From Isoetes taiwanensis (Eukaryota > Streptophyta > Lycopodiopsida > Isoetales > Isoetaceae), in contig JAJEKV010000006.1 of assembly GCA_021234155.1 (NCBI GenBank), forward strand, positions 1,798,001-1,862,000: a DNA stretch of 64,000 nt, read 5' to 3'. The translations under genes were made by a program, and so were the position numbers. The notes under the pieces are model-generated. The model was not told the origin of the DNA. It saw only the letters and a list, made by a program, of their open reading frames with translations, and searched no databases. Below, one piece after another: positions 1 through 64,000 of this stretch; positions within the stretch are counted from its first letter, which is position 1, and each line of letters starts with the position of its first letter.

Positions 1-130
1 ATAATTTACTAAAATACAGGGGCATCTTAACAATTTCACCAAAATAGAAGGGCATTTTTATAATTTGCCCTAAAATGTATTGACATGAGGGCATTTTTAC
101 AATTTTCCCTAACTTTCCCTTACGTAATGA
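1..130. repeat. Degenerate short direct repeat at window start
   Basis: A roughly 40-base AT-rich motif containing GGGCATTTTTACAATTT or close variants appears three times (near 20, 50 and 85). No coding content is visible. It may be the edge of an LTR or other repeat that continues outside the window. Confidence 0.45.
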
Positions 131-3100
131 ACTGTTAGTGAGAATTACGACCAGTTACCATCAGTTCTAATCTCGAATCTCCCTGCTATGGCGAGCGTCG
201 GATCTCCCTACTATGGCGAGCACTACACAAAATACAGAAGGGATAGAAGGCGTAGGATACATAGAAGGCATAGCCGGCCAGATCGCAAGCAAAGAAGATT
301 TGATGTAGAACAAAGAAACTCTGTGTTAAGAAACCCTGTGCTAAAAAATGGAGCTTTTGGATTCAGAGCAGAGCAAAAAAATGGCCGCTATGGTCACAAG
401 CTTTCTTCTGCTCCTATTTGTTCTCGCTCGGCAATGGCTATGGATAAACCTGTGTTGGTGCAGAACTCGGCTATGGCGCTGTGCTTGAGACCTTGTGCTA
501 TGTGTTAAGAAACCATGCAGAAACCCTATGTTGGTGAGAACTCGGCTATGGCACGGCGCTGCTAAAAACTCTATGCTAAGAAACCCTGGGGAAGAAATGC
601 TTCCAGAAGAAAGCTTGAGCGGCGCCACCATACACGGGCAGAGGAACATTTATGGGATATAAAATGAGTGGAATAATATCGTAATTCTCACTAATTGTTC
701 ACTACAAATATTCTCATGGTTTCCTCATGCAAATCTTTAACTTGTGATGGGTCTTTTGGTTCACCCATTAACATAAAGGTATTCAGACCTAGAAGATAAT
801 AAAATTAGATTCAAATTTGTGAAGAATAGTGGAGATCAGCATTTCAGAGAGATTTTTGTGGTCCATTATGCAAGTGACATGCATTGCTTCTTGTACATAG
901 CCTAAACAATAGAGATTGCATGTATTCTGGTTAAACTACCCATGTTGGATGTGAAGAAAGATGTTGACAATGGTGGTTATGGCTGCATGACTGAAGATTC
1001 TTTGAGGGGCCTTAAACCTGCACCCAATTCAGAAGAGCCTTTTTAGAAGAACTATCTTTCAAGTTTTATCTCAGTGGGGAGCATTTTTGACCAATTTTTG
1101 TCTTCGCTTGCCTGCACTTCTAAACAGATAGGCAATACAAGACAATTTTATTCATAGGCAAAGGCATTGCTCTTACCTAGAAAGGAGAAAATGCCACAAG
1201 ATAGAGGCCACTCGTCTCCTGCCTTAGATAACTCCCCCCTTAGATATCTCCCGCCTTAGGAAGCCATGAAATATCTGATCAGCTTGGCAAAAGTTGTCAA
1301 CACCTCTGCTCCTAGGCAATGTCAGGTTCAAGTTCCAGAGTCATTATGGTTGCTTCTAGACTCACCTCCTTGGAAAAGGGCTACAACTTAGACCCCACTT
1401 TAAGGTCTAGTTCCCTTGTCCTACCCTTGAATCTTCAATTCATGTACTACGTCGTTTGACTCGTAATGACAGTTTCTCTGTCATTACATTGAAAACACAA
1501 AAAACTACCCCATTTGCCTTTTTCTAAAAGTAGAAATGATAGAGCCAACACCAAATAATAAAATTGTTCGTTCTCCTGAAAGTCTTGCAAGTTGAACTTT
1601 TCTCGTTGCAATGCACGGGCGAGGGATTGTCTGTAGCTCATAGTACTTTATTTTTGGAGTGATCTCATTATTTTGTGTTTCCTGATACCACTATAAGAGG
1701 GTGGGAAGGATTTCCCATAACATCTGAATGTTTTGGCCAGTTGGTTAGGCCCCGGTGGTTAAGGAACGTTACACATTCCTTAGGATTACTAGACATTGAT
1801 TAGATTCTCCATTTTGTACTTTTACTGATTGGATCTTCACAAACCACAAAGGTTTGAAATTCCTAAAACCTTGACCCATTTGCTCGTCTAAAAACAAGGA
1901 AAAAAACAATTTAGAAACCACATCATGCAACTAGTATGAAGATTCTTGACCAACCACTAGATAATATTAGTTCAGAATCTAAGAAATAATGAAACACTTG
2001 GAGCATAGATATGGTAGTTGTAGTTACTAATAAACATAGAAAACTATGCTCAAGGTTAGTGTTGACTTAAGAATCGAAACAAGTGTATAATAAAAGCAAC
2101 AACAAACCATATCAGAATGGACTACTAATAAGCATATAAATGAACTCGTAGCAAAACCATCTAGCAAAATCAAACATGATTTTTGAACTTATAAAAAAAA
2201 GTAGGGCATTAACATCATGTTAGAAAACCATATAAGTTAATGACAAATTAGCATTAGATATCATCTTAAATTATAGTATTAAAAATATTGGCTAAAAAAC
2301 CACCTCCCAAACTAATGATGATTTTAAAAAACTAGTATAAGATATAGAACTAGTATCAAAATCATGATATAACTAGTAATGACTCTACAAAACCTTGAAG
2401 AACGTAAGGTTTTTTCTAAGATTACAATTTATTTATATTAAAAAACACACTTATACTAGTTTTCATGGTGATTATTTATATGAGTTATTTTTTGGGGGCC
2501 TTGTGTATATTGTTGCGCAATCACTGCAAGCTAAGGCAGAAGTATCAGAGTTATTGACTTCATAGATCTAGTTTAGTGATTTTCAAATGGGAAAGTATCA
2601 TTAGTTTGATGTATGACACCCTCTCTTTGGAACATATTTGTTAACTTTCAAACATGTGTTTTTGAACTGTTTAGAAATGCCCCAAATGGCCATGTGTAAG
2701 AGAAATGTCGGTTCCAGCAATTTTGAAGTCTCTTAAAGATAGATAGATAGTAGTTTCAAAAGGAGGATGGTTATAGACTGTTCATTGCATTTAAAATTAG
2801 GATTCCAGCAATAAACCCCTCAGTGTGGTCTCCATTTAGTGCATATTTTAATAAACCCCTCAGTGTGGTCTCCATTTAGTGCATATTTTAATAAAGACAC
2901 ACTCCACGTATTTTGTTTTGCAACCAATGCAAGCTAGAGCAGAGGTATAAGATTCATTGGCTTTACAAAAGTACCAATCTAGTGGTTTCCAAATCATTAG
3001 TTTGACACATGATGCTCTTGTTGAAATATATTTCTATGAGAATTATCAGTTTCAGTAATTTTAAAATGTCCAAATGGAGAAGTATTTGGACTAAAAAACA

Positions 3101-3760
3101 AGGTTTTAGCATGATACTTCTCATGGCATTGCATCATTTTTTTTTATGTGGATGGAGAGATTTTATTATGGCATTGCATCAATGCTCTCTAGCTACTGAA
3201 GAATTTTCTAATTGGCTGAGAAAAAGCATAATTAGTGTTTTAAGAGGGGAATTAAGAATGGAATCTGCAATGGAATTCATGTTTCAAAATGGTCATTAAA
3301 TGGCGATCAGGCAATGGATTTAGCTCAAACCTTCATAACTTTGGTTTGAATGTATATTTCCATTTATGTGATAAGATAATTGAAAAGGTAAAATGTCAAA
3401 CAAAGCATGGACATGCATTTGATCGAGGGTTGGCGCAAATTTTTACCGACAAATCTTGAGGTATCTAAGGGGGAGATTAGGGAATCTAGGGGGATCTCTG
3501 TTTAAGGTATTCCTGGCAAACCTTCAACCTCAGTGGTTTAGAACCTCATCAAGGTAACCAATATATGCAAGAAAATTGCAAAGTTATGCAAAAAATCCAA
3601 GTTTCAAGTAATTTTCCAAAACAAAAAAAAGGACAGTCTCAACAAAACTTATGCCATGCACAATAAATCTCGATTTCTAATGCCATTCCAATTCAAGAAG
3701 ATGCTCTAACATGCTATGATCAAAAAGTCTGGCCCAAAACAATTTGCAATGCCCCTTCAA
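131..3760. other. Gene-poor stretch, no convincing CDS
   Basis: No open frame here looks like a conserved protein. The open frame at 188-508 is made of repeated CTATGG/GAAACCCT-type fragments and is arginine-rich low complexity. Supported contents are three exact GCTATGGC octamers (185, 470, 545) and a 40-bp tandem duplication at 2811-2890. The rest is AT-rich sequence. Confidence 0.6.
2811..2890. repeat. Perfect 40-bp tandem duplication
   Basis: The 40-base unit starting ATAAACCCCTCAGTGTGG occurs at 2811-2850 and again at 2851-2890 without visible mismatches, followed by the first bases of a third unit. An identical pair indicates a recent slippage or tandem duplication. Confidence 0.9.
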
Positions 3761-3770
3761 ATTTGCAATA

Positions 3771-5058
3771 GTAAGGTGTTGGTCTCCAAGTTTATTTAGA
3801 GCATTCTGCAGGATGGAGCATCTTCTCCTGGTGCGGCGCTATTGTTGCAGTCTCTTCGCCATTGTGTGGCATTTGGGAAGCCGTCTGTGCATGTGGAGTT
3901 GCCATGGGCACTGTTGTATGGTCTCCGGCCTTTTCCACATGCATCCCCTTTTCTCAGGGGGGTGTTGCGGGCTTGGGATCATGTGCGTATGCTCTTCCAG
4001 CTAGATTATGCCTCAGTTTATCACCACTCTTCTCCTTTCTTGTGGGTTCCTCTACCCCCTGCGCACTTGCCCTTGGCTGCCACCATGCATGCTCGGACGC
4101 AGGCCTGTTGGAGGCGAGCTGTTGTGCTCACCTTGGAGGATTGGTATTGGGGTGGTCAGCTAGCTTCGTGGGAGTTCTTTCGAGCTCGCTTTCACCTGAG
4201 GGGCAGTGACCAGGGGAACAAGTGGCGGGGAGTATTCCGCTACACATACCTATAGTCCCTCAGGATGATGTGGTAGTGCAGGTTTGGAAGGTTCATCCGG
4301 ATGTTGTGTCTTCTTGTTTTGTGCGGTCTTGTTACCGGGTCTTTGGCTATTCATGACACACCGCCCCCTTGAAGGCAAGTGGTCTCGCAGACTTCAGGGT
4401 TCTCGATGGGCTTCGGTTTGGGCGTGGACATGGAGCTCACTTCCCCCCTGAAGGTTAGGGTGCTTCGTGGCAGGTGGTGCCATTGTATCGGGGTGAATGC
4501 CCTTGTGAGTCGGTTTAGGCGGGTGTAAGCCCTCTCTGTCCTTGTTGTGGCCTTCATCGTGAGGCTGTGGAGCATTATGCGGTTTTAAGCCCTCACTTGC
4601 GTGCTGCCTGGGGATTGGGTTAGGGCTCTGTTTGGTGAGATTGACTAGCCGCCGATTCTTCGCTTCATGTGTATCTGGTGCTTGGCCACTCTTGCGGCAG
4701 CAAGCCTTGCATCTGTGCGTGGCTTGGTTGGTGTGGCTGATTTGGAAGGCGGGTTGTGGATCTTCGGGGGATTGAAGACTGCGGCCTCTCTGCTTCCTCG
4801 ACTTCGGTACAAGCTATTTCAAAGCTTTCGGTGTTCCCGGATTAGTAGGCGGAAGTTTGCCATTTGGCGGGACTTCTTGGGTGTTGTAGATGGTGATGGT
4901 CGGTTTGTATGCGGGTAGGGTTGCGATTTTTTCTTTGTGAGTTTGTTGTGGAGTGTCGAGGTATCGCTGTCTCTTTGGGGCAATTCTCCTTCCTCACTTG
5001 CTTTGTAACATTACCATTCTTTTAATATATTGATGACACAGTTCTTCAAAAAAAAAAA
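3771..5058 (+). mobile_element. L1-type LINE, 5'-truncated 3' end (copy 1)
   Basis: This is the 3' part of an L1-class non-LTR retrotransposon: the ORF2 region after the reverse transcriptase, then the degenerate zinc-binding (zf-RVT) region, a short 3' UTR and a 12-A tail (5048-5059). The best frame (3842-4255) contains LPWALLYGL, PHASPF and RAWDHVRMLF, aligning with PWALLYHMHPYPNASPF and AAWDTVRSLF in the minus-strand copy at 35408-36785. Frameshifts and stops split the coding sequence after about 4255. A possible target duplication is ATTTGCAAT at 3761-3769 against AATTGCAAT at 5058-5066 (8 of 9). It is 5'-truncated and dead. Confidence 0.82.
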
Positions 5059-5066
5059 ATTGCAAT

Positions 5067-6490
5067 CCTGACCAAGTCAATATTTGGTCACATTAGGCTG
5101 ATAATCACGTTGAAGCCTTCGAAAAATCTTTGAGATTAAAAAAAAAAACCCTTAAAACCCCTTATTTCGTTTGGTTCTTGCTAAATCTGGGTCGATTTCC
5201 TTGTTTTTTGCAGCTGGGTATGTTTCTTGGCATCACATGTTGAAGGTATTCCTTGCAAACCTTCAACCTCAATTGTTTAGAATCTCAGGTTTCTTAAGGC
5301 AACCAAATCTCGAGTTATACTAGTCTTTTTAAAATGATTCTTGAAGGAGGAATTAAAGAAACGTTGGCGTGAGATGTGGAAAAAATTGGGCTCAATTTGG
5401 ATCTAGGATGACTTAGAAAAATGGATTCAAAGTCAACAGAAAATTTGGCCAGTACACTTCCCTGAAACAGAAACATGTATTCACACTCAAATGATGATAT
5501 CTCGAGTTTTACTAAGTAGTTTTTGCTGATTTGTGAAGTAAATATCAGGAAAAAGTTGTGAGAACTTGTGAGAAAAAATTTGGCTGGATTTGGAACTGGA
5601 ATGATGGAGAAAACTGAGTTCAAAGTGGATCAGAATTTTGGTCAGTGAACTGTGAGCAAGAAACAGCAAGCTGGTTTTTTCAAATGAAGAAAATGACAAC
5701 TTTTTTCACTTCTGACACTTGATTATATCTCTGACAACCCTGTAAGCAAGGTGCATCAAGTGCTTTCAACAAAAATCATGCAAATATGCTCAGACACCGG
5801 CCTGGGTACTTTGTGCAAGTAACTCTCATATTAGCTTCTAAGTTGCAAATTTAAAACACTGGGTATAAACACATGCTATTAATTCATTAGATGGTTCAGT
5901 ATATAAACTTACCTTATGGTACTTTATGTCTATAGAAATGTTAAAACCATTGTTTTCCATGTAATATGACTCTAGATTTTTAGTCATGGATATATATTGA
6001 TCACTCGATGTTTTGGACAACAAATGCACACCAAAGACAATTCGTCTTAGTGTGGACAGATAATACTACCGTAGGGATTGACCTAGATGTATGTCCCAGC
6101 TACCGATGTTAAGGCTAGATGTGACTTGGTTTTTGCAATTTTAGTTCTTGAAAGCTTCATCCTTTAGGTATATTGGCCAACAAACGTGTACATAACAAGA
6201 TTTGTTGTTCTGGCACGTGGTTGGATGTGATAGGTGGAAAGATAGGCTAGGTAGATATAGGAGTAGAATAGGCTAGTCTTATTAAAGTTTAAATTTGGCA
6301 TGCATCCCAATTATAACTTGATTTTGAGGAGCTATATATATAGCCAAAACGAATTTTCCAAAAGCATTTGGAAAAAAAAATGGAAAACAAAAATGGAAAA
6401 CAAGCGTTTTTTTTTTTTGGTAAAAAAACGACTAAGGGCAAGTGACATGGCAAAGTATGTGGTGACTTGGCAAGAAAATGATTACTATAA
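5067..6490. other. Intergenic, degenerate duplication, no CDS
   Basis: No credible gene. Segments around 5380-5460 and 5575-5650 resemble each other: both contain a TTTGGATCT/TTTGGAACT run, an ATGACTTAG/ATGATGGAG run and then a TTGGYCAGT run. This suggests an old tandem duplication with a period near 190 bp. Confidence 0.45.
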
Positions 6491-6495
6491 TCTTA

Positions 6496-6568
<73 letters not shown>
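6496..6568. repeat. (TATC)n microsatellite
   Basis: About 18 uninterrupted TATC units. The same tetranucleotide is the 3' tail of the LINE ending at 33069 and precedes the LINE stub at 44864, so this tract may be a LINE tail or target. No recognisable LINE coding sequence lies directly upstream. Confidence 0.95.
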
Positions 6569-6927
6569 CCTGTCATAATATTGCAAGTGCATTTCCCTGC
6601 CCCATGACTTCTAGTCTCTAGATCGACCCATATCACGACAAATAGAACTACGAAAAGTGAGCCAGGTTTGCATTGTCAGAAGGCAGGATTGGTTTTTGGG
6701 AGTAGAACATACCTGAAATGTGCATGCATCCAAGAGAGACACAAAAACCATTGACATCGAGAGCGATAGCTGGCGTTGTTTTGAGACCAAACATATCAAT
6801 GAATATCTCGTACTAGTCTTATTCCAAAATTGTTGTATTTGCAATCATCTAATTGTAAGCTCAATTTTTTTAATTGGAATATAAGGATCCCTGGTGAATG
6901 TACACCTTACATAATAACTTAACAACT

Positions 6928-7401
6928 AAACGAGGTACACCCTGGATATCCACAGTCATCGGATACACCCTAAACGAGGTGCACCTGGATTACCACAGTC
7001 ATCGGACTCATCGATCCTACGACCCAGATCGTATGTTGGAGCCTCTGGGCACCTCTTTTTTCGCTTATAGTCATTTATGATTGAAGGCGCCTATGATTTT
7101 GAAATATGAAATACGACTTTGCCTAAGGTTTTGAAGGAATATCGAACCTCTATACGGTTTTGCCTAAGATTTTAGAATATGAAATACCGGGGCTCGAACC
7201 TCTGCCAAAATAACTCAATGTTCTAATAACACTATTTTAACCAATATACCCGATGAGCTAATGTGATTACATTTTATCTTGAATCTATGTTTTTTTTATA
7301 ACAACCCATTCAATTGTTTTAGGGATATACGGCCTATGATTTCAGGAATTGTTATTGTTACATCCATATCAAATCCCCCTGAAAGCCCCTGTTATTTTGC
7401 T
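6928..7401 (-). mobile_element. SINE-like repeat, copy C
   Basis: Homologous over its length to the tandem pair at 59328-60116 (shared features: GAGGTGCACC, a GTATGTTGGAG-type block, GGCTCGAACC, ATCAAATCCCCCT). Read on the minus strand it holds a tRNA-like A box (TTAGCTCATCGGGTA, 7246-7261) and a B box (GGTTCGAGCC, 7191-7200). This is the spacing and order of an internal RNA polymerase III promoter. The first 40 bases of the repeat are duplicated at 6928-6970. The A box lies about 140 bp inside the repeat, so the boundaries or a composite origin remain open. Confidence 0.6.
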
Positions 7402-7469
7402 ACATATGGAGACAACAGTGCCAACAACTTCTCTGACCATGTGCTCGCTTGATTGTTGAGGTTCTGCAT

Positions 7470-7523
7470 TGTGACGTTCCAAGTATTTATACGATATACG
7501 TATAAATATACTGACACGTCACA
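7470..7523 (+). promoter_or_regulatory. Nested inverted repeat with TGACG/CGTCA at LTR start
   Basis: TGTGACG (7470-7476) pairs with CGTCACA (7517-7523). Inside it TATTTATACG (7484-7493) pairs perfectly with CGTATAAATA (7499-7508) around an ATATA loop. TGACG and ACACGTCA match plant bZIP (as-1/ACGT) core sites, so LTR transcription or terminal structure could depend on them. The role is inferred; the symmetry is seen directly. Confidence 0.6.
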
Positions 7524-9054
7524 CAGTGAAGATACACCACCATGGGCTATTTGAACCTAGGGGGGTTGACCTAAAAGGGATTAATTTAGCTATGCTAAAT
7601 TAATAAAGGGGTAATTAAAGATCAATTACCTATAATTAAGGAAGCATTATCTAATTAGCTCAATTAAGTTAATTAAGTTAGGATAATTGGTTAATTAGGA
7701 AGGTGCCACCTGGCCAAATTCGATTGGCCAGTGGGAGAATTCTAACTTTGGGGCATCAACATTGAACCCTCATCCCATTTGGCCCCAAAATCGAACCTGG
7801 AGGAGCAGCTGCTGAGCGCCCAAGTTCCTTGAAGATGGAGATGCCTCATGATAATGGATTCAGTAGAAACTCGGGTTAGTGGATAGACTAGCTTGATATC
7901 TCTAGGGCTAGCATTTTAGTCAGTCTTCTCTGGTTGTCTTCGTCTAGGATTAACCCTTCTTTGATACTTAGGATTATATTTCAATTATGGATTATGCTTT
8001 GTTATGTATGGATGGATGAATCTAGCTATGGTAGTATCTCTGTTAGCCTTCCGCAAAGCAGGGGTTAAAAGGGGGGGATAGAGACCTCTGTGCCTTATGC
8101 TCTTAGTATGCTCCTAGCAGTTCCCTTAATTCCCAATTATTGCGGCCTGTGCACAAGAGACCACCGAGCCGTGGATGCTATGGAATTGCTCAGCACCAGA
8201 GAAGGGACGCAGTGGTGAAGTGGGGGTGGGGTCTTGCACGAACATAAAAGGCTCCTGAGACTCCTACAGTGGGCTAGGCCTGATAGCCGGTCACGTAGAG
8301 GGCCGGGTATGGGTCTGACACTCCCTGGATGCAGAGGTGTGACCCGTATGGGGCATCCTGTACTTTGAAGATAAAGTTAGGGGAGTAGGTCGGGTACGGA
8401 TGCGGGGGTCGCTGATGCGGCACGTATTCTCTAGCTCACCCATGGAACTGCTGCTATCCTGGAAGGGGACACTTCCCCGACCTGCCTCATCGGACCAGGG
8501 AGATGTAACCTGGAGTGGACTCGAAGGGTGGTCCCTTGAGTCTGCGTCTCCGGAAAGCTATAGTGATGCCATAGCATGATTCGACTCATCTGCAAAGTGT
8601 GCACATGAGGGGCAGATGGAGTGGACAACCCTAGCCGATGTTCTATGCCAGCCAACGCCATGCCAAGATTCGGTCCGCTGATCTCTTGAGACCTAGCCGT
8701 CAGTCGATCCTCACTGGAGTCTGAGCCAGGGTAGAACCATGGGTTTTGGGGTGTTTTCTCTAGTATTAAATGCATCTTCTCTGTTATTATCAGTTGGATG
8801 GATGTGCCACCCTTCGTGGTGGTTATTTATGATATGATTATGCTGTATGCTAACCTTGTATGCACGCTTCCGCGACATAGGAGTCCCATTGAAGGCATGG
8901 GCCGAATGACACCTCTGTGTCCTTCACTCGAGCATCTTTCCTTAGATGGTCCGAGTTAGACGGAGGGCCCTGCTCATGGCGAGTTGGTTGCCATGGGAGG
9001 GGGAAGTCCCCGTATGTATACGCCCGAGTGTCGTATATGTTCAGGGAGCGTCCA
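7470..9054 (+). repeat. 5' LTR of the H3-carrying element
   Basis: 1585 bp starting TG and ending CA. Boundaries rest on the downstream PBS, on matching inverted ends and on homology of 8480-9054 with 11955-12529. A related, more diverged copy lies at 34818-37016. The opening 54 bp form a nested inverted repeat. By eye about nine differences separate the shared ~575 bp of the two LTRs (about 1.6%), implying recent insertion compared with the gypsy element downstream. Confidence 0.85.
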
Positions 9055-9055
9055 G

Positions 9056-9068
9056 TGGTATCAGAGCC
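9056..9068 (+). other. Primer-binding site, initiator tRNA-Met type
   Basis: TGGTATCAGAGCC lies two bases after the LTR end. TGGTATCAGAGC is the usual plant LTR-retrotransposon PBS complementary to the 3' end of initiator tRNA-Met. The same motif follows the gypsy 5' LTR at 38599. Confidence 0.9.
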
Positions 9069-9454
9069 ATGATTTTGGTAGCCCGAAATCATAGCACTGA
9101 CCAAACCCTTAACTCGTTAGTTCGGTAGTTAGGTGGGAGTTTAAGCTAGTTGGACTGTTTAACTCTTCGATGTTTGGTTTTGTGCTAGGTTGATGTAATA
9201 AATTGTAAGTTTTAAGGAGTTTAGGGCGACTGGAGGACCCAAGTTTAGAAGGGCCATAACTTTTTGTAGGTAGCTCGGATGAAGGCGAAAATGGTTCCAA
9301 TGGATCGGGCACCTCCCAAATACCCTAGGGGGCACGTTACCCGAGGGCGAAATGGCGACAGCAAGGTGAAAAAGCAAAAGGGGCGTTGCTGTCAGATGAG
9401 GTGTTTTTCTCGAAAAGTTAAGGGCGTATAACACTAGCAGCGCCCCATACGGTT

Positions 9455-9474
9455 CCGCGTATAAAAATACGCGT
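9455..9474 (+). promoter_or_regulatory. TATA-like palindrome upstream of the first ORF
   Basis: CGCGTATAAAAATACGCG is an inverted repeat around a TATAAAA core, followed directly by a ~22-T run. It sits about 290 bp before the ATG at 9753 and could be a core promoter internal to the element. Only sequence resemblance supports it. Confidence 0.4.
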
Positions 9475-9752
9475 CTTTTTTTTTTTTTTTTTTTTTTTTT
9501 TATTTAGAAAAACTTTCAAAAAAAAAAAAGTTAAAAAGTTTAGATTCAAATTTGTGTTTCTTTTTGAAAAGTGTGTTCGTTGGGACGTCTTCCTGCCGCC
9601 ATAGCCGCCGGAGTAGAGCTCGCCCGTCGCCATAGCCGACCTTGCATGCTACCCTGTTGCCACCCTAACCGCCTAGCGTCTCCCTTCTGACCCTAGCGCC
9701 ACCTACCCTACACTAAGCGCCCATTTCCTTGCCACTTGCATGCGCTAGTGCC

Positions 9753-10508
9753 ATGATGCCGCGCTTTAAGCTCACCGTGGACCTAAAGAAGGCGAATGTC
9801 TTCTAGCTGTATAGCGTCCTAGTAGACCATCTCTCTGATGATAGTGATATGATCGACACTGTTCTAGACCTGCTCGTGACCCATTTCACTGAGAGCCATA
9901 GAATCCTCTACCCAATCTTCCATTTCAATGAACGCTTCCTCATGAAGCTGAATGCTGCAGACCAACCTTACACTCTTGTGGAGCAGCCTGATCAAGCTTG
10001 GGCCATTGTTAAGTTTTATCCACTAGCCAGCCAAGAGAAGGATCTCGTGGAGCTTATCCGGATGGAGGCCCAACGGATTTTGCACCTTGCTAGGGTAGAG
10101 GGCCTCCAGCAGATAGCTAGTGGCCTACCAGAAGAGCGGGCTAGCCGTTTTTATTACCTTGGTAAAGGCCATGTGCTTATGCACAGGGACCATTACAATC
10201 TTCCCCCTTTCTTTTGGAATGAAGAACTATATAGCTTTATCTTCGAAAATGTTCCACCTAGCTTCACCCAGAACCGCATGGACCTTGTGCAAGCTGACAT
10301 GCGAGCTCACCCGGCCCGGTACCATACGGAGATTGCAAGGCGAATACAGGTGCGCCAGGACAAAGAGGCCCGGGATGCTGAGAGAGAGAGGGTCCGTAGA
10401 GCAGAGGAGGTTGCCCGAACACAGCAGGGCGCGGATCAAACTGTTGTTCAGCAAAGAGATCAACCTGTGGTTCAGGAAGGAGACCAACATGCTGTGCAGG
10501 AAACATAG
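9753..10508 (+). CDS. Unknown gag-position ORF, fused in frame to H3
   Basis: The frame opens at the tandem ATGs 9753/9756, meets TAG at 9804-9806 and continues open to TAG at 10506-10508. The longest ATG-initiated stop-free part starts at 9849 and gives 219 residues. I recognise no family: there is no zinc knuckle, protease or RT motif. Visible features are an acidic/aliphatic N-terminal half, a segment rich in aromatic and Pro residues (FYYLGKGHVL, NLPPFFWNEELYSFIFENVP), then a strongly charged, probably helical or coiled stretch rich in Arg/Glu, and a Gln/Val-rich linker with repeats of the type VVQQRDQ/VVQEGDQ. The position after the PBS suggests a gag-like or accessory structural protein. 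The same frame continues past the second TAG into the histone fold. Confidence 0.65.
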
Positions 10509-11006
10509 GGAAGATGGGGTAACAGGAAGAGGAAGCTTACGAAGCCCACACGGGGAGGCGTCGGTTATAAGACCCGACTACAGAAGGATGCCCAAATCGG
10601 AAAGAACACGTCGGCTCAGCGACAGGAGCAGATTGTTCAGAGGGCGAAACATCCGACGACTGGTGGGAAGTCTTTACCCCTGCCCCGGCCACCTGCTAAG
10701 CCCAGGAAGCCTCATAGATTCCGACCCGATACGGTAGCTCTCAGGGAGATTCGGAAATATCAGAAGACAGCGGAGCCTTTGATACGCCGCCTGCCTTTTC
10801 AGCGTCTGGTCCGGGAAATTGCCCAAGACTTCAAGACCGATCTGAGGTTCCAGGCATTCGCTTTGCTTGCACTTCAGGAAGCCGCTGAGGCATACCTTGT
10901 GGAAATTTTGAGTGATGCTAACCTCTGTGCAATTCATGCTAAAAGAGTTACCATAATGCCCAAGGGTATCCAGCTTGCAAGAAGGATCCGAGGGGAATTT
11001 CGCTGA
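10509..11006 (+). CDS. Histone H3-like domain inside the LTR element
   Basis: In frame with the upstream ORF after one TAG. 165 codons precede the TGA at 11004-11006. The first ~68 residues are a Lys/Arg-rich tail unlike the H3 tail except for [11 protein letters not shown], which resembles H3 residues 8-15. From 10713 (HRFRP) to 11003 there are exactly 97 residues aligning without gaps to H3 positions 39-135. Stretches [20 protein letters not shown] and [14 protein letters not shown] are identical to plant H3. I count 17 differences in 97 (about 82% identity). Changes cluster at T58A/L60P, at 86-90 (AFALL for SSAVA), at 102-107 (EILSDA for GLFEDT), D123G and the C-terminus. Loop 1 has canonical length, unlike most CENH3. 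Its role is unknown; packaging, chromatin targeting or nucleosome mimicry are possibilities only. Confidence 0.9.
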
Positions 11007-11183
11007 CTGTTGGAACTTTCTTTGTTCTATTGTAAAAATTTTGTGGTATGTATCTATGTAAAATATTTTTTTTGAAGCCATACACTTAAAATCATGTCTT
11101 TTTGCCACTTGGTGCATATTTAAATGTAAATTATTAAGTAATTAATATTTTTTTTATATAACCTAGGAAAATGTGCCGAAAAG

Positions 11184-11214
11184 TATAAAGCCACTTTTTG
11201 GCCCATTAGGGTTT
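11184..11214 (+). promoter_or_regulatory. Host-like core promoter: TATA, GGCCCATTA, telo-box
   Basis: TATAAAG at 11184-11190, GGCCCATTA at 11200-11208 (UP1-type GGCCCAWWW) and TTAGGGTTT at 11206-11214 (telo-box/UP2) overlap within 31 bp. A CT-rich leader and an ATG at 11270 follow. In plants these motifs are typical of promoters of ribosomal-protein and other growth-linked genes. It separates the H3 unit from the next ORF, so the element may carry two transcription units. Confidence 0.65.
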
Positions 11215-11269
11215 CATTTTCGTTTTTTCTTTTAGAGTTTGTCTCCTCCTCCTTTGCGCCTTCTCCCTC

Positions 11270-11955
11270 ATGGCTCGCCCAACTCTAGAACAGTGGTACC
11301 TGGATGGTGAGCACTGGGACCCCGCGGTTCCCTTTGATCTTCTTCATCCTCATCTGCTCCAGCAAGTGGATCTCATCCACAACATGCAAGCGCACCCCGA
11401 CTACGCTGCTTTTCTTCAGTTCTACTGTGAGGAGATCGTGCCTGCTTGTGTCTTCAATGAAGACGACTCACAGCTCTACCTCGACTTCCACACCTTTCTC
11501 GAGATGTTGGGAGGCGATGATCATGCCCGGAATGTCATTAAGGGCATTAGGAGGAGAGGGACCGACCTCCCTATCATCACTATAGATCGAGAACTCTGTT
11601 TTGAGGCTCGATTTGCGCTGGCCATCATCATGGACCAGTACATAAAGGATGAGCAGATAGCCGCAGAGAGCAGTCTACTACACCAGTACCCCCTGACCCG
11701 GAGGGCGATGAAGTCGTCAACGAGCAGGATTTTGCACGGTGAAGGAAGCTAGCCACCGAAGCACCGGCAGGTCGAGATAAAGCCCTCAAGCTCGAAGGGC
11801 TAAACCTCCTCCCTACCGTACCCTTGAACAATCAAGAGTATCTTATTCTCGAGGACATTATGTGGGCTTACCGCGTCATTGCTGATATGCGGGGCCGCCG
11901 AAAGATAGAGGTCCTCTATGACCTTGCCGAGTACTGCCAGGATGACTTCCTCGAC
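11270..11955 (+). pseudogene. Second ORF of the H3-carrying element, broken
   Basis: An ATG frame at 11270-11752 (160 codons) begins MARPTLEQWYLDGEHW and is rich in acidic, aromatic and Leu residues. A frameshift near 11690 moves the continuation to another frame, which runs to the 3' LTR junction with one TGA at 11740-11742 (probably CGA). That continuation includes NNQEYLILEDIMWAYRV and EVLYDLAEYCQDDF. No known domain is recognised. It follows the TATA/telo-box promoter by about 60 bp. The C-terminus is lost at about 11955, where sequence switches into the middle of an LTR at CGACCTGCCTCATCGG. Confidence 0.55.
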
Positions 11956-12529
11956 CTGCCTCATCGGACCAGGGAGATGTAACCTGGAGTGGACTCGAAG
12001 GGTGGTACCTTGAGTCTGCGTCTCCGGAAGGCTATAGTGATGCCATAGCATGATTCGACTCATCTGCAAAGTGTGCACAGGAGGGGTGGATGGAGTGGAC
12101 AACCCTAGCCGATGTTCTATGCCAGCCAACGCCATGCCAAGATTCGGTCCGCTGATCTCTTGAGACCTAGCCGTCAGTCGATCCTCACTGGAGTCTGAGC
12201 CAGGGTAGAACCATGGGTTTTGGGGTGTTTTCTCTAGTATTAAATGCATCTTCTCTGTTATTATCAGTTGGATGGATGTGCCACCCTTCGTGGTGGTTAT
12301 TTATGATATGATTATGCTGTATGCTAACCTTGTATGCACGCTTCCGCGACATAGGAGTCCCATTGAAGGCGTGGGCCGAATGACACCTCTGTTTCCTTCA
12401 CTCGAGCATCTTTCCTTAGATGGTCCGAGTTAGACGGAGGGCCCTGCTCATGGCGAGTTGGTTGCCATGGGAGGGGGAAGTCCCCGTATGTATACGCCCG
12501 AGTGTCGTATATGTTCAGGGAGCATCACA
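11955..12529 (+). repeat. Truncated 3' LTR of the H3-carrying element
   Basis: Corresponds to 8480-9054 of the 5' LTR with about nine visible differences, and ends GGGAGCATCACA. The first ~1010 bp of this LTR and any intervening internal sequence are missing. The break lies in the shared string CGACCTGCCTCATCGG, suggesting a deletion or template switch. Confidence 0.88.
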
Positions 12530-12859
12530 TGCAGGGGAAATCCATGGATTTGTAAGTATACTAAGAAAACTTTACCTTGAATGCCCGTCTTAATTGGGAG
12601 TATTTTGTACTCAAACTCTGCAACGCTTCTATCTCAATTAATCCAACTTGCAAGCTTGATTTTCTTGTTCTTGCACCTCTTATTTCCAAAAGCTTCTTAG
12701 GTAGAGGTTTTAGTATTCATATCTAAAGATCCTAAATAGTTACAAGAGATGAGAGACTGAATCTGACTTGTTTAAAAGATTGGCCACAAATGTTGTAAGT
12801 AGATAATAAAGCTAATAGAACCCCTTACAAAAAAAGAAAAAGGAAAAGAAAAAGAAAAT

Positions 12860-13197
12860 ATATTGGAACTATAAGTGAATTTATCTTTAAAACTAATACA
12901 TGAATCTTGATGTGAAAAAAAATGAAAAGTTCTATTGGAAAAGTAAATGCTGAAGCTATTATGCCTAAAACATCCGAAAAATGAACATATGAACACTGAT
13001 ATGAATATATGATTAAATTGCTAACCTGAGTAGATTGATTACATTTGAAATCACTTATACATGGGAGTAGGAGTACCTGATGTGGCCTGGCTTAAAAACC
13101 CAGGGTAGGTATTGGGAAATATGTGCTCACTCTGAACGAAGTCCTTTAATTGTTTTTGAACTTTAATTGTACATAGTCTTTGTGAGAACATCATCAA
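12860..13197. repeat. 338-bp direct repeat, copy 1
   Basis: Near-identical to 16777-17111; the main difference is three extra bases in GGGAGTAGGAGTACC. It begins ATATTGGAACTATAAG and ends ACATCATCAA. The ends are not TG...CA and no PBS or PPT is evident between the copies, so they are probably not LTRs. Confidence 0.9.
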
Positions 13198-13933
13198 GAA
13201 AAAGTTGTGACATCTATTTGGTGGAGGTATCCAGCAAACACATCATTTCTGAAACCATGAAATTATGCTGTTTCTGTATTTGGTTTTGGCATAACTAACT
13301 GCTATAATGATTTATTATAGCAGAATGCGTGTTGGCTGATACAACCAGCTAATCTGAGTATGGGTTGGTGGCTGATACATCTAGCTAATTTGTATTGGCT
13401 AGCGAAAACGCTTTCAATATGGCTGTCCAATCTTTATGGTGCTGTATTGCCTGCAATATAATATGCGAGTATTTTTTATGCTAAAGAAGGGGGATCTTAC
13501 AAAAACATTTGTGCGGCATACCAGATACCAGGTTAGGGTGAATATTATTTACCTTGCTCTAGATGTAAAATATATTATTTAAAGATTGTCTTAGCTAGTC
13601 AGGGCTTATGGTCCATAGCACCAGAAGACCCGTACCAGTTAAGAACTGGATGTTGGCACAATGTGCCACATCCAAGTAATATTCAAATGTAACGGGCCCA
13701 CTGTGCTGGCATTGAAATTTGGTCCTATGCTCTTACCCTTGCTATATGTAACCAGCAGTTCTATTAGGGCTAAGGAGGACCTAAAGCTATTATTACCGGA
13801 ATCTATGGATAATGGTTTTGAAAATGACGACTTAGTAGAAAGCATAAGAAGGCTGATTATGGGAAATACATGTCTTGGTTTGATGTATAACATCAATGAA
13901 AAAAGTATTAATTTTCTGTTTCTGAGTAAGGAT

Positions 13934-13964
13934 GTAGGACCCCTCCTTTTATGGGGGGTCCTAC
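13934..13964. other. Short perfect-arm hairpin
   Basis: GTAGGACCCC (13934-13943) and GGGGTCCTAC (13955-13964) are exact reverse complements separated by 11 bases. Function unknown. Confidence 0.7.
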
Positions 13965-14009
13965 CTCCTATAAAATGATGGGCCCTGCATCCCGAGGGAG
14001 GGATGTGGG

Positions 14010-14098
14010 AGAAAAAGAAAAAGAAAAAGAAAAACAAAAAGAAAAAGAAAAAGAAAAAGAAAAAGAAAAAGAAAAAGAAAAAGAAAAAGAAAAAGAAG
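14010..14098. repeat. (GAAAAA)n hexanucleotide tract
   Basis: About 14 units of GAAAAA with one AACAAA interruption. Phe/Ser-rich minus-strand frames across it are artefacts of the repeat. Confidence 0.95.
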
Positions 14099-16776
14099 AA
14101 GATGTAAAATTTGGATTCAGATTTTGAGATAATAGAGATATTACAATATTGGTATTTGTATGGAGTAATGAATTTTCCACTTGGCTGATATGGTGGTGAG
14201 GCAAAAGTACAAGTGCATTTTAAGTGCATAGTGAGGAAAAGAAACAATTGAAGTTATATGAACTTTGATTATAATTGATTCCTTTATTGTATTTTGTTTG
14301 ATGGGAAAGTTCCTAGAAATTGTTTTTCGTAAAGGGTTGCATGTAAATGCAATTCTAAGGTTTTTTGGGGTATATCTCCTATGCATGAAGTGATGGCATT
14401 AGAAATTAAAGTTGCCACTACTATTTATTGCCTAGTTGGGTTTCGTAGGCTTAAAATTAGCTTACAACGATAGCATTTGTGGCACGTATGGCATCAAATC
14501 GATAATGTGTGGTACCTTCTTTAAGTTGGCATTCCGGATTTGGTGGCCTTGGAATCTCATGGAAAATATTATGGCCAAAGGGCAAAACTCTAAGGTCCTA
14601 TCTTTATTATTTCTAGGTTTCGGGAGGAACGGCTATGGCGCCAATCCTCTTTTGTGAATGGGTGTCCTTATATGGCATGTAACTGGCAATGAAGATTATG
14701 ATCTAGTCAGATTATGATCTATTATGTGACTTCCACGTTTTCATTTGATCCAACTTGCTGCTGCGATTTCATGGGAAACAGATGAAGCGGAGCTATGCAT
14801 GAAGTAGATGATATCCCGAAGCTCTGCTGGGCATAGGCATCTCTTAGGGATAAAAATCGAGCTGCAAGGGGATCTTGGTGCTCTCATAATCCGTGGATTG
14901 ATGGCTTGTATGTTCAGGAGTTAGATATGCCAAAAGGCATGTGCAACATACCCTTGGCAAGATGAACATGGCGCAGAGTGCTCTTTCCTCAAAAAAATCA
15001 AAATGGGCTGCTTCAACAAAAGACCATATGATGGTGAAGCAATGCAAATGCCCAAATTTGTGGAGCTCCTAATCAGGTCAGTTAATTTTGCTGTTTTCGG
15101 TGAAGAATGTGCTAAATTCACAGGCAAATAAAGACATGGAGCTTAAATGATGATTACGATGTAGTTTATGCATCAGAAGTTAATTATGTGGCAGTTGGGT
15201 TAGTTGGATAGTAGTTGGATTAGATGCATAGTAGTTGGGTTCGTAAATGCCCCACCGTATTTGCTAGTTATAAGCACATGTCTATCCTTATATTCTAAAT
15301 AAGAATACAGGCTCTGAGCACATATTATATGGGATCTCATGAGCATAAGCTTGCTGATACAATGCATTGAGACTGTTGGGTTGTATACACTATGGTTAAA
15401 GTATGATGTACCAAAGCTCTTAGTTACATCTTCTTATTCTGGTTTAGGGCTATTGCTAATAATGCTACTGCTGGTGTACGTCTGTTAATTTTCTAGTGGG
15501 TTATATGGTGTTTTGAAGCTGCTCCATTGCCATGCAAAGGACTTTTGGGCGTGCATGTCTTCTAAATATGGTAGTTTGCACATAAGTACTATATTGCTAT
15601 GCCTTAGAGAGCTGACATGGCTTAATGCTGAGCTATATTTATGCTGGATTACTACTTGTAAGTGAACTGAGGCATAAGATCATATAACAATATGACATTT
15701 GTATTTAAACTGCTGGGGTAAGCAGCTATGATTATGCTGAAATTAAGACCTTTTAAGGTTATATAATTGATTAAATATGTACGCTTGTGTAAAGTGGAAG
15801 TATGGTGAATGGATATGCTGTTTGTCTGATTTAACTCATAGATCGAGTGCTGCATGTCCTTGAGTTTTGGAGCAGATGTGTCACTGCCTTTAACTTGAAA
15901 TACAGGGCAGATATAACAGCTTGTTTTGCATGATCCAATATTTGAATTGGATGGTAATAACTGATACTACGAGAATATGCATTCAAATGTTTGTTGTTCT
16001 CACTGAAAATAATAGGTGAAGGGCGATGAGCCAGAATGTTTTACTGCTTACCTGACGCCCCTTGTGTAGTTACCATGAACTTGCTAACTTATGCATTGTT
16101 TGTGTTAGAGTATGATGATGACTGTGCATGCTGAGTCATCACTTGTTGCTGACATGGCACTCTATATTAGCCATAGTCACGCCTCATTCTTCTTAGTTCA
16201 CTCTCTAGGAGCTAGTAGGTGCTTACGCTTCTGTCCTTGTCTTTCCTTCATCCTTCAGGATTTCCTCAGGCTATCAGTTTGGGTGCAGGTAACCAAAACA
16301 TTCTCTTCTGGACTTGTTTTCAGTTGGATTTGTTACAATTGGTGGACCACGTGAAGAATGTGGCTATGGACCACGAGAGGAATGTGGATATCATCAAGAC
16401 ATGGACAAAAAATGGGTGAGATCTCCCTTTTTTATTGCAACACTGGACCATTGATAGACTGTGTTGCAGTGGCTAAGGATCATGGGCATCTTAAGAAAGG
16501 AAAAATATTGAATCCTTTCCTTTGGGTGTTATGCAAGGGCATAATGACCTGCATATAAGTGATAGCTTATGGATATAAAGTTTCTAACGAATATAAGATA
16601 TTTGCTTGGATAAAGGGATTGAAAATTTGCTTGAAAACACAGTTGAAAAGAGAGTTATTATGTTGAATTTATTGTCTATGAAATTTTAATATGAAATTTT
16701 AAGATAGTATTTGAGAATGGAAGACGGAAATGACCTAAGTTGACATGTTGAGCAGTAAATGAATATGAATGTTGAT

Positions 16777-17111
16777 ATATTGGAACTATAAGTGAATTTA
16801 TCTTTAAAACTAATACATGAATCTTGATGTGAAAAAAAATGAAAAGTTCTATTGGAAAAGTAAATGCTGAAGCTATTATGCCTAAAACATCCGAAAAATG
16901 AACATATGAACACTGATATGAATATATGATTAAATTGCTAACCTGAGTAGATTGATTACATTTGAAATCACTTATACATGGGAGGAGTACCTGATGTGGC
17001 CTGGCTTAAAAACCCAGGGTAGGTATTGGGAAATATGTGCTCACTCTGAACGAAGTCCTTTAATTGTTTTTGAACTTTAATTGTACATAGTCTTTGTGAG
17101 AACATCATCAA
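16777..17111. repeat. 335-bp direct repeat, copy 2
   Basis: Second copy of 12860-13197, 3.9 kb downstream in the same orientation, differing almost only by a 3-bp deletion. It is followed at once by the GAAAAA-type tract at 17110-17179. Copy 1 is instead preceded by a similar GA-rich tract. Confidence 0.9.
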
Positions 17112-17179
17112 AAAAAAAAGAAAAAAAAAGAAAAAGAAAAAGAAAAAGAAAAAGAAAAAGAAAAAGAAAAAGAAAAAGA
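17110..17179. repeat. (GAAAAA)n tract abutting direct repeat 2
   Basis: A poly-A run grading into about nine GAAAAA units directly at the end of direct repeat copy 2. Confidence 0.93.
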
Positions 17180-17641
17180 GATGGAAATCTAGAAATTTGT
17201 GAAAAAACACATTATAACATGCTCAAGTTGTTAAATGGTTATGGAATGAAGGTGATGTCTATAATATGGAATATTGTAAATAGAATTTAACATATGGTGA
17301 AATTGGAATTGTTGGAAATTGAATGCAATGGAAATCCTTTGGGGAGAACATTGTACTATTAAGAATAAAATGGCCTTTTGCTTTCATAAAGGTCATATCT
17401 ATGACTACCTTTAAAAATAAAGTGGCCTTGGGGGTTTCACAATGGTCACATTTATGACACGTATGGATTCATAAAAAGTTAATTGTGGTGGTATTATGGC
17501 AATGCCAAACTCAAGGTTGAATATTTATTTATGGTGGCAGGGCATGCCAATATCTAAGCCAATATTTATAGTGATTAAGACTATTCCATGCTACGCAAAG
17601 ACACGGTAATAATGGAGCTCAATATTGGAACATGTCTCATA

Positions 17642-18040
17642 TTAATTAACACAAACCATTACATTTACCAATTTTAAATTAAAACCCCCCTGAAACCCCC
17701 TTTGGTTTGGGTGCATATTCACACGGGGGGTGACTCCGGGCATCGAGAGCTGTTGGATAAGCATATATGCCCTTTATTCCTTGATCTAGCCCATACATAG
17801 AGATCCTCGTTTGTGGGGTATGCATGTACAAGTTTTGGTATACTGTATAACACAATTTGTAAAATATTATAAGATTTGAGGCAATGTACTATATGGTGTT
17901 GATTTTGTACATGTATAATATGATTTTAGGGGCTCTCGCTGCCCTACGTCACCCCCCGTGTGAATATGCACCCAAACCAAAGGGGATTTTAGGGGGGTTT
18001 TAATTTTAAATTGGTAAATGTAATGGTTTGTGTTAATTAA
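17642..18040. mobile_element. Foldback MITE with 93-bp terminal inverted repeats
   Basis: Left arm 17642-17734 and right arm 17948-18040 are inverted copies of equal length with only a few mismatches, starting TTAATTAACACAAACC and ending inward at CACGGGGGGTGAC. About 213 bp of non-coding sequence lies between. TA dinucleotides at 17640-17641 and 18041-18042 fit a TA target duplication of Tc1/mariner (Stowaway-like) MITEs, but the AT-rich flanks make that weak. There is no transposase. Confidence 0.85.
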
Positions 18041-18450
18041 TATTATATGTTAGTTGTTATATGACAAAAAAAAAATTTGGGCCCAGGGACAAAAAAACAA
18101 GGAGAAGACGTAAAAGTCATCATAGATTCAAACGAACGAACAAAAAACTTAGGATGAAATAAACAAATGCCAAATAGGAATACCAAAGCAAGAATATTTA
18201 GCATAGGATATTATGAGTAAGCTGCATGTGAAATCTTAGAACTAATAGAAGGTAAAAATAAAGGTATCTAAGAAATTGCAAGCTTACTGATAAAAGAATC
18301 GCATAATTAGAATACAACTTATGAACATGATGCCAAGAGGAGGAGCAAGATTTGTTACTGGTCCCACTTTAGAAAGATCGTGGTATATTCCTAGCATTTG
18401 CATCCACAACTTCTACAAAAACATCCACAACTTCTGCTAAAGAGCCATAT

Positions 18451-18611
18451 CTGGTAGACATATGAATTAAAGTGCTGCACACAAAAAAATCATCTTCAAC
18501 CCAACAATATACAAGTTTAGAGTGTATCAGCCATATCTGGTAGACATATGAAAAGTGTTGCACACAAAGAGATCATCTTCAACCCACAATATACAAGTTT
18601 AGAGTGTATCT
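18451..18611. repeat. ~82-bp tandem duplication
   Basis: GCCATATCTGGTAGACATATG through ACAAGTTTAGAGTGTATC occurs twice in tandem, with small indels (AATTAA missing and one base lost in the second copy). Confidence 0.85.
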
Positions 18612-18749
18612 CCCTCCTTTGATTTTTCAAGTGGCACACACATATTAGCATAATAACTGGGAACAAAGACTGAAACATTTTAAACAGAATAAGATGTTCA
18701 AACACTTGAAAAGTCTCTCACATTGATAAATGATCCTTTATGGCTCCCA

Positions 18750-19053
18750 TGCTGTTACAACAAGACTTGTGCCATGGCAAGCATTCATAACCATATGGCG
18801 CATATGTAGAACATGTTTAATTTCACAAAAAGGAAGCACGAATAGGAAAATAATGGCAACAATAAGCCAGATCATAACTAGCATTGGCATTTGCGTAGAT
18901 CAAAAATATTCATAGGATCAAAGAGGAAAATACGATTTAAAATCATAGTGGCACCTCTTCTTAAGGTGCCAAGATTGCAATTTTTTCATCTAAAGAATCA
19001 TGTTATGGCAGTCTTGCATGAGTCTTACACTAAGCCTAGATAATCCGTGATGC
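18750..19053. repeat. ~300-bp duplication, copy 1
   Basis: Matches 19203-19503 at roughly 90% by eye, from TGCTGTTACAACAAG to AATCCGTGATG, repeating at a 453-bp interval. Neither copy is clearly coding. Confidence 0.85.
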
Positions 19054-19202
19054 TGCGGTAAACAACGAAATAAGAGATGGAGTGAAGAGAATACAAACCA
19101 GGTTCGTATATGTGTTGCATTTGTTCCCCGCTCTGCCATAGTGGACGAATTTTCAAACCCTTGCTCTACTATAAGATCAGATAAGAAAGAAACTGGATCT
19201 GA

Positions 19203-19634
<432 letters not shown>

Positions 19635-22210
19635 TCAAATAACTCCCTTTAAAAAAAGAATGCATAAAGTTCTCCACAAAGAAATAAATACTGTTCAAAG
19701 ACTAGCACAAACAAGAACTTAATTCAAATTGAGAAATCGCAACAAAGAACTTCTACAAATGCCTTACGTGCAAAAAGCGCATTGTCCCTCCGATTATCGT
19801 ATGTTCCTAAATTATCCACATGGAATAGTTAAAGTTATGCACGATCAAATGGAAAACCGTTGACAACAAAAAACATAAGAAAGATTACCGGCCAACCCAT
19901 CCAGCACTGATAGTGAGGCTCCCATTCTGTGGGCATATAGAAGCCTTGTTCCCGAGGAGAGGCCATGGAGAGGACCTGCTATCAAAATTTTTGCATCTAG
20001 CTCCGTTCCTCTTCCTCGTTTAGCTCAACCTACCTTGGAGAACCAGACTGCAAAAGTCGGATAGCTTTTTGCTGTTTTATAAACCCTAGTTTTTGCAAAT
20101 GATGAGATAAAACTGAAAAAACCAGATCTGAGAAAAGCGCCAGAAGCAGAAGGAAAGTCTAGAAAGATGGCAAGCAAGCTGATTGTATATGATATTTTGA
20201 GCCATACTTGGATTACAACGGCATAGCAGATTATACATGAGCATGTTCTTCCTCCACTTGGGACATCAGAGCAATCTGCCATAGCAATCAGTTTCAGAAT
20301 CAGTCTTCTTTGCCTTTGCAATCTGCCATAGCCAACAGAAATCAAGGCCAACAGAAATCCTAAATAAAAGGGTTCGATGGTTGAATGGTAGATATAAAAA
20401 AATCATTGTGGTCCAGCCTGTGGTATATAGATAAATTTAATCACGGCCATCCAATTCTACCTCTTATAAAAAATCAACGGCCAAGAAACGGAGCACTCTA
20501 GAAATACTATTTAGTACACCTAGTTGAATACGACAACAAAATCATAGAAAAACCTTAATAAATATCGTACAGAAATACAAAAGAAATCTCATGTTATTAT
20601 ACTAGATATTAAGGATTGGAAATATGGAGCTCAAGTTCCTAGAAGGGATTTCTGTGGCAGCATTACTTTAATGAGCCGATGCCTATCTAAACATATGTAA
20701 TTGTGTTTCACATTTTTCTTTTATTTTCGTGGTTCTGCGCTGCAATCCAGTTTTCCCTTTTGTTGCCACGTTTTTTCTTTTCAGCAATCCTTCAAACATA
20801 TGGCAGTCGCTCCAATCTAATCTGGCTATGGCAGCCATGCTCGAGCTCTTCTTGCCACATTGCAGAATCTTTCGGCTGTTTTTTGCTGTCGAAATTCGCC
20901 TGGAGACAGCTATGCCACATCCTGGTGACAACTCTGCTATATGATCTTGAATGCATGCATATTTAAGAGTCCACATCTTTTGTAGCTGCTCCTACTCTCA
21001 AATCGGGTTGCTTCGGATCGTTTACGGCAAGGGACTTCTAAACAGATTCGTCTTATTTCAGTAAGCTCTCTGATTTTGGTCTTCAATTGTAGATTAAACT
21101 ACGTGCATCCTCAAAGTTTAAGTTATTTCTGAAATCATAAGCTGAAGAAGCTAGGTTGTTTGCTAACCTAAAGAACCCGGTGGGCAAGGGCAGAACTATG
21201 GCAGGGCTTCACGGTTTCCTGGAAAGCTGGACGAACTACTCTCTTCCGGAATAATGGTCGGACTTGTTGAATTCCTCCTCTGCTCTGTTTGAATCTGCTC
21301 TTCTACTCTTTACTGCTCGCAATGCCCAATGTAATCCGCTGCTCCTGTGATCTAATCTCCTGAACTGATTCGGCTCCTTTTCTGGCCAGAATGATCTGAT
21401 CCTAATGCCTTGAATGCTCTGGTCCGGCTGCCTGCTCCTTTCCTATCTACTGCCCTAGTCGGCCGCTTCCAATACGTCCGTCTCTACAACCGTGACCCCC
21501 TTTTTTTATTTGCCTTAGTGCCCTTTCAATAGAAAAAAGGTCTCACTCGTTGATTTCCAATAAATCTCCTAAGTTTGATTTTAATAACAAGTCATATTTC
21601 AGTATTATAACTAATATATCTCAAGTTCTAGTCTTCATGGTGAAATACATCCAAATATGATAATTCTACAAGTTTGATGCCGCTCTGCAAGTTCAAGTCA
21701 AGCTCAAGCTCAAGCTTAGCTATGGCGTCCATGCTAGTTCATGCGGCTATGGTATTGCTGCTAGCCATGGCTGTGCAAAATGCATATGTTGTCTACAGCT
21801 ACGACAATTTTCCTTGCAGCAATACCCCTGGGCTTTGCTAGTGGATGAGCATTCCTTGCCCTTCTGACTGCCCTCTAAAGTGCAACTTAAGGATGAAGGA
21901 CCTCCAGAAATGACTGAGGTTATCAACATCATTTTCTTTGAGTCTTGTGAATTTCGAATGTGTGAAGCATTCTGGGACCGATTGGCATTGGTGGGGTTCA
22001 ATTCCCCATGCTTCATCCTTTTTACTTCTGTGATTTCGTTGTGTACTATAACATTTTGCACATGACAGGTTTGTTGCAGTTTGAGCCGTCCTTTCCCATC
22101 CTCGGAACAAGACCGCCTATCCCCAAGCCATCACTTAGTGGAAAAGGAACAGCATATACATTCATATATTTGTCCTCATGTAACACTTTGTATTCAACAC
22201 TTTGTATTCA

Positions 22211-22248
22211 ACGATGGGCGATGGGCGATGGGGGCGATGGGCGATGGA
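22211..22248. repeat. GGGCGAT heptamer array
   Basis: Four to five GGGCGAT(G) units in tandem with small slips, preceded by a duplicated ACACTTTGTATTCA. A short simple repeat. Confidence 0.8.
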
Positions 22249-22462
22249 TAGCGATACCAGGTGAGTACATCTCTGTATGCAAAATAGTGTAGATTAGAAA
22301 TATAATAATCGTGTTCGGGTTGAGAGGGAGTAGCCGATTGTCTGTGTATGATTATAATAATAATAATAATAAATTTTATTAACGTCCACGGGAGCCCTTA
22401 GGCTATGGGACAAAGAAATCAGGATCTAGTACAATCATCATAATATGAGAGAATCAAGCCTC

Positions 22463-23389
22463 TCAACGATGCTCAATGTAAACCAGAAGCTCTCGGAGGA
22501 AATTTCCTAAATGTGGAAGCGAAGGAATATGTTGAAATAATTCATCCAAAGGCATGCTCCAGTCAATCATGTGATACTTGGCACGAAGAGTGTCATGGCT
22601 GCGGCAAAAATATATAGCATGCTTCTCAGTCTCCACATCCTCCTTACAGACACATATCCTCTGATCTTCTGCAATTTTCAACCACCTTCCCTTTTCAATC
22701 ATTAGACAGTGGGAGCTCATGCGCATGCGCGCAATCGATCCGATTTGCCCCGGAAACATGCTATGAAGGGACAAATATGGTTGTATGCTGTGGGTACGTC
22801 CGGGATTGAAATCCCTGATGTAATATTGGAGTTTCTTTTTGGAAGACACCTCACAGTATGCCAAGAAGGCGTGTGCCTTGAACTCTTTTGTATAAGAACA
22901 AATAGTGAGCCCCCATCGAGTAAACCAGCTTTGTAAATCCTTATACCAGCAATTTTTGCCATCTGCTTCAAGCTTCACTGCAGCGTTAAGTGCTAGCCTT
23001 ACAAGAGAGCCATCCTTTGCTTGCTGCTTCTGATCAAGATATCTGAGAGTGTTACACATGGATTGTATTTCCAATGGATAAGAACCACAATCGTATAACA
23101 TTATCTCATATGGAACTGCTCTTTTCACCTTCAGAGTCATGTGCAGCCATGTTTTTTGAATTGCTTCAATTTCTTGCCATTTAGAACAACATAGCGATGG
23201 ACCCCGTGATTTCACTAGCATATAGAATAAGCGGCATGACCCGATTGCCTCAAAGAGTTTCTTCCACAATGGCCAATAGGTGATGTGAGCCCGACCGGCA
23301 CATATTTGCCATTCGAAAAACGCTTTCAAGGTCATTTGCAATTCGATATCTACCCCTTTTGTCCATGGCCTACGCCCTGAACACTTCAT
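22463..23389 (-). pseudogene. LINE C-terminal region with zinc finger
   Basis: A 308-codon frame following the reverse transcriptase. Near its C-terminus RICVCKEDVETEKHAIYFC has a Cys-x-Cys...His-x4-Cys pattern, matching RICRICNRGEVEDENHMLNEC of the neighbouring LINE, whose first pair is Cys-x2-Cys. The preceding residues are also conserved (EKGRWLKIAEDQ against EKDRWRRIEKDD). Such C-terminal fingers are thought to bind element RNA or the target during target-primed reverse transcription. The frame is cut from the RT by a frameshift. Confidence 0.75.
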
Positions 23390-23616
23390 GACCCAGATAT
23401 TTGTAGGATTGGGCTTGTTCTACCACATGCCCATGGTAATTCAAAGCATTTGTCTGCGTCCCAAAGCCCAGAACCTTAGTCTTTCCCAGATTAACTACAA
23501 GCTCAAATTGTGAGCAAAATTCATACAAAGACATCTAGTTGCCCTTGTAAGCCCGCCAATCGAAAGTGAGAGCATAAGAGTAGGTCATCAAAGCATATAA
23601 AAGAAGGATTACCGGT

Positions 23617-24420
23617 TTATGGAAAAGGCGGGAAGCAAAGAACCGATTCTTTAAGAAAATTCTCCAGTTGGTCAATATAGAGCCCAAACAAGGTAGGAGA
23701 AAGAGTGCAGCCTTGTTTTACTCCCACGTCACTGACAATTAAGTCAGACATGCCAGACGGAGTCACAACCCTTCCACGGACTGATTCGTATAACCTGCCT
23801 ATGGCTTGAACCCATTCACTAGGCACACCAAGCTGGATTAACCTATTCAAGAGTTTCTGACGAGGCACCGTGTCGAATGCTTTAGCAAAATCAACAAAGC
23901 AGCAGAGCAGTGGTTTCCCTTGTGATCTGGCCTCCTCTATCATAGTACGAAGTGTGAGCAAATGATCTATAGTAGAGAAACCACGCCGGAATCCTGCTTG
24001 CCCTCGCGCTCTTAAACCATGCGCCTCCGCCCATATTGTGAGCTTAGAATCAAAAATCTTGCCAAATAGCTTAGCAAGTATGGGGCTGATCATGATAGTC
24101 CTGTAGTTATTTGGCTGCAACACATCACCTTGTTTATGTATTGGGTAGATCAAACTGGTGGTCCAGGCCTCCGGAAACCCCTCTGTAATAGCTTGGTTAT
24201 ATAATTCTGAAATCAGGCCAGCCAATTCGTCTCCACCATCCTTGAGATGTTCTGCCAACAACCCGTCAATATCCACGTGCTTTCCCAGAGCTAGCCCATC
24301 AATTCCCTTCTTAACATCCTCAAGGGTGACTGCAAAACTAGGATGGGCTTCTATAGGTATGCTCAGCTTATCTTCCCCTTTGAAATACAAGTGTAGAGCG
24401 TAAGTTTTCCAAACCTGCAA
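23617..24420 (-). pseudogene. LINE reverse transcriptase domain
   Basis: Contains RT blocks IYPIHKQGD, NYRTIMISPILAKLF, GLRARGQAGFRRGFSTIDHL, CCFVDFAKAFDTVP (first catalytic Asp) and VGVKQGCTLSPTLFGLYID. The frame breaks before the catalytic xDD block, whose remnant (CFDDLL) lies just downstream in another frame. It resembles the RT at 30.8-31.8 kb more than the plant L1 copies in this window. Confidence 0.88.
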
Positions 24421-24522
24421 ATCCGTCAGGGCCAGCTCTTTGGTTGGAGGAGATAGCTGCTTCCAGAACCACTTTCCAGAATATTTTGCCTTATGCTCAA
24501 GTTTTTCTTGCTGCGCAAGTAT

Positions 24523-25068
24523 CTAAGCTTTCTTCTTCTTCTTCACCAAGCTCCTGTAAGCATGCAGCTTAGATGGGTTATCGATTTGCCTCTTAGCAAG
24601 TTTTAATTCTGTGTCATACCAGGCCTTCCTTGGCTGCGTACCAGTTTTCAAATGGTGTTCACCATACACTTGTCTTGCACTACTTGTCAACAATGCATTG
24701 AGAGCAATGGCGCGTGCATGAATATTACGGAGAGCCCTTATACTCGGCAGCCCCAACAGTATCTCATGATGAAAAGCCTGCTTCTGAGACTCTCTGTATT
24801 TGATACATGTCCTATGGTGCTTTAATTGTTGGGACCTGTGCGCAGCCAGCCTAAACAAAAGAGGGGCATGGTCGCTTTCCTCTACAAAGACTCCAATCCG
24901 GAAGTCTTGAATCATGCACAACATATGAGGTTCGCCAATCACATAATCTAAGACTGAGTAAGTAAACTTCTCTGTAGTCTCATTTCTGAATGTGTAACCA
25001 GCAGATCCAGCATGGCGGGTTCCATTAAAAATAATCATATTTAATGATGAGCATAGGTTTAAGATTTG
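24523..25068 (-). pseudogene. LINE endonuclease (C-terminal part) and linker
   Basis: FTYSVLDYVIG and EESDHAPLLFRLA correspond to the late APE-type endonuclease motifs (S-x-x-D-Y and SDH). The linker to RT is basic and ends in a Lys run. The N-terminal half of the nuclease, with its catalytic Glu and DLN block, is absent or decayed because of 5' truncation near 25275. Confidence 0.75.
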
Positions 25069-25275
25069 CTGACCTGCAGCATTCCACTCTTTGTGGCAGC
25101 TTTGACGAGTGAAGGCATCACAAAATAATAGAACAGATTAAACACATCAGTATCATAATATGGCATTGTTGGATCATAGGAAGATGGTGGAAGCTCGCAT
25201 AAAGGGAAACACCAGGGAAAGGAAGTCGGGATTCTGGCACTCGGCGATTTCAAACTACATAACCGCTATTAAAAA

Positions 25276-25643
25276 AAAAAAAAAAGGGGGGTGCATAACA
25301 TAATATAATATAAAATGTCAGATAATTGAATTTAAATTCGCTTGAATAACGAAAAGGGATGGGATACGTGGCAAAATCGGGAGAGGCCGTGAGAAAATAA
25401 TAATAAAAATATAAAATAAAATATAGGGAATCAGCACGTATGACCGGTCCGACGTGTCGAGATAATCATTAGACCTAGGAAAAAGGTAATAATGAAAATA
25501 TAGAGAAGGGGAGGAAAACATACGTATGTCAGTGAAGCAGATAGGGGCAGGTGGCGGATATACGCACACGAAAACCCGAAGGTCAGGATAAGACAAGACC
25601 AGCATTTAAGACAGACGGGCGTAATAAAGAAGCGGGAATTTAG
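25276..25643. other. Spacer between the two LINEs
   Basis: AT-rich then mixed sequence with no open frame of interest. It may be old 5' LINE sequence or host DNA. Confidence 0.4.
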
Positions 25644-25671
25644 ATAGATAGATAGATAGATAGATAGATGG
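25644..25671. repeat. (TAGA)n microsatellite
   Basis: About seven units of the GATA tetranucleotide at the probable 5' edge of the long LINE. The orientation is opposite to its (TATC)n tail at 33044-33069, so it is not a simple target duplication. It may be the tail of a head-to-head inserted minus-strand LINE stub. Confidence 0.9.
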
Positions 25672-25814
25672 ATTTCGTAACCCTAAAGGTTATAGCACAG
25701 TGATAACGAGGAGAAGACGAAGTGTGAAGCTCCGCCTTCAGGATTTCTCGACCTCTTGAGTTCAGGCTTAGCAGGGAAGCGCCAGCCCGATTCCGGCTCA
25801 GCTCGGGAGCAGAA

Positions 25815-26363
25815 ATGGATAAAGGGAAGAACGTTGTCGCCGACAGCGATGGGGAAAGGCAGAATGTCAAGAAGCGTCCAAGATCTGGGGTTCCGGGCAA
25901 CCTCACAGTGCCTTATAACCCTGATCTCGAAGATCTTAACCCATGGTGTATTTGTGAGCCAGATTGTTTGTGTTTAGGCCGAGGTCTGTCATCATGCATA
26001 AGTTGTGGACGAGTTCACTGCCTATTTTGTGATCGCATACACCATGCACAATCAATGCATGATCGTGGCTATAATCTCGGGCTGCTAGGTGTGCTTGGAG
26101 TTCTAGGGGACAAGAATGATTCAGTCCGGCGCCAGGACATGGACAGGACGATGCAATGCTTCAATCAACTCCAGATACATGCAGCAATACAAAAGTCATC
26201 CAGTTACCAGCATAATCTTATGATATGTGATTTTGGCAAGGTCTGTATATATTGCTGCGAAAAAAATCCAGTTGATTTTATGTGCCGAACCTACATGGGA
26301 AGGAATTTGGAGAAGATCAAGAAGATAGGCGAGCCGTCTATAGAAAAAAAGCAAAAGAAGTAA
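25815..26363 (+). CDS. Cys-rich ORF at the 5' end of the LINE
   Basis: 182 codons, intact. The basic N-terminus is followed by two cysteine clusters: WCICEPDCLCLGRGLSSC, then CISCGRVHCLFCDRIHH (a Cys4/His-like metal-binding arrangement), and near the C-terminus VCIYCCEKNPVDFMC. The C-terminal end is lysine-rich. It resembles a plant zinc-binding or PHD/DC1-like module only loosely; I do not assign a family. It lies about 2 kb before ORF1, so it may be an ORF0-type accessory gene of the LINE or an unrelated host fragment. It is open while the downstream ORFs are broken. Confidence 0.6.
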   Translation: MDKGKNVVADSDGERQNVKKRPRSGVPGNLTVPYNPDLEDLNPWCICEPDCLCLGRGLSSCISCGRVHCLFCDRIHHAQSMHDRGYNLGLLGVLGVLGDKNDSVRRQDMDRTMQCFNQLQIHAAIQKSSSYQHNLMICDFGKVCIYCCEKNPVDFMCRTYMGRNLEKIKKIGEPSIEKKQKK

Positions 26364-28454
26364 ATCGTCGGGAGTAAGGAACAAGGAAGTGATGGGATGA
26401 AGGGCAAGAACGGAGGGGCTTGAAGGGGTTAAATGTTATGTTTTATTTTGTTCTCTTCTGTTTTTCTGTTCGTCTTTTATATCAACCTTTTAGCTTCAGC
26501 TTCACCAGTGATTTTCTGGCAACTGCCAAACATAAGTAATCAGTATCAGCTCATGGCTGAATACAAATGTTTAGGCGATACAGGTAAGTCCAGGCAGAAA
26601 AGAGACAAACTATGTTTTGAGAAATAGACGTGTTTAAGGATGGGTGAATACGCCAAAAATATGTAGCTGTGGAAAGCCACGTTTTGAATACAAAGTTAGA
26701 ATGATGAATGAAATACAACTCCTCCATGTATCGCAGATCGACTGTCTTAGTGTGAATTACTTTCCCTTAAAAGTAAAGTATTATATTCATTATCTACAGT
26801 TTCTCTATAGGATTTAGTAGATGAAACAGGGCCATGGAATAGATAGTGCTACTAATGACTTGCATTCTGGTCCCGTCTTGCACGCAGTTTACGACATAAT
26901 ACTAATCCGACCACACAGCTCTGTAACTTGTTAACACACTCACATTTTCTGTTAAGATTCCGCAATAGGAATAGTTATTTTCTTCCATGTAACCCTCTCC
27001 TCCAATGTATTTTTCATAAACTGTATAAACTAGGTGACTAACAATTGTTACAAAGGGAAAATTCTCGTCGACCATCGACTAGTTACACAGTACACAGTAT
27101 CAGCACCCACCCAAACACAAAGGAAGATGACGACAGACACGACAGTAAAGGTATTAGTTAACAGGGCATATGAACAGATACACAAGAACAAGGAAGAGCT
27201 ATTGTACACATAAGCAGGAGGAAGTAGAGAACGCAGATACTGAAAATGGCAGGCTTAGTAGTGGTAAAAAGGATACATAAACAGACGGAAATAGGAGGAT
27301 AGCGAAAAGCATGAATTGAAGATAGCAGTATTAGTGGTAAAAGATAAATAAACAGGTATAGACCACAGGATACCAACACAGTGAAAGGCAAGAGGAAAGG
27401 ACAAAATGCGGTGGACACAGCGAAACAGAAAACAATTGACAGACATATACTGTAACACGGTGGAAATCAACGTGGAGCAAAAAGGTGGCGAAGGTGGTGG
27501 ACTTGGGATGAACTCACAAATGAAGGGAGATAGGTAAACAGATGGACGTCAGAAACGAGGACGAGTCAGACCGAAATACGAACAGACATGTAGATGGAAA
27601 TCAACAGACACAGGGACGACGATAACAGTGAAAAGACAGTGAAGGCACTTGGGGGAAAAGCAAATCATAGGAGCAAGAGTGGACAGAATAAGTGCGGAAC
27701 AGAGAGCCCCAAACTCCGCCGCAAGTATAGCGAGGGCTAGACCCACCAACTGGTAAGCTGAACCACTCCAAAATCTAGAAAAGGCAGCTATATAAGGTCG
27801 CAAGACCATAAGAGTAAAAGATGGACAGAATAAGATACGGGACAGAGAGGCCCAGCCTCCGCCGTACACCAGGATAGCGAGGGCTAGACCCACCAACTGG
27901 TAAATCTGGACCACTATAAACTCAAAAATATCGCAAAAATGCACAAAGTGTGAAATGCGAATACACAAGAGTAAAAAGCGAACGGTATAAGTTACGGGAC
28001 TGAGAGGCTTAGCCTCCGCCGTACAACAGGATAGTGAGGGCTAGACCCACCAACTGGTAGCCGTACCGCTATAAACTCAAATTCATACAGGTACAAGGTA
28101 CGACCCCAAGTTAGGTCGCGGACCTATCGAAAATGGAGAAATGCATAAATAAACGCAGGAGGGTGAATACCATAAAAGAAGTAGATCATCGTCAGCCAAT
28201 CATTAGAGAATATGGGATACCAAGAGATCCGAAGGACAGAGCAAATAATAAATAGTGGAGGCAGAGTAATTAATCATCGGTGATTCTAAAATTCAAAATT
28301 TCAAAACCAGGATTAACGGTGAATTTTGAATCAACGGACCGTTTGAGAAAAATCAATATATATACTGTGTAGAATGAATATGACAATATCGCATCGTACA
28401 GTCTGTAGTGATCACCCGGACGAAGAGCACAGCGGCACGATACACCTCGAAGCA
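26364..28454 (+). other. Purine-rich LINE 5' region
   Basis: No conserved ORF. Purine-rich, ACAGAC-type sequence from about 27110 leads into the tandem repeat block at 27681-28095 and then ORF1. It is probably the promoter-bearing 5' UTR of the LINE. Minus-strand Cys/Ser/Phe-rich frames across it are compositional shadows. Confidence 0.5.
27681..28095 (+). repeat. Three ~150-bp tandem repeats in LINE 5' region
   Basis: Units start near 27681, 27823 and 27981. Each contains a GGGACAGAGAGG-type block, CTCCGCCG, and the string GAGGGCTAGACCCACCAACT, unchanged in all three. Tandem repeats in LINE 5' UTRs often act as promoter monomers. Confidence 0.85.
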
Positions 28455-29065
28455 ATGGCGGAAAGCACCAGCCTTAGTCAACTGAAGAGAGCAGATGCGG
28501 CCAAAGCACTAGCAAGTCAGCAGGACCTCAGAGATTTTCTAGCGCAGATAAACAAGCTGGAGACTAGGATACCCAGCATGGATGCACTCAACACGCTGGC
28601 AGAATCAGTCAACCGTAACAAAATAGCCATCGTCAACATGGACGGGAGGATAGAGGGAGTGGAAAAGACGAGCAAGGAAGTGCAGCGCAGAATGAACGAG
28701 CTGGAGGAGGAGAAAGCCAAAATTCTGAATAGGTTGGTTGAATTAGAAAAAGGAAATGTTCAATTGAATGCATGGGAATCATTTGATAAAATAAAGCCGC
28801 ACATCATAGAGTATGAGGAACAGAATAGAATTAGGCATGACGTTAGGTTGATAGGGGTAGCAGAGAAACCTAACGAGGATACGCACGAAAGGATCGCAGT
28901 AAGTGATAGAGGTGGTCTTCAAAGAGCACCGGAGCATCATTGTCAAAGCCGTACGATCGGGCCAATGGAGGGGGAGGGCGAGGCACATAAACTTGACGCT
29001 TAGGGACCGGTCAGCCAAGGAGAGATTAAGCGCGACGGATCCAGCCGAGGAATGGGATCAAGGTA
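28455..29065 (+). pseudogene. LINE ORF1-like RNA-binding protein
   Basis: Starts at ATG 28455 (MAESTSLSQLKRADAAKAL). The N-terminal half is predicted coiled coil, with heptad-like Leu/Ile spacing around LETRIPSMDALNTLAESV and MNELEEEKAKILNRLVELEK. The C-terminal half has NRIRHDVRLIGVAE, as in L1-type ORF1 proteins. After about 28900 a frameshift moves the continuation, with IIVKAVRSGQWRGRARHINL and RDRSAKERLSA, into another frame. ORF1 proteins form trimers and coat LINE RNA. Confidence 0.7.
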
Positions 29066-29521
29066 CGGTGAAGCCCTAACAAGCCATGCAACGCACAAGG
29101 GCTATTGACAGAGCCGGGCTAAGGCCGTAGAACCGAACCAGTGGGTACAAAGGGGTCAAGAATGGCAAGGTATTTCTGCACAAAAGAGTACGAGAATTGA
29201 CAGGAACGTCGCAGGAGCAAAGTTTGGGAGTATTGGAAACAGGGAGATCGGCGGATGCGGAGAAGGAGAATATAAACCCAATGGGGGTCCTGACACAGGG
29301 GCACGAGAACATGACAATGGGGAGGGCAATAGCAAAGACTAGCCCGAACCACTAACCAAAGATCTGAGAAGGGAAGAAAGAGGCGGAAAAGAGGACGGCG
29401 TAGACCGAACAACGCAAGCCGGGAACATGGATCCAACCCCGAACATGAAGACAAGGGGGAGACCGAGAAGAATGGGAAACAGAGCAGAACACACGGAGAC
29501 CCCGAGAGAGCAATCTCGTGG

Positions 29522-30310
29522 AAAGAAACGCTGAAGATATGGTATTGGAACTGTACTGGGTACCCTTGGGATGACGGGGAGAGGTTGGAAGGAGCACACA
29601 GTTGTGATATAATATGCCTGGTGGAGACATGGGAACATAACATAAAAAGGCTGCCAGAAGAGGAAGGGTACCAGCTATTCACATGCTGGAAGGACAAGGA
29701 GTTCAAAAGTGGGAGAGGGAGTGCAGGATTAGCCTGCTATGTAAAAGAAAATGTAGTAAACAATGCATGTATTTTGCAATCAGATGTCAATAAGAAATAC
29801 ATGATTTTGAATATACAGCTACAAAACAAAATGGAGTTAATTCTGATTTTAGCATACTACCCACCAAGCAGTGATAAGCTAGAGCTGTTAGAATTGGGGG
29901 AGACTATGATGAAATGGAAGGAACAAGGATCAATGATATTAATGGGTGATCTAAACGCCAGAACGGGGCAGGAACAGGCACAAATCGTGAGCATGGGAAG
30001 TACAAATGGGCAATGGATGAGCACGACAAGATCAGAGGAATGGAACAGACATACGGAAGACAGAGCAGAAGTCAATGTCAGAGGGGAGCTACTACTCGAG
30101 ATATGTTCGACGACAGGGGGCATTATAGCCAATGGAGTATAGAGGTGGGAAGGGTCAGGAAAGTACACAAGCCAAAATGCACACGGGAGAAGTAATAGTG
30201 GATTATGTGATAATGAATGACAAAGCAGCGGAGATAGTATCGGAATTCAGACTATTAGAATGGTCGATCGGAAAAATGGGAGAGCCACAGACCCATACAG
30301 CTAACACTTA
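29522..30310 (+). pseudogene. LINE APE-type endonuclease
   Basis: Begins KIWYWNCTGYP (Asn block). Then come IICLVETWE (catalytic Glu), AYYPPSSDK and LMGDLNARTG (Asp-Leu-Asn block). A frameshift near 30140 shifts the Asp-Tyr block (VDYVIMND) into another frame. In LINEs this domain nicks the target to prime reverse transcription. The microsatellite 3' tails of this family may reflect its target preference, but that is inference. Confidence 0.85.
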
Positions 30311-30779
30311 CAGGGAATGAACACGCCTCGAGTGAAAGACATCAAGAGACAGAGGAGGTTAACGGGAAACTGAAAATACAGTTTCAAGAGAAGCAGGTGG
30401 ATATATTCGTACAGTATATCAAAGAAGAGATGGGAAAATGGAATTGGGGGGCACACAGGGCAGACGAAAATGGGGACAGGCTTAATGATATAACAGTGAA
30501 AGTAGCAACAGAGGTGTTCGGAAAGAGAAGAAGCAAAAGAGGGAAGGACGCATTCAAGGCCTCGAGTTGGTACGACGATGAGTGTAGAGAACAGAAAAGA
30601 AAGGTTAGAGAGCAGAGAGGGAGAGAGACATATCAATCCAAAAGAACGGTGTACTTGAAGATGCTGAAGGCGAAGAGAAACAAAAACTTGGTACAGCACC
30701 AATGGGGACTGGCTAAACTTCTGAAAAAAGTAACCCCGGAAAATCTGGAAAGGATTTAAAGGAAAAGGGAAAGGGAATC

Positions 30780-31790
30780 AGAAAAATGATAGCACGCAAG
30801 ACGATATTGGGGCAGACGGGTGGGAGAGATACCTGGAAAAACTGTATAAGACCGGAGCATCTCCAGCACCAATACCAGAGTTGCAAGGGATGGACAAACC
30901 GTGTTTTAGCACACATGAAGTGATGATAGCACTAAACGGAATGGCCAATAACAAAGCCCCAGACCTATATGGATTAACAGTGGAATTGTTAAAATGTGCA
31001 GACACAGCGTTAGGAAAACAGGTGACAGATATATTCAACGGCATCATACACACAGGACTTCCATCCAATTGGGCATATAACAGGGTGATACCCCTACACA
31101 AGGGAGGGAGTAGACAGGAACTTGGAAATTATAGAACCATAATGGTGAGTTCCATTTTTGCAAAATGGTTTGGAAAAGTTTTAGACAATAAGCTGAAGCA
31201 GTGGGCAGAGGTAGGGAATCGGAGAGCACAAGGGCAGACAGGGTACAGGTTGGAACACTAAACCACGGATCACCTAGTGACCCTCAGGATATTGGTAGAA
31301 CAGAATAGAAACTAGGGAAAGAAAGTAATATGCTGCTTTGTGGACTTTAGGAAAGCTTTTGACACAGTACCGAGGGAAAAACTAATACAAAGGCTTATAG
31401 ATATGCAAGCACCAAAGGATATGGTAGGGGCAATTGCAAGATTGTACTATAATGTATATGCAAAAATGGAAGAAGAAGGAAAAGCAATAGATTGCGACAC
31501 AGGAGTCAAACAGGGATGCCCATTATTCCCCACACTGTTCGGGATATACATAGATGCATTACAAGATTTCATAGCAGAACAGCAAGGGGACAGAGACGCT
31601 CCCACACTAGGGGACCCATCATGCTATATGCAGATGACCTGAGCATGATGGCCACAAAAAACAAGGGAATGCACAGGTTACTGAAACTGCTGGAAAGCTT
31701 CTACGAACAGACATGGCTGACAGTTAATCTCGCGAAAACCAAAATAGTCTTCTTCGGTCACAATATAGACATAAACCGTTCAGATATTTG
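30780..31790 (+). pseudogene. LINE reverse transcriptase
   Basis: RT blocks in order: NKAPDLYGLTVELLK, VIPLHKGGSRQELGNYRTIM, AQGQTGYRLEH, CCFVDFRKAFDTVPREKL, GVKQGCPLFPTLFGIYIDAL and, in a shifted frame, LYADDLSMMA (catalytic YADD). Two in-frame stops follow GYRLEH (31258 and near 31312), and a frameshift lies before YADD. It is inactive as read. Confidence 0.9.
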
Positions 31791-32804
31791 GGAACAGAGT
31801 TAGAAGAATCAACAGAATATAGATATCTGGGATACGACACACATGACAAAGGGAAATGGGCTAAAGGGGCAGATACAAGATTCCAAACAACCATTGGGAG
31901 TTATTACAATATGAAAAATTTCTGCAATAAAAGCAGAATAATAGACTGGGAAATCAAATGCTATCTGTTCAGCGCAGTGGTCGCAACCACGCAACTATAT
32001 GGGGTAGAGGCCTGGGGACCGGGGCTAACAGAAAAGAAATGGGAGAAACAGGAGGGAATATTCAGGCAATGGCATAAACAGGAATTCAAGTTGAGAACGA
32101 ACACAGCGCAAACAACCATAGTGTATGAGACGGGGCAGAAACCAATGGAAGTAAGGGCGTGGGAAAAGACCATCAGATATCTCGTAAGAAACAATGCAGG
32201 CGGGAAACCGAATAAGTTAGCGAATATCGCGATCAGCGAATCAGCGAAAGCACACATAACCGAGGGCAACAGATGGTTTAGGGATGTAGCAATGTGGACA
32301 AGAAAAATGGGGATGAATCTGAGTGATCTGATAAGTGAAGGAGAATGGAATGATGAATGGACAAACAAAGCCACGCAAGCTTGGCTGCAAAAACACACAT
32401 GACCCAAGACAATTTGGCTTTTGACTGTATTCAACCCAGAACAACAGATAGGACAGCAGATATATCAGGATAATCTACTAGGGAAAGCCAGGAAGGATAT
32501 CCTGGCAAGATTTAGAATGGGAAGCCACGACCTAAGAATTGAAAAGGACAGATGGCGGAGAATTGAGAAAGATGATCGGATATGCAGAATCTGTAACCGA
32601 GGGGAAGTGGAAGATGAAAATCATATGCTAAATGAATGCCCAATATATGAAGGCATTAGGAACAAGTACAGAAACGTAAGATGGGGCCAACCTGTACACA
32701 CCATGATGGCAAGGACAGAAACAAGGAGGGAACTGGCAGACGCAATACAGGAAATGACGGCAAGGCACCGGGAAGTACATAAAGAAAAAGGGCTTCTGTT
32801 ATGA
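31788..32804 (+). pseudogene. LINE C-terminal domain with CCHC finger
   Basis: Two frames, 31788-32402 and 32421-32804, separated by a stop and short gap, cover the post-RT thumb region. The second carries RICRICNRGEVEDENHMLNEC, a Cys-x2-Cys...His-x4-Cys finger shared with the LINE at 22.35-25.27 kb. A 3' UTR of about 240 bp and the TATC tail follow. Confidence 0.8.
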
Positions 32805-33043
32805 ACCGCCTGAGAGGCACACCATACCTACCTAGAAATGCTCAGCTCAAAGCTGATTGATAACGACGCATCCGTGCACGGCCTTGAAGCCGACTTAAAG
32901 CGGGATGCCGGTATTAATAGAGAAAAGTGAAGCCTTCAGAAAAGGCTACATTGTAAACCAGCATGATGTGCTAGTAGCGCCCACCAAGGAGCTCGCCCAT
33001 GCTACACAAGTCCACGGGCCTCAGGGCACAAGGGACAATAATG

Positions 33044-33069
33044 TATCTATCTACCTATCTATCTATCTG
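33044..33069 (+). repeat. (TATC)n LINE tail
   Basis: About six TATC units (one TACC) directly after the LINE 3' UTR (ending GGGACAATAATG). A simple-repeat tail in place of poly-A. Confidence 0.85.
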
Positions 33070-34817
33070 TTTAGGTTCTGTCTGTTATGTGCATGCACTT
33101 CTGTATCTTTTGAAGTCTGGCAGACTGCCATGTAGTTCACTGCAGAAATGCATGTTGTTTGCAGTCCACAGTTCTTGTTATTGGCACATCAGACTTGTTG
33201 TTATGTACAGTTGTTGTAATTGAAAGGAATATGTGTTGTATAAGACTCTTTGTTCCACACTCTTGTTTCTGCAATTCAATTATGTTCTTGTTATTGTAGT
33301 TCGATGTATGGCATATTATCGAGGCAATAAATGTTTATTGACTATATGATTGAGCGGTAGTGTTATTCATGCTTGTATCTATACGGTTTATATTAACTGT
33401 ATTGCGTACATTGACTTCTATTGTGGCTTTGACAACCATATGCTGAGGTGTAAAATGGGGTTTGACCCCATCTTGTTTTTGCGTGGACGGTCAGGGTTGT
33501 GAGATTTGGCATATTATGTGGTATATTCCATGGATTAAGTGTTGAGATGAGACGAGTATTAGGATGAGACGAGTACTCAAATGCCTATAGAAGACAAAAA
33601 TTATAAAAACTTTTATGGAAGATCAAGTGCGCCACTTTTATTCGAATAGAATAAATGCAAAAATCTCTACAGAGAGTGTTACCCAAGTCATCACCATGGG
33701 GAAAGAGGCTCTCACCACTCTTCCCTGGGCCTGCCACGACTTAGTCTCCATGGGATTTCCATAAGCCAAGGAGGAGGAGAACATGTCCCCTCAAGATATT
33801 GATAATTTTTTTCATAAATCTTGGACATCCACTTGGCACGATCCTTGCCCTTCTTTTTGACACCCCATCAATCCTCTTGTTTTTGTCTTCTTCTCCTTCA
33901 TAACCAAATTCGTCTTCTTGCGTAACAATTAACACAAATTAATATGGGCCCTTGGATTCTAACAACAAGCACAAATAAATCTGGACCCTTGATCTTCTCC
34001 CCAGACCTTTAAAGTGCAATTCTTCTATGTTGACCGGGATTTGCCAAAAATCCGGTCAACAATTGCGTTATGAAATATGGACTTGTTTGGGTTCAATTCC
34101 CAAAGCCTTTCTTATCTTAAATTAAACAAGATCAATAGAACATTCATGATATATGTTGTATATGAAAAATAAAACATCATTATATTGACTTTTTAAATTG
34201 TGGTATATGCTAATATTTTTTTTTTTAAACGTGTGCCACGTGTCAATATTTGATTCCTTAGAAGACACCACGTGTCGGCATTTGATTAGTTATAATAATG
34301 TTTTTTTATTTTAAAAGTATGACACGTGTCAATATTCCTTAGTTAAAAGACACATTGGTATGTGTTATAATAATGACTTAATAGCATAAAAAACAATAGC
34401 TAGATTTCAATAACACATGTGGTACTTTGTTGAATAACATGTAATTTTTTTTAAAAACAATCTTATTTTGACGTTGTACTTTAGTTTTTCACGTGTGGTA
34501 ATATCGAGACCTACACGTGTAATTCTGAAGATAAACAACGGATGGTTCCACTAAAGACAAAAGTGAAGAAAAAAAATACATGTTGACAAAAATTCACACA
34601 AACTATGTCAATTTTTTCTACGCGTGGATTTTTCTGCCAAAAGACCACCGTGGGAAATTTCTACCAAACATTGACTGTTTTTTTTGTGCAAATCCGGATA
34701 AACGGACCATATGGACATTTGGGGCCATTTTGGTGTTGTTTTTGGATAAAGCAACACTTAAAAACAACTGTGGAGTAAAAATTAGAGTCAGTGTGCTAGC
34801 TTGGCTATGGGACTTCT
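33070..34817. other. AT-rich intergenic region, no gene seen
   Basis: No credible ORF. The motif CCACGTGTC or ACACGTGTC recurs near 34230-34510 in an AT-rich context, suggesting a degraded repeat. Confidence 0.5.
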
Positions 34818-35536
34818 AAAGTGTGCTAGGCTTATAGGCGGTCACTGAGTCTGGGCCGGGTATGGGTCTGACACTCCTTAGGTCGCAGGCAACGTGCCTA
34901 TATGAACGTCCTGGACTCGAACGGGCGCAGTGAGTGGTCCTTTAGATTTAGGGGAGTAAGTCGGGTACGGATGTGGGGGTCACTGACGTGGCACGTGTTC
35001 TCTAGTACACCCAGGGATCCGTCATGCCCGGGGCAGGGACGCCTCCCTGACCTGCCTCACAGACCGGGGGGATATAACCCCGAGTAGTCTCAAAGGGTGA
35101 TTCCATGGGATTGCGTCTCTGGAAGGCTACAATCACGCCATAGCATGTTTCAGCCTATTTGCAAAGTGTGCACAGGAGGGGCGGATGGAGTGGACTACCC
35201 TAGCCATTGTTCTATGCCAGCCAACGCCATTTTTACCTCTATCCATCGTTATCTTGAGGCCCTGACCATCAGTCGACTCCATGGAGTCTGAGGTAGGGTA
35301 GAGTCCTTATTTATGGAATATTACTTATGTATCTTGTACTTGTATTACCATGTAGATGATGATGATGATGGATGGACCACCCTTCGTAGTGGTATATTAT
35401 TTTGTGTGTTTTTTTTTTTTTTTTTTGGAAGGACGACAAGCTTTATTCACCAAGTAAGAACTAGAGCAACACAAAATGCAAAGACAGTATTATAACCCCA
35501 GTGGACAAACCAATCCAACTGAGCACAACCACCTGC

Positions 35537-36331
35537 CTATGCAAAGGAATGAATCTGAAGGTAAATATGCCAGATCAGTACTTTCTTCTCTTGATCAAGA
35601 GAAGAACGATTGTAAGCCATAACAATTTTATTTTGCGCCCACTGAAGAACAATCTCATCTGCAGTATCTACGCCCTTAAAGATAAACAACCTCCTTCTCT
35701 TCCAGATTGACCATAAAAGCCAGCCACATACGAGATGAAAAGCTCGTTTCCGGAGTTTGGGCCAAGCATCAGGATAGATAGCAAGCAAAATTTGCTGGCT
35801 AGATCGAGACGTGCCAAATAGGGTCAACAACCAGGACCATGCCTGCCGAAGCCGCCCACACAAGAGAAAACAATGCTCAATACTCTCAACCCTTTGCAGG
35901 CATAAAGGACAGAGCTCTAAAATCCGATTATCCATTTTATGGACCAACCTGTTGATTCTGAGGCATCTATGGATCACTTGCCACCACAAAGCTACTACTT
36001 TGGGATGAAGCAGCTTATCCCATACCCATATCCAAACACTTTTCCATTGTGGCCGAGGGACCTGAAGATGCCACCAATTAGATGGAGGCAGGATTTCAGA
36101 ATGCAAAAGCAATTTATACACAGAAGATACAAACTGCCCTGGCTGGATATCCTGATGGCAACCCGATACGACTACCTCAATCTGTGGACCAGAATCCTGT
36201 GGCAACAATGCAGCAATATGATTCCAGATTACTCGTCGTTGTGTCTTTGGATGAAAACCACACTTAGAGGCACATTCTCTGGAGTGTCCTGCAAAGGAAT
36301 CTACCAGCATGGAGTGGACAACTAAAGACAT
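35537..36331 (-). pseudogene. L1 ORF2 C-terminus, zf-RVT domain
   Basis: A 264-codon frame with the plant L1 zinc-binding RT region: VWIWVWDKLLHPKVVALWWQ, VIHRCLRINRLVH, LCPLCLQRVESIEHCFLLC (Cys-x2-Cys...His-x3-4-Cys) and LVCGWLLWSIWKRRR. It is homologous to 57538-58248 on the plus strand. It is separated from the preceding ORF2 part (36322-36783) by a frameshift. Confidence 0.88.
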
Positions 36332-36783
36332 GCCTCAGGATTAATATGGAAAAGAGACCTGACAGTGTCCCAAGCAGCAAGCAACCCCTTTAGAAAGGGA
36401 GAAGCATTAGGATACGGATGCATATGATAAAGCAAAGCCCAAGGAAGGAGGGGCTTAATGGTGGCCTTATGAAATGGGAGACAATGCTGAATCGACTGCA
36501 CCAACAACCGCAGGCCAGGAGAATCATCCTTACCAATGAAAATCCTCCAAATAAACTTTGATATCATGACCTTGCTTTGGAGGTGAAAATCCAACATACC
36601 AAGACCACCAGCTGCCTTAGGTCTAATGCATTCCGCCCAAGCTACCTTGACCACCGCTCCTAACTCATTTCCACCCCAAATAAAATTTCTGACGATACGC
36701 ACAATCTCCTCCATCTTACACTGCGGAGCTAATAGAGCAGACGCCATGTAGACATGAGTATTACTAAGAACACATTTAGCCAC
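36322..36783 (-). pseudogene. L1 ORF2 part between RT and zf-RVT
   Basis: Contains NFIWGGNELGAVVKVAWAE, CIRPKAAGGLGMLDF and LPWALLYHMHPYPNASPF, the usual region after RT in plant L1 ORF2. It starts at the truncated 5' end of this copy. Confidence 0.85.
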
Positions 36784-37016
36784 AGTTATTTTGTGTATGA
36801 TTGCTAGGTGCTAACATATATGTACGCTTATGTTGTATAGGTCTCCCGTAGAGGACATGGGACGAATGACACCTCCGTGATCCTCACCCGGACACTTGGC
36901 CATCCCAAGTGGTCCAAGTTAGACGGAGGGCCTTTCCATGGTGATGTAGTTGCCACGGGAGGGGAATTCCCCATATTTGTACGATGGGGAGTCATATAGA
37001 TTCTAGAAGTGCCACA

Positions 37017-37686
37017 CAGATCCGAGAAACCAATATAGATATAGTAATTGCAAAGTATGTCACACCTTGCAATTTTCTTTTCAGCGAGACATTCAAGTTA
37101 ACTTCAAACATCTTAGATTTGATTATATATTCTTAGCTTCTGATTCATGCACGTATAGGTTAGAACACTCCATTTGGGTTTCTTAAATGCTCATTTGACA
37201 TGGTTATTTCCAGTATAGTAGTGATCATATTATGACCTATTAGAAGCACCGGTTGAAATTTGCAAGCACCTCTTACTACATGTCAGAATTCGAGATGCTC
37301 ATTATATTACTAGAGAGGAGAATTGGAAGTTATTAGATATCCTTCTTCTATTAAACATATCTTCTGGCTGGGTCATTACATCACATCTCAATGCCTGTGC
37401 ATGTTCACCATTACTACATGTATATGAATTAGTAAATAGTATAAATATGGCTGACCAAACCATATTGCCGACGTGATTTTATATTTGTGCTAAATGAAAA
37501 TCATCTTAGACACTTAGATCATTGGTCCTGATTATTGAGACAAACAAGGTGCTTATGATGAGCAATAGTTCTCCTCCGTGTTAGCAAGCAAATCAATACA
37601 AAACATGCAATAATGCCCTCCTCCCACGTTCACACATTCCATCCTTCTTAGCATCATGTCAAATACAAAAATCGACACAATCTTAA
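37017..37686. other. Short gap before the gypsy element
   Basis: No gene seen. It may be part of the Helitron whose 3' end lies at 44376, on the other side of the gypsy insertion. Confidence 0.35.
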
Positions 37687-38597
37687 TGTTACAGGTGCTC
37701 CCAAGGGCATAGCCGGAATCGGGCCCTTGACGGACGTCCATGAGCACGGGGATACTGTTGGTCGCGATTGCCGGGCAGTTGTGATTTAATAGGCCATGTT
37801 GACTGTAACCAGTCTATGGTGACAGAATGCGGGATAAATGGTAATAATTGCGAGCAGCGGGTAATGGTTCGCTAGGGGGGCACTAATATTACTAAGCATT
37901 AGTGCGGGAGGAGCTTGTAGAGTCCGTAGACGTGGAAGATCCATGTTAATATGGCTAGCTAAGTTATAAGGGTAGTACTAAGGGTTAAAACATTAGTATG
38001 AGGAAATAATTAGTTAGCTATGTTAAATGGGTAATGTTTAATGGACACGTGGCAGCAAATGGTTCGGCGGGGCAAAACCTGTTATAAACCAGATTTGAAT
38101 AGATCGTATCAGGGATCCGGCTATCAGATCTGTTAGTTGAGCTGTAGAGAACGGATTTGGATCGGATCAAAGGCTAGGCTGGCCGGTTTTGACCACAGGG
38201 GACTGCCAGTGAACTCCAAAGTTGGGATTATAAAGCCTAGAGAAGGAACTGGATGGGTTGCGGAAGATTGGGTCTGAGAAGGAAGGAGCGATTCTGCAAG
38301 CTGGTGGTGTCTTCTTGGATCAAGAACTGGACCATAGGGTCGGACTAGCAGCCCGAGCATGTGATTGTGCCCCAAGGCAGATTGATACTGCCAAGGGTCG
38401 GATTGAGCTTGGCCAGCCGGTTAATATTCACCCAGGAAGGATTCTCTAGAAGGATCCGGTCTGTTGTGAGTAGTTTCACATAGCAGCAAGCCATCGTGGT
38501 CAGTGAGGGGGATCTGGGATCCAAGGTGTGGGCGGAAATTGATCGGCGTAGTATACGTGGACAAGGGTTTCTCTTGGAAAAAATAGTTGGCGTAACA
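37687..38597 (+). repeat. Gypsy 5' LTR
   Basis: 911 bp, starts TGTTACAGG and ends GGCGTAACA. Paired with 43392-44299. Confidence 0.95.
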
Positions 38598-38598
38598 G

Positions 38599-38610
38599 TG
38601 GTATCAGAGC
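38599..38610 (+). other. Gypsy primer-binding site
   Basis: TGGTATCAGAGC one base after the LTR; complementary to initiator tRNA-Met. Confidence 0.93.
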
Positions 38611-38613
38611 TCA

Positions 38614-39906
38614 ATGACTGAACATGTGCCAGATATGCCAGCAGGACCTGTTGACGGATTGCCTGAAGTGCATTCGCCTGAAGAGGGCATAATACCCGCC
38701 CTCGAGGACATTCATTTAGACAATGAATTGCCCGAGTTCGAGCTGGATGAGGAAGCACCCCCAGAAGCTGCTTCTGAAGCAGCTATTCCTGTAGGTGCTG
38801 GTCATGTAATTGCTGCAAGTGCATCTAATACTGATAATGTAAATGCCGGGAATGCTTCGGGAGCAAGTACTAAGCGGGATCCGGTAGGTGAGAACTTATC
38901 CGACGAGAGTGTAGGTCATGTCAACCGCCTAACTGGGGAATTGAGCGAGACAATGGTTGAACAAGCCAAGTTCCAAAACACCCTAGGGTTGATACAAGAA
39001 AATCTGCAGAAGTGGGCTGCTGAAGGGAAGGCCCAGGAACTTCGTTTAAGTAATGTAGTAGAAAAGTTTCTACAGGTAGCTGGGGCAGTTCCTATTGCCC
39101 CAGGGGCAAACCATGATGTTCCTCACGAGGTTGCACGACCGGGACCTAGTGCACCATCAGGAGTAAACACGGGGTTGGCCGAAGAACCAGTAGCTCAGGG
39201 TATCATGGAAGGTGTCGCTCAGCCAGAAGAACCGGATTTCTATGGCAAGGATGTTATGCCTGAGCAGGCTATGCGATGGTTCAATCAAATGAAGCTGTAT
39301 TTTGCAGCTACGAAGAAAGGTGAAAATGGCCGACTAATCTATGCCACCTTGAAGTTGAAGGGACCGGCAGCTGCATGGTGGGACATCCACACCGAGAATG
39401 GTCAGAAGTTGCGTACTTGGAGGGAATTTTGTCACTTATTCTGACAGGAGTATGCACCTCATTATGACCGGCGACATGCGCTCATACAGCTGAAGGAGCT
39501 CACTTAGACAGGGTCTCTATGGGATTATGTGACAGAGCTGAGGGCGCTCTTTTCGCGGCTACCCGAGATTACTGCAGGAATGCACGTGGATCATTTTATT
39601 AATGGTCTACGGGATGCTAGCATTTACACGCATTTGCTGCAGGCTGAACCTGCTGACTTTGAGCTGGCTGTTGAGATTGCCAGGAAACTGGTGGGTAGGG
39701 AAGAGTCCAAGAAGGCTCAGAACTTTGCTAATTGGAAGGCAAAAAGGGCCGGGGGAACTTCCCAGGGATCTGCTCCCTCTAAGAAGTAGAAGAATGATTC
39801 AAAGGATAAGGCCGCCGGGGGCAAGGCCAAGGAAGGTGACGCCAAAACGAATAAGCCTAAGGGGTGTTATCGTTGTGGGGTGGTCGGACATTTTGCCCGA
39901 GAATGT
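38614..39906 (+). pseudogene. Gypsy gag with zinc knuckle
   Basis: One frame from ATG 38614, with stops at 39442 (TGA), 39506 (TAG) and 39787 (TAG). The N-terminal part is acidic and Ala-rich. The retrotransposon-gag core includes RWFNQMKLYF, LKLKGPAAAWWD, SLWDYVTELRALF and LLQAEPADFELAVEIARKLV. The nucleocapsid zinc knuckle CYRCGVVGHFARECTK (Cys-x2-Cys-x4-His-x4-Cys) is at 39865-39906. The stops look like CGA-to-TGA and CAG-to-TAG changes. Protease follows in the same frame. Confidence 0.9.
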
Positions 39907-40725
39907 ACAAAGCCCCGCAAGAAAGTTTTGGCCAGCACTGCAAAGATAAATGATAAGCCAGAGGTAAAGGCGTTATCAGTTATCGCTCGAGAAGAGATGG
40001 TAAGCCCTACTTCATGCTCTTATGCGGATAAAGTTATAAGATTGTTAGATAGAATCAATGGTAGAAATGTGGTTGTTTTGGTTGATTCTGGAAGCACTCA
40101 TAACTTTATTTCTGCAGATCTAGCACATGATCTAGGGCTGGAATTGAACGAGGTGGCTCCGTATGTGATTGAGTCTGAGGCTAGACCACATACTCAATGT
40201 CACAGTGAGCAAGCACGGGGTGTTTGCCTGGAGTTGTTGGACAAGGAATCCCGGGTTGTAAGATCTATGTCCATAGATCTAGACATCGCTCAGTTAAAGC
40301 GATATGATGTCATTCTAGGCATGAAATGGTTACAGCATGTTGAGCCACAAATTCTCTGGCCAACACACACCTTGGTTTTCAATTTACCATCAAGTGAAGT
40401 AGTTAGGTTTCAAGGTTTACTACATGTAGAGCCTAGTAAGCTCATGTCAGCCACTCAGGCTAAAAAAAATTTCAAAGTTAATACAAATGTTTTTTCTTTG
40501 ATGTACTTGAGAAAACATGATTTGATTATCAAATCGTGTAACTTGTTGGTGGTTAACACCGGAGTAAACTCTGAGCTAGACCAAAGATTAAAAGATCTTT
40601 TCCATACCTTCAGGGATATCTTTCCGGAAGAGTTACCTGAAGGACCACCACCCTCGCGGGGTGTCGAGCACGAAATTGAGCTTGAACCTGGGTCAAGCCC
40701 ATGGCACGTGCTCCCTACCGATTAA
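39907..40725 (+). pseudogene. Gypsy aspartic protease
   Basis: Same frame as gag. The active site VLVDSGSTHNFISADLA lies near 40075-40125 (Asp-Ser-Gly at 40084-40092), then YDVILGMKWLQHVEP, the usual second conserved block. A frameshift near 40700 interrupts the transition to RT. Confidence 0.88.
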
Positions 40726-41440
40726 GTCCTCTAGAACTTGAAGAGGTTAAAAAGCAAGTGAAAGAATTGTTAAGCAAAGGTTTTGTACGACCAAGTAGAT
40801 CACCTTTTGCGAGTCCCGTGTTGCTCGTTAAAAAAAAAAGACGGTACTATGCGGATGTGCATCGATTACCGGGCACTTAACAAAGCAACTCTAAAGGATC
40901 GATATCTTGGGGGTGCCAACTGGTTCAGCAAGATAGACCTCTGAAGTGGATATCATCAGATTAAGATTCGGGAAAGGGACGAACCTAAAACTGCATTCAG
41001 GACTCATCAAGGACATTATGAGTTTCTGGTTATGCCGTTTGGGCTTACAAATGCTCCTGCAATGTTTATGCGGTTAATGAATTAAGTATTCTCTGAGCAT
41101 TTGGACAAGTTTGTAGAGGTCTTTTTAGATGATATTCTCATCTACTCGCAAACTGTTGAAGAGCATTTCGCTCATTTGGAACATGTTCTTCGAATTTTGC
41201 GGGAAGACAAACTCTATGCAAAGATTTCCAAATGTGATTTTTTTAAGCAGCGAGTGGCCTATTTGGGACATATCCTGTCTGGTGACGGTGTATCTCTAGA
41301 TCCCGCCAAGGTACAAGTGGTACAACAATGGCTCCCACCAGAAAATGTTTCGAAGTTACGAAGTTTTCTGGGGTTAGCCACGTACTACCGCAATTCGTAC
41401 CTAAATTCTCTAAAGTTGTTGCTCCTCTCACTGATCTTTT
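40700..41440 (+). pseudogene. Gypsy reverse transcriptase
   Basis: Blocks across two frames: [92 protein letters not shown] and VEVFLDDILIYS (catalytic xDD), followed by LEHVLRILREDKLYAKISKC. Frameshifts lie near 40715 and in a 10-A run near 40835. In-frame stops sit before GYHQI (TGA, 40942) and after RLMN (TAA). Confidence 0.9.
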
Positions 41441-41920
41441 GAAAAAAGATCACGAATTTGTGTGGGAGAGAGAGCAGCAAGAAGCGTTTCGGCGCATTAA
41501 GGACTTGCTAGTAAACAGTCCTATGTTAAAAGTGCGGATTTGAATCAAGCATTTGAGGTCTATACTGACGCTTGCGGGCAAGCGTTAGGGTAGTATTGAT
41601 GCAGCAGGGTCACGTAGTGGCTTATGAAAGTCGGAAACTAAGTCCTGCGGAAAGGAACTACGCAACCTATGAGCAAGAATTGCTAGCCATTGTGCATGCG
41701 TTAAAGACGTGGAGGCACTACTTGTGTAATGGGACGAGTCAAGAGCCGCGCAAGTTTATCGTCTATACCGACCATAAACCATTGAGGTTCTTGCAAAGTC
41801 AAGCTGAGATTAGCCCGAGACAGGCTAGGTGGCTAGACTTCCTCCATGAGTTCCATTTCTCCATTGAGCATACACCTAGCAAAAATAATCCAGTTGCCGA
41901 TGCGTTATCAAGGGTTAGGC
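41441..41920 (+). pseudogene. Gypsy RNase H
   Basis: VYTDACGQAL, YEQELLAIVHALKTWRHYL, VYTDHKPLRFL and PVADALSR supply the D-E-D-D catalytic pattern. The linker FVWEREQQEAFRRIKDLL precedes it. A frameshift near 41540 separates this from RT. Confidence 0.87.
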
Positions 41921-42089
41921 ATATAAATACCTTAACAACTTTGGCAAGTGATCTTATACAAAGGATCAAGGATACATATCCCGAGGATCAGCAAGATCCG
42001 GCGATGGTCAAGCTCGGGGAGTTGTGGACTAAGCAAGAGGGGTTGCTTTTCTATAAGGGAAGGATTTATGTTCCTTCAAGTGGGGACCT

Positions 42090-42720
42090 TAGGGAGTCAA
42101 TTCTACGTGAACACCATGACACTCCACAAGCTGGGCATGGAGGTGAATGGAAGATGTATGAATTGGTAAAGAGGTTCTACTACTGGCCAGAGTTGCAAGA
42201 TCAAGTCAAGAACTTGGTAAATCACTGCTTGATGTGTCAAGCGGTAAAGGCAGATCATGGGAAAACTCCGGGATTGTTACAGCCCCTCCCTATACCAAAT
42301 GAGCGCTGGGAAAGCGTGAGTATGGACTTTATAGTCGCATTACCTAGAACTGCTAGGCAACATACTCAAATTTTGGTGGTAGTGGATCGACTAACCAAAT
42401 ATGCTAAGTTTATAGCATTAAAAGGGGAGGCCACAGGACATGACGTATATGCAACATATATTCCCAACCTTCGGACTTCTCTGTCCATTGTAAGTGATCG
42501 AGACACTAAGTTCACGGGTTACTTCTGGAGAGATCTCATGAAAGGATTGAGGATCTGATTATATATGAGTAGTGGAAATCATCCACACACAGACGGGCAA
42601 ACTGAGCGCATAAACATGATCCTAGAGGTATGTTGCGAAGTTTTGTCCACGAGAAGCAGTCTAGGTGGAAAGATTATTTACCCTATCTAGAGTTCGCTTA
42701 TAATAATAATAGCCATCACA
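42090..42720 (+). pseudogene. Gypsy integrase
   Basis: The HHCC zinc-binding part is HHDTPQAGHGG...HCLMCQ (42110-42240). Catalytic core residues are in MDFIVALP (first Asp), VSDRDTKF (second Asp) and, after a TGA at 42556, TDGQTERIN with the third acidic residue following. Later stops, for example TGA near 42760 (expected CGA), break the C-terminal part. Confidence 0.87.
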
Positions 42721-42818
42721 CGGGAATTCGGATGACTCCTTTTGTGGCTATGATGGGCTGAAACCCAAGGGCTTATTCAGGTATACATAAGTACCTCTGG
42801 ACTGAAGTTGCAGTACAC

Positions 42819-43351
42819 ATGCTCCATGATATGGATGCAATCCTGTGGCAATGCAAGCAAGCTTTGCGAAAAGCTCAAGATAGGGCACGAACGTCCGCTA
42901 ACCAGCATAGACGTGATATCTCTTATGCGGAAGGTGATTATGCCTTCCTACGGGTTGTTTATCCTTCAGCGCTAAGAATGAATACTTTACGGCCTTTAAC
43001 TAGGGGTCGTGTGCCCAAACTTACTCCGCGGTATGATGGACCTTTTAGGATTACTAAAAAGATCGGGGAAACAGTATATGAGTTGAACTTACCACAGGAA
43101 GTAGGGATCCATCCTGTGTTTCATGTAAGTCAGCTAAGAAGGGCTATACTGGATACCGCTAATATGGTTAGTCCGCAAAGTATACCGATCGTCTTAAACT
43201 CCTCTGAACGCCAGAACATCTTTTGGATAAAAGAGTTCGGCAGCTGCGCAATAGAGATGTCATGGAACATCTGGTTCAGTGGCAAGACCAGTCTCCTGAG
43301 GATGCCACCTGGGAGACGGAGGAATTTGTGCAGCAGTTCCCTCATCTAAAG
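42819..43351 (+). pseudogene. Gypsy integrase C-terminus and chromodomain-like tail
   Basis: LTPRYDGPFRITKKIGETVYEL and HPVFHVSQLRRAI are the usual integrase C-terminal blocks. In a shifted frame, VRQLRNRDVMEHLVQWQ followed by DATWETEEFVQQFP has the spacing and Trp residues of an element chromodomain. Chromovirus chromodomains recognise histone marks and direct insertion. Confidence 0.8.
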
Positions 43352-43374
43352 GATCAACCTTGAGGGCAAGGTCC

Positions 43375-43391
43375 AAAAGGAGGGGGAGGAA
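43375..43391 (+). other. Gypsy polypurine tract
   Basis: AAAAGGAGGGGGAGGAA immediately before the 3' LTR; the usual primer for plus-strand synthesis. Confidence 0.92.
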
Positions 43392-44299
43392 TGTTACAGG
43401 TGGTCCCAAGGGCATAGCTGGAATCGGGCCCTTGACGGACGTCCATGAGCACGGTGGTACTGTTGGTCGCGATTGCCGAGCAGTTGTGATTTAATAGGCC
43501 ATGTTGACTGTAACCAGTCTATGGTGACGGAATGCGGGATAAGTGGTAATAATTGCTAGCAGCGGGTAATGGTTCGCTAGGGGACACTAATATTACTAAG
43601 TATTAGTGCGGGAGGAGCTTGCAGGGTCCGTAGACGTGGAAGATCCATGTTAATATGGCTAGCTAAGTTGTAATGGTAGTACTAAGGGTTAAAACATTAG
43701 TATGAAGAAATAATTAGTTAGCTATGTTAAATGGGTAATGTTTAATGGACACGTGGCAGCAAATGGTTCGGTGGGGCAAAACCTGTTATAAAACAGATTT
43801 GAATAGATCGTAGGGATCCGGCTGCCAGATCTATTAGTTGAGCTGTAGAGAACGGATTTGGATCAGGTCAGAGGCTAGGCTGGCCAGTTTTGACCATAGG
43901 GGACTGCCAGTGAACTCCAGAGTTGGGATTATAAAGTCTGGAGAAGGAATTGGATGGGTTACGGAAGATTGGGTCTGAGAAGGAAGGAGCGATTCTGCAA
44001 GCTGGTGGTGTCTTCTTGGATCAAGAACTGGACCATAGGGTCGGACTAGCAGCCCGAGGCTGTGATTGTGGCCCCAAGGCAGATTGATACTGCCAAGGGT
44101 TGGATTGAGCTTGGCCAGCCGGTTAATATTCACCCAGGGAGGATTCTCTGGAAGGATCCAGTCTGTTGTGAGTAGTTTCACATAGCAGCAAGCCATCGTG
44201 GTCAGTGAGGAGGATCTGGGATCCAAGGTGTGGGCGGAAACTGATCGGCGTAGTACACGCGGGCAAGGGTTTCTCTTGGGAAAAATAGTTGCCGTAACA
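43392..44299 (+). repeat. Gypsy 3' LTR
   Basis: 908 bp, partner of 37687-38597; it differs by roughly 50 positions, mostly transitions, plus a few small indels. Confidence 0.95.
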
Positions 44300-44376
44300 C
44301 TTTATTATAGCCAACAATCAAACAACCACCCTTTTAAATTGTAGTAAAGCCCGGCAATGCCGGGCACCATAACTAG
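44300..44376 (+). mobile_element. Helitron 3' end
   Basis: GCCCGGCAATGCCGGGC (44349-44365) is a GC-rich hairpin, followed after seven bases by CTAG (44373-44376) and then T. This is the canonical Helitron 3' terminus: hairpin, short spacer, CTRR, insertion before T. The body would lie upstream, interrupted by the gypsy element; the 5' end (TC...) was not found. Confidence 0.6.
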
Positions 44377-44387
44377 TGTGTATTGTT

Positions 44388-44630
44388 ATGTTAAAAGGAT
44401 TAAGATAACGAATTATGATGTGAAGCTATATTTAACGGAATGCGCTATATTAAAAGTTTTAACACAACTGATTATAGCGTGAAGTTATATTTAACGGAAT
44501 CCATTACATTCAAAGTTTCAACATAACAGATTATAGTGTGAAGTTATATTTAATGGAATCAGTTATATTAAAGATTTTAACATAACGGATCACGTGCAAA
44601 GGTAAGTTTCACGGAATCGGTTATGTTACT
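44388..44630. repeat. ~60-bp minisatellite, four degenerate units
   Basis: Units of 59-60 bp share the pattern TTAAAAGTTTTAACATAACG then GTGAAGTTATATTTAACGGAAT. The fourth unit is the most diverged. Confidence 0.8.
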
Positions 44631-44837
44631 AGCTAACATAACCATTGGTATGAACCAAACTTAATTTTTTCAAACTTAAATTTTCCTTAATTAAAAATAA
44701 CTAGCAAATAGTGATTCAAAATTTAACTTAATTAAACCCAATGATATGAACCCTCCCTGGTAGTAATACGCCTGCTGCTCTCTGGTGTGTGGTCACATGT
44801 CCAGTTGGATGCTGCCTAGTGGCGTGACGTTAAAATA

Positions 44838-44940
44838 CTATCTATCTATCTATCTATCTATCTTTGTACTTGGGTCCCATAGGCCAGTTGGTCTCCGTGG
44901 ACGATAAAATCATATTCTATTCTATTCTATTCTATTCCTT
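44838..44940 (+). mobile_element. Short LINE 3' stub between two microsatellites
   Basis: (CTAT)n at 44838-44863 is followed by ~50 bp resembling the LINE 3' end at 22.37 kb (GTCCCATAGGC, CTCCGTGGACGATAAAAT), then a (TATTC)n tail at 44914-44937. This is a very short insertion of the non-L1 LINE family, perhaps into a TATC microsatellite. Confidence 0.6.
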
Positions 44941-46650
44941 TCCCCCCCAAAATAGAATAATAGATATCTTTTTATAAATGTGAGAACTTAAAGTAAAGTA
45001 ATGACTTTTCGAATGATCATTGTTACGTTTTTAACTCTTACAGTGCGATATAGTTGATTTGTAGATGGTGATAGAAGTATTCTAAGGAAAATAAACATCT
45101 GATTTTCTCAAGATAAGGCTATGTTCCCATGGGCCTGACCTGACTGCAAAATAATGAGGTCACGGACGAGGTCCAAAGAAGCCTATTCTCATACAGAAAC
45201 TAATTTTCACTGGGTGCTTGGTCAGTTGCTTGCTCGTTTTTTTACCTAAACGCACAACCGAACCCCTTAGAGATGGTCTTGTATTTTTGGAAAAATCAAA
45301 GTTGCCTTTAAAGGCGGTCTTGCCTCTGCCGCATGGGAACTGCTTGACCTCAATGTGGACCTAAAAGAAATAGAGTTTGGTCGGTTCCATGAGAATGTAG
45401 CCAAAGTACTTGCAAATACCTATTGTTTGAATATAATGATAGGTTAAGGCATCAAGTTTGTTTTCGACTAACTCTCGCTATCATGCACCAAGGGAGATTT
45501 ATTTAGAAGAAGCTTTCCCCACTTTCTCACTTTGACATAACTTTAACCGGTGGAAGCCATTTGTCACATTTTACATGGGGGAAGTCTATTATGTCACGGA
45601 ATAGTGTTTTTTCAATAGAATAGAATAGAATAGAATAGAAGGTTAAAGCCCACTACAAGTCAATAAATGATCTATAAAGGATTCTAGTTTCTTAGGTTTC
45701 TGACAATGCATGATCAGGGTCAACAGAACTTTGCAAAGAGATAATAAACCCAAATGATCTCAAGTATAAGGGAATGTGGATTTACCTTGCATTTCGATAG
45801 GGGAAACCATGCTGACGCCCGAAGCACAGAGGCATGGTTGACCCTATTGGAATGCAGGTTAAACCCACATTCACGTGAAGTGGGAGCAAGGTAGGTTGAA
45901 TTTTGCTTATGTGTCGATCTGCTAATGGTTAGAAGAAGAATGAAAAGCAGAATGTAAAGTAAAACAAAATAGAAAAGCAGAATGTAAGCATAATAGATAT
46001 TCATGAAAAGGATATCTACCACATGGCAATAGCGGATTGGCAGTTGGGGCTGAGCTCAACGGACCTTGTGTTTTTATGTTGCTATAGAAGTCAATGGTAG
46101 AGATACAAGGTGCACTGAGAATGCAGTAAATAATGGGAACCTAGATCAAGTAAGTTTGCACCAGGGTTTCCTTCTTCAACTCAGTTCAGTTTCTAGTTAA
46201 GGTTCGTACAGAATCCAGGATTGCCTGAACATTGGACATTTTTGGTATGTTGGGCCCCTCAGCACACTCTGAGGTATGTGTCCCTTATGGAGACTGACAA
46301 CAATCAGGCGTGAACAAGGTTGTCACCGACTGGGTCTGCCATGTCACGGCCCACCCTCGACAACCCCAAAAGGCTTGAAAAAAAGGGTCCGCCTCTATTC
46401 TATTCTATTCTATCATCAAAAAACATTGGAGGCCAAACTCTACACGTATATCTTATTTGGTGGATAAAAACCATAGTTATTAAATAATGTAGGACACGTA
46501 TATCATATGAGCTGTGGATAAAACCGTATTATCCACCCAAAATTGATTTACTTTTACTAATAATCTCTGGATTATCCATTTTGTTACATCTGTTAATCGT
46601 GATTACGCTATTAATATCATTCTCCATTTTCGTTTATTGTATTTCATTTC
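44941..46650. other. Intergenic, short microsatellites, no gene
   Basis: (GAATA)n at about 45616-45642 and (TATTC)n at about 46397-46413 are the only clear features. They resemble tails of the LINE family. No credible CDS. Confidence 0.5.
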
Positions 46651-47359
46651 ATTCTCTCCTCATTTCTGAACCGCCAAAGTCGGATTCCTGCTGTTCTACA
46701 GTTTTTGATGGCTATGGCGCCACGATTCTGGCATGATGGGTTCTCTTCTTCAGCTTTTGAGCTTTTGAGTTCCCCTTGAATCTGTTCTAGCCAATTCTGC
46801 CATCAGAATTTAGCCTCTTTTTCACCAAGTCCTATTCTTCTTCCTACGAAACTTCTCATTTACCTGCCTGGATCGGGTTAAGATACCGGCTCTCCCTAAT
46901 TTTTGCTTTCTGGGGAATATCTCCAGAGTCAAAATTAATACACATAATTTGTCGTGATTTATGACTCCACACTGACGTTACAGCACATCTTTCCTTCTTG
47001 CTTGCGGCAGCAAGTTTGTGAGGTCCTGCAAAAGCTGAATTGAGAGTTCGGTATGTTTCCTTCATCTTTGCTTCATTTCTATAGTCCATGAACTTGGGTC
47101 TCTGTCAAGTGTGTTAGTATACAGAATTTTTTCTGTTTCAGAGTAGTTCTATGTCCTGCAACTCATTTATATCTCTAGATTGTAAAGATCAGGGACACGT
47201 TTCTTAAAGCTGCCTACTTAGAGATGCTTTTTTCAAAACTAATATGTTGTAAATTAATAATGATAACCTGTCTTTGCAGGCTTTAGTGGCTGCCTTTTTT
47301 CACTTGATTAGCAAAAAATAGTTGGAATGAAAAGATTAAGGTAAACTGTTTCCTACAGA
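46651..47359 (+). promoter_or_regulatory. Promoter and 5' UTR region of the RING-CH gene
   Basis: A GCTATGGC octamer at 46711-46718 precedes a probable 5' UTR. A donor at 47049/47050 (TTCG|GTATGT) and an acceptor at 47280/47281 (TTTGCAG|GC) predict one 5' UTR intron before the start codon at 47360. The transcription start is not determined. Confidence 0.5.
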
Positions 47360-49169
47360 ATGACTAGTTTTGAACTTAGAGGTAGCAGAATATATCCCGA
47401 GGATCTGGAAAGTCAGGCAGTTGATTGTGGTGCATGTGAAGAACACGAGATTGTAATGCTATCACCCGGAGAAGGAAGTCATGCATGCCAGGGTGGGATT
47501 CCCATTTCAGTAAAGGAGGATCATGAGAATTTAAAAGAAGTAAATGGTGAACAAGTTAATGGAGAGCAGTTAGAAAGGATAGGTAGTGAAATTGGGCCAG
47601 CAATGACTAAAGGAGATGATAGAAATGAAGAACTTGATCTGAATTATGATCACATAGTTCATCCAGCATGTGCACCCTCTTCTTTTGGGGACATACAGAT
47701 GAGCAAAATAGAGGATGTAGGGATACAACACCATGTTAATATAGAAATGAATAATGACCAATTGGAGGCTGTTAATCCCGAAGAGAAAAAGGAGCAGGCT
47801 TTGCATATAACTAAAATGCCAACATGGGAAGTCGTAATTCCTATGGAACCTGTTTCTTTGCCACGTGACAGCGAGAGTGGGGCACTCGAAAGGAGTAGCT
47901 CAAAGTCAAACGAGACCATGCTACGATGCCAAAGTACATTTAGCACTGATAGTCTTAGTGATTGTTGCAGGTAAACTTTAGTTCTTTGTGGCTTATATGA
48001 TTTTATATTCATTTTTGCAAAATTCTAACACTTAAAGTATTATCTCAGTATTTATTTCTGGAGTTTCCTTAATTTCCTGCTTTATTCTTTTTAGCACAAA
48101 GTTTGCATTTGAAGTTTTAAAACCAGATCTGATGATTATAATAAGCGTAGTCATTCAATTGGGTTTTTCTAATTTTTCAGGATCTGTCAGCAGCATACTG
48201 ATGAGTTATTAATAGAGCTTGGATGCCATTGTCGCGGTGAGCTTGCAAAGGCACACAGACCTTGCATAGAACAATGGTTTGCAAACAAAGGATCTAACAA
48301 GTGTGAGATTTGCCAGTGAGTGCTGGTTCTATCTAGCGATAAATGCTGTTGTTTATTAAGAGCCTATTAAATCGACAAATTGTTTTTTCTACAGGAATGT
48401 AGCAACAAATGTTTCTGTTCCAGTTGCACAACCTACAGTATGCTTCTTTATTAGCTTTGTGTGTGTTTTTGCATAGGTATAGTTTTATAAATATTTTCTG
48501 CTGTGCTACAGCAGCATTTTTGGGTCTGGAGGCTTGGCGGACAACATGGAGCTTCTAATTTAGCACACAGGAGGCGAGGAGGGGTAATAATGGGCTTTAA
48601 TATTCTCTAATGGATAGTTATTTGTACTTACCAAGAGTCGCTTCCTTACTGTAGTCAACAAGATTTCATCCCCTCTGGGCGGCTTTGCTGATTCTGATTG
48701 CTGGGTTGCTATTTGATGTCCTCATTTCAATATTTTTGGGAGCATCAGCTCTTCCTGTCAATATCATTATTGGTGGGTGTCCTCCTATATTTAGCGCTTG
48801 TAGGTTCATTTGGATATCGGTTGGTTTAATAGAAGTCGTAGGGTTGCAGGTGTGTTAGTTGTACTAGGAATAGGTACAGCTGCCCGCCTTGTGATTGAAT
48901 GCTGGCATGAACGTGGCTATAGAAGAAACATGCGAACAATGGAGTCAAATTTTATTCACTTACAAGGCGACAGCATTGTTGGAATTCATGGCAACATTTT
49001 GCAAGTAAGTTTTAGTAATTACATATGGACTACAATTGAGCTGCTTTAGAAATTTAAAGATAGTATTTATAAAGAAACAACTTTGAACAAAAACTTTTGG
49101 AAAATTTTGTTGGTGCAGGGTCAATCTGCATTCATGGTGCAGCCAGCAAGTGTTAGACCAATTACATAA
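47360..49169 (+). CDS. RING-CH (MARCH-type) membrane E3 ubiquitin ligase
   Basis: Predicted CDS in seven exons: 47360-47970, 48181-48315, 48395-48437, 48512-48583, 48655-48772, 48850-49004, 49119-49169; 1185 nt, 394 residues, all junctions GT-AG and frame-consistent. Residues 1-200 are acidic and poorly conserved. The RING-CH finger (C4HC3) reads CRIC...CHC...AHRPC...CEIC, its first cysteines ending exon 1. Then comes QHFWVWRLGG, a Trp-rich linker typical of plant members, and two hydrophobic spans: LWAALLILIAGLLFDVLISI, then NIIIGVLVVLGIGTAARLVI after a short loop. RING-CH proteins transfer ubiquitin at membranes. No stop or frameshift: this is an intact host gene. The start is the first ATG after the 5' UTR intron. 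Confidence 0.9.
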
Positions 49170-52100
49170 TAAATGTGTATATGAGTGTTCTTTTGAACTG
49201 AAAAAGCACGAGAGCCTTTCCATAGAAATAATGAACCATTCAAAGGAATGGGATGATTGCGGGCTTAGGCTCACTGACCACATGTGAAGAGGAAAATAAA
49301 GTTCAAATTATGAGCGTGGAGTGTAAATAGATCGGTATGGAAGGCCATGGTAGCATAGATTTTTACGAAAGCAAAGGAATCTCAGAAGTGTTTTTTCTTA
49401 TCAAAGAATGGCTGCAAGATGTTGTCTAGTGGTGAACTCAGCTTGTTGTACATGCACGAGAAGACTGGAGTTAAATTTTGATGATGTTTTATGAAGGAAT
49501 TGAACTGTATTGCAGCTGAAGGAAGCTGCCATTACCGCTGCAAGGAGGTGATATCAATTTGTGAAGATCATTGCGAAGGGATATGTTACTACTGCTTTAA
49601 CTGTGCATGATCAGGCTGAAGATATTTTGTGTGGCATGACAAGGAGAAGGCAGCATTGGGGGAAACATATGGGGGAGATCACAAGGATTTCTGCACCATC
49701 GTTCCACTGTCCAGCTGCTGCCAAAAGGGAATTGTCTGAGCGGCTTTGCTAATTGACAAAACATGTGCCCAAGCAGTAGTTTAGAGTTATTCAGTTTGCT
49801 CTTTAGGCAGGAAAAAATCATGCTGTGCATATTTAAGTGAAGAATGTAAGTTATGTTAAGGAAATGAATCAAATATCAACAGGTCTAAAGAGACAGACTA
49901 GTATGTTGGAAGGGATTAATTGCAAACAAACTTGAGGTTGAGAATGCCATGATTTCTGTCTCTTTTCACGAGTATTGGGACCAAGAATAATGCCAAATAA
50001 AAGACACAGCCCATGGCCATGGCCTACCAGGAAAATGTTGCCTTTATAACGTGATGGTCCCATTGATGACAAATAATAAAAACTTGTCAACATGATGCGT
50101 AAACAGCTGGACATATGCCTAGCCTTTTAGTTAAAGACAGGAAAAATAGCTACGTCCTTGTCTTTAAACACTAGTAGAGGTGATAGTGCGTTTAGTTTTA
50201 TTATCATTGGGTCTACATGTAGCGTGTTGTTGACTTTTGGTGTGATTATATTTTTCACCCTACATCTACCTCTTTAACTCGAATCTCGTCCTAATTTGCC
50301 CTCCATTTAATAAGGGATATTCTTTAGAGGGACATGAAAACGAGGAACTATTTATAGTACTTCTAGAGCATTTGAGTAGCTCCATCTACCATTGAGTTTC
50401 AACAACAAGGTCTGGACCATACACGTGTCACCAAAGAAACAAGTAGAGGTCAGGGCAGATTCAGAGAGAAGCTGGCTCACCAGAATAGTAGAATCAATGG
50501 GCAAGGATGTTACAAATTTAAGTTCATATCATAATCTCATGAAGAACATGGTACAAGGAAATAACACCTAAAGCAGTTACAAAATTTACAAGAAATTTGA
50601 GTCAGTGATACGAGGGGAATATTACATTAGGGTTGAAGGCATAAATCTTCATTCAATTAAAACTTCTCATGATGAAGGTTAGGTTAGAATCATTAACCTA
50701 ATAGTTTGAAGCTTCAATGTTTACAAGGGTTAAAGTGAACCATTAAATATTTTAAGTATGGAATCATCGAGATAAAACCTTGGAGCCATGTTTTATTCAA
50801 ACTTTCGGCCCGACGCATGTATGCCAAGATCGATGGAAAGTGCAGATCAGTTAAAGAGTTAGGCGAAATTGCCGGACTAATTGCTTATAAAATAACATGT
50901 ATAGATGTAAATATATAGACAGGAAGAACAATTCCTTCTAAAGCATTTGAGGTTTGTGAAAATTGTAAAGTTGCTACAGTCTTTTGAGCAGTAAAATAGC
51001 TATAGTGGTTTTCCTAAAGTTAATGTGTTAACATTAAATTAACGTTCTAAGTGTTGTTTTGAAGCAAATATTCAAATTTGGATTGCTAAGCACTAATGCA
51101 ATAGTGAATTATATTGTGAAGAATTATATGCTTAGACTGATTATTATTGCGTGATATTGTTGAAATGTTTTCTAGATCAAAGATTGAATAAAGGACTTTG
51201 GATCTGTAAAAAGTTAATATCTTGGTTTTATTAACTAGTATTGCTTACAAAGAAGTTCCAAGGGCAAAATGCAAAGAGAAGCTTGCTGACCAGAATAGTA
51301 GAAGCTCCAGGGCAAAATACAAAGAGAAGCTTGCTGACCAGAATAGTAGAAGCTCCAGAGCAAAATGCAAAGAAGAACATGACCAGAAGAGTAGAATCGA
51401 TGGGCAAGAAGCTCCAGGGCAAAAGGCAAAGAACAACATGAAAACAACAGAAGGAACCAAGCAAACGAATTGTACTGGCCCAAGGATTTTTTGGAAAAAA
51501 AGAAACTCAGCAACCTGGACCAAAAACTCATTCCGCAAGCTACTGAAAGAATTACCTGTGGAACAGCTTGAAAAAGTTTTCAAGTTTTTCCACAAACATG
51601 TAGCCTCATCTTAAGATCTGCCTATTTCTTAGCTCTCTAGAGAACAAACCACCCATTAAAGATATCTTATGTCTGTGCTTCATCTTTGCCTTACCACGGG
51701 ACAACCATACATGGATCTTTAAGTAACGTATTGTAATGTTTCTCTTTTCTGGGCTCCTGGACGATTGTAATGAGCTTCCGTTATAATTTACTTCTTTTGT
51801 TAAATCATGACAGATGAAATACAAAATACACCCAAAAATGCACTTTTGCAATTACTTGCTCCAATTAAAGTGATATTAACAACTACCAATAACTCTTTAA
51901 TTCTTGTATAAGAGAACCATAAGACAATGGCATGATTCTCAGGAAGCTTATTACAGTATGTCCTTCCAGACCTGAAGTCACAGAGAACGTCTGAATAGGA
52001 TGAAGAATAGCAAGTGATAAAATACATGGGCACATTAACAGCGAATATCTACAGCAAGCCATGAGAGGTGCTCAAGGTAGAATTCAAAAGAAAATCCCAC

Positions 52101-52248
52101 TTACTTTTTTCAGGGGTGGTGGGATAACAAAAGAAAGTCATGTGTCAAGAAACAATTGAATATACACGTTTGCACCCCAAATAGTGGAACATGTATGCAG
52201 GCATTGGATATACCACAAACGAGTTGCTAGTAAATAAATCCACAATAA
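49170..52248. other. Intergenic between the two host genes
   Basis: Apart from the repeat-bearing ORF at 51222-51614 and the related fragment near 50456-50507, no coding or mobile feature is evident. The first ~600 bp may include the 3' UTR of the RING-CH gene. Confidence 0.45.
51222..51614 (+). other. ORF with 48-bp tandem repeats
   Basis: 130 codons. Two and a half 48-bp units encode SSRAKCKEKLADQNSR-type 16-residue repeats. The C-terminal part, KNSFRKLLKELPVEQLEKVF, looks protein-like (amphipathic helix). A diverged single unit of the same repeat lies at about 50456-50507. It could be a terminal exon of an unrecognised gene or repeat-derived; no family recognised. Confidence 0.35.
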
Positions 52249-54319
52249 TCAAGGACGAGTTGAACAAGCTGTGCAACAGAAACAACAAAACCTTCTCCTC
52301 CACTTTCTGTGCATAAACCTTCGATCAGGCGGCGGCATTTTGACAGGACTACTGTTCCACTCAGAAACCAGGCTGAAATACCAGATTCATATTAGAAACG
52401 TTGAAATGGCCTATAGCCCTTAAATAGAACTTCATTGAACTGGGACTACAAAGCAAGACCAAAACATACACAAAAATCTTAACATGGTAATATACTTACA
52501 TTGGAAAAGCAAAGGACCTCGCACTAGTTGTGCTGCTATCTGACCGGAGTGAAAGACTCCCAGAATAAGGAACAGCTCCTGAATGTGATATGAAGCCAGA
52601 ATGGCTGATGGGTCCAGAGAAAGGTAGAAACCCAGAATATGGAATATAATCATCATCCCCATTTATCCTATCAGACGGAAAATGTGCATTTTCTGCAGTT
52701 TGTTCGAGTCGCTTTTCACCTCCTTCCTTTGCCTCAACAGGTGCTTGTTCTAATGGTATGGACAGTACTTCATTTCCTTTCTTCCAATTCTCATACTCCT
52801 CCGAAAAGAGTGCATGCCTTCCCTGTCATAGACCCTTCTGCATGGTCGACTGCTATTCCTGCTTGTTCACTAGGGACATTTTTCTCTGCACTGAACAGTT
52901 CTCTTAAAGGACTTCTACGTCCTGGTGAAGTTGCAAATTCACGATTATCCACAACTGTTGCTTTTCCAAAGAATTTAACACCAGTATCGCCAGGTTGGCT
53001 ATTTTGTAGCTCATCCAGAACCATAGGATTATTCCTTTCTGAAGTTAGTAGCTTCTCCAAGGGCACATGCAATTTCTCGATATTAGGATCAGCCTGTAGC
53101 TTGTTTATGTCCACTGCTACAGTTTGTTCATTAGAATGAAGCATAACATTCTGGTTTGTGCTGTCTGCACAAAGTGGTTCATTATCATTTACTTGCCTAT
53201 CAGCCAAAGCACTCACTTCAGCTCCGGGATCTGAACAATGAGCCACCTGTGGACTATCACACTTGTATTCCTCAATCTGTCCTGACTGCCCAGGCAAATC
53301 AGGAGTTTTTGTCTCTGCACTTTCTTGTTTAAAATCTAGTAAAGCTGATAGTATGTCTTCATGGCTTCTGTCAACTGCAAACTCTTCTCCAAAATGTGGG
53401 TTCTGAAATTCTTCGACCAAAAGACCATTATCATCAATAAAAGGATTGACGGAGTCATTACTTACAACAAAAATATCTTGTTGTGAGTGGCATAGAGTAA
53501 CTCCACATGTGTTTGAAACCTCTCGATCTTTTGCCATGACATTGGCACCTTGTTGATCAACTTGTTTTCCAACAGTAGCTTGATGGACTACTTCAGGAAG
53601 TGCATTTTCATCAACAAATGGATTGTTGGTCTTTATTAGCTTTCCTGGGACCAAGATACTGTTCTCATACTTTCTCACAATCTTGGATTCCTGATCCTGA
53701 TTGATGGAATTATGAGCAGAGCTCAAATCAGAAAACTTGAACTTTTCATGAACACATCTTTCAAAATCATCTGCTGCCTCATGAGGAATATTCAGTATAA
53801 TTTTGCTAGGTGAAGCTGCATAGGAAGGCATTTCACCCATAACCACATTCTCTTGGTTACCATCGGCCTCATAGATTTGAGGTCTAGCTAGCCTGGCCTT
53901 ATAGGGATGCTTGTCTTCTATTTCCTCACAAAAGAGGACCAGCTCATCTTCCAACATATGCTTTTGCTCCTCAGCACCATAACTTGTAACTTTTAAATCA
54001 CAAACATCCCCTTGTTCGTTATGGTTTGAAAAGGAGTCATGGTTATTGGCACCAGAATCAACACATTTATCAATGGAAGATACTGCAATCTCATTTTTTT
54101 ACGTTCTTCTCTTCCTCAATTAGGTTTTCTTTACTGCCAGCCTCAAGGGAGCTTTTATGATTTCCACCGTTACAATAAGTATAAATATCTATAGAATCCT
54201 TACATCTTTGATCAACCATCACTTTTGTTTGTAAACTATCAGTACCTTCAGTCCCGTCCGCATCTTCAGAATTAACTTTCATTTTTTTCACGAGTTTGAT
54301 CTCAATTCCATACTGCGGC
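52249..54319 (-). pseudogene. Plant gar2-related-type gene, 3' part, two frameshifts
   Basis: Minus-strand exons 54319-52500 and 52372-52249 (acceptors TTTTTCAG and ATTTCAG, donor AT|GTAAGT, stop at 52251-52249). The C-terminus has IPYSGFLPFSGPISHSG, SLSLRSDSSTTSARSFAFP, the junction residue, and LVSEWNSSPVKM, then a basic, Cys-rich tail. This signature is conserved in a family of plant proteins annotated as gar2-related, function unknown. Upstream is a long acidic, low-conservation region containing NPFVDEN and NPFIDDN repeats. Two single-base insertions break the frame: A7 at about 54100 (after EEEKNVK) and an extra A near 52817 (before HALFSEEYENWKK). The 5' exons were not located. The breaks could be true decay or consensus errors. 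Confidence 0.7.
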
Positions 54320-54655
54320 CTGAAAAACAGAAGAACGAAAACGTTTAACATAACATGAGGAAAAGCCAGAGTGCCTAAACTAAAATAGCAACAGGAATCT
54401 ATCTGTTAAGAAAAGTACTGCTGGTTCTATATTACTGGAAAGGGAAACTTGGGCTTGCTGCAGACGCACTGTTTCAAACCGTTTTACAGAATAATAAACA
54501 ACTCAAAAGGTGCTGCGTCATCAAGGGAGTAGCACAGGTGATTTTTCGAGCGAAACCAATCAAGAGCGTATTCGAAGCGCAAGTGCTACTGAATTTGTTT
54601 CAAGGCTAGATTCTGTTCTGCAAGCAATAAAAATCCCAAGACAAAACTCCTCTAG

Positions 54656-54985
54656 ATGTTGGAGGAGGATTTTACTCCGATTGATTGGGCCCTCTATTCA
54701 ATTACGCCAGATGGTAAGCTTCATAAAGGCCTCGATAGGCAAGCGGCTAACGCACGTCTTGGATTTTGGCCAGGAGTTTATCAAAATAGAATAACAAATG
54801 GGGTAGATCTCAGTGTGAACCCTTATCCCACACGTCGGTCGAATGACCCAGATGTCACAACATGCTTATGGGGAAATGACAATTTACAGCAGGTAAAGAG
54901 CTGGATGGGAACGGAATCGCCAAAAGTCGTTGAGATGTTATATCTGATCAATCCTTTGTGGCAAAAAAAGCTTGGAAAGGATTGA
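54656..54985 (+). CDS. Unidentified ORF of 109 residues
   Basis: ATG frame with globular-looking composition: MLEEDFTPIDWALYSITPDG, then RLGFWPGVYQNRITNGVDL, VNPYPTRRSNDPDVTTCLWG and VVEMLYLINPLWQKKLGKD. An overlapping frame (54510-54794) upstream contains RIRSASATEFVSRLDSVLQAIKI, perhaps its original N-terminal part after a frameshift near 54650. I recognise neither. It lies upstream of, and opposite to, the gar2-related gene, possibly within one of its introns, and looks like transferred or captured sequence. Confidence 0.4.
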   Translation: MLEEDFTPIDWALYSITPDGKLHKGLDRQAANARLGFWPGVYQNRITNGVDLSVNPYPTRRSNDPDVTTCLWGNDNLQQVKSWMGTESPKVVEMLYLINPLWQKKLGKD

Positions 54986-57075
54986 TAAGTTTGGTCAGAA
55001 GATAAAAAAAATCACATATAGTCGGCTTTAAATCCTCCAGATCATGAGATAAAGTCGGAATTCTAACACCCAAAACGGCTAAAGGCCTAGCCTAAGATCC
55101 AGAATGCAGAGGAGGAATTCACTCTCATTTGCATTAATTGAGGTCAACAGCTTAAAAGCGAGGCAATTTGGAAACCCAACTGCCAAGCCTGCTGGAAAGG
55201 AAAGAAAAAGAAAAAGAACAAAAACAGGGCAAATGAAAATGGGGTTAGGCCTAACCTCTGATCTCTATCAGTTTTGGAGGCTTCATTGAATGCAAGCTTT
55301 CACCATCCAACCCCACCACGATCAACTACCACGCTAATGAATTAACTGCACCAAACCCGATTTTCCTCTGTTTCTTTCAAGCTGCAGCCCTACCAAGAAC
55401 ACAAAATGCAGCAAACCAGAAGAAACCCCAATTCCTCCTATGGCTTACATCACCTTATTTACGAAATTAAGCCCCTTTGGGCACCGGAACAAACAACCCG
55501 GTTCGCCCCAATCTTAACAGGAAATCTGTGGATGAATTCAGCAATATATGATAATACAAAAACTCAAGCAAAATTTTGCGGGGAGTACGACTCTTGGGCA
55601 TTAGGGAAGGCATGACTCAGTCCGGCGTAATTGATGAGAGATGAGAGAGAAATTCAGCAGTTCCTTTTTTTGCCGCCTTTCTTTTACGGCAGGATCGGCA
55701 TTGAATGAGGTAGCAAAAAGACCACACGCCGCATTCAATGCGCTACCGCTTTCCTCGTGGAATCAAAACAGTCCAAAGCAAAGCTGATCCTGGTCTACTA
55801 AATCTGGCCATAGCCGGAGCTCCGGTGGACAATAAGAGTTTACTATTTGGGTCTAATGTAAAAAAAAAAATGAAAAAGAAAAAAAAGCTTGCCCAATTGA
55901 CAATTTGTCGACAATGGTATTTGTACTCAAATGTATTCTACATTCTACTTCCATAATTATTTTCAGTTTTCTACATTCTATACTTCCATGATTATTTTGA
56001 TGTCTTCTACATTTCTTTTCTCATGCTCTAACTTGGCCCATGGGGTGTGCTCCCATCTTGGCCCGCGCCGCATGTGCCTAAGTCAATGGTTGCCAGTTCA
56101 CATACCAGTTGTGGAATGCCTAGCTCCTTCCTTGGGGTCCAGCACTTGCAGCTTCAATCTAAGCTAACACCCTGATTCTCGGCCGTGTTGTCAACTTCTA
56201 TGTTCATCTCGTATTGGTTTCCAACTAGCAACCTGATCGTCGGTCGTGCTGTTGACTTCTATGTTCATGCATCTAGCATCATGATTATCTATGATGTTTG
56301 TGTTGACTTCTATGTTCAACTCACTCTGCAATCATCTTAGGGTAATTGGAATAGGATATAATAGAATTGACATCCCCTCCTCATCTCAAAACTTTGGCGT
56401 TTTTACCTAATTTAGAAAGCATATATGATTCAGAGGGATCCCATGTTCCCCTGCACAAAGAAATATTAAAGTTAACATTAGTCAACAATCTTAGAAACAT
56501 ACTTGACATCAACAACAAAAAATTCACGTTAACTAACATGAATATTACAAATAACATGTTCTTTTCTTTCTGCTCTTGGTGTTCAAGAAACACAATCTAC
56601 CAATATACAAATACCATTAGTGTTACAACATAAAGCACATAATGGAATTACTTGCTCTTATCTTGTGACGTCAAGCAACACAATATGAAGATCACAAACA
56701 CATTGGTAGCATGCCAGAAGAAAATTCCAGATAGGCATCCAAGATGGATGATGTGCCTGGAGAAGGAAGGTTGGGACCTCATGTTCACAATTCAAAAAAA
56801 AAATAAAATCTCACAATTGATCAACAATGGTATTTGAACTCAAGGTATTCTAAATTCTACTTTAATGTTAATTTGATGCCTTTAGTTTGCCATGTAATGG
56901 TCTAGAGACTATGGCTTTTGCTTCAATCTTAATCCTTGCATGTGCATAAAACAAAGAAATCGTGAAACAATAAATGCAAGGAGGGCATAGTTAGCAATTA
57001 CAAAAACAAATCAAAATATGGATATTAAGGCAATTAATTATTGGGCAACAAATTTAATTAATTAATTAAAAGAAA
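54986..57075. other. Intergenic; upstream of the gar2-related gene
   Basis: GCCATAGC at 55807-55814 (GCTATGGC in the gene's orientation) lies about 1.5 kb upstream of the first identified exon. Segments near 55886-55950 and 56806-56870 share ACAATGGTATTTG(T/A)ACTCAA and TATTCTA, so a repeat family is present. No CDS. Confidence 0.45.
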
Positions 57076-57113
57076 GATGGATGGATGGATGGATGGATGG
57101 ATGGATGGATGGA
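57076..57113. repeat. (GATG)n microsatellite
   Basis: About nine GATG units, 90 bp upstream of the L1 insertion. Confidence 0.93.
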
Positions 57114-57204
57114 TAGATGTTAGCGAGTGGAATTACGAGCATCTTTATATCATAAATGTTTTAGTGTATGTCGTGGTGGTGTGTCAAAATGTGAATTGAT
57201 GGCC

Positions 57205-58350
57205 GCCCAGGCCTCGCAATGCGGCTTCCATGGGCGTTATTTGTGGATATCGGGCCATATGTTAATGCCTCCCCTTTTTCGGAAGGGCTCCGCGAGCACA
57301 GGAGCGGTGTCTTTACCGCTATTTTGCGAATGATGCGTCCAATTGCATTCGTTAGAGGCATCGCCATGGTGGATTATTTCGGCCAGTGCTTCACCTTTGG
57401 TGCCGGCGGCAACCGTCGATCCTCGAAGTCCAAAGCAGGGTGGGCGTAAATGGGGTCTTGACGGTGGGAGAGTGGTATATTGATGGGCGGTGGCTGGCGG
57501 CGCTTTTTTCGCCAGGGTTTCGACTTGAGGAGCGGGATTGTCCTATTCGGCGCCAGTGGCTAATGTGACCGCCAATCGAACCCCCGTAGCGTCAGGGCGT
57601 GTGTGGAGATGTCATCCAAAAGTTGACCCCTCAAACTTCGTAAAGTCCTGTTACGAGCTCTTGGCAATTCAGGATGAGCTACCTCCCTCGGACGGCTGGA
57701 GTCTACATGTGCCGGGAGACGAATGGGGTAACATCTGGAGATGGGTGTGGAACCCAATCTCGCCTCCCAAGATTCGGGTGTTGCTGTGGCAGATAGTACA
57801 TCGCTCCTTGAGAGTGAATACGTGGGTTCACAGGATCAATCCCCTGATTAGCGATCGCTGTCCGATGTGTGGTGCTTGTGTTGAGACTCTGGAGCACTGT
57901 ATGTTTCTTTGCACAGAGATCCAGCCAGCACGGCAGTGGGTCCAGCGCCTCTTTCACATCCCGCTCCGTAGTCAAGAGGTTCTTCTGGGGGTGTATCCTA
58001 CTGGGTGGTCTCAGCTTCGGCGTCTGGCCTTCCATTTGTGTAAGGCTTGGTTACTGTGGCTCATTTGGAACCGGCGACGCCTGAAGGTGTTCAGGAATAT
58101 GGAGGTGCAGCTTGGGGTGTTGATCCCGCAATTGAGGTACAAATTATATCTTTCTTACATGGCGTGCCCTCGTAAAGAGCAGTTCAAGGCAGTCGTATGG
58201 GAGAGGACTCTCCTCATTGTAGACAGCTTTGGCAGGTTTGTCCCATGAGTCGTAGGTAGGTATGTGTGCCATTTGGGTGGGCAGGAGCACCCTAGTATCA
58301 CTCTTCTTGTACTTATTACATATTAATTAACTTGATCCTTCAAAAAAAAA
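57205..58350 (+). mobile_element. L1-type LINE, 5'-truncated (copy 3), with TSD
   Basis: The 1146-bp body ends in a 9-A tail. The target duplication is ATGTGAATTGATGGCC (57189-57204) against ATGTGAATTGGATGGCC (58351-58367), one base different. The 5' part contains LPWALFVDIGPYVNASPFSEGL, homologous to L1 copies 1 and 2. Confidence 0.92.
57538..58248 (+). pseudogene. L1 ORF2 C-terminus, zf-RVT domain
   Basis: A frame open over 236 codons with GDEWGNIWRWVWNPISPPKI, VLLWQIVHRSLRVNTWVHR, RCPMCGACVETLEHCMFLC (Cys-x2-Cys...His-x3-Cys) and AWLLWLIWNRRRLKVF. It matches the minus-strand copy at 35537-36331. The upstream part of ORF2 is cut off by stops near 57450 and 57560. Confidence 0.88.
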
Positions 58351-58446
58351 ATGTGAATTGGATGGCCCGTATTTACCCTTAAGGTCGGACGTCCAGGATC
58401 ATAAAAAGGCCCTTGAACGGTCCAAAATCACTCAATCCAACAGTCA

Positions 58447-58684
58447 AAAAAATGAAAAGAAAGAAAACAAGGGAACGGAAAAAAGGAAATGAGAAAGGGA
58501 AAAGGAAAAGGAGGAAAAGGGAAAAACAAAAATAGGAAAAATGCGAAGGTGAAAAACATGGAGGGGGAAATGAAAAAAAGAGAAGAGGGAAATGGGAAAA
58601 TGGGAAAAAGGAAAATGATAAAATAAAAAATGAAAAAGTGGAGGAGGACAAAAGGAAAAGGCAAGAGGAAAAGGGAAAGGAGAA
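58447..58684 (+). repeat. ~240-base polypurine tract
   Basis: Almost uninterrupted A/G on the plus strand (GGAAAA, GGGAAA, GAAAAA mixtures) with very few pyrimidines. Minus-strand Phe/Ser/Pro-rich frames are artefacts of it. Such mirror-like purine runs can form triplex DNA. Confidence 0.9.
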
Positions 58685-59327
58685 ACTTGGTTGAACGCTC
58701 TTCATTGTGTAAGTTTATAAACGTGAATTAATTTAACAATTGCTCCAACATATCATTACAATCTCTAGCTTATGCAAGCAACATTAGGCACTATTTCTAG
58801 GTAAGGTATAAAGTTGTGCAACTGGAATGAGATAACATTATTGTCAATGGTTAGTGTGTTGTATTTGTAGAACATTTGGTATAATATTGATGGTGGACCT
58901 ATGATTTTGGAACCCCAAGAAAAAGCATGGGCCGATTTTTAGGTTTTTCTTCTCGCGGTGGTTAACAGAGTTACTTGTAAATGGAGCAAGAACAAAACTT
59001 TCGTTTCAAAGAGCATAAATTGGTAACAAATCCGTGCTTATGTAGGGGTATTCTTGTTGTGAAGGACGATTTGAGTATTGTTTTGTGGCGGGACCAGGAT
59101 GATGTTGTTCTATTGACCCTGGTGCAGATCTGGAGGAAACCTTTTTGAATCTAGTCTACACCAGGGTTAACACAAAGTTTGAGGCTAAGTTTGGTCACAA
59201 TAGATTATTTTGCTTTTTTTGCAAGCTTAGAGTGACCGTTTAATAGCTTATTTGATATTGCATTCCTTTGCTTTGGTTCTGTAATTTGTAGTCTAATTCT
59301 TTCGCTCTTGCTAGCATGACATATTCT

Positions 59328-59748
59328 AAATGAGGTGCACCCTGGACTACCACAGTCGTCGGATCCGTCGATCCTACGGCCCAGACCATATGTTGGAGGC
59401 TCTGGGCACCTCTTGTTTCGCTTATTATGCTCATTTATGGCTGGAGCCGCCTATGATTTGAAATGTCAAATACGAGTTTGCCTAAGGTCTTGATGGTATA
59501 TCGAGCCTCTACACGGCTTCGCTTAAGGTTTTAGAATTTGAAATATGGCGGCTCGAACCTCTACCAAAATAACTCAATGTCTTAATAAGACTACTTTAAC
59601 CAATCTAATCAGTGAGCTAACGTGATTATTTTTTATCTTAAATCAATGTTTTTCTTATAACAACCCATTGAATTATTTTAGGGATATGGTCTATAGTTTC
59701 AAGCATTATATCCATATCAAATCCCCCTAGAACCCCTGTCGTTTTGCT
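59328..59748 (-). mobile_element. SINE-like repeat, copy A of tandem dimer
   Basis: From AAATGAGGTGCACC to GTTTTGCT, bounded on both sides by ACATATTCT (59319-59327, 59749-59757). On the minus strand TTAGCTCACTGATTAGA (A box) and GGTTCGAGCC (B box, 59550-59559) form a tRNA-like pol III promoter. Confidence 0.65.
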
Positions 59749-59757
59749 ACATATTCT

Positions 59758-60116
59758 AAATGAGGTGCACCTTGGACTACCACAATCGTCGGATCCGTCG
59801 ATCCCACGGCCCAGACCATATGTTGGAGGCTCTGGGCACCTCTCGTTTCACTTATGCTCATTTATGATTGGGGCCTCTATACAGCTTCATTTAAGGTTTT
59901 AGAATTTGTAATAGGAGGGCTCGAACCTCTACCAAAATAACTCAATGTCCTAATAAGACTACTTTAATCAATCTAACCAGTGAGCTAACGTAATTATTTT
60001 TTATCTTAAATCAATTTTTTTTTTATAACAACCCATTGAATTATTTTAGGGATATGGTCTATAATTTCAAGAATTATATCCATATCAAATCCCTCTGGAA
60101 CCCTTGTTATTTTGCT
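59758..60116 (-). mobile_element. SINE-like repeat, copy B of tandem dimer
   Basis: Second unit, bounded by ACATATTCT at 59749-59757 and 60117-60125. A box TTAGCTCACTGGTTAGA (59972-59988) and B box GGTTCGAGCC (59918-59927) on the minus strand. About 60 bp shorter than copy A, from a deletion in the part 3' to the boxes. Confidence 0.65.
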
Positions 60117-60529
60117 ACATATTCTTCTTACTAGTTTCTTGTGTTCTTATTGTGTGCTGATTAAGACAATTTAAGATCCATATAGCAAGAAGTCAATATG
60201 TAGACTGAGATATTTTAAGAAAATCCTTAAGGGCAGGTCCAAAGTGGCAAAAGGCTATATTTATCTATCTACCTACTATCTATTATGTGCAAATTAGCAG
60301 CTGCTAGTTTAGAGATATTAGTCGGGGAACTCCTAGCTATTCATTTGGGGCCGAGCAGTCTCGAACTCACTCTACGCTAACGTCATGATTCTCAATCATG
60401 CTATTGAATTCTCATTTTATTACCTATTAGGATAATACATCTCCTCCTCCTCTAGAGAAACTTGTATTACCCAGAAAGCATATATCATTTGGAAAGTGCA
60501 TGTGTTCATATTCCCCTCATTATATGACA

Positions 60530-60558
60530 CTAGAAACGTGTGCCCGGCGATACCGGGC
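60530..60558 (-). mobile_element. Helitron 3' end, minus orientation
   Basis: On the minus strand the hairpin GCCCGGTATCGCCGGGC (60542-60558) is followed by eight bases and CTAG (60530-60533), then T. Same architecture as the end at 44349-44376. The body would extend to higher coordinates; no helicase ORF is visible. Confidence 0.55.
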
Positions 60559-60579
60559 ATTAGTGATGGCGTGCGGTAT

Positions 60580-60780
60580 GAGCATGTGGAATGGGGAGGT
60601 GCATAAATCGAATGAAATGAATGGAGTGCTTAGGTGGAATTAAATGGTTAGATTAATAGATTGTGTAACTGTAAGAGAGTGCTTAAATGGAATGTGTAGA
60701 TATAATGGAACATGTAAGGCGGAATAGAGTGTGGAATAGGTGAGAATGTGTAGGTGGAATGGAATGGATAGGATACGAAA
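60580..60780. repeat. Degenerate TGGAATG-rich minisatellite
   Basis: Irregular repetition of GTGTAGGTGGAATGGAATG-like units. It lies just inside the predicted Helitron end. Confidence 0.5.
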
Positions 60781-63700
60781 CATCCAAAACATCAAATGAT
60801 ATACTATTGACATTGTCACATTCACCAGAATGGGGATATAAATGTGTGGGCTTAAATTAATTATAATGTCCATTTCGATTAATTATGTGGATTTTATACA
60901 TTATTTTGACTTTTCATATAGTATGCTATTTTCGTTTTGGGGTTGGGGAGGGTTTTCAGGCAGTGGTTTGGACTATGATTTCCGTATAGTATTGTATTGA
61001 AAAGGGTATAATTTGCCATGTGAGAGGAGCTTCAGTGTTTTATGCTATTTTGGGTGCTTTGCAACTCCCCTTTTTCGTGGATGTTTTTGTAATGGTTGAA
61101 AGAAAAGCTATTTTAAGATTTTTCCACAGCCAAATTTTTAGGCCACGGATGAGATTGCACGCTGCTTTCCTTTTTCGGCGGCGTGCCAAGCGATCCCAGC
61201 GAGCTTCCAGGGAGGTCTTCTGGTCATGCCCTTTATTTGTGTATTCTGTGGGCGACGGCGTTGCAAGAATCGGCAGGTGGGGGTTTGTTGCAGGAATCGA
61301 CCTGCAGGTTGAAATCCCCCGGCGATGGTTCCTGCACAGGGTTCTTCGTTTCTTTGACACAGGGCAGGGCAGGAGCATCGCTGATAGGCAAGGATGTGTG
61401 TGTGGGATAACCAATGGCAGCCATCAAGCGTCATGCAATAGCTGCGCTATATCTCTTCTTCACAATAGAGGGAGTATGGAGTGTGGAGTTTAACGTGTTG
61501 AAGGCAGCCAAGGAAGGCTTGTCTAATGCCTATGCCTCTGTTTTTGATGTGCAGCAGCATGCACCACCACCGGCCATCTCCTTTTCTCCTCCATCGCCAT
61601 CTCCGAAAGCATGTGAAGGGCGGTGGGCAGCGGATAGGAGCGTACAAGGTGGCTGTGAACATGCCGGATTTGCAGGTTGGAAGCGGACCTGCGTCTCTAT
61701 CATATCGATTGCGGGATGGAGCTCTCAAATTCGCCCTGGTTCTCGTATCTGCCACGCTTTCCAATGGATTGTCTCCTGTAATACATATCCGTTCTGATCC
61801 AACATCTTCTTCACAATTGGGCTTATCTTGCCCGCGAAACGAATACTGCAGCGCGGTAGTCTTTTTAAAAGCACGAAACGTGGTTTAAACATATCCATCT
61901 TTGGAGCAGCCAATGCAATCCAAGTCTTGAACACTCTGAGCAAGTCTGAGGGATGTTGCTGCCTTCCCAGGCTCAGTGCATGACCTTCCAAACAATACGG
62001 CACAAGGGAATTGGATACCTTTTAAGGCAGGCATTAGCTGAATGCCAAACGGTTTAAAACCAAGGATTTAGAGAACGGCATTCCTACAAGCTGGGCTCCT
62101 TCATGGAAGTCCGAATTTAAGTTATTATGGTCTCCTGAATCTTTACAATTTTTCTTTCTTTCTTTTCGTTAAAAATAACATAATTTGATTCAGATTCACT
62201 TGATTTTAGCTCCTGGGTGAGCCATGAAATTCCGAATGGGCATGAAAGTTCTGAGCATTTGTGGTTGAAATTCCCCTGTAGCTCTTCATTCTTTTCACAG
62301 ATCCGGATCCTGCGGCTTGTGGTGAGGCCATTGTGTCGTGAGCCAATGCAGGGATTCCGTGGGGTAGTGTGTTCGAGCTATGGCAGCTTTGAACAGGCAG
62401 GCGCTATGGCATAAGGCTATGCTATGGCACCATTGGTTGTTTCCTATTTTGCCTCTCTTTTATTCTTGCTTCAACCATGTGTTCGTTTTACACCATTGAC
62501 ATTGGCATTTATTCTTGCTTCAACCATGTGTTCGGTTTACACCATTGACATTGGCATGTATTTTTTCTCTCAAAATTTTAAGGGCCATTGATCTGGCACA
62601 ATACCGAGAATATCCGCAAGATCAATGGTTAGAAATAAAACTTGAACGTGACGCCATAAAGATAGCAAATAATGAATATAGTATGCGTGACTTTTCAATA
62701 CTCACGATTTAGAATGCTCTATACTTCAACTTACTAAGTAAGTCCCTTTTGTTTCCAACTTAACCAAATTAAAATCTTGGGATGATTGCAGTCCATGTAG
62801 CTACATCACATAAACAAAGTTGGAAATATGAAGCAAAAACACATTTGAAAATATCTCCAACGTGTTAACTTTATGTTAGTCCCCAAAAGTTCATGTATGC
62901 TAACTTCATATTAATGAACTAGGTAAATGCATGGCATTTTTCTATTCCATGCATACAATGATATTTTATTCTAGAAAATAAACGTCATGTGTCTTCAATA
63001 TATCTCATTTTGGATATTGAAATAGAAAAGATACCATCATAAGGACGGGCTTGGCATTTTTATATATGCCATTGCACAGAATAAGCATACTAAACATCTG
63101 CCAAGGGAAGGTTGAAATACTTATTTTGTTCATTTTCGAGGTGGCATCTAAAATGATCTCATTGGCATCACCAAGCCTTTTCCTTTGTTATTACGGCAAG
63201 GCACATCACCAATTGATGGAATGAATAGATTGGCAGAAGAAGATGCCGAAGAAGCTTGACGTTTATCATCGAAGGTGGTGCTATATCAGTTAGAGTAATT
63301 GCAATAGCAGGATAGTCCATGAAACAGAAGAAGCTTGGTGCTTGTTGTGGTATGGGCAATCGAGGAGTTTTGTCCTGCTGGGAAGCTCTTGTGCAGCTCT
63401 AATTCTGCTAAATGATAACAGAGCAGAAGGAATAGGAACGAACATCAAGTACAACTTATATCAAAATGAGGCATCATTTGTACTAAAATCTTCAAAAAGC
63501 AAAATACAAAAACAACGTACCAAAAATGTTGGGGAACTTGTGGAGTAGATTTGCCATATTCACAATACCACTGGAAAAAAACTACTCAAAACATCTTCAA
63601 ACATGGCACAACATAGGAATTGGCTTATGGGCTGAAATGTCTGCAGGGATGTTCCAATATCATTCCATGTGGCCTTGAGTCCTTGAGGCTAGATTGGTCA

Positions 63701-64000
63701 AGGTTGAGAATAGCAATTAAATATGTAAATGCTTTGTATCCCAAAAATGTCACATACAATAAACATAAGTGCTAAGAAAATATTACATGACCACCCAGCA
63801 TAAAAAGGCTTAAGAAAGAAAAACACATTTGGGAGAGTTGAAGGCATAAGAAAGACACCTATCTTGAATTTTGAGAGACATAATAGTCCCAAAGATTATC
63901 ACTTCCCTCAGGAATACATAAAAAGACCATGCAGATGCTTCTGCTACTTACATTGCATAGGAAGAATGGAACAAAACTGCCAAGTTGGACCTTCCATGCC
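60781..64000. other. No secure gene to the end of window
   Basis: Several overlapping frames at 61020-61890 lie in GC-richer sequence, but none shows a recognisable domain. Three GCTATGGC octamers cluster at 62377-62428, and a 49-bp tandem duplication lies at 62461-62558. A gene starting or ending here cannot be excluded. Confidence 0.45.
62461..62558. repeat. 49-bp tandem duplication
   Basis: TATTCTTGCTTCAACCATGT through ACATTGGCAT occurs twice, with one substitution (GTTCGTTTT/GTTCGGTTT). Confidence 0.9.

Follow-up and report, generated by a model that had tools for sequence, protein, structure and literature searches.

Histone H3 genes on mobile elements are already known from fungi. H3-like genes are reported on hAT transposons of Pyrenophora tritici-repentis (PMC3538342) and of Pseudocercospora fijiensis and its relatives (PMC6710886). 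The Pyrenophora element encodes an H3 core-like protein, H3L, beside an ORF of unknown function, and H3L has tail insertions and helix changes and is neither canonical H3 nor CenH3, much as in the element from Isoetes taiwanensis analysed here. However, the H3L hAT is described as a DNA transposon with terminal inverted repeats, a transposase and H3L as a separate ORF, occurring in 26 nearly identical copies with ESTs (PMC3538342), whereas the Isoetes locus is an LTR element with an apparent in-frame fusion and is represented by one broken copy. The Pseudocercospora hAT is likewise reported to have acquired an H3 coding sequence, which was multiplied; it differs in being a fungal DNA transposon that captured an H3 transcript and whose copies were inactivated by RIP (PMC6710886).

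Plant LTR elements are also known to take up host-type sequences. An orchid Ty3/Gypsy element with an AlkB-type m6A demethylase (PMC9289625) resembles the Isoetes element in being a plant LTR element with an acquired domain of host type that acts on nucleic acids or on their packaging, but it is reported with a full gag-pol, many copies and measured AlkB enzyme activity. The screen in that paper covered 121 angiosperms and was seeded with reverse transcriptase; pol-less copies would escape it, and its main text names no histone domain. The genes captured by LTR elements in rice and sorghum (PMC3726574) are similarly sense-strand pieces of host genes between LTRs, although the main text describes no H3 fusion. 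Chromoviruses (PMC12786077, PMC9289625) offer a functional analogy for the idea of a tether with their chromatin-related module in an LTR element. Yet their chromodomain recognises a histone mark and is located at the integrase end, whereas the Isoetes element has the histone itself behind an ORF in the position of Gag. The main texts of PMC3726574, PMC7264820, PMC5408684, PMC11963269 and PMC13317346 do not contain the word "histone". No LTR element with a histone domain was found in the open-access full-text literature searched, which is not proof of absence. The original prediction knew of no described family of this kind; this holds for LTR elements in that literature, but not for hAT DNA transposons, which carry H3 in fungi (PMC3538342, PMC6710886).

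Here, we analysed a window of 64,000 nt of Isoetes taiwanensis DNA (GCA_021234155.1, JAJEKV010000006.1:1,798,001-1,862,000, forward strand), and our analysis is based on the single copy of the H3-bearing element within this 64-kb window. The element has the following features, given with the evidence for each.

8250-9054, plus strand: 5' LTR with an approximate left end, which may extend further left (LTR pair and related LTR)
9056-9068, plus strand: primer binding site (PBS), presumably of the tRNA-iMet type (exact TGGTATCAGAGCC)
9753-10508, plus strand: ORF1, N-terminal domain of unknown kind, with TAG at codon 18 and at codon 252 (10506-10508) (translation)
10509-10712, plus strand: basic linker of 68 residues with 19 K+R and 2 D+E, including RKRK (composition)
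10713-11003, plus strand: histone H3 core equivalent to H3 residues 39-135, with the stop codon at 11004-11006 (PDB, Pfam, alignment)
11270-11749, plus strand: ORF2, 160 residues, unknown, with an apparent continuation in another frame from 11743 into the LTR junction (ORF list, shuffles)
11945-12527, plus strand: 3' LTR remnant without its left part, directly abutting ORF2 sequence (identity to the 5' LTR over 11945-12523, last four bases by inspection)

The LTR element and its surroundings

The original prediction had placed the H3 segment between a 5' LTR with a PBS and a homologous 3' LTR remnant, and we found this arrangement. Segments 8471-9049 and 11945-12523 differ at 8 of 579 bases (98.6% identity), and the left copy is the 5' LTR because an exact PBS comes right after it, while the right copy has none. 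The PBS matches TGGTATCAGAGCC over 13 bases with zero mismatches, and with at most one mismatch this sequence occurs twice in the window against 0.11 matches expected by chance, the second belonging to a neighbouring gypsy element at 38599. The right end of the 5' LTR is placed by comparison with a related LTR, which ends in CCA, and by the PBS, which follows after one base. This related LTR (34803-37013) aligns with 8250-9055. Its alignment to 8250-8470 alone comprises 172 identities, 39 mismatches and 37 gap positions, and the leftward extension to about 8250 scored 193.5, compared with a shuffle maximum of 61.5 (n=300); further to the left, the alignment score of 30.5 lies below the shuffle maximum of 52 (n=200). 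The alignment implies a full LTR of about 800 bases or longer, so that the 3' LTR lacks its left part and whatever preceded it. At 11945, ORF2 sequence is joined directly to the truncated 3' LTR, which points to a deletion of the end of the internal region together with the left part of the LTR. No polypurine tract is visible at the junction (11914-11944), where such a tract would have gone with the missing left part of the 3' LTR. A script found no convincing 5-base pair that could be a target-site duplication, the left LTR end being approximate, and the outer ends of the element are therefore not fixed.

Within the internal sequence (9055-11944), two ORFs were scanned for element domains, the read-through protein of the H3-bearing frame (P0001) and ORF2 (11270-11749). 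Neither has a Pfam reverse transcriptase, protease or integrase domain, and pol may have disappeared with the deleted sequence or may never have existed in the element. No transposase profile matched the two ORFs either, and the flanks are direct repeats. We call the element "plant-type" as a working assignment based on its H3 residues and PBS and on the gypsy and zf-RVT LINE elements nearby. The copy is dead: the H3-bearing frame contains two internal stops, ORF2 is broken and the 3' end is truncated.

ORF2 looks coding-like by its codon-position GC (0.64/0.31/0.60), and its open stretch was equalled in 17 of 2000 shuffles. It has no Pfam domain above cut-off and no PDB match up to E 10, and it is broken ahead of the 3' junction. 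A model made without an alignment reached a mean pLDDT of 49.3; this model and that of P0001 (mean pLDDT 42.9) were too weak as queries for a fold search. ORF1 and ORF2 are not similar to each other (BLASTP E 0.94; hhalign probability 0.1), and the window holds no further copies of them, the best other matches having E 0.038 at 16369 for ORF2 and E 4.8 for ORF1. Just upstream of ORF2, 11184-11214 contains TATAAA, GGCCCA and a telobox (AAACCCTAA, minus strand), a set of motifs that we take to resemble a plant housekeeping promoter. As promoter evidence, the telobox was given no weight, with one match in the window against 0.82 expected.

The related LTR at 34803-37013 is apparently a solo LTR of the same family, interrupted by a minus-strand zf-RVT piece (LINE-like). 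It has no internal region and is thus silent on whether H3 belongs to the family. The neighbouring Ty3/gypsy element (37685-44299) has LTR blocks that are 94-96% identical and do not match the LTR of the H3 element, a PBS at 38599, and protease, zinc knuckle, RNase H and integrase domains with an SH3-type integrase end. Further LINE-like pieces with reverse transcriptase, endonuclease and zf-RVT domains lie at 23620-24522 (minus strand), 29333-30139 (plus strand) and 57529-58245 (plus strand), and short tandem runs of ATCT and AGAAAA units at 6490-6576 and 13998-14108, respectively.

The histone H3 core and its shared reading frame

The stop-to-stop ORF has the originally predicted coordinates, 10509-11006, and its residues 63-163 are homologous to H3. 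The profile and homology searches proposed along with the original prediction identified the segment as H3. PF00125 (Pfam Histone) matched P0001 with 134.6 bits against a cut-off of 26.4 (E 2.7e-39), the best PDB match of the ORF is a Histone H3.3 chain (E 7.4e-49), and the best 60 PDB matches listed are all named histone H3 or similar. The predicted gap-free alignment of 97 residues to H3 39-135 with about 17 substitutions was recovered as well. Over the 97 codons, the core is identical to plant H3.3 at 80 residues and to H3.1 at 80, so that 17/97 residues differ from each reference and 16/97 from both; the core of the two reference sequences agrees with the PDB alignment lines. The residues unlike both references are G44D, S57T, T58A, L60P, K64R, S86A, H/S87F, V89L, G102E, L103I, F104L, E105S, T107A, D123G, R134F and A135R. 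Of the informative sites that separate H3.3 from H3.1, the core matches one variant at two, F41 being H3.1-like and L90 H3.3-like. L90 as in plant H3.3 and A96 as in the plant sequences are plant-type residues, and S96 is found in four of five comparison H3 copies from MAG contigs. These five loci were retrieved by searching a genome contig collection with the H3 core and served only as comparison copies; filed under bacterial MAGs, they were judged to be eukaryotic contamination. CENH3 has a longer loop 1 than canonical H3. This feature is absent from the gap-free alignment of the element core, in which residues 65-85 are unchanged, and loop 1 is therefore of the canonical H3 kind.

The H3 part has no intron. 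Its upstream sequence does not provide a canonical modifiable N-terminal tail: the similarity of the 66 residues upstream of the core to the H3 tail is not significant, since 721 of 5000 shuffles scored as well, and only a short PTTGG match to the H3 tail is present. The sole in-frame ATG of the H3 ORF, at 10956, lies within the H3 part, and none precedes it. Instead, the H3 ORF is the end of one frame, 9753-11006, that begins at the ATG at 9753. With two internal TAG codons and the terminal stop, this frame contains three stops, compared with a mean of 19.6 in shuffles, and none of 2000 shuffles had three or fewer; the other two plus-strand frames across the same region have 17 and 29. The open stretch of ORF1 (233 residues) was matched in length by one of 2000 shuffles. 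Codon-position GC is coding-like in ORF1 (0.67/0.33/0.51) and in the H3 part, but not in the linker.

Because the H3 ORF continues the upstream frame, with two internal stops against 19.6, and has no ATG of its own, the parent element probably encoded one protein consisting of an N-domain of about 230 residues, the basic linker and the H3 core. The simplest reading of the two TAG stops is later damage to the parent frame. Alternatively, the TAG before the linker might be genuine and programmed read-through might yield small amounts of a long, H3-bearing form of ORF1, as some retroelements do for pol. Such a mechanism would suit a stop that separates ORF1 precisely from the H3 part and is followed by an open frame, but the RNA 3' of the stop folds worse than most shuffles (z 1.51; 191 of 200 fold at least as well), and the second TAG at codon 18 would require a separate explanation, which makes programmed read-through highly improbable. 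As for the N-domain, ORF1 has no Pfam domain above cut-off and a single PDB match with E 1.5, and the P0001 model, made without an alignment, is mostly helical and unreliable. The label Gag is suggested by its position, with no recognised relation to Gag.

Timing and pattern of the H3 divergence

The LTR divergence of 1.4% corresponds to about 0.7% per copy and predicts that the H3 part, 291 bases long, gained about two changes after the insertion; the 16 replacements relative to both H3 variants, by contrast, require at least 22 base changes (the sum of per-codon minima). Most of the H3 divergence should therefore predate the insertion, having arisen either in the element or in a donor gene. 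This bears on the possibility that a processed H3 gene landed in this one copy after the element had inserted, unconnected with the biology of the element. An intronless H3 part seen in a single copy would be expected from such an event, and the original prediction had named it as one of two refuting cases. However, the LTR pair permits far fewer changes than the 16 amino-acid differences, and the H3 part lies in frame with ORF1, with neither its own ATG nor a recognised H3 tail. The insertion of a canonical processed H3 is thus disfavoured, and a processed insertion could survive only with a divergent donor, which leaves it a very unlikely origin.

The pattern of the changes was compared with a neutral simulation starting from plant H3.3, with 15 substitutions in the first 95 codons and 1500 runs in each of two settings. 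The observed substitutions are clustered (P 0.0027 and 0.0013 for the two settings). Two codons require three changes each, a combination that arose in none of the 1500 runs in either setting. Neutrality was not rejected by the absence of stops in the H3 core (P 0.44 and 0.41), by the conservative nature of the changes measured as mean BLOSUM62 (P 0.12 and 0.08) or by the longest unchanged run (P 0.26 and 0.27). The substituted sites overlap with the naturally variable sites of the five comparison H3 copies at 4 of 15 (P 0.22). By this sequence pattern, the H3 part is not a canonical H3 in recent, simple decay; the pattern would fit evolution inside the element and a divergent donor alike. Viral contigs yielded no relatives of ORF1, ORF2, the H3 core or the LTR pattern, in collections that hold little or no plant DNA.

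The main rival explanation is that the element transduced a piece of host transcript with H3, perhaps from a divergent H3 variant or a chimeric host gene, which has no role and is decaying as inert cargo. Capture of host genes by LTR elements is common, with 672 genes reported for rice and 1,343 for sorghum (PMC3726574). The copy is broken, several neutral tests were not rejected, and a divergent donor would account for the clustered and triple-change codons without selection inside the element. On the other hand, ORF1, the linker and H3 lie in a common frame with two stops against 19.6 expected, and neutral decay from canonical H3 does not reproduce the pattern of changes. We consider inert cargo a plausible origin, though on balance a doubtful one.

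Probable capture of H3 and its possible meaning

Our favoured and probable explanation is that a plant-type LTR element acquired the H3 core long ago and most likely carried it as the C-terminal part of a fusion protein. The present locus would be a plant-type LTR retrotransposon copy that is dead and truncated at its 3' end; its parent would have encoded, on the sense strand from 9753, a protein with a helix-rich N-domain, the basic linker and a tail-less H3 core. The H3 part would most likely have come from a plant-type H3 transcript, for example by template switching during reverse transcription, and would have been taken up well before the present insertion and then moved along with the element. 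With most residues of the histone fold kept, the H3 core could have enabled the element protein to bind H4 as a partner or to associate with chromatin. Such a contact might keep the protein, or whatever it carries, inside the nucleus and close to DNA, with the N-domain in the place of Gag. D123G, L60P and the changes at five of the six residues 102-107 count against capture as a fusion, as does the finding of a single and dead copy. The further step, to a plant LTR family with a Gag-position protein ending in a selected H3 core, whose pairing with H4 or nucleosome-like contact with DNA would serve in packaging, in retention within the nucleus or in targeting to chromatin, is unlikely on the present evidence, albeit worth considering.

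The original interpretation was partly supported, in that an LTR retroelement contains an H3 core that is encoded on its sense strand and shares its frame with an element ORF upstream. Its presence across a family, its upkeep by selection and the originally suggested roles in nucleosome replacement, particle packaging and chromatin targeting are conjectural. Both H3 on fungal DNA transposons and the pickup of host genes by LTR elements are already known. If the H3 part were inert cargo, the locus would add one more example to the genes that retroelements have transduced. Judged from the sequence, a functional H3-fusion family is possible, and if the locus marked such a family, an H3 core fused to an element protein would link a retroelement directly to the unit of chromatin. 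It would then be testable whether a histone helps the element to package, import or target its DNA, and whether H3 supplied by the element interferes with the nucleosomes of the host.
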